Shown here one piece after another: positions 1 to 64,000 of a stretch of 64,000 nucleotides of DNA. Source of the stretch: Tetradesmus obliquus (taxonomy: Eukaryota; Chlorophyta; Chlorophyceae; Sphaeropleales; Scenedesmaceae). The notes under the pieces are model-generated. The model saw only the letters and a list, made by a program, of their open reading frames with translations. It was not told the DNA's origin and made no database searches. Positions within the stretch are counted from its first letter, which is position 1, and every line of letters begins with the position of its first letter. The position numbers were made by a program, and so were the translations under genes. Location: the NCBI GenBank assembly GCA_030272155.1, contig CP126204.1:1417501-1481500 (forward strand). The letters are read 5' to 3'.

Positions 1-966
1 ATGTTAGGATAGGTTGTGGGATACCGTTTGCATGGCTGCAGGGAAGGTCGCCTGAGATCAAACTTGTTGACTTTGAGCAGAAGTGGGGAGCACTGTATAG
101 GATGGGCGCAAATGGGCGCATCAAGGTTCGGGCCAGCGCGGCTGGCATGTGAGGGATGGATTGGGCACGGGTCTACGAGGCGTGGTGGTCTGTTTTGACG
201 GTTCGGGCGGGGGGTACAATGCATTCGTTGGAGTAGTGGCCGTCGTTCCTCGTTGTGATGTGTTGCAAAATAGTATGGCAAAGGATAAGCTGATGGCCGG
301 GATACGTTATGTATGCATGTGAGTGGGTAGCAGAGTACGTTATGTATGCGTGCGTGTGGGTAGCAGTGTACGAGGATGTGTGCAGCATGTGTGGATTAGT
401 TTGTGTGTGTGTGGCTTTGTGTGCCTGAGGTGGTGTCATTTCCTACAGAATGCCACATATCTCATAGGTGTATGTTCGGTCAGTAGCAGGGTGTGCTTTG
501 CATGAAGTGGAGAGTCAATGAATAGTCAGGTGGGGATTGTCTGTGTCGACAATCCGTCACCTATTAATAGGCGTCTTGTGTAGGTGTCGTAATGCTGCCT
601 GTAAAGTGCAGCTTGTAGAGGTGTACAAGTCACCATGCAGTGATAGCTGACAGTTACGCCATGGACAGATTTTGTTTCAAGGGCCAGTCACGGTCTGTCA
701 CACATCACAGGACGTCATTGCGCGACTGTGATTTTAGTGGAGTCTGGGCACTCGGTCAGGTCCTGGATGCCTTTCGGGGCTGCTCCGCAAGGGGCTGTCT
801 GCATGATCGTGTGACAGCGTCTCTTGGTACAAGAGACCTGTGGAGTGAGTGCGGAACAGGTTGCCTCATTCTCTCAATGGATCTTTTTATGGAGCAAGTG
901 CACAGTTATTTAGGTCCGCCCTTGTAACGTTCTTGCTTCAAAAAAAAAAAAAAAAAAAAAAAAAAA
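1..966 (+). mobile_element. LINE copy, 3' part (cut by window start)
   Basis: The left edge falls in the last 50 codons of ORF2. The 3' UTR runs from 153 to 939, with a TGTAA signal 12 nt before a 27-nt poly(A) tract (940-966). The tail is followed at once by cttgttgac, which also lies inside this copy near position 61. The next copy is therefore joined in register, as in other tandem self-insertions of this window. Confidence 0.9.
3..152 (+). pseudogene. ORF2 C-terminal end (partial)
   Basis: This is the reading frame of the last 49 residues of the LINE ORF2 protein, ending at TGA 150-152. It matches the C-terminus of every longer ORF2 copy in the window (ending RASAAGM). It holds no catalytic motif. 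It is partial only because the window starts here, so the rest of the copy may be intact upstream. Confidence 0.85.
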
Positions 967-1843
967 CTTGTTGACTTTGAGCAGAAGTGGGGAGCACTGT
1001 ATAGGATGGGCGCAGATGGGCGCATCAAGGTTCGGGCCAGCGCGGCTGGCATGTGAGGGATGGATTGGGCACGGGTCTACGAGGCGGGGTGGTCTGTTTT
1101 GACGGTTCGGGCAGGGTGTACAATGCATTCGTTGGAGTAGTGGCCGTCGTTCCTCGTTGTGATGTGTTGCAAAATAGTATGGCAAAGGCTAAGTTGATGG
1201 CCGGGATACGTTATGTATGCATGTGAGTGGGTAGCAGAGTACGTTATGTATGCGTGCGTGTGGGTAGCACAGTACGAGGATGTGGGCAGCATGTGTGGAT
1301 AAGTTTGTGTGTGTGTGGCTTTGTGTGCCTGATTTGGTGTCATTTCCTGCAGAATGCCACATATCTCATAGGGGTGTGTTCGGTCAGTAGCAGGATGTGC
1401 TTTGCATGAAGTGGAGAGTCAATGAATAGTCAGGTGGGGATTGTCTGTGTCGACAATCCGTCACCTATTAATAGGCGTCTTGTGTAGGTGTCGTAATGCT
1501 GCCTGTAAAGTGCAGCTTTTAGAGGTGTACAAGTCACCATGCAGTGATAGCTGACAGTTACGCCATGGACAGATTTTGTTTCAAGGGCCAGTCACGGTCT
1601 GTCACACATCACAGGACGTCATTGCGCGACTGTGATTTTAGTGGAGTCTGGGCACTCGGTCAGGTCCTGGATGCCTTTCGAGGCTGCTCCGCAAGGGGCT
1701 GTCTGCATGATCGTGTGACAGCGTCTCTTGGTACAAGAGACCTGTGGGGTGAGTGCGGAACAGGTTGCCTCACTCTCTCAATGGATCATTTTATGGAGCA
1801 AGTGCACAGTTATTTAGGTCAGCCCTTGTAACGTTCTTGCTTC

Positions 1844-1871
<28 letters not shown>
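967..1871 (+). mobile_element. LINE copy, 5'-truncated in ORF2 tail
   Basis: The copy starts with the last 30 ORF2 codons (stop TGA 1054-1056), has a full 3' UTR and ends in a 28-nt poly(A) tract (1844-1871). Its 3' UTR has the variant that recurs at 24,310-25,096 and, reversed, near 54,000 (gtagcacagtacg instead of gtagcagagtacg). It is tandem with the copy before it at a period of about 905 bp. Confidence 0.85.
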
Positions 1872-1874
<3 letters not shown>

Positions 1875-1879
1875 GCCAC

Positions 1880-2134
1880 ATCACAGGACGTCATTGCGCG
1901 ACTGTGCTTTTAGTGGAGTCTGGGCACTCGGTCAGGTCCTGGATGCCTTTCGGGGCTGCTCCGCACGGGGCTGTCTGCATGATCGTGTGACAGCGTCTCT
2001 TGGTGCAAGAGACCTGTGGAGTGAGTGCGGAACAGGTTGCCTCACTCTCTCAATGGATCTTTTTATGGAGCAAGTGCACGGTTATTTAGGTCAGCCCTTG
2101 TAACGATCTTGCTTCAAAAAAAAAAAAAAAAAAA
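1880..2134 (+). mobile_element. LINE 3'-UTR insertion with 8-bp TSD
   Basis: A 5'-truncated insertion holding only the last ~235 nt of the 3' UTR plus poly(A). It is flanked by tgggccac at 1872-1879 and 2135-2142. The flank is satellite sequence (tgggccacgagg). The same insertion with the same truncation point recurs at 18,824-19,124 and 43,406-43,667, so it predates a duplication of the locus. Confidence 0.8.
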
Positions 2135-2150
2135 TGGGCCACGAGGAAAA

Positions 2151-2184
2151 TTTTTTTTTTTTTTTTTTTTAAGCAAGAACGTTA
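2151..2184 (-). mobile_element. LINE micro-insertion (15 nt plus poly-T)
   Basis: Twenty T residues are followed by aagcaagaacgtta, the reverse complement of the last ~14 nt of the LINE, and then by another poly-T. It is an extremely truncated minus-strand insertion. The same arrangement is seen near 8,759-8,794 and 19,142-19,173. Confidence 0.65.
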
Positions 2185-2546
2185 TTTTTTTTTTTTTTTT
2201 TTTTGAAGCAAGAACGTTACAAGGGCTGACCTAAATAACCGTGCACTTGCTCCATAAAAAGATCCATTGAGAGAATGAGGCAACCTGTTCCGCACTCACT
2301 CCACAGGTCTCTTGTACCAAGAGACGCTGTCACACGATCATGCAGACAGCCCCTTGCGGAGCAGCCCCGAAAGGCATCCAGGACCTGACCGAGTATCCAG
2401 ACTCCACTAAAATCACAGTCGCGCAATGACGTCCTGTGATGTGTGACAGACCGTGACTGGCCCTTGAATCAAAATCCGTCCATGGCGCAACTGTCAGCTA
2501 TCACTGCATGGTGACTTGTACACCTCTACAAGCTGCACTTTACAGG
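2185..2546 (-). mobile_element. LINE 3'-UTR fragment, minus strand
   Basis: Poly-T (2185-2204) is followed by the reverse complement of the last ~340 nt of the 3' UTR. At 2546/2547 it switches orientation (tacagg then tgtctgtg) into plus-strand 3' UTR. The same switch recurs at 9294/9295, 19954/19955 and 44044/44045. Confidence 0.75.
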
Positions 2547-2750
2547 TGTCTGTGTCGACAATCCGTCACCTATTATTAGGCGTCTTGTGTAGGTGTCGTA
2601 ATGCTGCCTGTAAAGTGCAGCTTTTAGAGGTGTGCAAGTCACCATTTTTTTTTTGAAGCAAGAACGTTACAAGGGCTGACCTAAATAACTGTGCACTTGC
2701 TCCATAAAAAGATCTATTGCAAGTCACCATGCAGTGTTAGCTGACGGTTA
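2547..2750 (+). mobile_element. LINE 3'-UTR fragment with micro-insertion
   Basis: Plus-strand 3' UTR broken by a 73-nt minus-strand insertion (2646-2718: poly-T plus the last ~64 nt of the LINE). The duplicated target is gcaagtcaccat (2634-2645 and 2719-2730). The fragment stops at ctgacggtta, where the spliced LINE copy begins; in the other copies of this block the sequence continues cgccatgg. Confidence 0.75.
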
Positions 2751-3262
2751 ATGGTATAGAGGCGCTGGAGTAGCCGCAGGAAAGTTTATTCGATAGAGTA
2801 TTGAATCGAGTGAATAGGCAACACACACACGTAGTCAACAAGGCCGTTTCGATTGATACTGAATTCCGTAGGTAAGCGTTTCATCGCAAAATATAAGCTA
2901 TATAAGCTATATCCGTTACATCGAAATGGTATAGAGGCGCTGGAGTAGCCGCAGCTGGGCATACGGTCTTTCGACAGCTCTGCCCTTGCGGTAACAGCCC
3001 TGTGGCACGCTGGAGCAGCAAGGACCCTTCACCAGCTGGACCTACTGTTTCTGCATGGCGAATTACGTTCGAAATCGACGTGCAGCCAGTGGCTGGCACG
3101 CGGGCGCGACACTCGCGCCGCATGGTGGGGGCAGCGCAGCTGCAGCGCGTCACTGTGCGCTCGGGCCTGGTGGATGCGTGGCGACACTGCAACCCGCACG
3201 CCAGGCAGCCTACGCATTACAGCTACCATGGCAGCGCAGCTGGCAGCAGCAACGCGGCAGCC

Positions 3263-3308
<46 letters not shown>

Positions 3309-6300
3309 TAACAGACGCTACAGCCACAGCTCATGCTGCAGCCGCGGCGGCTGCAGTAGCGGCTGCAGCAGCAGCAGGCAGCAGGCGAGATCAGGGCCAG
3401 CCAGCAGCAGCAAATCAAGCCACGTCAGCCGGCAGGATTGACTATGTCTTCTTGTCAGCAGACCTGGTTGAGGAGGGCTGGCTGCAGAAGGCCACACAGC
3501 ACATGAGGCAGCCTTCAGATCACCGCCCTGTGGTTGTCAAGCTGCGGCCGCCTGGCATGCCGCTCCTTGGACAGCGCAGGTGGTGCTTCCCCACCTCTGC
3601 TCTGGGTGGCGCAGCTTTTGTCTCAGCTATGCAGGAGAGCCTGTCAGCAGCGGTGGAGCAGCAGCAGCAGCAGCGGCCGCGCAACAACCCAGCAGCTGAG
3701 TTTGAGCACCTTAAGCAGCATGCTGTGACTGCCACTGCAGTCATAATGCAGCGACAGAGGCTGCAGCAGCAGGCAGAACTTAGGCGGCTGCGCAGGGCGG
3801 TGGCAACAGCCGGCTGGCAGCAGCGCCAGCACAGCAATGGGCAGACGCAAACCAACCTTCAGCATGCAGAACAGCAGTTGCTGGATTATGAAGTGCAGCA
3901 ACGCCAGCAGCAGCAGGAGAAGACTGATGCGATGTACGAGCTGTACGCTGATGGCCCGTCTAGCTTTTGGGGAGCGAGGCTAGGGCAGGCCGTGCCGGAG
4001 CCGCAGTATATCAGCGCTGTGGCTGCAGCAGATGGCACCACAGTGTCCACTGGCAGCAGCGAGGGCGCGGCAGCAGCAGGCAGCCTGCTTGCAGACTTTT
4101 ATGACCCTGCAGAAGACGGGCTGTTCTCGCGACGCCCCACCGACCCACAGCAGCAGCAGGAGCTGCTTGCGTGTGTGGATAAGCAGCTTTCTTCGGAGCA
4201 GCAACAGCAATGCCTGGGCCCTGCAGGCGACGGCACCATCACCTTGGAGGAGGCGACAGCGGCACTCAACAGCATGCCTAGAGGGAAGGTGCCAGGCAGC
4301 GATGGGCTCACGTATGAGTTCTATAGCGCATTCTGGGAGCAGCTAGGACCAGCTTTTGTGGCAGCATGCAACTTCCGGTTTGGTCTGGAGGGGGCGCTGC
4401 TGTCTCCGCAGCAGCGCCTTGGGCTCATCACCTTACTGTTCAAGGGTGGCGGTAAGCCAAGGGACCAGGCTGCCAGCTACCGCCCCATCACGCTGATGAA
4501 CTGTGATGTGAAAATTCTGGCGAAGGTGGTGGTGCTGCGGGCGGCGCCAGTGCTGGACAGCGTCGTGGACAGCACTCAGACAGCGTTTGTTCCAGGCAGG
4601 GACATTGCAGACAATGTGCTGCTGCACCTGGAGGAAGTTGACTTCCTCAGGACGCAGCAGCAGCCCGGCTGCATTTTGTTTCTGGATTTTGAGAAGGCCT
4701 ATGACAGGCTAGACAGGGAATGGCTGATGAAGTGCATGGCAGCAATGCAGTTCCCGCCAGGCATGCGTAGGTGGGTACAGCTGCTGCTGGCAGGCACACA
4801 GGGCCGCATCGTGTTCAACGGCGGCCACCTCAGCAGGGTGTTTGACATCCCCTCTGGCTGCGCGCAGGGCAGCCCACTCAGCCCGCTGCTGTATGTGCTA
4901 GCAGCGCAGCCGCTGGCGGCCAAATGCAGAGCGCTGCAAGCAGCAGGGGAAGTGGACAGCATCAGCATGCCCGACGGCTCAGCAGCACCCTGCAGCATGC
5001 AGCATGCAGACGACACCACCCTGCACGCCGCCAGCAGGCAAGGCGTTGCTGTGCTGGTGAGGAAAGCAGTACAGCCGTTTTGTGCAGCGAGTGGCGCCAA
5101 GCTGGGAGTCAGCAAGTGCCAGGGCATGGAAGTGGGCACGCAGCAGCCGTTTGTAGGGGTAGATCCAGCCACGCAGATACCGTTCCATGATACAGCACTA
5201 CACCCGATCAGGCACCTGGGTCTGCTGCTGTCAGCAGCAGGCGCAGAGCCGCATGCAGCAGCGCTGTACACGCAGCGCCTGCAAACCATCACATACCGGG
5301 CGCGGCAGTGGGCACGGCAGAATCTCAGCTATTTGGGGCGCTGCGCAGTTGCGCAGCAGATGATGGCATCTTGCATCACCTATCATGCGCAGTTCGTGCC
5401 AGTCCCAGTAGATATCATGGCCAGGATGCACCGCCGCCTCTTAGGGTTTGTGACAGAGCAGGGCTGCGCTCGAGAAGCCAACATCCGGCAGTGGAATGAA
5501 AGCCCTCCGGCAGCAGTGGCCAGCCTGCCTTTCAGCATGGGCGGAATGAGGCAGGTTGATGTCAGGGCGCACGCCACAGCAATGCAGGCACGTACAGCAG
5601 CAGCATTGCTGTCGCCGCGGCGAGCCCCATGGAAGGCCTTCATGCGGGCCAACCTGCGCCACGCACTGCCAGGACTAGGGGAGGCAGCGTTGGTGCAGCG
5701 ATCAAAGGCGCCGCTGCAGGCTGCCGCCAGGGGCGGCAGGCTGCCGCTGCGCCTATCAGCATACATAGAGGCGCTGCAAAGCGTGGGCATTCACAGGCAC
5801 GTCGAGCACAGCGCCATGACCAGCCAGCAGATCCAGCTTGAGCTGCTGGTGGGGAACCACAGCGTGGGCAGCAGCTCAGATGGGCAGATGTTGGCAGCAG
5901 CCGGTGCCCTCCCTGCTCAGCTGCGCCACGGCGCAGGCACCACACTGGGGCAGGTGCAGCAGCAGCTAACTGGACAGCCGCAGCAAGATGGCATTGTGCT
6001 GCCGCCGGCATGGCTGCACACTCTGCGGGAGGGCAGCACAGGTGCATGGCAGACCGACACGCAGCAACAGTGGGCACAACAGTTGCAGCACGACGGCACC
6101 ACCAAGTGCTACAAGGTGCAGCAGGATGGCAGCTTGAAGGCCACAACAGCTGTCCTAATGGACACAGCAGCCCTCCAATGGGCGCCATGTTGTGTGGTAG
6201 ATGTAACAGCAGTGCCGCACCCTGCATTTCAGCGGCAACAACAGCAGCGGCAGCAGCGGCAGCAGCAGCAGCAACAGCGGCAGCAGCCAGCAGCACGGCA

Positions 6301-6444
6301 ACAGCGGCAGCCACGACAGCAGCAACAACAGGAACGTCAGCAGCAGCAGCTGCAGCAGCCAGCTGCATGGCAACAGCAGCAGCCGCGACAGCAGCAACAA
6401 CAGGAACGGCAGCAGCAGCAGCAGCAGCAGCAGCACCACCAGGG

Positions 6445-6510
<66 letters not shown>

Positions 6511-8741
6511 CCAAGGACAGCACCAGCAACAGCAGCAGCAGCAGCAATCGCGAAGCACGCCGTCATGGTACCTGGTGGGGGCTTGGGCAGACATTCGCGT
6601 AGATCCTAGTGTATGGGGGATGGGGTTTGCTGTCAGCTTGCTGCAGTTCACGCCAAAGGTGGCAACATGCAGGCTGCTGCAGGAGCAATGCAGTCGGCAG
6701 TGCAAAGAGGGATGGCTATCAGGTGTCGGCATGCGCCCGCGCCTGTGGCGCAACCGCCTGGGTGCTGAGGCGCCACAGGACGGCTTGCAGGAGATGGAGG
6801 CAGCTCAGAAACGGTCCTTCCAGCAAATGCAGCAAAATAGCGAGGCGCCTGGCAATCGTAGCAGCAGCAGCAGTGGCAGCCAGCGGTTTAGCGACGCAGC
6901 TATGATGGCGGCTTACCATGCGTCCTGGATGGATCCGTCCAGGGAGCGGGAGCTGCCAAGACAGCGCGCGGCAACAGCAGCAGCAGTAGTCACGGCTCAA
7001 CGGCAGCAACAGGAGCAGCAACAGCAGCGCATCAGCTGCCCAGCACACAATGATCTACTGGACCCGATCACTCACTCCATGGGTGCTGCCAATGCCATGC
7101 AGCACCGCTGGGTGGCGAGTTATCAGCGGCTAAAAGACACCCAGCTGCCGAGGCGGCTGCGAGTGTTTGGCTGGCGGCTTCTGCATGCAGGAGTGAAGGT
7201 AGGCGCACGGCGCATGCTGGCATCCAGCAGACACGCGCCGGCTCACTTTACCTGCCCAGCACAGCAGTGCCAGCAGCCGCAGCAACTGGAGACCCTCACC
7301 CACTTGTTAGTGGAGTGCCCTGTAGCTGCAGCAGCGTGGCAGTGGTACGCGCAACAGGTGTGGCAGCGTGTGCAGCCCGGAGCAGTGGTCCCTGTTAATA
7401 ACAGCCGTCTGCTGCTGCTGGATGACTTCAGTGTGTGGGCCCCGCCAGCAGGGCAGCAGCAGATGTGGACGCAGCTGCGTCTGCTGCTGCTGGAGTCCAT
7501 TTGGGTGGTGCGCTGCAGCAGCATCAGGGCTGGCGTGATTGTGGCCAGTGCAGATGGCAGCGATGGCAGCGGCAGCCGCAATGCAGGCAGCAATTCTCAA
7601 TCTCAGAGCCACGGCATCAGCGATGCAGAGGACAGCAGCAGCAACAGCAGCAGCATGGGCAGTCAACGGGGTACAACTGGCGAGCCGGGCAGCTCATCAT
7701 ACGCTGCTAAGGCTGTGGCGTGTAGGTTTCTGGCAGAGCTGCGGCAGCAAATTCAGAGGGAGTGGGATAGGGTGGAAGTAGATGTTAGGATAGGTTGTGG
7801 GATACCGTTTGCATGGCTGCAGGGAAGGTCGCCTGAGATCAAACTTGTTGACTTTGAGCAGAAGTGGGGAGCACTGTATAGGATGGGCGCAAATGGGCGC
7901 ATCAAGGTTCGGGCCAGCGCGGCTGGCATGTGAGGGATGGATTGGGCACGGGTCTACGAGGCGTGGTGGTCTGTTTTGACGGTTCGGGCGGGGTGTACAA
8001 TGCATCCGTTGGAGTAGTGGCCGTCGTTCCTCGTTGTGATGTGTTGCAAAATAGTATGGCAAAGGCTAAGTTGATGGCCGGGATACGTTATGTATGCATG
8101 TGAGTGGGTAGCAGAGTACGTTATGTATGCGTGCGTGTGGGTAGCAGTGTACGAGGATGTGTGCAGCATGTGTGGATTAGTTTGTGTGTGTGTGGCTTTG
8201 TGTGCCTGAGGTGGTGTCATTTCCTACAGAATGCCACATATCTCATAGGGGTATGTTCGGTCAGTAGCAGGATGTGCTTTGCATGAAGTGGAGAGTCTAT
8301 GAATAGTCAGGTGGGGATTGTCTGTGTCGACAATCCGTCACCTATTAATAGGCGTCTTGTGTAGGTGTCGTAATGCTGCCTGTAAAGTGCAGCTTTTAGA
8401 GGTGTGCAAGTCACCATGCAGCGATAGATAACAGTTACGCTATGCTGACAGTTTTTGTTTCAAGGGCCAGTCACGGTCTGTCACACATCACAGGACGTCA
8501 TTGCGCGACTGTGCTTTTAGTGGAGTCTGGGCACTCGGTCAGGTCCTGGATGCCTTTCGGGGCTGCTCCGCACGGGGCTGTCTGCATGATCGTGTGACAG
8601 CGTCTCTTGGTGCAAGAGACCTGTGGAGTGAGTGCGGAACAGGTTGCCTCACTCTCTCAATGGATCTTTTTATGGAGCAAGTGCACGGTTATTTAGGTCA
8701 GCCCTTGTAACGATCTTGCTTCAAAAAAAAAAAAAAAAAAA
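2751..8741 (+). mobile_element. LINE copy derived from a spliced transcript
   Basis: The 5' UTR (2751-3070) is joined at 3070/3071 directly to ORF2 codon 177. The missing part corresponds to 34,214-37,020 of the intact element, which begins GTGAGC and ends TTGCAG. ORF1 and most of the endonuclease are therefore absent. ORF2 then continues to TGA 7933, followed by a 3' UTR and 19 A residues (8723-8741). The first 29 bp (2751-2779) repeat the 5' UTR at 2926-2954. No target duplication links the two ends: left flank ctgacggtta, right flank tgggccacgagg. The right end was probably exchanged by recombination between 3' UTRs. Confidence 0.85.
3071..7933 (+). pseudogene. ORF2 lacking endonuclease start (spliced copy)
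   Basis: This is ORF2 from codon 177 to the end, uninterrupted for 1,620 codons. The frame stays open upstream into the 5' UTR but has only a GTG there (3002); the first in-frame ATG is at 3122, ORF2 codon 194. Missing endonuclease residues include the VNVNG asparagines, the glutamate of LSETH and GGDFN; the later RIDYV and SDHRP motifs remain. The reverse transcriptase is complete, with FLDFEKAYD and an HADD box, and so is the C-terminal Cx4Cx10Hx4C motif. If translated it would give a reverse transcriptase without a working endonuclease. I call it a pseudogene because it has no normal start. Confidence 0.85.
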
Positions 8742-9294
8742 TGGGCCACGAGGAAAAATTTTTTTTTTTTTTTTTTTTTGAAGCAAGAACGTTATTTTTT
8801 TTTTTTTTTTTTTTTTTTGAAGCAAGAACGTTACAAGGGCTGACCTAAATAACCGTGCACTTGCTCCATAAAAAGATCCATTGAGAGAATGAGGCAACCT
8901 GTTCCGCACTCACTCCACAGGTCTCTTGTACCAAGAGACGCTGTCACACGATTTTTTTTTTACGTTACAAGGGCGGACCTAAATAACCGTGCACTTGCTC
9001 CATAAAAAGATCCATTGAGAGAATGAGGCAACCTGTTCCGCACTCACTCCACAGGTCTCTTGTACCAAGAGACGCTGTCACACGATCATGCAGACAGCCC
9101 CTTGCGGAGCAGCCCCGAAAGGCATCCAGGACCTGACCGAGTGCCCAGACTCCACTAAAATCACAGTCGCGCAATGACGTCCTGTGATGCGTGACAGACC
9201 GTGACTGGCCCTTGAATCAAAATCCGTCCATGGCGCAACTGTCAGCTATCACTGCATGGTGACTTGTACACCTCTACAAGCTGCACTTTACAGG
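8742..9294 (-). mobile_element. Stacked minus-strand LINE 3' fragments
   Basis: After a satellite scrap (tgggccacgaggaaaaa) come poly-T, a 15-nt LINE end (8780-8794), poly-T and minus 3' UTR (8819-8951). A further T10 starts a second minus 3' UTR (8962-9294). The second unit restarts at the LINE terminus, and its far side coincides with the host sequence at ctgtcacacgat, so its 5' junction is seamless. This block is a paralogue of 2,135-2,546. Confidence 0.7.
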
Positions 9295-9853
9295 TGTCTG
9301 TGTCGACAATCCGTCACCTATTATTAGGCGTCTTGTGTAGGTGTCGTAATGCTGCCTGTAAAGTGCAGCTTTTAGAGGTGTGCAAGTCACCATTTTTTTT
9401 TTTGAAGCAAGAACGTTACAAGGGCTGACCTAAATAACTGTGCACTTGCTCCATAAAAAGATCTATTGCAAGTCACCATGCAGTGTTAGCTGACGGTTAC
9501 GCCATGGACGGATTTTGTTTCAAGGGCCAATCACGGTCTGTCACACATCACAGGACGTCATTGCGCGACTGTGATTTTAGTGGAGTCTGGGCACTCGGTC
9601 AGGTCCTGGATGCCTTTCGGGGCTGCTCCGCACGGGGCTGTCTGCATGATCGTGTGACGTGGAGTGAGTGCGGAACAGGTTGCCTCACTCTCTCAATGGA
9701 TCTTTTTATGGAGCAAGTGCACAGTTATTTAGGTCAGCCCTTGTAACGTTCTTGCTTCAAAAAAAAAAAAAAAAAAAATCGTGTGACAGCGTCTCTTGGT
9801 ACAAGAGACCTGTGGGGTGAGTGCGGAACAGGTTGCCTCACTCTCTCTATGGA

Positions 9854-9886
<33 letters not shown>

Positions 9887-9985
9887 AAGCAAGAACGTTA
9901 CATGGATCTCTATGGATCTTTTTATGGAGCAAGTGCACAGTTATTTAGGTCAGCCCTTGTAACGATCTTGCTTCAAAAAAAAAAA
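9295..9985 (+). mobile_element. Plus-strand 3'-UTR fragment with three inserts
   Basis: Old plus-strand 3' UTR carrying: (1) a minus micro-insertion 9394-9467 with TSD gcaagtcaccat; (2) a plus insertion 9659-9778, last ~100 nt plus poly(A), with TSD tcgtgtgac (9650-9658, 9779-9787); (3) a minus micro-insertion 9857-9906, long poly-T plus about 17 nt of LINE end, with TSD tctctatggatct. The fragment ends in its own A tract (9975-9985) next to satellite. The blocks at 32,746-33,426 and 52,504-52,776 share insert 2 but lack insert 3. Confidence 0.75.
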
Positions 9986-10455
9986 CCGCATGCTGCCCCA
10001 ACGACATTCGTACGGCTTCAAAATTGATAAATCAACATTTTACAAAGAGATTAAACAATGAATAAACTTGTACGAAGCACACCCAGCACATTTCCATCAT
10101 GGGCCACGAGGCGGGCCGGAGCGAAAACACAACCGTCGCGGCGCATCGAAGGTCGCTGCGCTTATTTTCGTATGTCAGTCCCAGGCATGTGAGGGCCTAA
10201 CATGCTTGGTCATGGAACGTCCGGGATAAAATCGTCCAGTAGGAATTTTAGCCGGCCAGTGAGTTTCCAGTGGCGGTTCACAGACACCCTTGCCAACCCG
10301 CATCCTGCCCCCATGACATTCGTACGGCTTCAAATTTGATAAATCAACCTTTTACAAAGAGAGAAAACAAAGAATAAACTTTCACGAAGCACACCCAGCA
10401 CATTTTCATCATGGGCCACGAGGGGGGCCGGAGCGAAACTTCAATCATCGCGGCG
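9986..10455. repeat. Satellite island (about 312-bp monomer)
   Basis: About 1.5 monomers of a non-LINE repeat. Landmark cattcgtacgg occurs at 10,005 and 10,317, giving a period of 312 bp. Landmark atgggccacgagg marks a second position. No open frame of note. The island ends at tcatcgcggcg (10,445-10,455), where the LINE fragment starts; the sequence resumes at 18,115. Confidence 0.8.
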
Positions 10456-10980
10456 CACAGCAGTGCCAGCAGCCGCAGCAACTGGAGACCCTCACCCACT
10501 TGGTAGTGGAGTGCCCTGTAGCTGCAGCAGCGTGGCAGTGGTACGCGCAAAAGGTGTGGCAGCGTGTGCAGCCCGGAGCAGTGGTCCCTGTTAATAACAG
10601 CCTGCTGCTGCTGGATGACTTCAGTGTGTGGGCGCCGCCAGCAGGACAGCAGCAGATGTGGACGCAGCTGCGTCTGCTGCTGCTGGAGTCCATTTGGGTG
10701 GTGCGTTGCAGCAGCATCAGGCCTGGCGTGATTGTGGCCAGTGCAGATGGCAGCGATGGCAGCGGCAGCCGCAATGCAGGCAGCAATTCTCAATCTCAGA
10801 GCCACGGCATCAGCGATGCAGAGGACAGCAGCAGCAACAGCAGCAGCATGGGCAGTCAACGGGGTACAACTGGCGAGCCGGGCAGCTCATCATACGCTGC
10901 TAAGGCTGTGGCGTGTAGGTTTCTGGCAGAGCTGCGGCAGCAAATTCAGAGGGAGTGGGATAGGGTGGAAGTAGATGTTA
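10456..10980 (+). pseudogene. ORF2 C-terminal fragment
   Basis: Encodes the ORF2 region from the zinc motif (HLVVEC, then the W-rich stretch) to shortly before the C-terminus. The usual HLLVEC reads HLVVEC here, and one Arg codon is missing before LLLLDD compared with other copies. The frame then runs into the nested insertion. It is a 5'-truncated remnant with no catalytic domain. Confidence 0.8.
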
Positions 10981-11077
10981 ATGGGCAATGGATCTTTTTA
11001 TGGAGCAAGTGCACGGTTATTTAGGTCCGCCCTTGTAACGTTCTTGCTTCAAAAAAAAAAAAAAAAAAAAAAAAAAA
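10981..11077 (+). mobile_element. LINE 3'-end insertion with 13-bp TSD
   Basis: Last ~65 nt of the LINE plus 27 A residues, inside ORF2 of the host element. Target duplication gaagtagatgtta. Six extra bases (atgggc) lie between the left target copy and recognisable LINE sequence, as expected from untemplated addition or a small template jump at the 5' junction. Confidence 0.8.
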
Positions 11078-11114
11078 GAAGTAGATGTTAGGATAGGTTG
11101 TGGGATACCGTTTG

Positions 11115-11692
11115 AATAGGCGTCTTGTGTAGGTGTCGTAATAGTAATAGTAATAGTAGTAATGAATCGATTGAATAGGCAACACACACACGTAGTCAAC
11201 AAGGCCGTTTCGAACGATACTGAATTCCGTAGGTAAGCGTTTCATCGCAAAATATAAGCTATATAAGCTATATCCGTTACATCGAAATGGTATAGAGGCG
11301 CTGGAGTAGCCGCAGCTGGGCATACGGTCTTTCGACAGCTCTGCCCTTGCGGTAACAGCTCTGTGGCACGCTGGAGCAGCAAGGACCCTTCACCAGCTGG
11401 ACCTACTGTTTCTGCATGGCGAATTACGTTCGTGAGCTGCGCTGGAGAGCTTGCCTGCAGCTGAGCTGGGCGTGCCAGTGACAGCAGCAGCAGCAGCAGC
11501 AGCAGCAGCGGCAACAGCACCAGGGAAGGCAATCACTTGCTGCACCGCTCTCCGGCTCTGTATAGCATTCCTGGTTAGATGTTTTCAGTACATGAGAGTA
11601 GAATGCTTCACAGCGGCAGCAGCGGCAGCAGCAGCAGCAACAGCGGCAGCAGCCAGCAGCACGGCAACAGCGGCAGCCACGACAACAGGAAC

Positions 11693-11723
<31 letters not shown>

Positions 11724-11732
11724 CCACCAGGG

Positions 11733-11783
<51 letters not shown>

Positions 11784-13995
11784 CCAAGGACAACACCAGC
11801 AACAGCAGCAGCAGCAGCAATCGCGAAGCACGCCGTCATGGTACCTGGTGGGGGCTTGGGCAGACATTCGTGTAGATCCTAGTGTATGGGGGATGGGGTT
11901 TGCTGTCAGCTTGCTGCAGTTCACGCCAAAGGTGGCAACATGCAGGCTGCTGCAGGAGCAATGCAGTCGGCAGTGCAAAGAGGGATGGGTATCAGGTGTC
12001 GGCATGCGCCCGCGCCTTTGGCGCAACCGCCTGGGTGCTGAGGCGCCACAGGACGGCTTGCAGGAGATGGAGGCAGCTCAGAAACGGTCCTTCCAGCAAA
12101 TGCAGCAAAATAGCGAGGCGCCTGGCAATCGTAGCAGCAGCAGCAGTGGCAGCCAGCGGTTTAGCGGCGCAGCTATGATGGCGGCTTACCATGCGTCCTG
12201 GATGGATCCGTCCAGGGAGCGGGAGCTGCCAAGACAGCGCGCGGCAACAGCAGCAGCAGTAGTCACGGCTCAACGGCAGCAACAGGAGCAGCAACAACAG
12301 CGCATCAGCTGCCCAGCACACAATGATCTACTGGACCCGATCACTCACTCCATGGGTGCTGCCAATGCCAGGCAGCACCGCTGGGTGGCGAGTTATCAGC
12401 GGCTAAAAGACACCCAGCTGCCGAGGCGGCTGCGAGTGTTTGGCTGGCGGCTTCTGCATGCAGGAGTGAAGGTAGGCGCACGGCGCATGCTGGCATCCAG
12501 CAGGCACGCGCCGGCTCACTTTACCTGCCCAGCACAGCAGTGCCAGCAGCCGCAGCAACTGGAGACCCTCACCCACTTGTTAGTGGAGTGCCCTGTAGCT
12601 GCAGCAGCGTGGCAGTGGTACGCGCAAAAGGTGTGGCAGCGTGTGCAGCCCGGAGCAGTGGTCCCTGTTAATAACAGCCGTCTGCTGCTGCTGGATGACT
12701 TCAGTGTGTGGGCCCCGCCAGCAGGACAGCAGCAGATGTGGATGCAGCTGCGTCTGCTGCTGCTGGAGTCCATTTGGGTGGTGCGTTGCAGCAGCATCAG
12801 GCCTGGCGTGATTGTGGCCAGTGCAGATGGCAGCGATGGCAGCGGCAGCCGCAATGCAGGCAGCAATTCTCAATCTCAGAGCCACGGCATCAGCGATGCA
12901 GAGGACAGCAGCAGCAACAGCAGCAGCATGGGCAGTCAACGGGGTACAACTGGCGAGCCGGGCAGCTCATCATACGCTGCTAAGGCTGTGGCGTGTAGGT
13001 TTCTGGCAGAGCTGCGGCAGCAAATTCAGAGGGAGTGGGATAGGGTGGAAGTAGATGTTAGGATAGGTTGTGGGATACCGTTTGCATGGCTGCAGGGAAG
13101 GTCGCCTGAGATCAAACTTGTTGACTTTGAGCAGAAGTGGGGAGCACTGTATAGGATGGGCGCAAATGGGCGCGTCAAGGTTCGGGCCAGCGCGGCGGGC
13201 ATGTGAGGGATGGATTGGGCACGGGTCTACGAGGCGTGGTGGTCTGTCTTGACGGTTCGGGCAGGGTGTACAATGCATTCGTTGGAGTAGTGGCCGTCGT
13301 TCCTCGTTGTGATGTGTTGCAAAATAGTATGGCAAAGGCTAAGTTGATGGCCGGGATACGTTATGTATGCATGTGAGTGGGTAGCAGAGTACGTTATGTA
13401 TGCGTGCGTGTGGGTAGCAGAGTACGAGGATGTGTGCAGCATGTGTGGATAAGTTTGTGTGTGTGTGGCTTTGTGTGCCTGAGGTGGTGTCATTTCCTAC
13501 AGAATGCCACATATCTCATAGGGGTGTGTTCGGTCAGTAGCAGGATGTGCTTTGCATGAAGTGGAGAGTCTATGAATAGTCAGGTGGGGATTGTCTGTGT
13601 CGACAATCCGTCACCTATTAATAGGCGTCTTGTGTAGGTGTCGTAATGCTGCCTGTAAAGTGCAGCTTTTAGAGGTGTGCAAGTCACCATGCAGCGATAG
13701 ATAACAGTTACACTATGCTGACAGTTTTTGTTTCAAGGGCCAGTCACGGTCTGTCACGCATCACAGGACGTCATTGCGCGACTGTGATTTTAGTGGAGTC
13801 TGGGCACTCGGTCAGGTCCTGGATGCCTTTCGGGGCTGCTCCGCAAGGGGCTGTCTGCATGATCGTGTGACAGCGTCTCTTGGTACAAGAGACCTGTGGA
13901 GTGAGTGCGGAACAGGTTGCCTCATTCTCTCAATGGATCTTTTTATGGAGCAAGTGCACGGTTATTTAGGTCCGCCCTTGTAACGTTCTTGCTTC

Positions 13996-14024
<29 letters not shown>
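11115..14024 (+). mobile_element. LINE deletion derivative, first copy
   Basis: Flanked by gataccgtttg at 11,104-11,114 and 14,025-14,035. The first 28 nt (11,115-11,142) are 3'-UTR sequence (aataggcgtc...gtcgtaat) fused to the true 5' end, which starts with AGTAAT-like repeats. The 5' UTR is followed by a deletion from the start of ORF1 into the CAG-rich part of ORF2 (junction near 11,611, shared bases cagc). ORF2 end, 3' UTR and 29 A residues follow. The same deletion is seen at 44,412 and 47,291, so the shortened form was probably copied. Confidence 0.8.
11597..13206 (+). pseudogene. ORF2 C-terminal part in deletion derivative
   Basis: The ORF2 frame is open from just after a TAG in the former ORF1 start region, across the deletion junction and a Gln-rich tract, to TGA at 13,206. 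There is no ATG before 11,893 (MGFAVSL), so initiation would be poor. It keeps the zinc motif and the C-terminus (variant GRVKVRASAAGM) but has no endonuclease or reverse transcriptase. Such an element would depend on a full-length copy for mobility. Confidence 0.8.
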
Positions 14025-14026
<2 letters not shown>

Positions 14027-14945
14027 TACCGTTTGCATGGCTGCAGGGAAGGTCGCCTGAGATCAAACTTGTTGACTTTGAGCAGAAGTGGGGAGCACTG
14101 TATAGGATGGGCGCAAATGGGCGCGTCAAGGTTCGGGCCAGCGCGGCGGGCATGTGAGGGATGGATTGGGCACGGGTCTACGAGGCGTGGTGGTCTGTCT
14201 TGACGGTTCGGGCAGGGTGTACAATGCATTCGTTGGAGTAGTGGCCGTCGTTCCTCGTTGTGATGTGTTGCAAAATAGTATGGCAAAGGCTAAGTTGATG
14301 GCCGGGATACGTTATGTATGCATGAGAGTGGGTAGCAGAGTACGTTATGTATGCGTGCGTGTGGGTAGCAGAGTACGAGGATGTGTGCAGCATGTGTGGA
14401 TAAGTTTGTGTGTGTGTGGCTTTGTGTGCCTGAGGTGGTGTCATTTCCTACAGAATGCCACATATCTCATAGGGGTGGGTTCGGTCAGTAGCAGGATGTG
14501 CTTTGCATGAAGTGGAGAGTCTATGAATAGTCAGGTGGGGATTGTCTGTGTCGACAATCCGTCACCTATTAATAGGCGTCTTGTGTAGGTGTCGTAATGC
14601 TGCCTGTAAAGTGCAGCTTTTAGAGGTGTGCAAGTCACCATGCAGCGATAGATAACAGTTACACTATGCTGACAGTTTTTGTTTCAAGGGCCAGTCACGG
14701 TCTGTCACGCATCACAGGACGTCATTGCGCGACTGTGATTTTAGTGGAGTCTGGGCACTCGGTCAGGTCCTGGATGCCTTTCGGGGCTGCTCCGCAAGGG
14801 GCTGTCTGCATGATCGTGTGACAGCGTCTCTTGGTACAAGAGACCTGTGGAGTGAGTGCGGAACAGGTTGCCTCATTCTCTCAATGGATCTTTTTATGGA
14901 GCAAGTGCACGGTTATTTAGGTCCGCCCTTGTAACGTTCTTGCTT

Positions 14946-14977
<32 letters not shown>
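14025..14977 (+). mobile_element. Tandem 0.95-kb LINE 3' end
   Basis: Starts with gataccgtttg in the ORF2 tail (stop TGA 14,155-14,157), has a 3' UTR and 31 A residues (14,947-14,977). The next unit starts with the same gataccgtttg. It is nearly identical to 13,074-14,024 and 14,978 onward, so three units lie in tandem at about 952 bp with poly(A) at each boundary. Confidence 0.85.
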
Positions 14978-14979
<2 letters not shown>

Positions 14980-15534
14980 TACCGTTTGCATGGCTGCAGG
15001 GAAGGTCGCCTGAGATCAAACTTGTTGACTTTGAGCAGAAGTGGGGAGCACTGTATAGGATGGGCGCAAATGGGCGCGTCAAGGTTCGGGCCAGCGCGGC
15101 GGGCATGTGAGGGATGGATTGGGCACGGGTCTACGAGGCGTGGTGGTCTGTCTTGACGGTTCGGGCAGGGTGTACAATGCATTCGTTGGAGTAGTGGCCG
15201 TCGTTCCTCGTTGTGATGTGTTGCAAAATAGTATGGCAAAGGCTAAGTTGATGGCCGGGATACGTTATGTATGCATGAGAGTGGGTAGCAGAGTACGTTA
15301 TGTATGCGTGCGTGTGGGTAGCAGAGTACGAGGATGTGTGCAGCATGTGTGGATAAGTTTGTGTGTGTGTGGCTTTGTGTGCCTGAGGTGGTGTCATTTC
15401 CTACAGAATGCCACATATCTCATAGGGGTGGGTTCGGTCAGTAGCAGGATGTGCTTTGCATGAAGTGGAGAGTCTATGAATATTCAGGTGGGGATTGTCT
15501 GTGTCGACAATCCGTCACCTATTAATAGGCGTCT
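14978..15534 (+). mobile_element. LINE 3' end, interrupted host copy
   Basis: ORF2 tail (stop ending at 15,110) and 3' UTR up to attaataggcgtct (15,521-15,534), where two minus-strand elements are inserted one after the other. The same 3' UTR resumes at 16,817, is cut again at 16,870 and ends in poly(A) at 18,113. Confidence 0.8.
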
Positions 15535-16025
15535 TTTTTTTTTTTTTTTTTTTTTTTTTTGAAGCAAGAACGTTACAAGGGCTGACCTAAATAACTGTGC
15601 ACTTGCTCCATAAAAAGATCCATTGAGAGAATGAGGCAACCTGTTCCGCACTCACTCCACAGGTCTCTTGTACCAAGAGACGCTGTCACACGATCTTGCA
15701 GACAGCCCCTTGCGGAGCAGCCCCGAAAGGCATCCAGGACCTGACCGAGTGCCCAGACTCCACTAAAATCACAGTCGCGCAATGACGTCCTGTGATGTGT
15801 GACAGACCGTGACTGGCCCTTGAATCAAAATCCGTCCATGGCGCAACTGTCAGCTATCACTGCATGGTGACTTGTACACCTCTACAAGCTGCACTTTACA
15901 GGCAGCATTACGACACCTACACAAGACGCCTATTAATAGGTGACGGATTGTCGACACAGACAATCCCCACCTGACTATTCATTGACTCTCCACTTCATGC
16001 AAAGCACATCCTGCTACTGACCGTC
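15535..16025 (-). mobile_element. Minus LINE 3'-UTR insertion, first at this site
   Basis: Poly-T followed by minus 3' UTR, truncated within the 3' UTR. Target duplication attaataggcgtct at 15,521-15,534 and 16,026-16,039. Confidence 0.85.
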
Positions 16026-16036
16026 ATTAATAGGCG

Positions 16037-16039
<3 letters not shown>

Positions 16040-16080
<41 letters not shown>

Positions 16081-16816
16081 AAGCAAGAACGTTACAAGGG
16101 CGGACCTAAATAACTGTGCACTTGCTCCATAAAAAGATCCATTGAGAGAATGAGGCAACCTGTTCCGCACTCACTCCACAGGTCTCTTGTACCAAGAGAC
16201 GCTGTCACACGATCTTGCAGACAGCCCCTTGCGGAGCAGCCCCGAAAGGCATCCAGGACCTGACCGAGTGCCCAGACTCCACTAAAATCACAGTCGCGCA
16301 ATGACGTCCTGTGATGTGTGACAGACCGTGACTGGCCCTTGAAACAAAAACTGTCAGCATAGTGTAACTGTTATCTATCGCTGCATGGTGACTTGCACAC
16401 CTCTAAAAGCTGCACTTTACAGGCAGCATTACGACACCTACACAAGACGCCTATTAATAGGTGACGGATTGTCGACACAGACAATCCCCACCTGACTATT
16501 CATAGACTCTCCACTTCATGCAAAGCACATCCTGCTACTGACCGAACACACCCCTATGAGATATGTGGCATTCTGTAGGAAATGACACCACCTCAGGCAC
16601 ACAAAGCCACACACACACAAACTTATCCACACATGCTGCACACATCCTCGTACTCTGCTACCCACACGCACGCATACATAACGTACTCTGCTACCCACTC
16701 ACATGCATACATAACGTATCCCGGCCATCAACTTAGCCTTTGCCATACTATTTTGCAACACATCACAACGAGGAACGACGGCCACTACTCCAACGAATGC
16801 ATTGTACACCCTGCCC
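16040..16816 (-). mobile_element. Minus LINE 3'-UTR insertion, second at this site
   Basis: Long poly-T (to 16,079) and an almost complete minus 3' UTR. It uses the same target attaataggcgtct (16,026-16,039 and 16,817-16,830) as the insertion before it. Two insertions in one orientation at one site leave three copies of the 14-bp target. Confidence 0.85.
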
Positions 16817-16863
16817 ATTAATAGGCGTCTTGTGTAGGTGTCGTAATGCTGCCTGTAAAGTGC

Positions 16864-16870
<7 letters not shown>

Positions 16871-16898
<28 letters not shown>

Positions 16899-17533
16899 AA
16901 GCAAGAACGTTACAAGGGCGGACCTAAATAACCGTGCACTTGCTCCATAAAAAGATCCATTGAGAGAATGAGGCAACCTGTTCCGCACTCACTCCACAGG
17001 TCTCTTGTACCAAGAGACGCTGTCACACGATCATGCAGACAGCCCCTTGCGGAGCAGCCCCGAAAGGCATCCAGGACCTGACCGAGTGCCCAGACTCCAC
17101 TAAAATCACAGTCGCGCAATGACGTCCTGTGATGCGTGACAGACCGTGACTGGCCCTTGAAACAAAAACTGTCAGCATAGTGTAAATGTTATCTATCGCT
17201 GCATGGTGACTTGCACACCTCTAAAAGCTGCACTTTACAGGCAGCATTACGACACCTACACAAGACGCCTATTAATAGGTGACGGATTGTCGACACAGAC
17301 AATCCCCACCTGACTATTCATAGACTCTCCACTTCATGCAAAGCACATCCTGCTACTGACCGAACACACCCCTATGAGATATGTGGCATTCTGTAGGAAA
17401 TGACACCACCTCAGGCACACAAAGCCACACACACACAAACTTATCCACACATGCTGCACACATCCTCGTACTCTGCTACCCACACGCACGCATACATAAC
17501 GTACTCTGCTACCCACTCACATGCATACATAAC

Positions 17534-17567
<34 letters not shown>

Positions 17568-17751
17568 AAGCAAGAACGTTACAAGGGCTGACCTAAATAA
17601 CTGTGCATACATAACGTATCCCGGCCATCAACTTAGCCTTTGCCATACTATTTTGCAACACATCACAACGAGGAACGACGGCCACTACTCCAACGAATGC
17701 ATTGTACACCCTGCCCGAACCGTCAAGACAGACCACCACGCCTCGTAGACG
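16871..17751 (-). mobile_element. Minus LINE 3'-UTR insertion with nested micro-insertion
   Basis: Minus 3' UTR inserted in the plus 3' UTR at aagtgcagctttt (16,858-16,870 and 17,752-17,764). Inside it, a second minus insertion at 17,538-17,603 holds only poly-T plus about 37 nt of LINE end, with TSD tgcatacataacgtat (17,522-17,537 and 17,604-17,619). This is a third level of nesting. Confidence 0.85.
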
Positions 17752-18113
17752 AAGTGCAGCTTTTAGAGGTGTGCAAGTCACCATGCAGCGATAGATAACA
17801 GTTACACTATGCTGACAGTTTTTGTTTCAAGGGCCAGTCACGGTCTGTCACACATCACAGGACGTCATTGCGCGACTGTGATTTTAGTGGAGTCTGGGCA
17901 CTCGATCAGGTCCTGGATGCCTTTCGGGGCTGCTCCGCAAGGGGCTGTCTGCATGATCGTGTGACAGCGTCTCTTGGTACAAGAGACCTGTGGAGTGAGT
18001 GCGGAACAGGTTGCCTCATTCTCTCAATGGATCTTTTTATGGAGCAAGTGCACGGTTATTTAGGTCCGCCCTTGTAACGTTCTTGCTTCAAAAAAAAAAA
18101 AAAAAAAAAAAAA
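17752..18113 (+). mobile_element. End of the nested host LINE
   Basis: Remainder of the plus 3' UTR with poly(A) (18,090-18,113). It is followed by tcatcgcggcg (18,115-18,125), which matches the satellite target to the left of position 10,456. This closes the 7.7-kb nested cluster. Confidence 0.75.
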
Positions 18114-18114
18114 T

Positions 18115-18493
18115 TCATCGCGGCGCATCAAAGGTCGCTGCGCTTATTTTTTTTTTTTTTGAAGCAAGAACGTTACAAGGGCTGACCTAAATAACTGTGC
18201 ACTTGCTCCATAAAAAGATCCATTGCTGCGCTTATTTTCGTATGTCAGTCCCAGGCATGTGAGGGCCTAACATGCTTGGTCATGGAACGTCCGGGATAAA
18301 ATCGTCCAGTAGGAATTTAAGCCGGCCAGTGAGTTTCCAGTGGCGGTTCACAGACACCCTTGCCAACCCGCATCCTGCCCCCATGACATTCGTACGGCTT
18401 CAATTTTGATAAATCAACCTTTTACAAAGAGATAAAACATTGAATAAACTTTCACGAAGCTTACCCAGCACATTTCCATAATGGGCCACATCA
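18115..18493. repeat. Satellite island with 74-nt LINE micro-insertion
   Basis: Continues the satellite interrupted at 10,455. It contains a minus micro-insertion (18,151-18,224: poly-T plus the last ~64 nt of the LINE) with TSD gctgcgcttatttt (18,137-18,150 and 18,225-18,238). Precisely the same micro-insertion is found at 42,647 and 63,104. Confidence 0.85.
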
Positions 18494-18815
18494 TAACAGT
18501 TGCACTATGCTGACAGTTTTTGTTTCAAGGGCCAGTCACGGTCTGTCACACATCACAGGACGTCATTGCGCGACTGTGATTTTAGTGGAGTCTGGGCACT
18601 CGGTCAGGTCCTGGATGCCTTTCGGGGCTGCTCCGCAAGGGGCTGTCTGCATGATCGTGTGACAGCGTCTCTTGGTACAAGAGACCTGTGGAGTGAGTGC
18701 GGAACAGGTTGCCTCATTCTCTCAATGGATCTTTTTATGGAGCAAGTGCACGGTTATTTAGGTCCGCCCTTGTAACGTTCTTGCTTCCAAAAAAAAAAAA
18801 AAAAAAAAAAAAAAA
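18494..18815 (+). mobile_element. LINE 3'-UTR insertion with 12-bp TSD
   Basis: Last ~295 nt of the 3' UTR plus poly(A), flanked by tgggccacatca at 18,482-18,493 and 18,816-18,827. The target spans the 5' junction of the older insertion (tgggccac/atca), so this insertion is the younger one. A paralogue is at 43,029-43,397. Confidence 0.8.
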
Positions 18816-18823
18816 TGGGCCAC

Positions 18824-18933
18824 ATCACAGGACGTCATTGCGCGACTGTGATTTTAGTGGAGTCTGGATACTCGGTCAGGTCCTGGATGCCTTTCGGGGC
18901 TGCTCCGCAAGGGGCTGTCTGCATGATCGTGTG

Positions 18934-18971
<38 letters not shown>

Positions 18972-19124
18972 GTGTGACAGCGTCTCTTGGTACAAGAGAC
19001 CTGTGGAGTGAGTGCGGAACAGGTTGCCTCACTCTCTCAATGGATCTTTTTATGGAGCAAGTGCACAGTTATTTAGGTCAGCCCTTGTAACGATCTTGCT
19101 TCAAAAAAAAAAAAAAAAAAAAAA
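18824..19124 (+). mobile_element. LINE 3'-UTR insertion split by a poly(A)-only insert
   Basis: Paralogue of 1,880-2,134, with TSD tgggccac (18,816-18,823 and 19,125-19,132). Within it, 31 A residues (18,939-18,969) lie between two copies of tcgtgtgacagc and carry no LINE sequence. Confidence 0.8.
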
Positions 19125-19132
19125 TGGGCCAC

Positions 19133-19867
19133 GAGGAAAAATTTTTTTTTTTTTTTTTTTGAAGCAAGAACGTTTTTTTTTTTTTTTTTTTTTTTTTTGA
19201 AGCAAGAACGTTACAAGGGCGGACCTAAATAACCGTGCACTTGCTCCATAAAAAGATCCATTGAGAGAATGAGGCAACCTGTTCCGCACTCACTCCACAG
19301 GTCTCTTGTACCAAGAGACGCTGTCACACGATCATGCAGACAGCCCCTTGCGGAGCAGCCCCGAAAGGCATCCAGGACCTGACCGAGTGCCCAGACTCCA
19401 CTAAAATCACAGTCGCGCAATGACGTCCTGTGATGTGTGACAGACCGTGACTGGCCCTTGAATCAAAATCCGTCCATTTTTTTTTTTTTTTTTTTTTTTT
19501 TTGAAGCAAGAACGTTACAAGGGCTGACCTAAATAACTGTGCACTTGCTCCATAAAAAGATCCATTGAGAGAGTGAGGCAACCTGTTCCGCACTCACTCC
19601 ACAGGTCTCTTGTACCAAGAGACGCTGTCACACAAAATCCGTCCATGGCGCAACTGTCAGCTTTAGTGGAGTCTGGGCACTCGGTCAGGTCCTGGATGCC
19701 TTTCGGGGCTGCTCCGCAAGGGGCTGTCTGCATGATCGTGTGACAGCGTCTCTTGGTACAAGAGACCTGTGGAGTGAGTGCGGAACAGGTTGCCTCATTC
19801 TCTCAATGGATCTTTTTATGGAGCAAGTGCACGGTTATTTAGGTCCGCCCTTGTAACGTTCTTGCTT

Positions 19868-19900
<33 letters not shown>

Positions 19901-20005
19901 GTCAGCTATCACTGCATGGTGACTTGTACACCTCTACAAGCTGCACTTTACAGGTGTCTGTGTCGAAAATCCGTCACCTATTATTAGGCGTCTTGTGTAG
20001 GTGTC
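19133..20005. mobile_element. Stacked small LINE fragments, both strands
   Basis: In order: poly-T with 13 nt of LINE end (19,142-19,173); minus 3' UTR from 19,199; a minus insertion 19,478-19,633 with TSD aaaatccgtccat; a plus insertion 19,663-19,898 with TSD ctgtcagct; minus remainder to 19,954; plus 3' UTR 19,955-20,005. The last 16 bases, gtcttgtgtaggtgtc, are the left target copy of the large minus element that follows. Confidence 0.75.
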
Positions 20006-20462
20006 TTTTTTTTTTTTTTTTTTTTTTTTGAAGCAAGAACGTTACAAGGGCCGACCTAAATAACCGTGCACTTGCTCCATAAAAAGATCCATTGAGAGAA
20101 TGAGGCAACCTGTTCCGCACTCACTCCACAGGTCTCTTGTACCAAGAGACGCTGTCACACGATCATGCAGACAGCCCCTTGCGGAGCAGCCCCGAAAGGC
20201 ATCCAGGACCTGACCGAGTGCCCAGACTCCACTAAAATCACAGTCGCGCAATGACGTCCTGTGATGTGTGACAGACCGTGACTGGCCCTTGAAACAAAAA
20301 CTGTCAGCATAGTGTAACTGTTATCTATCGCTGCATGGTGACTTGCACACCTCTAAAAGCTGCACTTTACAGGCAGCATTACGACACCTACACAAGACGC
20401 CTATTAATAGGTGACGGATTGTCGACACAGACAATCCCCACCTGACTATTCATAGACTCTCC

Positions 20463-20464
<2 letters not shown>

Positions 20465-20499
<35 letters not shown>

Positions 20500-21196
20500 A
20501 AGCAAGAACGTTACAAGGGCTGACCTAAATAACTGTGCACTTGCTCCATAAAAAGATCCATTGAGAGAGTGAGGCAACCTGTTCCGCACTCACTCCACAG
20601 GTCTCTTGTACCAAGAGACGCTGTCACACGATCATGCAGACAGCCCCTTGCGGAGCAGCCCCGAAAGGCATCCAGGACCTGACCGAGTGCCCAGACTCCA
20701 CTAAAATCACAGTCGCGCAATGACGTCCTGTGATGTGTGACAGACCGTGACTGGCCCTTGAATCAAAATCCGTCCATGGCGCAACTGTCAGCTATCACTG
20801 CATGGTGACTTGTACACCTCTACAAGCTGCACTTTACAGGCAGCATTACGACACCTACACAAGACGCCTATTAATAGGTGACGGATTGTCGACACAGACA
20901 ATCCCCACCTGACTATTCATTGACTCTCCACTTCATGCAAAGCACATCCTGCTACTGACCGAACATACACCTATGAGATATGTGGCATTCTGCAGGAAAT
21001 GACACCAAATCAGGCACACAAAGCCACACACACACAAACTTATCCACACATGCTGCCCACATCCTCGTACTGTGCTACCCACACGCACGCATACATAACG
21101 TACTCTGCTACCCACTCACATGCATACATAACGTATCCCGGCCATCAACTTAGCCTTTGCCATACTATTTTGCAACACATCACAACGAGGAACGAC
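20465..21196 (-). mobile_element. Minus LINE 3'-UTR fragment joined in register
   Basis: Poly-T (20,465-20,498) and minus 3' UTR of the subfamily with gtactgtgctacc. Its right end (acgaggaacgac) lies at the position where the older host 3' UTR resumes after the plus insert at 25,129. The 5' end of this insert thus fused to the homologous place in the host rather than to an unrelated target. Confidence 0.65.
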
Positions 21197-22841
21197 TGCT
21201 GGCAGGCACACAGGGCCGCATCGTGTTCAACGGCGGCCACCTCAGCAGGGTTTTTGACATCCCCTCTGGCTGCGCGCAGGGCAGCCCACTCAGCCCGCTG
21301 CTGTATGTGCTAGCAGCGCAGCCGCTGGCGGCCAAATGCAGAGCGCTGCAAGCAGCAGGGGAGGTGGACAGCATCAGCATGCCCGATGGCTCAGCAGCAC
21401 CCTGCAGCATGCAGCATGCAGACGACACCACCCTGCACGCCGCCAGCAGGCAAGGCGTTGCTGTGCTGGTGAGGAAAGCAGTACAGCCGTTTTGTGCAGC
21501 GAGTGGCGCAAAGCTGGGAGTCAGCAAGTGCCAGGGCATGGAAGTAGGCACGCAGCAGCCGTTTGTAGGGGTAGATCCAGCCACGCAGATACCGTTCCAT
21601 GATACAGCACTACACCCGATCAGGCACCTGGGTCTGCTGCTGTCAGCAGCAGGCGCAGAGCCGCATGCAGCAGCGCTGTACACGCAGCGCCTGCAAACCA
21701 TCACATACCGGGCGCGGCAGTGGGCACGGCAGAATCTCAGCTATTTGGGGCGCTGCGCAGTTGCGCAGCAGATGATGGCATCTTGCATCACCTATCATGC
21801 GCAGTTCGTGCCAGTCCCAGTAGATATCATGGCCAGGATGCACCGCCGCCTCTTAGGGTTTGTGACAGAGCAGGGCTGCGCTCGAGAAGCCAACATCCGG
21901 CAGTGGAATGAAAGCCCTCCGGCAGCAGTGGCCAGCCTGCCTTTCAGCATGGGCGGAATGAGGCAGGTTGATGTCAGGGCGCACGCCACAGCAATGCAGG
22001 CACGTACAGCAGCAGCATTGCTGTCGCCGCGGCGAGCCCCGTGGAAGGCCTTCATGCGGGCCAACCTGCGCCATGCACTGCCAGGACTAGGGGAGGCAGC
22101 GTTGGTGCAGCGCTCAAAGGCGCCGCTGCAGGCTGCCGCCAGGGGCGGCAGGCTGCCGCTGCGCCTATCAGCATACATAGAGGCGCTGCAAAGCGTGGGC
22201 ATTCACAGGCACGTGGAGCACAGCGCCATGACCAGCCAGCAGGTCCAGCTTGAGCTGCTAGTGGGGAACCACAGCGTGGGCAGCAGCTCAGATGGGCAGA
22301 TGTTGGCAGCAGCCGGTGCCCTCCCTGCTCAGCTGCGCCACGGCGCAGGCACCACACTGGGGCAGGTGCAGCAGCAGCTAACTGGACAGCCGCAGCAAGA
22401 TGGCATTGTGCTGCCGCCGGCATGGCTGCGCACTCTGCGGGAGGGCAGCACAGGTGCATGGCAGACCGACACGCAGCAACAGTGGGCACAACAGTTGCAG
22501 CACGGTGGCACCACCAAGTGCTACAAGGTGCAGCAGGATGGCAGCTTGAAGGCCACAACAGCTGTCCTAATGGACACAGCAGCCCTCCAATGGGCGCCAT
22601 GTTGTGTGGTAGATGTAACAGCAGTGCCGCACCCTGCATTTCAGCGGCAACAACAGCAGCGGCAGCAGCAGCAGCAGCAGCGGCAGCAGCCAGCAGCACG
22701 GCAACAGCGGCAGCCACGACAGCAGCAACAACAGGAACGTCAGCAGCAGCAGCCGCAGCAGCCAGCTGCATGGCAACAGCAGCAGCCGCGACAACAGCAA
22801 CAACAGGAACGGCAGCAGCAGCAGCAGCAGCAGCACCAGGG

Positions 22842-22886
<45 letters not shown>

Positions 22887-25095
22887 CCAAGGACAGCACC
22901 AGCAACAGCAGCAGCAGCAGCAATCGCGAAGCACGCCGTCATGGTACCTGGTGGGGGCTTGGGCAGACATTCGCGTAGACCCTAGTGTATGGGGGATGGG
23001 GTTTGCTGTCAGCTTGCTGCAGTTCACGCCAAAGGTGGCAACATGCAGGCTGCTGCAGGAGCAATGCAGTCGGCAGTGCAAAGAGGGATGGGTATCAGGT
23101 GTCGGCATGCGCCCGCGCCTGTGGCGCAACCGCCTGGGTGCTGAGGCGCCACAGGACGGCTTGCAGGAGATGGAGGCAGCTCAGAAACGGTCCTTCCAGC
23201 AAATGCAGCAAAGTAGCGAGGCGCCTGGCAATCGCAGCAGCAGCAGCAGTGGCAGCCAGCGGTTTAGCGACGCAGCTATGATGGCAGCTTACCATGCGTC
23301 CTGGATGGATCCGTCCAGGGAGCGGGAGCTGCCAAGACAGCGCGCGGCAACAGCAGCAGCAGTAGTCACGGCTCAACGGCAGCAACAGGAGCAGCAACAG
23401 CAGCGCATCAGCTGCCCAGCACACAATGATCTACTGGACCCGATCACTCACTCCATGGGTGCTGCCAATGCCAGGCAGCACCGCTGGGTGGCGAGTTATC
23501 AACGGCTGAAAGACACCCAGCTGCCGAGGCGGCTGCGAGTGTTTGGCTGGCGGCTTCTGCATGCAGGAGTGAAGGTAGGCGCACGGCGCATGCTGGCATC
23601 CAGCAGGCACGCGCCGGCTCACTTTACCTGCCCAGCCCAGCAGTGCCAGCAGCCGCAGCAACTGGAGACCCTCACCCACTTGTTAGTGGAGTGCCCTGTA
23701 GCTGCAGCAGCGTGGCAGTGGTACGCGCAACAGGTGTGGCAGCGTGTGCAGCCCGGAGCAGTGGTCCCTGTTAATAACAGCCGTCTGCTGCTGCTGGATG
23801 ACTTCAGTGTGTGGGCGCCGCCAGCAGGGCAGCAGCAGATGTGGACGCAGCTGCGTCTGCTGCTGCTGGAGTCCATTTGGGTGGTGCGCTGCAGCAGCAT
23901 CAGGGCTGGCGTGACTGTGCCCAGTGCCGATGGCAGCGATGGCAGCGGCAGCCACAATGCAGGCAGCAATTCTCAATCTCAGAGCCACGGCATCAGCGAT
24001 GCAGAGGGCAGCAGCAGCAGCAGCAGCAGCATGGGCAGTCAACGGGGTACAGCTGGCGAGCCGGGCAGCTCATCATACGCTGCTAAGGCTGTGGCGTGTA
24101 GGTTTCTGGCAGAGCTGTGGCAGCAAATTCAGAGGGAGTGGGATAGGGTGGAAGTAGATGTTAGGATAGGTTGTGGGATACCGTTTGCATGGCTGCAGGG
24201 AAGGTCGCCTGAGATCAAACTTGTTGACTTTGAGCAGAAGTGGGGAGCACTGTATAGGATGGGCGCAGATGGTCGCATCAAGGTTCGGGCCAGCGCGGCT
24301 GGCATGTGAGGGATGGATTGGGCACGGGTCTACGAGGCGGGGTGGTCTGTTTTGACGGTTCGGGCAGGGTGTACAATGCATTCGTTGGAGTAGTGGCCGT
24401 CGTTCCTCGTTGTGATGTGTTGCAAAATAGTATGGCAAAGGCTAAGTTGATGGCCGGGATACGTTATGTATGCATGTGAGTGGGTAGCAGAGTACGTTAT
24501 GTATGCGTGCGTGTGGGTAGCACAGTACGAGGATGTGGGCAGCATGTGTGGATAAGTTTGTGTGTGTGTGGCTTTGTGTGCCTGATTTGGTGTCATTTCC
24601 TGCAGAATGCCACATATCTCATAGGTGTATGTTCGGTCAGTAGCAGGATGTGCTTTGCATGAAGTGGAAAGTCAATGAATAGTCAGGTGGGGATTGTCTG
24701 TGTCGACAATCCGTCACCTATTAATAGGTGTCTTGTGTAGGTGTCGTAATGCTGCCTGTAAAGTGCAGCTTTTAGAGGTGTACAAGTCACCATGCAGTGA
24801 TAGCTGACAGTTACGCCATGGACAGATTTTGTTTCAAGGGCCAGTCACGGTCTGTCACACATCACAGGACGTCATTGCGCGACTGTGATTTTAGTGGAGT
24901 CTGGGCACTCGGTCAGGTCCTGGATGCCTTTCGAGGCTGCTCCGCAAGGGGCTGTCTGCATGATCGTGTGACAGCGTCTCTTGGTACAAGAGACCTGTGG
25001 GGTGAGTGCGGAACAGGTTGCCTCACTCTCTCAATGGATCATTTTATGGAGCAAGTGCACAGTTATTTAGGTCAGCCCTTGTAACGTTCTTGCTT

Positions 25096-25128
<33 letters not shown>
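21197..25128 (+). mobile_element. Plus LINE, 5'-truncated in ORF2, 12-bp TSD
   Basis: Starts within the reverse transcriptase region of ORF2 and runs to a 3' UTR and a long poly(A) (25,097-25,128). Target duplication acgaggaacgac at 21,185-21,196 and 25,129-25,140. Subfamily markers: GADGRIKV at the ORF2 end and gtagcacagtacg in the 3' UTR, shared with the intact minus element at 53,557-62,289. Confidence 0.9.
21199..24309 (+). pseudogene. ORF2, 5'-truncated in reverse transcriptase
   Basis: Open for about 1,037 codons from LLAGTQGRIVFNGG to the normal stop. It keeps the PSGCAQGSPLSP motif, the HADD box, the thumb/connection region, the Gln tract and the Cx4Cx10Hx4C motif. It lacks the endonuclease and the first half of the reverse transcriptase, including FLDFEKAYD. 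By chance the open frame extends upstream into the host. It cannot be functional alone. Confidence 0.9.
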
Positions 25129-25130
<2 letters not shown>

Positions 25131-25229
25131 GAGGAACGACGGCCACTACTCCAACGAACGCATTGTACACCCCGCCCGAACCGTCAAAACAGACCACCAC
25201 GCCTCGTAGACCCGTGCCCAATCCATCCC

Positions 25230-25862
25230 TCACATGCCAGCCGCGCTGGCCCGAACCTTGATGCGCCCATTTGCGCCCATCCTATACAGTGCTCCCCACT
25301 TCTGCTCAAAGTCAACAAGTTTGATCTCAGGCGACCTTCCCTGCAGCCATGCAAACGGTATCCCACAACCTATCCTAACATCTACTTCCACCCTATCCCA
25401 CTCCCTCTGAATTTGCTGCCGCAGCTCTGCCAGAAACCTACACGCCACAGCCTTAGCAGCGTATGATGAGCTGCCCGGCTCGCCAGTTGTACCCCGTTGA
25501 CTGCCCATGCTGCTGCTGTTGCTGCTGCTGTCCTCTGCATCGCTGATGCCGTGGCTCTGAGATTGAGAATTGCTGCCTGCATTGCGGCTGCCGCTGCCAT
25601 CGCTGCCATCTGCACTGGCCACAATCACGCCAGCCCTGATGCTGCTGCAGCGCACCACCCAAATGGACTCCAGCAGCAGCAGACGCAGCTGCGTCCACAT
25701 CTGCTGCTGCCCTGCTGGCGGGGCCCACACACTGAAGTCATCCAGCAGCAGCAGACGGCTGTTATTAACAGGGACCACTGCTCCGGGCTGCACACGCTGC
25801 CACACCTGTTGCGCGTACCACTGCCACGCTGCTGCAGCTACAGGGCACTCCACTAACAAGTG
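25230..25862 (-). pseudogene. ORF2 C-terminal segment of split minus element
   Basis: Last ~210 residues of ORF2, from the HLLVEC end of the zinc motif to the stop. It was separated from the rest (26,095-30,852) by the small plus insertion at 25,863-26,083, which duplicated actaacaagtg. Removing the insert and one target copy would give one uninterrupted ORF2 frame, so ORF2 of this copy was intact before the insertion. Confidence 0.9.
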
Positions 25863-26055
25863 CACGGTTATTTAGGTCCTGGATGCCTTTCGGGGCTGCT
25901 CCGCAAGGGGCTGTCTGCATGATCGTGTGACAGCGTCTCTTGGTACAAGAGACCTGTGGAGTGAGTGCGGAACAGGTTGCCTCATTCTCTCAATGGATCT
26001 TTTTATGGAGCAAGTGCACGGTTATTTAGGTCCGCCCTTGTAACGTTCTTGCTTC

Positions 26056-26083
<28 letters not shown>
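25863..26083 (+). mobile_element. Small plus LINE insertion with rearranged 5' end
   Basis: 3'-UTR fragment plus poly(A), in ORF2 of the minus element, TSD actaacaagtg (25,852-25,862 and 26,084-26,094). The first bases (cacggttatttaggtcc) come from the extreme LINE 3' end and are joined to a region about 170 nt further 5' (tggatgcc) through the shared aggtcc. This is a template jump within or between LINE RNAs. Confidence 0.85.
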
Positions 26084-26086
<3 letters not shown>

Positions 26087-26094
26087 AACAAGTG

Positions 26095-26884
26095 GGTGAG
26101 GGTCTCCAGTTGCTGCGGCTGCTGGCACTGCTGTGCTGGGCAGGTAAAGTGAGCCGGCGCGTGTCTGCTGGATGCCAGCATGCGCCGTGCGCCTACCTTC
26201 ACTCCTGCATGCAGAAGCCGCCAGCCAAACACTCGCAGCCGCCTCGGCAGCTGGGTGTCTTTTAGCCGCTGATAACTCGCCACCCAGCGGTGCTGCATGG
26301 CATTGGCAGCACCCATGGAGTGAGTGATCGGGTCCAGTAGATCATTGTGTGCTGGGCAGCTGATGCGCTGCTGTTGCTGCTCCTGTTGCTGCCGTTGAGC
26401 CGTGACTACTGCTGCTGCTGTTGCCGCGCGCTGACTTGGCAGCTCCCGCTCCCTGGACGGATCCATCCAGGACGCATGGTAAGCCGCCATCATAGCTGCG
26501 TCGCTAAACCGCTGGCTGCCACTGCTGCTGCTGCTACGATTGCCAGGCGCCTCGCTATTTTGCTGCATTTGCTGGAAGGACCGTTTCTGAGCTGCCTCCA
26601 TCTCCTGCAAGCCGTCCTGTGGCGCCTCAGCACCCAGGCGGTTGCGCCACAGGCGCGGGCGCATGCCGACACCTGATAGCCATCCCTCTTTGCACTGCCG
26701 ACTGCATTGCTCCTGCAGCAGCCTGCATGTTGCCACCTTTGGCGTGAACTGCAGCAAGCTGACAGCAAACCCCATCCCCCATACACTAGGATCTACGCGA
26801 ATGTCTGCCCAAGCCCCCACCAGGTACCATGACGGCGTGCTTCGCGATTGCTGCTGCTGCTGCTGTTGCTGGTGCTGTCCTTGG

Positions 26885-26944
<60 letters not shown>

Positions 26945-29900
26945 CCCTGGTGGTGCTGCTGCTGCTGCTGCTGCTGCTGCCGTTCCTGTTGTTGCTGCTG
27001 TCGCGGCTGCTGCTGTTGCCATGCAGCTGGCTGCTGCAGCTGCTGCTGCTGACGTTCCTGTTGTTGCTGCTGTCGTGGCTGCCGCTGTTGCCGTGCTGCT
27101 GGCTGCTGCCGCTGTTGCTGCTGCTGCTGCCGCTGCTGCCGCTGCTGTTGTTGCCGCTGAAATGCAGGGTGCGGCACTGCTGTTACATCTACCACACAAC
27201 ATGGCGCCCATTGGAGGGCTGCTGTGTCCATTAGGACAGCTGTTGTGGCCTTCAAGCTGCCATCCTGCTGCACCTTGTAGCACTTGGTGGTGCCGTCGTG
27301 CTGCAACTGGTGTGCCCACTGTTGCTGCGTGTCGGTCTGCCATGCACCTGTGCTGCCCTCCCGCAGAGTGTGCAGCCATGCCGGCGGCAGCACAATGCCA
27401 TCTTGCTGCGGCTGTCCAGTTAGCTGCTGCTGCACCTGCCCCAGTGTGGTGCCTGCGCCGTGGCGCAGCTGAGCAGGGAGGGCACCGGCTGCTGCCAACA
27501 TCTGCCCATCTGAGCTGCTGCCCACGCTGTGGTTCCCCACCAGCAGCTCAAGCTGGATCTGCTGGCTGGTCATGGCGCTGTGCTCGACGTGCCTGTGAAT
27601 GCCCACGCTTTGCAGCGCCTCTATGTATGCTGATAGGCGCAGCGGCAGCCTGCCGCCCCTGGCGGCAGCCTGCAGCGGCGCCTTTGATCGCTGCACCAAC
27701 GCTGCCTCCCCTAGTCCTGGCAGTGCGTGGCGCAGGTTGGCCCGCATGAAGGCCTTCCATGGGGCTCGCCGCGGCGACAGCAATGCTGCTGCTGTACGTG
27801 CCTGCATTGCTGTGGCGTGCGCCCTGACATCAACCTGCCTCATTCCGCCCATGCTGAAAGGCAGGCTGGCCACTGCTGCCGGAGGGCTTTCATTCCACTG
27901 CCGGATGTTGGCTTCTCGAGCGCAGCCCTGCTCTGTCACAAACCCTAAGAGGCGGCGGTGCATCCTGGCCATGATATCTACTGGGACTGGCACGAACTTC
28001 GCATGATAGGTGATGCAAGATGCCATCATCTGCTGCGCAACTGCGCAGCGCCCCAAATAGCTGAGATTCTGCCGTGCCCACTGCCGCGCCCGGTATGTGA
28101 TGGTTTGCAGGCGCTGCGTGTACAGCGCTGCTGCATGCGGCTCTGCGCCTGCTGCTGACAGCAGCAGACCCAGGTGCCTGATCGGGTGTAGTGCTGTATC
28201 ATGGAACGGTATCTGCGTGGCTGGATCTACCCCTACAAACGGCTGCTGCGTGCCCACTTCCATGCCCTGGCACTTGCTGACTCCCAGCTTGGCGCCACTC
28301 GCTGCACAAAACGGCTGTACTGCTTTCCTCACCAGCACAGCAACGCCTTGCCTGCTGGCGGCGTGCAGGGTGGTGTCGTCTGCATGCTGCATGCTGCAGG
28401 GTGCTGCTGAGCCGTCGGGCATGCTGATGCTGTCCACTTCCCCTGCTGCTTGCAGCGCTCTGCATTTGGCCGCCAGCGGCTGCGCTGCTAGCACATACAG
28501 CAGCGGGCTGAGTGGGCTGCCCTGCGCGCAGCCAGAGGGGATGTCAAACACCCTGCTGAGGTGGCCGCCGTTGAACACGATGCGGCCCTGTGTGCCTGCC
28601 AGCAGCAGCTGTACCCACCTACGCATGCCTGGCGGGAACTGCATTGCTGCCATGCACTTCATCAGCCATTCCCTGTCTAGCCTGTCATAGGCCTTCTCAA
28701 AATCCAGAAACAAAATGCAGCCGGGCTGCTGCTGCGTCCTGAGGAAGTCAACTTCCTCCAGGTGCAGCAGCACATTGTCTGCAATGTCCCTGCCTGGAAC
28801 AAACGCTGTCTGAGTGCTGTCCACGACGCTGTCCAGCACTGGCGCCGCCCGCAGCACCACCACCTTCGCCAGAATTTTCACATCACAGTTCATCAGCGTG
28901 ATGGGGCGGTAGCTGGCAGCCTGGTCCCTTGGCTTACCGCCACCCTTGAACAGTAAGGTGATGAGCCCAAGGCGCTGCTGCGGAGACAGCAGCGCCCCCT
29001 CCAGACCAAACCGGAAGTTGCATGCTGCCACAAAAGCTGGTCCTAGCTGCTCCCAGAATGCGCTATAGAACTCATACGTGAGCCCATCGCTGCCTGGCAC
29101 CTTCCCTCTAGGCATGCTGTTGAGTGCCGCTGTCGCCTCCTCCAAGGTGATGGTGCCGTCGCCTGCAGGGCCCAGGCATTGCTGTTGCTGCTCCGAAGAA
29201 AGCTGCTTATCCACACACGCAAGCAGCTCCTGCTGCTGCTGTGGGTCGGTGGGGCGTCGCGAGAACAGCCCGTCTTCTGCAGGGTCATAAAAGTCTGCAA
29301 GCAGGCTGCCTGCTGCTGCCGCGCCCTCGCTGCTGCCAGTGGACACTGTGGTGCCATCTGCTGCAGCCACAGCGCTGATATACTGCGGCTCCGGCACGGC
29401 CTGCCCTAGCCTCGCTCCCCAAAAGCTAGACGGGCCATCAGCGTACAGCTCGTACATCGCATCAGTCTTCTCCTGCTGCTGCTGGCGTTGCTGCACTTCA
29501 TAATCCAGCAACTGCTGTTCTGCATGCTGAAGGTTGGTTTGCGTCTGCCCATTGCTGTGCTGGCGCTGCTGCCAGCCGGCTGTTGCCACCGCCCTGCGCA
29601 GCCGCCTAAGTTCTGCCTGCTGCTGCAGCCTCTGTCGCTGCATTATGACTGCAGTGGCAGTCACAGCATGCTGCTTAAGGTGCTCAAACTCAGCTGCTGG
29701 GTTGTTGCGCGGCCGCTGCTGCTGCTGCTGCTCCACCGCTGCTGACAGGCTCTCCTGCATAGCTGAGACAAAAGCTGCGCCACCCAGAGCAGAGGTGGGG
29801 AAGCACCACCTGCGCTGTCCAAGGAGCGGCATGCCAGGCGGCCGCAGCTTGACAACCACAGGGCGGTGATCTGAAGGCTGCCTCATGTGCTGTGTGGCCT

Positions 29901-30080
29901 TCTGCAGCCAGCCCTCCTCAACCAGGTCTGCTGACAAGAAGACATAGTCAATCCTGCCGGCTGACGTGGCTTGATTTGCTGCTGCTGGCTGGCCCTGATC
30001 TCGCCTGCTGCCTGCTGCTGCTGCAGCCGCTACTGCAGCCGCCGCGGCTGCAGCATGAGCTGTGGCTGTAGCGTCTGTTA

Positions 30081-30132
<52 letters not shown>

Positions 30133-30852
30133 GGCTGCCGCGTTGCTGCTGCCAGCTGCGCTGCCATGGTAGCTGTAATGCGTAGGCTGCCTGGCGTGCG
30201 GGTTGCAGTGTCGCCACGCATCCACCAGGCCCGAGCGCACAGTGACGCGCTGCAGCTGCGCTGCCCCCACCATGCGGCGCGAGTGTCGCGCCCGCGTGCC
30301 AGCCACTGGCTGCACGTCGATTTCCTGCAAGGCACAGTTGAAGTCCCCGCCCACAATCAGGCTGGACCCCTGCGCGCCTGCCTCCAGTGCCTCCTGATAA
30401 GGCCCCTGAAGCCAGGCTGGGCGCCCCGTGGGTTCGTGCGGCGCATACACCGCCACCGCTGCCACCTGCCGGCCCCACGGCGTTGTCCAGGCTACCCTGA
30501 GTAACCTGCCCTGCCCGTCTGTAAACTCAATCACAGGTTCTGTGTCCTGTTGAACTATTCTCTGACTTAGCAGTACTGCCACCCCAACTGAAGCTTGTAC
30601 GCCAACTTCCAAGGGTTTGCTATTTGCATAGCAGTACCCTTGCCACGGCCTGCCGTGCCCTGCTCCCTGCTGCGCCCACTGCTGCATCTGCTGGTCGGAC
30701 CTGCTGTGGGTTTCTGAAAGCAAAACAACATCAGACGCCTGTTTCTGCAGCCAAGCAAAGAAATCCCTTCGCTTGCCTGCAGCAGCCAAGCCGTTGACAT
30801 TGACAGCTGCCACGCAGAAGGGCCGCAGTCCGTGCGCTCCTGCTGGCGGCAT
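26095..30852 (-). pseudogene. ORF2 main segment of split minus element
   Basis: Begins MPPAGAHGLRP at 30,852, overlapping the ORF1 stop by one base (TAATG). Order: endonuclease (VNVNG, LSETH, GGDFN, RIDYV, SDHRP), Ala-rich insert, Gln-rich linker, reverse transcriptase (FLDFEKAYD, PSGCAQGSPLSP, HADD), long Gln/Arg tract and the first half of the zinc motif. It is cut at HLLV by the insertion at 25,863, after which the frame reads into poly(A)/poly-T-derived codons. Otherwise no stop or frameshift is seen. Confidence 0.9.
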
Positions 30853-31627
30853 TAAGAGCCGCGCCCGCCGCGAAGGCGGGACTTCTGTGCTGGAGTGGCA
30901 GGCTGCGTAGCTGGCTGTGTCGCTATTACTATTGTGTTGTGGTGCTGCTGCTGCGGCAGTGACGCTAGTACTGCAAAGTTGTTGACGTTGTGGCCAAAGA
31001 CAGGGTTTGGCTCCTTGCGCTGCCGGCTGGGGTAGCGCCCTACGGGTGGTGACGATGCTGCACCTGCTGCTGCTGGTGTTGCTGTCCTGGTCGACTTCGC
31101 CGCTGCTGCTGCTGCTGCTGCAGCTGCTGCTGCAGCTGCTGTTGCAGCAGACTGCCGCGCCGTCCTACCCTTAGCCCCCTGGCCCCTGCCCTGAGCTGTG
31201 CTGCTGTCTGCTGCTGCCGTGGCTCCAGCCGCAACTGTGCTCATCCCTCCCCTACCATACTCAGCATCCTCGTATGAGGCTGCTGCAACAGCAGGGAAGT
31301 GCTGCTGCAGCCACTGCTGCACAAACAGCGCCTCTTCTGCTTTAGACACTAAGGCTGCACCATGCTGCATGTAGAACGCACTCAGCATATCTCCCTTCAC
31401 CTGCTCAGTGAACTGGCCACTGTCCAGTTTGCCCTGCAGGGTATCGCTGAGGGACTCCTCCATCTCCGTGTGGCATCGGCCTGGCCGGGCTATCTCTGCT
31501 GCTGCTGCTGCTGCTGCGGCGGCTGCTCCTGCTGGCGTGGCTGTGGCGGCAGCTGCATCCGGCTGCTGGGCAAACGGGTCCAGAGGGAATGCTGCATCCA
31601 TGCAGGCAGCAGCAGTCTGCGCTGTGG

Positions 31628-31692
<65 letters not shown>

Positions 31693-31822
31693 ATTTGCAG
31701 CAGGTGTTGTTGCTGCTGCGGCAACGGCAGCTGTCGAGGTATGGCTGCTCCTGACTGCACATGCGCGTCCTCCATCTCTGCATCATCAACAGTCTGCTGC
31801 TGCTGTTGCAGCTGCTGGGGCG

Positions 31823-31863
<41 letters not shown>

Positions 31864-32729
31864 GTTAATGCATGGGCCAGGGCCGCCGCGTCTTCCATAG
31901 CAACATCATCTGCGTTGTGCTGCTGCTGCTGCTGCTCATGGTGCTGCTGCCGCTGCTGCTGCTGCTGTTGTTGTTGTTGCTGCTGCTGCTGCTGCTGCTG
32001 TGCTGTCTCCAGCAGCAGTTCCTGCTGTAATTCACGGCCCAGCTGCCGTATCTCCAGTTGTACCAGCTGCTCCTCTTCCCATCGCTGCGGCTGCTGCGCC
32101 GTGCGGCCGTCCACGAAGATGGTGGTAGGCAGCCCGGGCCTGCCGGGCACCTCAAAAGCGTCCGGCAGTTTGCGCAGGATGAGGTCCGCGTCCTCTGCAG
32201 CCACAAAGGCTACAATGCTGTCAGCGCATGGGACGCGCGCTGCTGCATTTCCAGTCTGCCGGCTGCACCCCAGCTGCTCGTGAACCACCCTCAGGTGGCG
32301 GTATCCTGCCGCTGCTAGCACCACACGTGTGAACCCTTTCCGTGCCTGGTGCAGCGGCGGGTTGGCGAAGACGATGCGTACTGCTTCATCCGGCTCTGCT
32401 GCTGCTGGTGACCAGCCCGCGCGGATACGGCGGTCCGCCACCTCTACACCGCCGTTCTTTATGCACTGCATTGCGGCTGCAACCGCAACGTTGGCAGGCT
32501 GCAGCAGCAGGTCCACATACCCGCTGCTGCCCTTCGCCTCCTCTGTGCTGCACATGCGGTGTGCCTGCGCGAGCTGCATGAAGGTGCTGCAGCCTGGACC
32601 GTCCTGCTGCTGGCCTCGCTGAGTTATTGCTGTCGTCAGCAGCCGGTACTGCGATGCATAGGCCTTGGCCATATGCTGCTGGTTACTTCCCTGGTACTGC
32701 TGCTGTGCCTCGCCCACATACAGACGCAC
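30852..32729 (-). pseudogene. ORF1, 5'-truncated
   Basis: About 625 codons of the LINE ORF1, missing the first ~90 residues. The frame starts at the insertion boundary with MRLYVGEAQ, possibly usable as an internal start because the ATG-like position is kept (here ACG, since the truncation falls on cagacgcac). It has a conserved region, Gln- and Ala-rich tracts, and the basic tail with GRYPSRQRKEPN. It stops with the TAA of the TAATG overlap with ORF2. Confidence 0.85.
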
Positions 32730-32745
32730 GTCTTGTGTAGGTGTC

Positions 32746-33000
32746 GTAATGCTGCCTGGAAAGTGCAGCTTTTAGAGGTGTGCAAGTCACCATTTTTTTT
32801 TTTTGAAGCAAGAACGTTACAAGGGCTGACCTAAATAACTGTGCACTTGCTCCATAAAAAGATCTATTTTTTTTTTTTTTTTTAAAGATCTATTGCAAGT
32901 CACCATGCAGTGTTAGCTGACGGTTACGCCATGGACGGATTTTGTTTCAAGGGCCAATCACGGTCTGTCACACATCACAGGACGTCATTGCGCGACTGTG

Positions 33001-33068
<68 letters not shown>

Positions 33069-33426
33069 CGCGACTGTGATTTTAGTGGAGTCTGGGCACT
33101 CGGTCAGGTCCTGGATGCCTTTCGGGGCTGCTCCGCACGGGGCTGTCTGCATGATCGTGTGACGTGGAGTGAGTGCGGAACAGGTTGCCTCACTCTCTCA
33201 ATGGATCTTTTTATGGAGCAAGTGCACAGTTATTTAGGTCAGCCCTTGTAACGTTCTTGCTTCAAAAAAAAAAAAAAAAAAATCGTGTGACAGCGTCTCT
33301 TGGTACAAGAGACCTGTGGGGTGAGTGCGGAACAGGTTGCCTCACTCTCTCTATGGATCTTTTTATGGAGCAAGTGCACAGTTATTTAGGTCAGCCCTTG
33401 TAACGATCTTGCTTCAAAAAAAAAAA
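32746..33426 (+). mobile_element. Plus 3'-UTR fragments with several small inserts
   Basis: Paralogue of 9,320-9,985. It contains a minus micro-insertion in gcaagtcaccat (32,794-32,894). That insert is itself split by 16 T residues (32,868-32,883) between two copies of aaagatctat. A 64-nt poly(A) (33,003-33,066) lies between two copies of tgcgcgactgtgat. A plus 3'-end insertion follows (33,164-33,282, TSD tcgtgtgac). The last A tract ends at 33,426 next to satellite. Confidence 0.85.
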
Positions 33427-33896
33427 CCGCATGCTGCCCCAACGACATTCGTACGGCTTCAAAATTGATAAATCAACATTTTACAAAGAGATTAAACAAT
33501 GAATAAACTTGTACGAAGCACACCCAGCACATTTCCATCATGGGCCACGAGGCGGGCCGGAGCGAAAACTCAACCGTCGCGGCGCATCGAAGGTCGCTGC
33601 GCTTATTTTCGTATGTCAGTCCCAGGCATGTGAGGGCCTAACATGCTTGGTCATGGAACGTCCGGGATAAAATCGTCCAGTAGGAATTTTAGCCGGCCAG
33701 TGAGTTTCCAGTGGCGGTTCACAGACACCCTTGCCAACCCGCATCCTGCCCCCATGACATTCGTACGGCTTCAAATTTGATAAATCAACCTTTTACAAAG
33801 AGAGAAAACAATGAATAAACTTTCACGAAGCACACCCAGCACATTTTCATCATGGGCCACGAGGGGGGCCGGAGCGAAACTTCAATCATCGCGGCG
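33427..33896. repeat. Satellite island, left of intact plus LINE
   Basis: Same register as 9,986-10,455 (cattcgtacgg at 33,446 and 33,758; period 312). It ends at tcatcgcggcg (33,886-33,896), which is repeated at 42,611-42,621 on the other side of the LINE. No gene is seen. Confidence 0.85.
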
Positions 33897-33988
33897 GCCA
33901 CAACGGTTGAAACTTCCTAGGTCAGTCCTAGGACAATAATGGATCAACTTTCACGAAGCACACCTAGCACATTTCCATTATGGGCCAC
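33897..33988. repeat. Satellite-like segment inside the LINE target duplication
   Basis: The segment ends cacatttccattatgggccac, written here as cacatttcc then attatgggccac, a diverged satellite piece. It belongs to the inserted cDNA rather than the flank, because the target copy lies to its left. It could be upstream satellite carried in a longer transcript, or a template jump onto satellite RNA. Confidence 0.65.
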
Positions 33989-34360
33989 GTTTCGATTGAT
34001 ACTGAATTCCGTAGGTAAGCGTTTCATCGCAAAATATAAGCTATATAAGCTATATTCGTTAAATCGAAATGGTATAGAGGCGCTGGAGTAGCCGCAGCTG
34101 GGCCTACGGTCTCGCGACAGCTCTGCCCTTGCGGTAACAGCTCTGAGGCACGCTGGAGCAGCAAGGACCCTTCGTCAGCTGGACCTACTGTTTCTGCATG
34201 GCGAATTACGTTCGTGAGCTGAGCTGGAGAGCTTGCATGCAGTTGAGCTGGGCATGCCAGTGACAGCAGCAGCAGCAGCAGCAGCAGCAGCGGCAACAGC
34301 ACCAGGGAAGGCAATCACTTGCTGCACCGCTCTCCGGCTCTGTATAGCATACCTGGTTAG

Positions 34361-35356
34361 ATGTTTTCAGTGCATGAGAGTAGAATGCTTCACAGCAACA
34401 GCATGTGGGGACAGGGGCAGCAGCAGCCACGCAGTCTTCACAGGCGGCAGCAGCTGCATCAATGCCAGCAGCACAGGCGGGTACCGGCGGCGCCTGCACG
34501 CCCCCGATGCCCGGGGGGCAACTGGCGCCTCTCACCAAGCCGGTTGCTATCTTCCAGCAAACTGCAGGCACAACCCATGCTGACAGCAGACCCCCCAGCA
34601 CTCAGCGGCCTATGCGCGCTCAGCATGCGTCTGTATGTGGGCGAGGCACAGCAGCAGTACAAGGGAAGTAACCAGCAGCATATGGCCATGGCCTATGCAT
34701 CGCAGTACCGGCTGCTGACGACAGCAATAACTCAGCGAGGCCAGCAGCAGGACGGTCCAGGCTGCAGCACCTTCATGCAGCTCGCGCAGGCACACCGCAT
34801 GTGCAGCACAGAGGAGGCGAAGGGCAGCAGCGGGTATGTGGACCTGCTGCTGCAGCCTGCCAACGTTGCGGTTGCAGCTGCAATGCAGTGCATAAAGAAC
34901 GGCGGTGTAGAGGTGGCGGACCGCCGTATCCGAGCGGGCTGGTCACCAGCAGCAGCAGAGCCGGATGAAGCAGTACGCATCGTCTTCGCCAACCCGCCGC
35001 TGCACCAGGCACGGAAAGGGTTCACACATGTGGTGCTAGCAGCGGCAGGATACCGCCACCTGAGGGTGGTTCACGAGCAGCTGGGTTGCAGCCGGCAGAC
35101 TGGAAATGCAGCAGAGCGCGTCCCATGCGCTGACAGCATTGTAGCCTTTGTGGATGCAGAGGACGCGGACCTCGTTCTGCGCAAACTGCCGGACGCCTTT
35201 GAGGTGCCCGGCAGGCCCGGGCTGCCTACCACCATCTTTGTGGACGGCCGCACGGCGCAGCAGCCGCAGCGATGGGCAGAGGAGCAGCTGGTACAACTGG
35301 AGATACGGCAGCTGGGCCGTGAACTACAGCAGGAACTGCTGCTGGAGACAGAACAG

Positions 35357-35388
<32 letters not shown>

Positions 35389-35481
35389 GCAGCGGCAGCA
35401 GCACCAGGAGCAGCAGCAACAGCATCACAACGCAGGTGATGTTGCTATGGAAGACGCGGCTGCCCTGGCCGATGCGTTAAC

Positions 35482-35516
<35 letters not shown>

Positions 35517-35652
35517 TGCAACCACCCCAGCAGCTGCAACAGCAGCAGCAGACTGTTGATGATGCAGAGATGGAGGACGCGCATGTGCAGTCAGGAGCAG
35601 CCATACCTCGACAGCTGCCGTTGCAGCAGCAACAACAACACCTGCTGCAAAT

Positions 35653-35705
<53 letters not shown>

Positions 35706-35812
35706 CCACAGCGCAGACTGCTGCTGCCTGCATGGACGCAGCATTCCCTCTGGACCCGTTTGCCCAACAGCCGGATGCAGCTGCCGCCACAGCCACGCCA
35801 GCAGGAGTAGCC

Positions 35813-35853
<41 letters not shown>

Positions 35854-36493
35854 GATAGCCCGGCCAGGCCAATGCCACACGGAGATGGTGGAGGCCCTCA
35901 GCGATACCCTGCAGGGAAAACTGGACAGTGGCCAGTTCACTGAGCAGGTGAAGGGAGATATGCTGAGTGCGTTCTACATGCAGCATGGTGCAGCCTTAGT
36001 GTCTAAAGCAGAAGAGGCGCTGTTTGTGCAGCAGTGGCTGCAGCAGCACTTCCCTGCTGTTGCAGCAGCCTCATACGAGGATGCTGAGTATGGTAGTGGA
36101 GGGATGAGCACAGCAGCGGCTGGAGCAACGGCAGCAGCAGACAGCAACACACCTCAGGGCAGGGGCCAGGGGGCTAAGGGTAGGACGGCGCGGCAGTCTG
36201 CTGCAACAGCAGCTGCAGCAGCAGCTGCAGCAGCAGCAGCAGCGGCGAAGTCGGCCAGGACAGCAACACCAGCAGCAGCAGGTGCAGCATCGTCACCACC
36301 CGAAGGGCGCTACCCCAGCCGGCAGCGCAAGGAGCCAAACCCTGTCTTTGGCCACAACGTCAACAAGTTTGCAGTACTAGCGTCAATGCCGCAGCAGCAG
36401 CACCACAGCACAATAGTAACAGCGACACAGCCAGCTACGCAGCCTGCCACTCCAGCACAGAAGTCCCGCCTTCGCGGCGGGCGCGGCTCTTAA
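34361..36493 (+). CDS. LINE ORF1 protein (710 aa)
   Basis: First ORF of the intact element. In L1-type elements ORF1 protein binds the element RNA. Starts at ATG 34,361 (MFSVHESRM). Residues up to about 320 are the conserved, mixed-composition part, where VRIVFANPPL and SIVAFVDAEDADLVLRKL resemble strands and helix of an RNA-recognition fold; this is a weak impression only. Then come several Gln tracts encoded by CAG, an Ala tract, a conserved acidic/helical part (SDTLQGKLDSGQ) and a basic tail ending SRLRGGRGS. I see no CCHC knuckle. TAA 36,491-36,493 shares its last A with the ORF2 start. Confidence 0.85.
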
Positions 36494-36495
36494 TG
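36491..36495 (+). promoter_or_regulatory. ORF1 stop / ORF2 start overlap (TAATG)
   Basis: TAA of ORF1 and ATG of ORF2 share one base. The same overlap is present at 30,852 and 59,723 on the minus strand, so it is conserved in all three copies that still have this region. It fits termination-reinitiation as the way ORF2 is translated, known from other LINEs and from some dsRNA viruses. Confidence 0.8.
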
Positions 36496-37225
36496 CCGCC
36501 AGCAGGAGCGCACGGACTGCGGCCCCTCTGCGTGGCAGCTGTCAATGTCAACGGCTTGGCTGCTGCAGGCAAGCGAAGGGATTTCTTTGCTTGGCTGCAG
36601 AAGCAGGCGTCTGATGTTGTGTTGCTTTCAGAAACCCACAGCAGGTCCGACCAGCAGATGCAGCAGTGGGCGCAGCAGGGAGCAGGGCAAGGCAGGCCGT
36701 GGCAAGGGTACTGCTATGCAAATAGCAAGCCCTTGGAAGCTGGCGTACAAGCTTCAGTTGGGGTGGCAGTACTGATAAGTCAGAAAATAGTTCAACAGGA
36801 CACAGAACCTGTGATTGAGTTTACAGACGGGCAGGGCAGGTTACTCAGGGTAGCCTGGACAACGCCGTGGGGCCAGCAGATGGCAGCGGTGGCTGTGTAT
36901 GCGCCGCACGAACCCACGGGGCGCCCAGCCTGGTTTCAGGGGCCTTATCAGGAGGCACTGGAGGCAGGCGCGCAGGGGTCCAGCCTGATTGTGGGCGGGG
37001 ACTTCAACTGTGCCTTGCAGGAAATCGACGTGCAGCCAGTGGCTGGCACGCGGGCGCGACACTCGCGCCGCATGGTGGGGGCAGCGCAGCTGCAGCGTGC
37101 CACTGTGCGCTCGGGCCTGGTGGATGCGTGGCGACACTGCAACCCGCACGCCAGGCAGCCTACGCATTACAGCCACCATGGCAGCGCAGCTGGCAACAGC
37201 AACGCGGCAGCCGCAACAACAACAT

Positions 37226-37258
<33 letters not shown>

Positions 37259-40200
37259 CACTAACAGACGCTACAGCCACAGCTCATGCTGCAGCCGCGG
37301 CGGCTGCAGCAGCGGCTGCAGCAGCAGCAGGCAGCAGGCGAGGTCAGGGGCAGCCAGCCGCAGCAAATCAAGCCACGTCAGCCGGCAGGATTGACTATGT
37401 CTTCTTGTCAGCGGACCTGGTTGAGGAGGGCTGGCTGCAGAAGGCCACACAGCACATGAGGCAGCCCTCAGATCACCGCCCTGTGGTTGTCAAGCTGCGG
37501 CCGCCTGGCATGCCGCTCCTTGGACAGCGCAGGTGGTGCTTCCCCACCTCTGCTCTGGGTGGCGCAGCCTTTGTCTCAGCTATGCAGGAGAGCCTGTCAG
37601 CAGCTGTGGAGCAGCAGCAGCAGCAGCGGCCGCGCAACAACCCAGCAGCTGAGTTTGAGCACCTTAAGCAGCATGCCGTGACTGCCACTGCAGTCATGAT
37701 GCAGCGACAGAGGCTGCAGCAGCAGGCAGAACTTAGGCGGCTGCGCAGGGCGGTGGCAACAGCCGAATGGCAGCAGCGCCAGCACAGCAATGGGCAGACG
37801 CAAACCAACCTTCAGCATGCGGAACAGCAGTTGCTGGATTATGAAGTGCAGCAACGCCGGCAGCAGCAGGAGAAGACTGATGCGATGTACGAGCTGTACG
37901 CTGATGGCCCGTCTAGCTTTTGGGGAGCGAGGCTAGGGCAGGCCGTGCCGGAGCCGCAGTATATCAACGCTGTGGCTGCAGCAGATGGCACCACAGTGTC
38001 CACTGGCAGCAGCGAGGGCGCGGCAGCAGCAGGCAGCCTGCTTGCAGACTTTTATGACCCTGCAGAAGACGGGCTGTTCTCGCGACGCCCCACCGACCCA
38101 CAGCAGCAGCAGGAGCTGCTTGCGTGTGTGGATAAGCAGCTTTCTTCGGAGCAGCAGCAGCAATGCCTGGGCCCTGCAGGCGACGGCACCATCACCTTGG
38201 AGGAGGCGACAGCGGCACTCAACAGCATGCCTAGAGGGAAGGTGCCAGGCAGCGATGGGCTCACGTATGAGTTCTATAGCGCATTCTGGGAGCAGCTAGG
38301 ACCAGCTTTTGTGGCAGCATGCAACTTCCGGTTTGGTCTGGAGGGGGCGCTGCTGTCTCCGCAGCAGCGCCTTGGGCTCATCACCCTACTGTTCAAGGGT
38401 GGCGGTAAGCCAAGGGACCTGGCTGCCAGCTATCGCCCCATCACGCTGATGAACTGTGATGTGAAAATTCTGGCGAAGGTGGTGGTGCTGCGGGCGGCGC
38501 CAGTGCTGGACAGCGTCGTGGACAGCACTCAGACAGCGTTTGTTCCAGGCAGGGACATTGCAGACAATGTGCTGCTGCACCTGGAGGAAGTTGACTTCCT
38601 CAGGACGCAGCAGCAGCCCGGCTGCATTTTGTTTCTGGATTTTGAGAAGGCCTATGACAGGCTAGACAGGGAATGGCTGATGAAGTGCATGGCAGCAATG
38701 CAGTTCCCGCCAGGCATGCGTAGGTGGGTACAGCTGCTGCTGGCAGGCACACAGGGCCGCATCGTGTTCAACGGCGGCCACCTCAGCAGGGTGTTTGACA
38801 TCCCCTCTGGCTGCGCGCAGGGCAGCCCACTCAGCCCGCTGCTGTATGTGCTAGCAGCGCAGCCGCTGGCGGCCAAATGCAGAGCGCTGCAAGCAGCAGG
38901 GGAAGTGGACAGCATCAGCATGCCCGATGGCTCAACAGCACCCTGCAGCATGCAGCATGCAGACGACACCACCCTGCACGCCGCCAGCAGGCAAGGCGTT
39001 GCTGTGCTGGTGAGGAAAGCAGTACAGCCATTTTGTGCAGCGAGTGGCGCCAAGCTGGGAGTCAGCAAGTGCCAGGGCATGGAAGTAGGCACGCAGCAGC
39101 CGTTTGTAGGGGTAGATCCAGCCACGCAGATACCGTTCCATGACACAGCACTGCACCCGATCAGGCACCTGGGTCTGCTGCTGTCAGCAGCAGGCGCAGA
39201 GCCGCATGCAGCAGCGCTGTACACGCAGCGCCTGCAAACCATCACATACCGGGCGCGGCAGTGGGCGCGGCAGAATCTCAGCTATTTGGGGCGCTGCGCA
39301 GTTGCGCAGCAGATGATGGCATCTTGCATCACCTATCATGCGCAGTTCGTGCCAGTCCCAGTAGATATCATGGCCAGGATGCACCGCCGCCTCTTAGGGT
39401 TTGTGACAGAGCAGGGCTGCGCTCGAGAAGTCAACATCCGGCAGTGGAATGAAAGCCCTCCGGCAGCAGTGGCCAGCCTGCCTTTCAGCATGGGCGGAAT
39501 GAGGCAGGTTGATGTCAGGGCGCACGCCACGGCAATGCAGGCACGCACAGCAGCAGCATTGCTGTCGCCGCGGCGAGCCCCGTGGAAGGCCTTCATGCGG
39601 GCCAACCTGCGCCATGCACTGCCAGGACTAGGGGAGGCAGCGTTGGTGCAGCGCTCAAAGGCGCCGCTGCAGGCTGCCGCCAGGGGCGGCAGGCTGCCGC
39701 TGCGCCTATCAGCATACATAGAGGCGCTGCAAAGCGTGGGCATTCACAGGCACGTCGAGCACAGCGCCATGACCCGCCAGCAGATCCAGCTTGAGCTGCT
39801 AGTGGGGAACCACAGCGTGGGCAGCAGCTCAGATGGGCAGATGTTGGCAGCAGCCGGTACCCTCCCTGCTCAGCTGCGCCACGGCGCAGGCACCACACTG
39901 GGGCAGGTGCAGCAGCAGCTAACTGGACAACCGCAACAAGATGGCATAGTGCTGCCGCCGGCATGGCTGCGCACTCTGCGGGAGGGCAGCACAGGTGCAT
40001 GGCAGACCGACACGCAGCAACAGTGGGCACAACAGTTGCAGCACGATGGCACCACCAAGTGCTACAAGGTGCAGCAGGATGGCAGCTTGAAGGCCACAAC
40101 AGCTTTCCTAATGGACACAGCAGCCCTCCAATGGGCGCCATGTTGTGTGGTAGATGTAACAGCAGTGCCGCACCCTGCATTTCAGCGGCAACAACAGCAG

Positions 40201-40288
40201 CGGCAGCAGCGACTGCAGCAGCAGCAGCAGCGGCAGCAGCCAGCAGCACGGCAACAGCGGCAGCCACGACAGCAGCAACAACAGGAAC

Positions 40289-40322
<34 letters not shown>

Positions 40323-40329
40323 CCGGGGA

Positions 40330-40373
<44 letters not shown>

Positions 40374-41793
40374 CCAAGGACAGCAACAGCAACAGCAGCA
40401 GCAATCGCAAAGCACGCCGGCATGGTACCTGGTGGGTGCTTGGGCAGACATTCGCGTAGATCCTAGTGTATGGGGGATGGGGTTTGCTGTCAGCTTGCTG
40501 CAGTTCACGCCAAAGGTGGCAACATGCAGGCTGCTGCAGGAGCAATGCAGTTGGCAGTGCAAAGAGGGATGGGTATCGGGTGTCGGCATGCGCCCGCGCC
40601 TGTGGCGCAACCGCCTGGGTGCTGAGGCGCCACAGGACGGCTTGCAGGAGATGGAGGCAGCTCAGAAACGGTCCTTCCAGCAAATGCAGCAAAGTAGCGA
40701 GGCGCCTGGCAATCGCCGCAGCAGCAGCAGTGGCAGCCAGCGGTTTAGCGACGCAGCTATGATGGCAGCTTACCATGCGTCCTGGATGGATCCGTCCAGG
40801 GAGCGGGAGCTGCCAAGACAGCGCGCGGCAACAGCAGCAGCAGTAGTCACGGCTCAACGGCAGCAACAGGAGCAGCAACAGCAGCGCATCAGCTGCCCAG
40901 CACACAATGATCTTCTGGACCCGATCACTCACTCCATGGGTGCTGCCAATGCCAGGCAGCACCGCTGGGTGGCGAGTTATCAGCGGCTGAAAGACACCCA
41001 GCTGCCGAGGCGGCTGCGAGTGTTTGGCTGGCGGCTTCTGCATGCAGGAGTGAAGGTAGGCGCACGGCGCATGCTGGCATCCAGCAGGCACGCGCCGGCT
41101 CACTTTACCTGCCCAGCACAGCAGTGCCAGCAGCCGCAGCAACTGGAGACCCTCACCCACTTGTTAGTGGAGTGCCCTGTAGCTGCAGCAGCGTGGCAGT
41201 GGTACGCGCAACAGGTGTGGCAGCGTGTGCAGCCCGGAGCAGTGGTCCCTGTTAATAACAGCCGTCTGCTGCTGCTGGATGACTTCAGTGTGTGGGCGCC
41301 GCCAGCAGGGCAGCAGCAGATGTGGACGCAGCTGCGTCTGCTGCTGCTGGAGTCCATTTGGGTGGTGCGCTGCAGCAGCATCAGGGCTGGCGTGACTGTG
41401 GCCAGTGCAGATGGCAGCGATGGCAGCGGCAGCCACAATGCAGGCAGCAATTCTCAATCTCAGAGCCACGGCATCAGCGATGCAGAGGACAGCAGCAGCA
41501 GCAGCAGCAGCAGCATGGGCAGTCAACGGGGTACAACTGGCGAGCCGGGCAGCTCATCATACGCTGCTAAGGCTGTGGCGTGTAGGTTTTTGGCAGAGCT
41601 GCGGCAGCAAATTCAGAGGGAGTGGGATAGGGTGGAAGTAGATGTTAGAATAGGTTGTGGGATACCGTTTGCATGGCTGCAGGGAAGGTCGCCTGAGATC
41701 AAACTTGTTGACTTTGAGCATAAGTGGGGAGCACTGTATAGGATGGGCGCAAATGGTCGCATCAAGGTTCGGGCCAGCGCGGCTGGCATGTGA
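36493..41793 (+). CDS. LINE ORF2 protein: endonuclease, reverse transcriptase, zinc motif
   Basis: 1,766 codons. Endonuclease of the apurinic type, residues 1 to ~345: VNVNG (N18, N20), E47 in LSETH, D170 and N172 in GGDFN, RIDYV and SDHRP; an Ala-rich insert lies within it. Reverse transcriptase from about 590: LFKGGGKP, SYRPITLMN, D716 in FLDFEKAYD, PSGCAQGSPLSP, and HADD at 822-825, where most LINEs have YADD or FADD. A CAG-coded Gln/Arg tract lies around 1240-1305. The zinc motif C1540-x4-C1545-x10-H1556-x4-C1561 is typical of L1-type plant and algal LINEs. Translation probably depends on reinitiation at TAATG. The endonuclease nicks target DNA and the reverse transcriptase copies the element RNA there. 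Confidence 0.93.
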
Positions 41794-42582
41794 GGGATGG
41801 ATTGGGCACAGGACTAAGAGGCGTGGTGGTCTGTTTTGACGGTTCGGGCAGGGTGTACAATGCATTCGTTGGAGTAGTGGCCGTCGTTCCTCGTTGTGAT
41901 GTGTTGCAAGATAGTATGGCAAAGGCTAAGTTGATGGCCGGGATACGTTATGTATGCATGTGTGTGGGTAGCAGAGTACGTTATGTATGCGTGCGTGTGG
42001 GTAGCAGAGTACGAGGATGTGTGCAGCATGTGTGGATAAGTTTGTGTGTGTGTGGCTTTGTGTGCCTGAGTTGGTGTCATTTCCTACAGAATGCCACATA
42101 TCTCATAGGTGTATGTTCGGTCAGTAGCAGGATGTGCTTTGCATGAAGTGGAGAGTCTATGAATAGTCAGGTGGGGATTGTCTGTGTCGACAATCCGTCA
42201 CCTATTAATAGGCGTCTTGTGTAGGTGTCGTAATGCTGCCTGTAAAGTGCAGCTGTTAGAGGTGTGCAAGTCACCATGCAGCGATAGATGACAGTTACAC
42301 TGTGCTGACAGTTTTTGTTTCAAGGGCCAGTCACGGCCTGTCACACATCACAGGACGTCATTGCGCGACTGTGCTTTTAGTGGAGTCTGGGCACTCGGTC
42401 AGGTCCTGGATGCCTTTCGGGGCTGCTCCGCACGGGGCTGTCTGCATGATCGTGTGACAGCGTCTCTTGGTGCAAGAGACCTGTGGAGTGAGTGCGGAAC
42501 AGGTTGCCTCACTCTCTCAATGGATCTTTTTATGGAGCAAGTGCACGGTTATTTAGGTCAGCCCTTGTAACGATCTTGCTTC
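41794..42582 (+). other. LINE 3' UTR with hairpins and TGTAA signal
   Basis: About 790 nt, the most repeated sequence of the window. A 33-bp unit starting tacgttatgtatgc is repeated (41,944; 41,977; partial 42,010). One hairpin has arms GGATTGTC and GACAATCC around TGTGTC (42,175-42,196). A second has arms GTCTCTTG and CAAGAGAC with a 3-nt loop (42,462-42,480), about 100 nt before the tail. TGTAA (42,566-42,570) lies 12 nt before the poly(A). One of the hairpins may be the recognition element for the reverse transcriptase; this is inferred. Short open frames here (69, 88, 60 codons) recur only because the UTR does. Confidence 0.75.
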
Positions 42583-42610
<28 letters not shown>

Positions 42611-42614
<4 letters not shown>

Positions 42615-43028
42615 CGCGGCGCATCAAAGGTCGCTGCGCTTATTTTTTTTTTTTTTTGAAGCAAGAACGTTACAAGGGCTGACCTATATTTTTTTTTTTT
42701 TTTTTTTTTTTTTTGGCTGACCTAAATAACTGTGCACTTGCTCCATAAAAAGATCCATTGCTGCGCTTATTTTCGTATGTCAGTCCCAGGCATGTGAGGG
42801 CCTAACATGCTTGGTCATGGAACGTCCGGGATAAAATCGTCCAGTAGGAATTTAAGCCGGCCAGTGAGTTTCCAGTGGCGGTTCACAGACACCCTTGCCA
42901 ACCCGCATCCTGCCCCCATGACATTCGTACGGCTTCAATTTTGATAAATCAACCTTTTACAAAGAGATAAAACATTGAATAAACTTTCACGAAGCTTACC
43001 CAGCACATTTCCATAATGGGCCACATCA
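42611..43028. repeat. Satellite island with double micro-insertion
   Basis: Right-hand continuation of the satellite from 33,896. Carries the minus micro-insertion at gctgcgcttatttt (42,647-42,759), itself split by TA plus 26 T residues (42,687-42,714) between two copies of ggctgaccta. Ends at tgggccacatca (43,017-43,028). Confidence 0.85.
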
Positions 43029-43189
43029 TAACAGTTGCACTATGCTGACAGTTTTTGTTTCAAGGGCCAGTCACGGTCTGTCACACATCACAGGACGTCA
43101 TTGCGCGACTGTGATTTTAGTGGAGTCTGGGCACTCGGTCAGGTCCTGGATGCCTTTCGGGGCTGCTCCGCAAGGGGCTGTCTGCATGA

Positions 43190-43224
<35 letters not shown>

Positions 43225-43397
43225 ACCGTCTGCATGATCGTGTGACAGCGTCTCTTGGTACAAGAGACCTGTGGAGTGAGTGCGGAACAGGTTGCCTCAT
43301 TCTCTCAATGGATCTTTTTATGGAGCAAGTGCACGGTTATTTAGGTCCGCCCTTGTAACGTTCTTGCTTCAAAAAAAAAAAAAAAAAAAAAAAAAAA
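43029..43397 (+). mobile_element. LINE 3'-UTR insertion split by poly-T insert
   Basis: TSD tgggccacatca (43,017-43,028 and 43,398-43,409). Paralogue of 18,494-18,815. It contains an insert of 32 T residues plus gacc (43,192-43,227) between two copies of gtctgcatgatc. Ends in poly(A). Confidence 0.85.
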
Positions 43398-43405
43398 TGG
43401 GCCAC

Positions 43406-43667
43406 ATCACAGGACGTCATTGCGCGACTGTGCTTTTAGTGGAGTCTGGGCACTCGGTCAGGTCCTGGATGCCTTTCGGGGCTGCTCCGCAAGGGGCTGT
43501 CTGCATGATCATGTGACAGCGTCTCTTGGTACAAGAGACCTGTGGAGTGAGTGCGGAACAGGTTGCCTCATTCTCTCAATGGATCTTTTTATGGAGCAAG
43601 TGCACGGTTATTTAGGTCCGCCCTTGTAACGTTCTTGCTTCAAAAAAAAAAAAAAAAAAAAAAAAAA
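43406..43667 (+). mobile_element. LINE 3'-UTR insertion, paralogue of 1,880-2,134
   Basis: Same truncation point (atcacagg after tgggccac) and the same satellite target as 1,880-2,134 and 18,824-19,124. The right target copy has one change (ttggccac). Confidence 0.75.
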
Positions 43668-43684
43668 TTGGCCACGAGGAAAAA

Positions 43685-44411
43685 TTTTTTTTTTTTTTTT
43701 TTGAAGCAAGAACGTTACAAGGGCTGACCTAAATAACTGTGCACTTGCTCCATAAAAAGATCCATTGAGAGAGTGAGGCAACCTGTTCCGCACTCACTCC
43801 ACAGGTCTCTTGTACCAAGAGACGCTGTCACACGATCATGCAGACAGCCCCTTGCGGAGCAGCCCCGAAAGGCATCCAGGACCTGACCGAGTATCCAGAC
43901 TCCACTAAAATCACAGTCGCGCAATGACGTCCTGTGATGTGTGACAGACCGTGACTGGCCCTTGAATCAAAATCCGTCCATGGCGCAACTGTCAGCTATC
44001 ACTGCATGGTGACTTGTACACCTCTACAAGCTGCACTTTACAGGTGTCTGTGTCGACAATCCGTCACCTATTATTAGGCGTCTTGTGTAGGTGTCGTAAT
44101 GCTGCCTGTAAAGTGCAGCTTTTAGAGGTGTGCAAGTCACCATTTTTTTTTTTGAAGCAAGAACGTTACAAGGGCTGACCTAAATAACTGTGCACTTGCT
44201 CCATAAAAAGATCTATTGCAAGTCACCATGCAGTGTTAGCTGACGGTTACGCCATGGACGGATTTTGTTTCAAGGGCCAATCACGGTCTGTCACACATCA
44301 CAGGACGTCATTGCGCGACTGTGATTTTAGTGGAGTCTGGGCACTCGGTCAGGTCCTGGATGCCTTTCGGGGCTGCTCCGCACGGGGCTGTCTGCATGAT
44401 CGTGTGACGTG
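43685..44411. mobile_element. Minus then plus 3'-UTR fragments (repeated block)
   Basis: Poly-T and minus 3' UTR to 44,044, then plus 3' UTR from 44,045, with the shared minus micro-insertion at 44,144-44,217 (TSD gcaagtcaccat). The plus part ends at tcgtgtgacgtg (44,400-44,411), the left target copy of the next large insertion. Paralogous to 2,185-2,750 and 8,819-9,658. Confidence 0.8.
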
Positions 44412-44866
44412 AGGTGATAGTAATAGTAGTAATGAATCGATTGAATAGGCAACACACACACGTAGTCAACAAGGCCGTTTCGATTGATACTGAATTCCGT
44501 AGGTATGCGTTTCATCGCAAAATATAAGCTATATAAGCTATATCCGTTACATCGAAATGGTATAGAGGCGCTGGAGAAGCCGCAGCTGGGCATACGGTCT
44601 TTCGACAGCTCTGCCCTTGCGGTAACAGCTCTGTGGCACGCTGGAGCAGCAAGGACCCTTCACCAGCTGGACCTACTGTTTCTGCATGGCGAATTACGTT
44701 CGTGAGCTGCGCTGGAGAGCTTGCCTGCAGCTGAGCTGGGCGTGCCAGTGACAGCAGCAGCAGCAGCAGCAGCAGCAGCGGCAACAGCACCAGGGAAGGC
44801 AATCACTTGCTGCACCGCTCTCCGGCTCTGTATAGCATTCCTGGTTAGATGTTTTCAGTACATGAG

Positions 44867-44962
44867 AGTAGAATGCTTCACAGCGGCAGCAGCGGCAGCA
44901 GCAGCAGCAACAGCGGCAGCAGCCAGCAGCACGGCAACAGCGGCAGCCACGACAACAGGAAC

Positions 44963-44993
<31 letters not shown>

Positions 44994-45002
44994 CCACCAG
45001 GG

Positions 45003-45053
<51 letters not shown>

Positions 45054-46476
45054 CCAAGGACAACACCAGCAACAGCAGCAGCAGCAGCAATCGCGAAGCA
45101 CGCCGTCATGGTACCTGGTGGGGGCTTGGGCAGACATTCGTGTAGATCCTAGTGTATGGGGGATGGGGTTTGCTGTCAGCTTGCTGCAGTTCACGCCAAA
45201 GGTGGCAACATGCAGGCTGCTGCAGGAGCAATGCAGTCGGCAGTGCAAAGAGGGATGGGTATCAGGTGTCGGCATGCGCCCGCGCCTTTGGCGCAACCGC
45301 CTGGGTGCTGAGGCGCCACAGGACGGCTTGCAGGAGATGGAGGCAGCTCAGAAACGGTCCTTCCAGCAAATGCAGCAAAATAGCGAGGCGCCTGGCAATC
45401 GTAGCAGCAGCAGCAGTGGCAGCCAGCGGTTTAGCGGCGCAGCTATGATGGCGGCTTACCATGCGTCCTGGATGGATCCGTCCAGGGAGCGGGAGCTGCC
45501 AAGACAGCGCGCGGCAACAGCAGCAGCAGTAGTCACGGCTCAACGGCAGCAACAGGAGCAGCAACAACAGCGCATCAGCTGCCCAGCACACAATGATCTA
45601 CTGGACCCGATCACTCACTCCATGGGTGCTGCCAATGCCAGGCAGCACCGCTGGGTGGCGAGTTATCAGCGGCTAAAAGACACCCAGCTGCCGAGGCGGC
45701 TGCGAGTGTTTGGCTGGCGGCTTCTGCATGCAGGAGTGAAGGTAGGCGCACGGCGCATGCTGGCATCCAGCAGGCACGCGCCGGCTCACTTTACCTGCCC
45801 AGCACAGCAGTGCCAGCAGCCGCAGCAACTGGAGACCCTCACCCACTTGTTAGTGGAGTGCCCTGTAGCTGCAGCAGCGTGGCAGTGGTACGCGCAAAAG
45901 GTGTGGCAGCGTGTGCAGCCCGGAGCAGTGGTCCCTGTTAATAACAGCCGTCTGCTGCTGCTGGATGACTTCAGTGTGTGGGCGCCGCCAGCAGGACAGC
46001 AGCAGATGTGGACGCAGCTGCGTCTGCTGCTGCTGGAGTCCATTTGGGTGGTGCGTTGCAGCAGCATCAGGCCTGGCGTGATTGTGGCCAGTGCAGATGG
46101 CAGCGATGGCAGCGGCAGCCGCAATGCAGGCAGCAATTCTCAATCTCAGAGCCACGGCATCAGCGATGCAGAGGACAGCAGCAGCAACAGCAGCAGCATG
46201 GGCAGTCAACGGGGTACAACTGGCGAGCCGGGCAGCTCATCATACGCTGCTAAGGCTGTGGCGTGTAGGTTTCTGGCAGAGCTGCGGCAGCAAATTCAGA
46301 GGGAGTGGGATAGGGTGGAAGTAGATGTTAGGATAGGTTGTGGGATACCGTTTGCATGGCTGCAGGGAAGGTCGCCTGAGATCAAACTTGTTGACTTTGA
46401 GCAGAAGTGGGGAGCACTGTATAGGATGGGCGCAAATGGGCGCGTCAAGGTTCGGGCCAGCGCGGCGGGCATGTGA
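44867..46476 (+). pseudogene. ORF2 C-terminal part in deletion derivative, second copy
   Basis: Almost identical to 11,597-13,206, including the deletion joining the ORF1 start region to the CAG-rich part of ORF2 and the variants QKVWQ, SIRPGV and GRVKV. First in-frame ATG at 45,163 (MGFAVSL). Zinc motif intact; no endonuclease or reverse transcriptase. Confidence 0.8.
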
Positions 46477-47290
46477 GGGATGGATTGGGCACGGGTCTAC
46501 GAGGCGTGGTGGTCTGTCTTGACGGTTCGGGCAGGGTGTACAATGCATTCGTTGGAGTAGTGGCCGTCGTTCCTCGTTGTGATGTGTTGCAAAATAGTAT
46601 GGCAAAGGCTAAGTTGATGGCCGGGATACGTTATGTATGCATGTGAGTGGGTAGCAGAGTACGTTATGTATGCGTGCGTGTGGGTAGCAGAGTACGAGGA
46701 TGTGTGCAGCATGTGTGGATAAGTTTGTGTGTGTGTGGCTTTGTGTGCCTGAGGTGGTGTCATTTCCTACAGAATGCCACATATCTCATAGGGGTGTGTT
46801 CGGTCAGTAGCAGGATGTGCTTTGCATGAAGTGGAGAGTCTATGAATAGTCAGGTGGGGATTGTCTGTGTCGACAATCCGTCACCTATTAATAGGCGTCT
46901 TGTGTAGGTGTCGTAATGCTGCCTGTAAAGTGCAGCTTTTAGAGGTGTGCAAGTCACCATGCAGCGATAGATAACAGTTACACTATGCTGACAGATTTTG
47001 TTTCAAGGGCCAGTCACGGTCTGTCACGCATCACAGGACGTCATTGCGCGACTGTGATTTTAGTGGAGTCTGGGCACTCGGTCAGGTCCTGGATGCCTTT
47101 CGGGGCTGCTCCGCAAGGGGCTGTCTGCATGATCGTGTGACAGCGTCTCTTGGTACAAGAGACCTGTGGAGTGAGTGCGGAACAGGTTGCCTCATTCTCT
47201 CAATGGATCTTTTTATGGAGCAAGTGCACGGTTATTTAGGTCCGCCCTTGTAACGTTCTTGCTTCAAAAAAAAAAAAAAAAAAAAAAAAA

Positions 47291-47452
47291 AATCACTTGC
47301 TGCACCGCTCTCCGGCTCTGTATAGCATTCCTGGTTAGATGTTTTCAGTACATGAGAGTAGAATGCTTCACAGCGGCAGCAGCGGCAGCAGCAGCAGCAA
47401 CAGCGGCAGCAGCCAGCAGCACGGCAACAGCGGCAGCCACGACAACAGGAAC

Positions 47453-47483
<31 letters not shown>

Positions 47484-47492
47484 CCACCAGGG

Positions 47493-47543
<51 letters not shown>

Positions 47544-48204
47544 CCAAGGACAACACCAGCAACAGCAGCAGCAGCAGCAATCGCGAAGCACGCCGTCATG
47601 GTACCTGGTGGGGGCTTGGGCAGACATTCGTGTAGATCCTAGTGTATGGGGGATGGGGTTTGCTGTCAGCTTGCTGCAGTTCACGCCAAAGGTGGCAACA
47701 TGCAGGCTGCTGCAGGAGCAATGCAGTCGGCAGTGCAAAGAGGGATGGGTATCAGGTGTCGGCATGCGCCCGCGCCTTTGGCGCAACCGCCTGGGTGCTG
47801 AGGCGCCACAGGACGGCTTGCAGGAGATGGAGGCAGCTCAGAAACGGTCCTTCCAGCAAATGCAGCAAAATAGCGAGGCGCCTGGCAATCGTAGCAGCAG
47901 CAGCAGTGGCAGCCAGCGGTTTAGCGGCGCAGCTATGATGGCGGCTTACCATGCGTCCTGGATGGATCCGTCCAGGGAGCGGGAGCTGCCAAGACAGCGC
48001 GCGGCAACAGCAGCAGCAGTAGTCACGGCTCAACGGCAGCAACAGGAGCAGCAACAACAGCGCATCAGCTGCCCAGCACACAATGATCTACTGGACCCGA
48101 TCACTCACTCCATGGGTGCTGCCAATGCCAGGCAGCACCGCTGGGTGGCGAGTTATCAGCGGCTAAAAGACACCCAGCTGCCGAGGCGGCTGCGAGTGTT
48201 TGGC
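47291..48204 (+). mobile_element. Tandem copy of deletion derivative
   Basis: After poly(A) (47,266-47,292) the sequence restarts at aatcacttgctgcac in the 5' UTR, which is present at 44,801 in the previous copy. The tandem period is 2,490 bp. ORF2 frame runs to 48,204 (RVFG), where a twin-primed insertion interrupts at gtgtttggc. Confidence 0.8.
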
Positions 48205-50339
48205 AACCTGTTCCGCACTCACTCCACAGGTCTCTTGTACCAAGAGACGCTGTCACACGATCATGCAGACAGCCCCTTGCGGAGCAGCCCCGAAAGGCAT
48301 CCAGGACCTGACCGAGTGCCCAGACTCCACTAAAATCACAGTCGCGCAATGACGTCCTGTGATGTGTGACAGACCGTGACTGGCCCTTGAAACAAAAACT
48401 GTCAGCATAGTGTAACTGTTATCTATCGCTGCATGGTGACTTGCACACCTCTAAAAGCTGCACTTTACAGGCAGCATTACGACACCTACACAAGACGCCT
48501 ATTAATAGGTGACGGATTGTCGACACAGACAATCCCCACCTGACTATTCATAGACTCTCCACTTCATGCAAAGCACATCCTGCTACTGACCGAACATACA
48601 CCTATGAGATATGTGGCATTCTGTAGGAAATGACACCACCTCAGGCACACAAAGCCACACACACACAAACTAATCCACACATGCTGCACACATCCTCGTA
48701 CACTGCTACCCACACGCACGCATACATAACGTACTCTGCTACCCACTCACATGCATACATAACGTATCCCGGCCATCAACTTAGCCTTTGCCATACTATT
48801 TTGCAACACATCACAACGAGGAACGACGGCCACTACTCCAACGAATGCATTGTACACCCTGCCCGAACCGTCAAAACAGACCACCACGCCTCGTAGACCC
48901 GTGCCCAATCCATCCCTCACATGCCAGCCGCGCTGGCCCGAACCTTGATGCGCCCATTTGCGCCCATCCTATACAGTGCTCCCCACTTCTGCTCAAAGTC
49001 AACAAGTTTGATCTCAGGCGACCTTCCCTGCAGCCATGCAAACGGTATCCCACAACCTATCCTAACATCTACTTCCACCCTATCCCACTCCCTCTGAATT
49101 TGCTGCCGCAGCTCTGCCAGAAACCTACACGCCACAGCCTTAGCAGCGTATGATGAGCTGCCCGGCTCGCCAGTTGTACCCCGTTGACTGCCCATGCTGC
49201 TGCTGTTGCTGCTGCTGTCCTCTGCATCGCTGATGCCGTGGCTCAGAGATTGAGAATTGCTGCCTGCATTGCGGCTGCCGCTGCCATCGCTGCCATCTGC
49301 ACTGGCCACAATCACGCCAGCCCTGATGCTGCTGCAGCGCACCACCCAAATGGATTCCAGCAGCAGCAGACGCAACTGCGTCCACATCTGCTGCTGCCCT
49401 GCTGGCGGGGCCCACACACTGAAGTCATCCAGCAGCAGCAGACGGCTGTTATTAACAGGGACCACTGCTCCGGGCTGCACACGCTGCCACACCTGTTGCG
49501 CGTACCACTGCCACGCTGCTGCAGCTACAGGGCACTCCACTAACAAGTGGGTGAGGGTCTCCAGTTGTTGCGGCTGCTGGCACTGCTGTGCTGGGCAGGT
49601 AAAGTGAGCCGGCGCGTGTCTGCTGGATGCCAGCATGCGCCGTGCGCCTACCTTCACTCCTGCATGCAGAAGCCGCCAGCCAAACACTCGCAGCCGCCTC
49701 GGCAGCTGGGTGTCTTTTAGCCGCTGATAACTCGCCACCCAGCGGTGCTGCATGGCATTGGCAGCACCCATGGAGTGAGTGATCGGGTCCAGTAGATCAT
49801 TGTGTGCTGGGCAGCTGATGCGCTGCTGTTGCTGCTCCTGTTGCTGCCGTTGAGCCGTGACTACTGCTGCTGCTGTTGCCGCGCGCTGTCTTGGCAGCTC
49901 CCGCTCCCTGGACGGATCCATCCAGGACGCATGGTAAGCCGCCATCATAGCTGCGTCGCTAAACCGCTGGCTGCCACTGCTGCTGCTGCTACGATTGCCA
50001 GGCGCCTCGCTATTTTGCTGCATTTGCTGGAAGGACCGTTTCTGAGCTGCCTCCATCTCCTGCAAGCCGTCCTGTGGCGCCTCAGCACCCAGGCGGTTGC
50101 GCCACAGGCGCGGGCGCATGCCGACACCTGATAGCCATCCCTCTTTGCACTGCCGACTGCATTGCTCCTGCAGCAGCCTGCATGTTGCCACCTTTGGCGT
50201 GAACTGCAGCAAGCTGACCGCAAACCCCATCCCCCATACACTAGGATCTACGCGAATGTCTGCCCAAGCCCCCACCAGGTACCATGACGGCGTGCTTCGC
50301 GATTGCTGCTGCTGCTGCTGTTGCTGGTGCTGTCCTTGG

Positions 50340-50399
<60 letters not shown>

Positions 50400-50911
50400 C
50401 CCTGGTGGTGCTGCTGCTGCTGCTGCTGCTGCTGCCGTTCCTGTTGTTGCTGCTGTCGCGGCTGCTGCTGTTGCCATGCAGCTGGCTGCTGCAGCTGCTG
50501 CTGCTGACGTTCCTGTTGTTGCTGCTGTCGTGGCTGCCGCTGTTGCCGTGCTGCTGGCTGCTGCCGCTGTTGCTGCTGCTGCTGCCGCTGCTGCCGCTGC
50601 TGTTGTTGCCGCTGAAATGCAGGGTGCGGCACTGCTGTTACATCTACCACACAACATGGCGCCCATTGGAGGGCTGCTGTGTCCATTAGGACAGCTGTTG
50701 TGGCCTTCAAGCTGCCATCCTGCTGCACCTTGTAGCACTTGGTGGTGCCGTCGTGCTGCAACTGTTGTGCCCACTGTTGCTGCGTGTCGGTCTGCCATGC
50801 ACCTGTGCTGCCCTCCCGCAGAGTGTGCAGCCATGCCGGCGGCAGCACAATGCCATCTTGCTGCCCTTGTAACGTTCTTGCTTCAAAAAAAAAAAAAAAA
50901 AAAAAAAAAAA
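48205..50911 (-). mobile_element. Twin-primed LINE insertion (5' part inverted)
   Basis: Left target gtgtttggc (48,196-48,204), right target gtgtttggc (50,912-50,920). Next to the left target is the inverted segment 48,205-50,873 (minus: 3' UTR from aacctgttcc, then ORF2). The plus segment cccttgtaacgttcttgcttc with 27 A residues (50,874-50,911) follows. The target end ggc is also the LINE sequence that precedes aacctg in minus orientation, a 3-nt match as expected if the target overhang primed on the LINE RNA. About 80 nt between the two segments is lost. Confidence 0.85.
48917..50873 (-). pseudogene. ORF2 C-terminal part in inverted segment
   Basis: ORF2 from GQPQQDGIVLPPAWL through the Gln tracts and zinc motif to the stop. 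It has a private change (SQSLSH where all other subfamily members have SQSQSH) that also occurs in the plus-strand segment ending at 51,690. No catalytic domain. Confidence 0.85.
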
Positions 50912-51690
50912 GTGTTTGGCTGGCGGCTTCTGCATGCAGGAGTGAAGGAGTGAAGGTAGGCGCACGGCGCATGCTGGCATCCAGCAGACACGCGCCGGCT
51001 CACTTTACCTGCCCAGCACAGCAGTGCCAGCAGCCGCAGCAACTGGAGACCCTCACCCACTTGTTAGTGGAGTGACCTGTAGCTGCAGCAGCGTGGCAGT
51101 GGTACGCGCAACAGGTGTGGCAGCGTGTGCAGCCCGGAGCAGTGGTCCCTGTTAATAACAGCCGTCTGCTGCTGCTGGATGACTTCAGTGTGTGGGCCCC
51201 GCCAGCAGGGCAGCAGCAGATGTGGACGCAGCTGCGTCTGCTGCTGCTGGAGTCCATTTGGGTGGTGCGCTGCAGCAGCATCAGGGCTGGCGTGATTGTG
51301 GCCAGTGCAGATGGCAGCGATGGCAGCGGCAGCCGCAATGCAGGCAGCAATTCTCAATCTCTGAGCCACGGCATCAGCGATGCAGAGGACAGCAGCAGCA
51401 ACAGCAGCAGCATGGGCAGTCAACGGGGTACAACTGGCGAGCCGGGCAGCTCATCATACGCTGCTAAGGCTGTGGCGTGTAGGTTTCTGGCAGAGCTGCG
51501 GCAGCAAATTCAGAGGGAGTGGGATAGGGTGGAAGTAGATGTTAGGATAGGTTGTGGGATACCGTTTGCATGGCTGCAGGGAAGGTCGCCTGAGATCAAA
51601 CTTGTTGACTTTGAGCAGAAGTGGGGAGCACTGTATAGGATGGGCGCAAATGGGCGCATCAAGGTTCGGGCCAGCGCGGCTGGCATGTGA
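50912..51690 (+). pseudogene. ORF2 C-terminal segment with nonsense and 8-bp duplication
   Basis: The ORF2 frame carries a duplicated agtgaagg (50,941-50,956), which shifts the frame, and TGA at 51,073-51,075 in place of the TGC for the last zinc-ligand cysteine of HLLVEC. The rest to the stop at 51,690 is unbroken. Shares SQSLSH with the inverted arm. Confidence 0.85.
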
Positions 51691-52503
51691 GGGATGGATT
51701 GGGCACGGGTCTACGAGGCGTGGTGGTCTGTTTTGACGGTTCGGGCGGGGTGTACAATGCATTCGTTGGAGTAGTGGCCGTCGTTCCTCGTTGTGATGTG
51801 TTGCAAAATAGTATGGCAAAGGCTAAGTTGATGGCCGGGATACGTTATGTATGCATGTGAGTGGGTAGCAGAGTACGTTATGTATGCGTGCGTGTGGGTA
51901 GCAGTGTACGAGGATGTGTGCAGCATGTGTGGATTAGTTTGTGTGTGTGTGGCTTTGTGTGCCTGAGGTGGTGTCATTTCCTACAGAATGCCACATATCT
52001 CATAGGTGTATGTTCGGTCAGTAGCAGGATGTGCTTTGCATGAAGTGGAGAGTCTATGAATAGTCAGGTGGGGATTGTCTGTGTCGACAATCCGTCACCT
52101 GTTAATAGGCGTCTTGTGTAGGTGTCGTAATGCTGCCTGTAAAGTGCAGCTTTTAGAGGTGTGCAAGTCACCATGCAGCGATAGATAACAGTTACACTAT
52201 GATGACAGTTTTTGTTTCAAGGGCCAGTCACGGTCTGTCACACATCACAGGACGTCATTGCGCGACTGTGATTTTAGTGGAGTCTGGGCACTCGGTCAGG
52301 TCCTGGATGCCTTTCGGGGCTGCTCCGCAAGGGGCTGTCTGCATGATCGTGTGACAGCGTCTCTTGGTACAAGAGACCTGTGGAGTGAGTGCGGAACAGG
52401 TTGCCTCATTCTCTCAATGGATCTTTTTGTGGAGCAAGTGCACGGTTATTTAGGTCCGCCCTTGTAACGTTCTTGCTTCAACAAAAAAAAAAAAAAAAAA
52501 AAA
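50912..52503 (+). mobile_element. LINE ORF2 end and 3' UTR, right arm of inverted repeat
   Basis: Starts at the right target copy gtgtttggc and runs to a poly(A) with one interruption (52,480-52,503). It forms an inverted repeat with 48,205-49,700. It differs from the left host part (47,291-48,204) by subfamily markers (QQVWQ, SIRAGV, GRIKV here), although the target duplication joins the two. Confidence 0.8.
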
Positions 52504-52776
52504 TCGTGTGACGTGGAGTGAGTGCGGAACAGGTTGCCTCACTCTCTCAATGGATCTTTTTATGGAGCAAGTGCACAGTTATTTAGGTCAGCCCTTGTAA
52601 CGTTCTTGCTTCAAAAAAAAAAAAAAAAAAATCGTGTGACAGCGTCTCTTGGTACAAGAGACCTGTGGGGTGAGTGCGGAACAGGTTGCCTCACTCTCTC
52701 TATGGATCTTTTTATGGAGCAAGTGCACAGTTATTTAGGTCAGCCCTTGTAACGATCTTGCTTCAAAAAAAAAAAA
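52504..52776 (+). mobile_element. Plus 3'-UTR fragments
   Basis: An insertion of the last ~100 nt plus poly(A) (52,513-52,631, TSD tcgtgtgac at 52,504-52,512 and 52,632-52,640), then the older 3' UTR to A tract 52,765-52,776. Third member of the series at 9,659 and 33,164. Confidence 0.85.
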
Positions 52777-53433
52777 CCGCATGCTGCCCCAACGACATTC
52801 GTACGGCTTCAAAATTGATGAATCAACATTTTACAAAGAGATTAAACAATGAATAAACTTGTACGAAGCACACCCAGCACATTTCCATCATGGGCCACGA
52901 GGCGGGCCGGAGCGAAAACACAACCGTCGCGGCGCATCGAAGGTCGCTGCGCTTATTTTCGTATGTCAGTCCCAGGCATGTGAGGGCCTAACATGCTTGG
53001 TCATGGAACGTCCGGGATAAAATCGTCCAGTAGGAATTTTAGCCGGCTAGTGAGTTTCCAGTGGCGGTTCACAGACACCCGTGCCAACCCGCATCCTGCC
53101 CCCACGACATTCGTACGGCTTCAAATTTTATAAATCAACATTTTACAAAGAGATAAAACAATGAATAAACTTTCACGAAGCACACCCAGCACATTTCCAT
53201 AATGGGCCACGAGGAAAAACAAATGGGCCACGAGGCGGGCCGGAGCGAAAATTCAACCGTCGCGGCGCATCAAAGGTCGCTGCGCTTACTTTCGTTTGTC
53301 AGTCCCAGGCATGTGAGGGCCTAACATGCTTGGTCATGGAACGTCCGGGATAAAATCGTCCAGTAGGAATTTTAGCCGGCCACGAGGAAATAAAAAATGG
53401 GCCACGAGGCGGGCCGTAGTGAAAATTCAACCG
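52777..53433. repeat. Satellite island, longest
   Basis: At least two monomers (cattcgtacgg at 52,796 and 53,108; period 312) with shorter irregular units near 53,200-53,430 that contain the intact target context tgggccacgaggaaaaac and tgggccacgaggc. Here the site gtcgcggcgcatcaaagg lacks a LINE insertion. No open frame of interest. Confidence 0.8.
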
Positions 53434-53556
53434 TTTTTCATGGAGCAAGTGCACAGTTATTTAGGTCAGCCCTTGTAACGTTCTTGCTTCAAGAAAAAAA
53501 AACGTTCTTGCTTCAAGAAAAAAAAAATGAATAGTCAGGTGGGGATTGTCTGTGTC
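53434..53556 (+). mobile_element. Two micro LINE ends and a 3'-UTR scrap
   Basis: First the last ~57 nt of the LINE, ending cttcaag plus A residues (to 53,502). Then only acgttcttgcttcaag plus A residues (to 53,526). Then 30 nt of mid-3' UTR (atgaatagtc...gtgtc) directly before poly-T of the intact minus element. Both tails share the form AAG followed by A residues, so the second may be a duplicate of the first. Confidence 0.65.
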
Positions 53557-54368
53557 TTTTTTTTTTTTTTTTTTTTTTTTTGAAGCAAGAACGTTACAAG
53601 GGCTGACCTAAATAACTGTGCACTTGCTCCATAAAAAGATCCATTGAGAGAGTGAGGCAACCTGTTCCGCACTCACTCCACAGGTCTCTTGTACCAAGAG
53701 ACCCTGTCACACGATCATGCAGACAGCCCCTTGCGGAGCAGCCCCGAAAGGCATCCAGGACCTGACCGAGTGCCCAGACTCCACTAAAATCACAGTCGCG
53801 CAATGACGTCCTGTGATGTGTGACAGACCGTGACTGGCCCTTGAATCAAAATCCGTCCATGGCGCAACTGTCAGCTATCACTGCATGGTGACTGGTACAC
53901 CTCTACAAGCTGCACTTTACAGGCAGCATTACGACACCTACACAAGACACCTATTAATAGGTGACGGATTGTCGACACAGACAATCCCCACCTGACTATT
54001 CATTGACTCTCCACTTCATGCAAAGCACATCCTGCTACTGACCGAACATACACCTATGAGATATGTGGCATTCTGCAGGAAATGACACCAAATCAGGCAC
54101 ACAAAGCCACACACACACAAACTTATCCACACATGCTGCCCACATCCTCGTACTGTGCTACCCACACGCACGCATACATAACGTACTCTGCTACCCACTC
54201 ACATGCATACATAACGTATCCCGGCCATCAACTTAGCCTTTGCCATACTATTTTGCAACACATCACAACGAGGAACGACGGCCACTACTCCAACGAATGC
54301 ATTGTACACCCTGCCCGAACCGTCAAAACAGACCACCCCGCCTCGTAGACCCGTGCCCAATCCATCCC

Positions 54369-55791
54369 TCACATGCCAGCCGCGCTGGCCCGAACCTTGA
54401 TGCGACCATCTGCGCCCATCCTATACAGTGCTCCCCACTTCTGCTCAAAGTCAACAAGTTTGATCTCAGGCGACCTTCCCTGCAGCCATGCAAACGGTAT
54501 CCCACAACCTATCCTAACATCTACTTCCACCCTATCCCACTCCCTCTGAATTTGCTGCCGCAGCTCTGCCAGAAACCTACACGCCACAGCCTTAGCAGCG
54601 TATGATGAGCTGCCCGGCTCGCCAGCTGTACCCCGTTGACTGCCCATGCTGCTGCTGTTGCTGCTGCTGCCCTCTGCATCGCTGATGCCGTGGCTCTGAG
54701 ATTGAGAATTGCTGCCTGCATCGTGGCTGCCGCTGCCATCGCTGCCATCGGCACTGGGCACAGTCACGCCAGCCCTGATGCTGCTGCAGCGCACCACCCA
54801 AACGGACTCCAGCAGCAGCAGACGCAGCTGCGTCCACATCTGCTGCTGCCCTGCTGGCGGCGCCCACACACTGAAGTCATCCAGCAGCAGCAGACGGCTG
54901 TTATTAACAGGGACCACTGCTCCGGGCTGCACACGCTGCCACACCTTTTGCGCGTACCACTGCCACGCTGCTGCAGCTACAGGGCACTCCACTAACAAGT
55001 GGGTGAGGGTCTCCAGTTGCTGCGGCTGCTGGCACTGCTGGGCTGGGCAGGTAAAGTGAGCCGGCGCGTGCCTGCTGGATGCCAGCATGCGCCGTGCGCC
55101 TACCTTCACTCCTGCATGCAGAAGCCGCCAGCCAAACACTCGCAGCCGCCTCGGCAGCTGGGTGTCTTTCAGCCGTTGATAACTCGCCACCCAGCGGTGC
55201 TGCCTGGCATTGGCAGCACCCATGGAGTGAGTGATCGGGTCCAGTAGATCATTGTGTGCTGGGCAGCTGATGCGCTGCTGTTGCTGCTCCTGTTGCTGCC
55301 GTTGAGCCGTGACTACTGCTGCTGCTGTTGCCGCGCGCTGTCTTGGCAGCTCCCGCTCCCTGGACGGATCCATCCAGGACGCATGGTAAGCTGCCATCAT
55401 AGCTGCGTCGCTAAACCGCTGGCTGCCACTGCTGCTGCTGCTGCGATTGCCAGGCGCCTCGCTACTTTGCTGCATTTGCTGGAAGGACCGTTTCTGAGCT
55501 GCCTCCATCTCCTGCAAGCCGTCCTGTGGCGCCTCAGCACCCAGGCGGTTGCGCCACAGGCGCGGGCGCATGCCGACACCTGATACCCATCCCTCTTTGC
55601 ACTGCCGACTGCATTGCTCCTGCAGCAGCCTGCATGTTGCCACCTTTGGCGTGAACTGCAGCAAGCTGACAGCAAACCCCATCCCCCATACACTAGGGTC
55701 TACGCGAATGTCTGCCCAAGCCCCCACCAGGTACCATGACGGCGTGCTTCGCGATTGCTGCTGCTGCTGCTGTTGCTGGTGCTGTCCTTGG

Positions 55792-55833
<42 letters not shown>

Positions 55834-58800
55834 CCCTGGTGCTGCTGCTGCTGCTGCTGCTGCCGTTCCTGTTGTTGCTGCTGTCGCGGCTGCTGCTGTT
55901 GCCATGCAGCTGGCTGCTGCGGCTGCTGCTGCTGACGTTCCTGTTGTTGCTGCTGTCGTGGCTGCCGCTGTTGCCGTGCTGCTGGCTGCTGCCGCTGCTG
56001 CTGCTGCTGCTGCCGCTGCTGTTGTTGCCGCTGAAATGCAGGGTGCGGCACTGCTGTTACATCTACCACACAACATGGCGCCCATTGGAGGGCTGCTGTG
56101 TCCATTAGGACAGCTGTTGTGGCCTTCAAGCTGCCATCCTGCTGCACCTTGTAGCACTTGGTGGTGCCACCGTGCTGCAACTGTTGTGCCCACTGTTGCT
56201 GCGTGTCGGTCTGCCATGCACCTGTGCTGCCCTCCCGCAGAGTGCGCAGCCATGCCGGCGGCAGCACAATGCCATCTTGCTGCGGCTGTCCAGTTAGCTG
56301 CTGCTGCACCTGCCCCAGTGTGGTGCCTGCGCCGTGGCGCAGCTGAGCAGGGAGGGCACCGGCTGCTGCCAACATCTGCCCATCTGAGCTGCTGCCCACG
56401 CTGTGGTTCCCCACTAGCAGCTCAAGCTGGACCTGCTGGCTGGTCATGGCGCTGTGCTCCACGTGCCTGTGAATGCCCACGCTTTGCAGCGCCTCTATGT
56501 ATGCTGATAGGCGCAGCGGCAGCCTGCCGCCCCTGGCGGCAGCCTGCAGCGGCGCCTTTGAGCGCTGCACCAACGCTGCCTCCCCTAGTCCTGGCAGTGC
56601 ATGGCGCAGGTTGGCCCGCATGAAGGCCTTCCACGGGGCTCGCCGCGGCGACAGCAATGCTGCTGCTGTACGTGCCTGCATTGCTGTGGCGTGCGCCCTG
56701 ACATCAACCTGCCTCATTCCGCCCATGCTGAAAGGCAGGCTGGCCACTGCTGCCGGAGGGCTTTCATTCCACTGCCGGATGTTGGCTTCTCGAGCGCAGC
56801 CCTGCTCTGTCACAAACCCTAAGAGGCGGCGGTGCATCCTGGCCATGATATCTACTGGGACTGGCACGAACTGCGCATGATAGGTGATGCAAGATGCCAT
56901 CATCTGCTGCGCAACTGCGCAGCGCCCCAAATAGCTGAGATTCTGCCGTGCCCACTGCCGCGCCCGGTATGTGATGGTTTGCAGGCGCTGCGTGTACAGC
57001 GCTGCTGCATGCGGCTCTGCGCCTGCTGCTGACAGCAGCAGACCCAGGTGCCTGATCGGGTGTAGTGCTGTATCATGGAACGGTATCTGCGTGGCTGGAT
57101 CTACCCCTACGAACGGCTGCTGCGTGCCTACTTCCATGCCCTGGCACTTGCTGACTCCCAGCTTTGCGCCACTCGCTGCACAAAACGGCTGTACTGCTTT
57201 CCTCACCAGCACAGCAACGCCTTGCCTGCTGGCGGCGTGCAGGGTGGTGTCGTCTGCATGCTGCATGCTGCAGGGTGCTGCTGAGCCATCGGGCATGCTG
57301 ACGCTGTCCACCTCCCCTGCTGCTTGCAGCGCTCTGCATTTGGCCGCCAGCGGCTGCGCTGCTAGCACATACAGCAGCGGGCTGAGTGGGCTGCCCTGCG
57401 CGCAGCCAGAGGGGATGTCAAAAACCCTGCTGAGGTGGCCGCCGTTGAACACGATGCGGCCATGTGTGCCTGCCAGCAGCAGCTGTACCCACCTACGCAT
57501 GCCTGGCGGGAACTGCATTGCTGCCATGCACTTCATCAGCCATCCCCTGTCTAGCCTGTCATAGGCCTTCTCAAAATCCAGAAACAAAATGCAGCCGGGC
57601 TGCTGCTGCGTCCTGAGGAAGTCAACTTCCTCCAGGTGCAGCAGCACATTGTCTGCAATGTCCCTGCCTGGAACAAACGCTGTCTGAGTGCTGTCCACGA
57701 CGCTGTCCAGCACTGGCGCCGCCCGCAGCACCACCACCTTCGCCAGAATTTTCACATCACAGTTCATCAGCGTGATGGGGCGGTAGCTGGCAGCCTGGTC
57801 CCTTGGCTTACCGCCACCCTTGAACAGTAAGGTGATGAGCCCAAGGCGCTGCTGCGGAGACAGCAGCGCCCCCTCCAGACCAAACCGGAAGTTGCATGCT
57901 GCCACAAAAGCTGGTCCTAGCTGCTCCCAGAATGCGCTATAGAACTCATACGTGAGCCCATCGCTGCCTGGCACCTTCCCTCTAGGCATGCTGTTGAGTG
58001 CCGCTGTCGCCTCCTCCAAGGTGATGGTGCCGTCGCCTGCAGGGCCCAGGCATTGCTGCTGCTGCTCCGAAGAAAGCTGCTTATCCACACACGCCAGCAG
58101 CTCCTGCTGCTGCTGTGGGTCGGTGGGGCGTCGCGAGAACAGCCCGTCTTCTGCAGGGTCATAAAAGTTTGCAAGCAGGCTGCCTGCTGCTGCCGCGCCC
58201 TCGCTGCTGCCAGTGGACACTGTGGTGCCATCTGCTGCAGCCACAGCGCTGATATACTGCGGCTCCGGCACGGCCTGCCCTAGCCTCGCTCCCCAAAAGC
58301 TAGACGGGCCATCAGCGTACAGCTCGTACATCGCATCAGTCTTCTCCTGCTGCTGCTGGCGTTGCTGTACTTCATAATCCAGCAACTGCTGTTCTGCATG
58401 CTGAAGGTTGGTTTGCGTCCGCCCATTGCGGTGCTGGCGCTGCTGCCATTCGGCTGTTGCCACCGCCCTGCGCAGCCGCCTAAGTTCTGCCTGCTGCTGC
58501 AGCCTCTGTCGCTGCATTATGACTGCAGTGGCAGTCACAGCATGCTGCTTAAGGTGCTCAAACTCAGCTGCTGGGTTGTTGCGCGGCCGCTGCTGCTGCT
58601 GCTGCTCCACCGCTGCTGACAGGCTCTCCTGCATAGCTGAGACAAAAGCTGCGCCACCCAGAGCAGAGGTGGGGAAGCACCACCTGCGCTGTCCAAGGAG
58701 CGGCATGCCAGGCGGCCGCAGCTTGACAACCACAGGGCGGTGATCTGAAGGCTGCCTCATGTGCTGTGTGGCCTTCTGCAGCCAGCCCTCCTCAACCAGG

Positions 58801-58954
58801 TCCGCTGACAAGAAGACATAGTCAATCCTGCCGGCTGACGTGGCTTGATTTGCTGCTGCTGGCTGCCCCTGATCTCGCCTGCTGCCTGCTGCTGCTGCAG
58901 CCGCTGCTGCAGCCGCCGCGGCTGCAGCATGAGCTGTGGTTGTAGCGTCTGTTA

Positions 58955-58993
<39 letters not shown>

Positions 58994-59723
58994 ATGTTGT
59001 TGCGGCTGCCGCGTTGCTGCTGCCAGCTGCGCTGCCATGGTAGCTGTAATGCGTAGGCTGCCTGGCGTGCGGGTTGCAGTGTCGCCACGCATCCACCAGG
59101 CCCGAGCGCACCGTGACGCGCTGCAGCTGCGCTGCCCCCACCATGCGGCGCGAGTGTCGCGCCCGCGTGCCAGCCACTGGCTGCACGTCGATTTCCTGCA
59201 AGGCACAGTTGAAGTCCCCGCCCACAATCAGGCTGGACCCCTGCGCGCCTGCCTCCAGTGCCTCCTGATAAGGCCCCTGAAACCAGGCTGGGCGCCCCGT
59301 GGGTTCGTGCGGCGCATACACAGCCACCGCTGCCACCTGCTGGCCCCACGGCGTTGTCCAGGCTACCCTGAGTAACCTGCCCTGCCCGTCTGTAAACTCA
59401 ATCACAGGTTCTGTGTCCTGTTGAACTATTTTCTGACTTAGCAGTACTGCCACCCCAACTGAAGCTTGTACGCCAACTTCCAAGGGCTTGCTATTTGCAT
59501 AGCAGTAGCCTTGCCACGGCCTGCCGTGCCCTGCTCCCTGCTGCGCCCACTGCTGCATCTGCTGGTCGGACCTGCTGTGGGTTTCTGAAAGCAACACAAC
59601 ATCAGACGCCTGCTTCTGCAGCCAAGCAAAGAAATCCCTTCGCTTGCCTGCAGCAGCCAAGCCGTTGACATTGACAGCTGCCACGCAGAGGGGCCGCAGT
59701 CCGTGCGCTCCTGCTGGCGGCAT
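54369..59723 (-). CDS. LINE ORF2 protein (1,784 aa), intact
   Basis: Complete ORF2 with the same domain order as the plus-strand copy at 36,493: endonuclease motifs VNVNG, LSETH, GGDFN, RIDYV and SDHRP; reverse transcriptase FLDFEKAYD, PSGCAQGSPLSP and HADD; and the Cx4Cx10Hx4C motif near the C-terminus. It is 18 residues longer, mainly through an extra Gln/Pro-rich unit (PQQPAAWQQQQPRQ) and different Gln-run lengths. Subfamily marker GADGRIKV. The Arg in RLDRGW replaces nothing catalytic; other copies have RLDREW. Starts by TAATG overlap with ORF1. Confidence 0.93.
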
Positions 59724-60495
59724 TAAGAGCCGCGCCCGCCGCGAAGGCGGGACTTCTGTGCTGGAGTGGCAGGCTGCGTAGCTGGCTGTGTCGCTGTTAC
59801 TATTGTGTTGTGGTGCTGCTGCTGCGGCAGTGACGCTAGTACTGCAAAGTTGTTGACGTTGTGGCCAAAGACAGGGTTTGGCTCCTTGCGCTGCCGGCTG
59901 GGGTAGCGCCCTACGGGTGGTGACGATGCTGCACCTGCTGCTGCTGGTGTTGCTGTCCTGGTCGACTTCGCCGCTGCTGCTGCTGCTGCAGCTGCTGCTG
60001 CAGCTGCTGTTGCAGCAGACTGCCGCGCCGTCCTACCCTTAGCCCCCTGGCCCCTGCCCTGAGCTGTGTTGCTGTCTGCTGCTGCCGTTGCTCCAGCCGC
60101 AGCTGTGCTCATCCCTCCCCTACCATACTCAGCATCCTCGTATGAGGCTGCTGCAACAGCAGGGAAGTGCTGCTGCAGCCACTGCTGCACAAACAGCGCC
60201 TCTTCTGCTTTAGACACTAAGGCTGCACCATGCTGCATGTAGAACGCACTCAGCATATCTCCCTTCACCTGCTCAGTGAACTGGCCACTGTCCAGTTTGC
60301 CCTGCAGGGTATCGCTGAGGGACTCCTCCATCTCCGTGTGGCATTGGCCTGGCCGGGCTATCTCTGCTGCTGCTGCTGCTGCTGCGGCGGCTGCTCCTGC
60401 TGGCGTGGCTGTGGCGGCAGCTGCATCCGGCTGCTGGGCAAACGGGTCCAGAGGGAATGCTGCATCCATGCAGGCAGCAGCAGTCTGCGCTGTGG

Positions 60496-60545
<50 letters not shown>

Positions 60546-60675
60546 AATCGCAGCAGGTGTTGTTGCTGCTGCGGCAACGGCAGCTGTCGAGGTATGGCTG
60601 CTCCTGACTGCACATGCGCGTCCTCCATCTCTGCATCATCACCAGTCTGCTGCTGCTGTTGCAGCTGCTGGGGCG

Positions 60676-60707
<32 letters not shown>

Positions 60708-61843
60708 GGCTGCTGTGTTAATGCATGGGCCAGGGCCGCCGCGTCTTCCATAGCAACATCATCTGCGTTGTGCTGCTGCTGCTGCTGCTCATGGTGCTGC
60801 TGCCGCTGCTGCTGCTGTTGTTGTTGTTGCTGCTGCTGCTGCTGCTGTGCTGTCTCCAGCAGCAGTTCCTGCTGTAGTTCACGGCCCAGCTGCCGTATCT
60901 CCAGTTGTACCAGCTGCTCCTCTTCCCATCGCTGCGGCTGCTGCGCCGTGCGGCCGTCCACGAAGATGGTGGTAGGCAGCCCGGGCCTGCCGGGCACCTC
61001 AAAAGCGTCCGGCAGTTTGCGCAGGATGAGGTCCGCGTCCTCTGCAGCCACAAAGGCTACAATGCTGTCAGCGCATGGGACGCGCGCTGCTGCATTTCCA
61101 GTCTGCCGGCTGCACCCCAGCTGCTCGTGAACCACCCTCAGGTGGCGGTATCCTGCCGCTGCTAGCACCACATGTGTGAACCCTTTCCGTGCCTGGTGCA
61201 GCGGCGGGTTGGCGAAGACGATGCGTACTGCTTCATCCGGCTCTGCTGCTGCTGGTGACCAGCCCGCGCGGATACGGCGGTCCGCCACCTCTACACCGCC
61301 GTTCTTTATGCACTGCATTGCGGCTGCAACCGCAACGTTGGCAGGCTGCAGCAGCAGGTCCACATACCCGCTGCTGCCCTTCGCCTCCTCTGTGCTGCAC
61401 ATGCGGTGTGCCTGCGCTAGCTGCATGAAGTTGCTGCAGCCTGGACCGTCCTGCTGCTGGCCTCGCTGAGTTATTGCTGTCGTCAGCAGCCGGTACTGCG
61501 ATGCATAGGCCTTGGCCATATGCTGCTGGTTACTTCCCTGGTACTGCTGCTGTGCCTCGCCCACATACAGACGCACGCTGAGCGCGCATAGGCCGCTGAG
61601 TGCTGGGGGGTCTCCTGTCAGCATGGGTTGTGCCTGCAGTTTGCTACAAGATAGCAACCGGCTTGGTGAGAAGCACCAGTTGCCCCCCGGGCATCGGGGG
61701 CGTGCAGGCGCCGCCGGTACCCGCCTGTGCTGCTGGCATTGATGCAGCTGCTGCTGTCGCTTGTGAATACTGTGTGGCTGCTGCTGCCCCTGTCCCCACA
61801 TGCTGTTGCTGTGAAGCATTCTACTCTCATGTACCGAAAGCAT
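59723..61843 (-). CDS. LINE ORF1 protein (706 aa), intact
   Basis: Complete ORF1 starting MLSVHESRM. Same build as the copy at 34,361: conserved first part, Gln tracts, Ala tracts, SDTLQGKLDSGQ region and basic tail. Gln and Ala runs differ in length by whole codons from the other two ORF1 copies, as expected for CAG/GCA slippage under frame selection. Likely an RNA-binding partner of ORF2; function inferred from position and family. Confidence 0.85.
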
Positions 61844-62289
61844 CTAACCAGGTATGCTATACAGAGCCGGAGAGCGGTGCAGCAAGTGATTGCCTTCCCT
61901 GGTGCTGTTGCCGCTGCTGCTGCTGCTGCTGCTGCTGCTGTCACTGGCACGCCCAGCTCAGCTGCATGCAAGCTCTCCAGCTCGGCTCACGAACGTAATT
62001 CGCCATGCAGAAACAGTAGGTCCAGCTGGTGAAGGGTCCTTGCTGCTCCAGCGTGCCGCAGAGCTGTTACCGCAAGGGCAGAGCTGTCGAAAGACCGTAT
62101 GCCCAGCTGCGGCTACTCCAGCGCCTCTATACCATTTCGATGTAACGGATATAGCTTATATAGCTTATATTTTGCGATGAAACGCTTACCTACGGAATTC
62201 AGTATCAATCGAAACGGCCTTGTTGACTACGTGTGTGTGTGTTGCCTATTCAATCCTTTCTCGTTAATCACAGGCAGCATCCCATTCGT
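61844..62289 (-). other. LINE 5' UTR
   Basis: About 445 nt. Contains the CAG-repeat stretch just upstream of ORF1, the GTGAGC donor in gaattacgttcgtgagc, a repeated tataagctatataagc motif and a two-codon upstream ORF (ATG GTA TAG). An internal promoter is expected for a LINE, but no clear promoter motif can be named beyond the AT-rich tataagc repeat. Confidence 0.6.
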
Positions 62290-62771
62290 CCTGGATGCCT
62301 TTCGGGGCTGCTCCGCAAGGGGCTGTCTGCATGATCGTGTGACAGCGTCTCTTGGTACAAGAGACCTGTGGAGTGAGTGCGGAACAGGTTGCCTCATTCT
62401 CTCAATGGATCTTTTTATGGAGCAAGTGCACCGTTATTTAGGTCCGCCCTTGTAACGTTCTTGCTTCAAAAAAAAAAAAAAAAAAAAAAAAAAGACAGCG
62501 TCTCTTGGTACAAGAGACCTGTGGAGTGAGTGCGGAACAGGTTGCCTCATTCTCTCAATGGATCTTTTTATGGAGCAAGTGCACAGTTATTTAGGTCCGC
62601 CCTTGTAACGTTCTTGCTTCAAAAAAAAAAAAAAAAAAAAAAAAGACAGCGTCTCTTGGTACAAGAGACCTGTGGAGTGAGTGCGGAACAGGTTGCCTCA
62701 CTCTCTCAATGGATCTTTTTATGGAGCAAGTGCACAGTTATTTAGGTCAGCCCTTGTAACGTTCTTGCTTC

Positions 62772-62803
<32 letters not shown>

Positions 62804-62926
62804 CAATCACGGTCTGTCACACATCACAGGACGTCATTGCGCGACTGTGATTTTAGTGGAGTCTGGGCACTCGGTCAGGTCCTGGATGCCTTTCGGGGCT
62901 GCTCCGCACGGGGCTGTCTGCATGAT
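62290..62926 (+). mobile_element. Tandem 3'-UTR units with poly(A) at each boundary
   Basis: Three consecutive LINE 3' ends, with tails at 62,468-62,493, 62,621-62,644 and 62,772-62,799. The second and third both begin gacagcgtctc, which is present in the first. A 3'-UTR piece (62,800-62,926) follows and meets satellite at gatcctg. The units differ at subfamily positions (tccgccc versus tcagccc), so they are separate insertions rather than a simple copy-number expansion. Confidence 0.8.
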
Positions 62927-63447
62927 CCTGCCCCCATGACATTCGTACGGCTTCAAATTTGATAAATCAACCTTTTACAAAGAGAGAAAACAATGAATAA
63001 ACTTTCACGAAGCACACCCAGCACATTTTCATCATGGGCCACGAGGGGGGCCGGAGCGAAACTTCAATCATCGCGGCGCATCAAAGGTCGCTGCGCTTAT
63101 TTTTTTTTTTTTTTGAAGCAAGAACGTTACAAGGGCTGACCTAAATAACTGTGCACTTGCTCCATAAAAAGATCCATTGCTGCGCTTATTTTCGTATGTC
63201 AGTCCCAGGCATGTGAGGGCCTAACATGCTTGGTCATGGAACGTCCGGGATAAAATCGTCCAGTAGGAATTTAAGCCGGCCAGTGAGTTTCCAGTGGCGG
63301 TTCACAGACACCCTTGCCAACCCGCATCCTGCCCCCATGACATTCGTACGGCTTCAATTTTGATAAATCAACCTTTTACAAAGAGATAAAACATTGAATA
63401 AACTTTCACGAAGCTTACCCAGCACATTTCCATAATGGGCCACATCA
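62927..63447. repeat. Satellite island with empty LINE target site
   Basis: Carries tcatcgcggcgcatcaaagg unbroken at 63,068, the site occupied by a LINE at 10,456 and 33,897. It has the shared minus micro-insertion at 63,104-63,178 (TSD gctgcgcttatttt) and ends at tgggccacatca (63,436-63,447), where a minus LINE starts. Confidence 0.85.
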
Positions 63448-64000
63448 TTTTTTTTTTTTGAAGCAAGAACGTTACAAGGGCGGACCTAAATAACTGTGCA
63501 CTTGCTCCATAAAAAGATCCATTGAGAGAATGAGGCAACCTGTTCCGCACTCACTCCACAGGTCTCTTGTACCAAGAGACGCTGTCACACGATCATGCAG
63601 ACAGCCCCTTGCGGAGCAGCCCCGAAAGGCATCCAGGACCTGACCGAGTGCCCAGACTCCACTAAAATCACAGTCGCGCAATGACGTCCTGTGATGTGTG
63701 ACAGACCGTGACTGGCCCTTGAAACAAAATCTGTCCATGGCGTAACTGTCAGCTATCACTGCATGGTGACTTGTACACCTCTACAAGCTGCACTTTACAG
63801 GCAGCATTACGACACCTACACAAGACGCCTATTAATAGGTGACGGATTGTCGACACAGACAATCCCCACCTGACTATTCATTGACTCTCCACTTCATGCA
63901 AAGCACACCCTGCTACTGACCGAACATACACCTATGAGATATGTGGCATTCTGTAGGAAATGACACCACCTCAGGCACACAAAGCCACACACACACAAAC
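63448..64000 (-). mobile_element. Minus LINE 3' end (cut by window end)
   Basis: Poly-T (63,448-63,459) and minus 3' UTR up to the window edge, inserted at the same tgggccacatca site that carries plus insertions at 18,494 and 43,029. The ORFs, if present, lie beyond the window. Confidence 0.85.

Follow-up and report, generated by a model that had tools for sequence, protein, structure and literature searches.

A LINE copy in Tetradesmus obliquus that probably derives from a spliced element transcript

Retroposed copies of spliced LINE RNA are known for human L1, where 131 of the 6,609 annotated full-length L1PA1-6 elements are such SpIREs, of either an intra-5'UTR or a 5'UTR/ORF1 type, in the portion of Larson et al. 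(2018; PMC5860796) drawn on here. According to the same text they are many, in general carry target site duplications, and include one class that was seen by RT-PCR. Green algae harbour Zepp and ZeppL, centromeric L1-type LINEs that lie in clusters (PMC8226300; Higashiyama, 1997, as cited there); the portion of PMC8226300 used here does not mention splicing of Zepp. Titles and abstract openings in the open-access literature gave, among the matches listed, no case of reinserted spliced LINE RNA outside mammals.

Here we analyse a LINE copy, J, in a window of 64,000 nucleotides (C14:1417501-1481500), with searches covering the genome of 104.7 Mb in 17 contigs. Judged from its sequence, J is a probable member of the SpIREs. 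As in the human copies, a donor in the 5'UTR would have been joined to a downstream acceptor, the copy starts at the 5' end and carries poly(A), coding sequence is lost, and the product is rare and probably a dead end. Unlike those described in PMC5860796, the putative splice passes over the whole of ORF1 and has its acceptor in the endonuclease of ORF2, and J represents a single event in which no duplication was found. The family recalls Zepp/ZeppL as described in PMC8226300, its copies being nested, mostly 5'-truncated and, on the seven contigs with two or more acceptor matches, clustered within 34-67 kb. If confirmed at the level of RNA, J would mean that cryptically spliced LINE RNA is reinserted in a green alga too and that such splicing can skip a whole ORF1; it would also be DNA evidence that transcription of this LINE begins at the element's 5' end and that its RNA comes into contact with the spliceosome.

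The LINE array and the junction of copy J

The window is a nested array of one LINE family, many of whose copies lack the 5' part and consist of a tail that ends in poly(A). A Pfam profile search finds an endonuclease (PF03372) and a reverse transcriptase (PF00078) in ORF2, and by these two domains and the poly(A) ends the family is of L1 type; for ORF1 the search gives no match at E 1e-3. The 22 protein relatives include three with a named organism, Scenedesmus sp. PABB004, and these show 37-39% identity. The features of the unspliced copies, of a truncated sibling and of J itself are as follows.

34361..36493, + strand: ORF1 of the + strand unspliced copy, 710 aa, glutamine-rich, wholly within the putative intron
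36184..41793, + strand: ORF2 frame of the same copy, stop to stop, with PF03372 and PF00078
34214..37020, + strand: putative intron of the same copy, GTGAGC...TTGCAG
59196..61990, - strand: equivalent putative intron of the - strand unspliced copy, from its alignment to J
26084..30324, - strand: exon-2 part of a 5'-truncated sibling in which the acceptor side is kept, from its alignment to J
2797..3070, + strand: exon-1 part of J, the 5'UTR from AGTATTGAATCGA to the donor, from alignment
3070..3071, + strand: junction ACGTTC/GAAATCG, from sequence and genome search
3071..8741, + strand: exon-2 part of J, the ORF2 remainder from within the endonuclease domain, the 3'UTR and poly(A)

Copies of the family were counted with a single 25-nt pattern at the acceptor, and all repeat counts are lower bounds. 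Among the matches listed, the pattern occurs on 11 of the 17 contigs: on four of them as a single match, and on the seven with two or more matches confined to 34-67 kb per contig, as would be expected of Zepp-type centromeres; six contigs have none.

Copy J occupies approximately positions 2797-8741 of the window and reads ...GGCGAATTACGTTC/GAAATCGACG at 3070/3071, a junction that fuses the 5'UTR to the interior of ORF2. In the + strand copy the two sites lie apart, as ACGTTC/GTGAGC at 34213/34214 and TTGCAG/GAAATC at 37020/37021: J 2845-3071 aligns to 33988-34214 with 96.0% identity, and J 3071-6468 to 37021-40403 with 97.6%. For the - strand copy the corresponding alignments are of J 2811-3071 to 62252-61990 (98.5%) and of J 3071-8874 to 59195-53434 (97.0%). 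Both window copies that have the two sites imply the same removal, of 2,807 nt for the + strand copy and 2,795 nt for the - strand copy, and both have GTGAGC after the first site and CTTGCAG before the second. The deletion can be placed in two equivalent ways, with 1 nt (G) shared, and one of these placements is GT...AG. The exact removal of 34,214-37,020 at 3070/3071 that was originally predicted is thus borne out by two copies that agree with each other, with an ambiguity of 1 nt. By sequence signals only, the loss is bounded exactly by a donor and an acceptor of an otherwise full-length LINE, the exon side of the donor being poor.

Putative splice signals and the other deletions of the family

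The signals were scored with a model trained on nine host introns, and the host scores quoted are those of the same nine. In all, 11 host introns were located, five in beta-tubulin and six in actin; actin introns 4 and 6, whose ends are ambiguous, were left out of the model, and beta-tubulin introns 3 and 5 were placed by eye. Under this nine-intron model the intron side of the J donor (+1 to +6) ranks first of the 427 GTs in the element, and the acceptor ranks 13th of the 927 AGs, with a score of 8.7, inside the range of the nine host acceptors (5.5-12.0). Among the host introns, beta-tubulin intron 1 has GTGAGC as its donor and actin intron 1 has CTTGCAG/G as its acceptor, and a branch-like CTGAT is found in the putative intron 33 nt from the acceptor. 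When three exon and seven intron positions are scored together, the J donor reaches 1.8 compared with 7.6-12.4 in all nine host donors; with its exon positions (TTC/GTGAGC) it ranks 75th of 426. The exon ends in TTC in J, compared with AG in seven of the nine host exons. On these scores the donor would be cryptic and weak. The acceptor falls within coding sequence, its pyrimidine tract is weak, and at 2.8 kb the putative intron is far above the placed host introns (159-534 nt).

We rejected an ancient conserved intron: the GGDFN motif is present in 21 of the 22 protein relatives, and only one of these 21 (P0001) has a glutamine at the acceptor place. Note that conservation of the splice sites among the LINE copies themselves tells little: the patterns used to pick the 14 donor and 23 acceptor loci include the sites, the copies are young, and the columns next to the sites are mostly invariant too.

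The prediction also held that a random deletion would rarely hit both splice points, and the calculated frequencies, of 1e-5 to 9e-5, bear this out. In simulation, 0.7% of 355,211 random deletions of at least 500 nt in the element can be placed as GT-AG, and a fraction of 2.5e-5 of the same deletions gives GTG[AC]G...GCAG. When start-end pairs at least 500 nt apart are enumerated, 369 of 32,995,626 (1.1e-5) match both splice-site scores of J and 2,847 (8.6e-5) match its summed score. Allowing for six junction classes, a chance explanation comes to the order of 7e-5 to 5e-4. These numbers weigh against a genomic account, in which end joining took 2.8 kb out of a normal full-length copy after its insertion and the breakpoints were splice-like by chance. 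Several features would suit such a deletion: a single event in an array full of rearrangements, a breakpoint homology of 1 nt as in end joining, a donor that is weak on the exon side, and the lack of a target site duplication that would tie J to a clean insertion. However, splice scores like these are expected about 1e-5 to 9e-5 times per deletion with six classes examined, and the other deletions in the family look different, and we consider this account unlikely.

The six classes come from a search for internal junctions in 135 kb around the window and in 40 loci, some of which overlap the 135-kb region. Hits of at least 60 nt and at least 85% identity were used, and joins with more than 15 nt between the pieces, as well as losses of 30 nt or less, were dropped. 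Only J is GT-AG, as checked by eye from the sequence context for the mini, 1733, 870 and 53-nt classes and by script for the 583 class. The breaks of the five other classes are marked by repeats, by homology of 2-4 nt or by inserted bases; the 53-nt class lies in repeats and its break is not clean. We also considered splicing for the other common deletion (34403/40198 type) and rejected it, since CAG-rich stretches are joined there with homology and there is no GT at the break.

The same comparison bears on another account without splicing, in which the reverse transcriptase would have switched template, either from one RNA to a second or along a single RNA. To judge from the filler that J and a mini copy carry at their 5' ends, such switches occur in the family, and the mini deletion at CAG-rich sequence could also be explained by a template jump. 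The breakpoints would still have to fall on GTGAGC and TTGCAG by chance, however, and the other internal junctions have more homology, repeats or inserted bases; we regard a switch of this kind as distinctly improbable.

The mini form is an internally deleted LINE in which 5.8 kb between CAG-rich stretches are lost. Five places carry it, four of them on contig C14 and the fifth on C15:

11206-14024 of the window: mini copy
44476-47292 of the window: mini copy
~47291-48204 of the window: mini copy
C14:1383776 region: mini copy
L048 (C15): mini copy

The 5' flanks differ among the four places that have a 5'UTR, and an apparent target site duplication of 11 nt is seen at one. From its sequence the mini form looks like a mobile non-autonomous derivative, and because it occurs at five places on two contigs, deleted forms probably moved in trans.

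Coding capacity of the joined copy

Two reading frames of J matter for its possible products.

2906..7933, + strand: stop-to-stop frame across the junction, with PF00078 found and PF03372 not, first in-frame ATG at 3122
3055..3441, + strand: 128-codon ORF of J that begins at an upstream ATG and is not in the ORF2 frame, end computed from its length

The long frame is open for 1620 codons from 3071. Its endonuclease homology (PF03372) is lost in a Pfam profile search, and the exon-1 leader has no in-frame ATG before 3122. Further upstream, the ATG at 2926 opens a frame of 2 codons. The ORF that starts at the equivalent of the 3055 ATG has 21 codons in the + strand unspliced copy, and in J it overlaps 3122. 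On paper, J could give a 1603-residue reverse transcriptase without endonuclease; with no in-frame AUG in the leader and an out-of-frame AUG ahead of it, translation of this protein would need leaky scanning or reinitiation.

The original prediction was that splicing takes away ORF1 and the start of the endonuclease and leaves the reverse transcriptase. This agrees with the annotation, in which ORF1 lies inside the putative intron, PF00078 is kept and PF03372 is lost. Its two functional suggestions fared less well. An endonuclease-free enzyme matches the homology that is kept and lost, but not a leader without in-frame AUG in which an out-of-frame AUG comes first; a brake on the element is unsupported, with 14 other exon-1 ends keeping the donor and one event seen. 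Both ideas can be combined in a standing alternative splice from 5'UTR to ORF2 in this clustered, possibly centromeric LINE, which would damp the full-length RNA and yield an endonuclease-less reverse transcriptase for nicks or tails that the array already has. The upstream AUG and the leader without in-frame AUG speak against it, as do an acceptor residue that is poorly conserved and the finding of one event only, and we give it very little credence. As regulation or as a new enzyme, J is of little importance on present evidence; it is probably a dead end rather than a regulator.

Copy J as a probable retrocopy, and recombination in the array

The start of J lies in a region that is common to unspliced copies on other contigs, and its poly(A) consists of 19 A at 8723-8741. 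Between the flank and the 5'UTR there is a short insertion:

2750..2779, + strand: 30-nt filler, identical to 2925-2954 in the element's own 5'UTR

This filler probably arose by a template switch at the 5' end. A mini copy near J has a comparable filler at its 5' end, together with an apparent 11-nt target site duplication, GATACCGTTTG. We found no target site duplication for J: when 147 nt from its 5' flank were compared with 40 nt from its 3' flank, the longest common word had 6 nt. The 3' flank of J recurs at the tails at 2134 and 19124, and may therefore be a product of rearrangement. Over 4,247 aligned columns, exon 2 of J and the sibling at 26084-30324 are separated by 3 substitutions and 12 gapped positions, and given this near-identity a source with the stretch that J lacks was probably active at about the same time as J.

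A genome search allowing up to 3 mismatches finds the J junction at two loci, 24.5 kb apart. The original prediction asked whether independent copies with different flanks share the junction. The second locus is the same event as J: C14:1388290-1401729 and C14:1412812-1426241 have 99.57% identity across 13.4 kb, of which ~7.5 kb lie upstream of J. The second locus (C14:1396045) has a 3' flank that differs from that of J in the window. Compared in 200-column bins, it shows 0 differences from J in 385 compared positions at C14:1398500-1399499, and in the 2,230 positions compared from 1399500 onward 31 differences from J but 6 from the mini copy; it ends in the 3' flank of the mini copy, whereas J in the window keeps its own 3' end. 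Two separate insertions were rejected on these grounds, the 5' flanks being duplicated over ~7.5 kb and the second locus being a J/mini recombinant, and the support expected from differing flanks falls away with them. The simplest reading of these sequences is that recombination in the array, not a second insertion, accounts for the second locus. The same locus bears on an assembly error that fused two copies. The nested repeats are highly similar and could invite one; however, the assembly contains the junction twice, and splice sites are not what an assembler would pick, which makes such an error extremely improbable.

A search for exon-1 ends that were not chosen by the site returned 16, of which 14 continue into GTGAGC and two are J. 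Ten of the 14 have the acceptor ~2.8 kb downstream and four are of the mini form. Exon-2 starts number six in the 135 kb around the window, four of them after TTGCAG and two after ACGTTC. The result would be one spliced event beside ten two-site copies, numbers too small for a rate.

Taken together, we think it likely that J arose by retroposition of a spliced LINE RNA, much as a SpIRE does. A full-length element would have been transcribed from its own 5'UTR, and the spliceosome would have joined the cryptic donor in the 5'UTR (the equivalent of 34213/34214) to the cryptic acceptor in the ORF2 endonuclease (37020/37021). The exact GTGAGC/TTGCAG junction suggests that this step removed ORF1 and the first part of the endonuclease. 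The shortened, polyadenylated RNA would then have been reverse-transcribed and inserted in trans by the machinery of intact copies, with a small template switch at the 5' end; we infer this step from the poly(A), the 5'UTR start and the 30-nt filler. Recombination in the array would later have produced the second, J/mini locus, the mosaic being observed and its place in the order presumed.

This origin, which was also the central claim of the prediction, is favoured by the exact GT-AG boundaries, the host-like intron side of the signals, the 1-nt homology, the low probability of chance and the contrast with the other deletion classes, which are not GT-AG. It is further favoured by the 5'UTR start and poly(A), the close sibling, and deleted forms that appear to have moved in trans. 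It is weakened by the single event, the poor exon side of the donor, the long intron, the lack of a target site duplication and the weak pyrimidine tract, and also by an acceptor that lies in coding sequence and whose glutamine place is shared by 1 of 21 relatives.

Two further observations concern the cluster as a whole. The recent duplication, with a J/mini recombinant at its edge, indicates that recombination between repeats remodels the cluster. In addition, three LINE 3' ends, at 2134, 8741 and 19124 of the window, have a common flank, TGGGCCACGAGGAAAA, followed by an inverted tail; this flank motif belongs to a repeat that is present elsewhere in the window.
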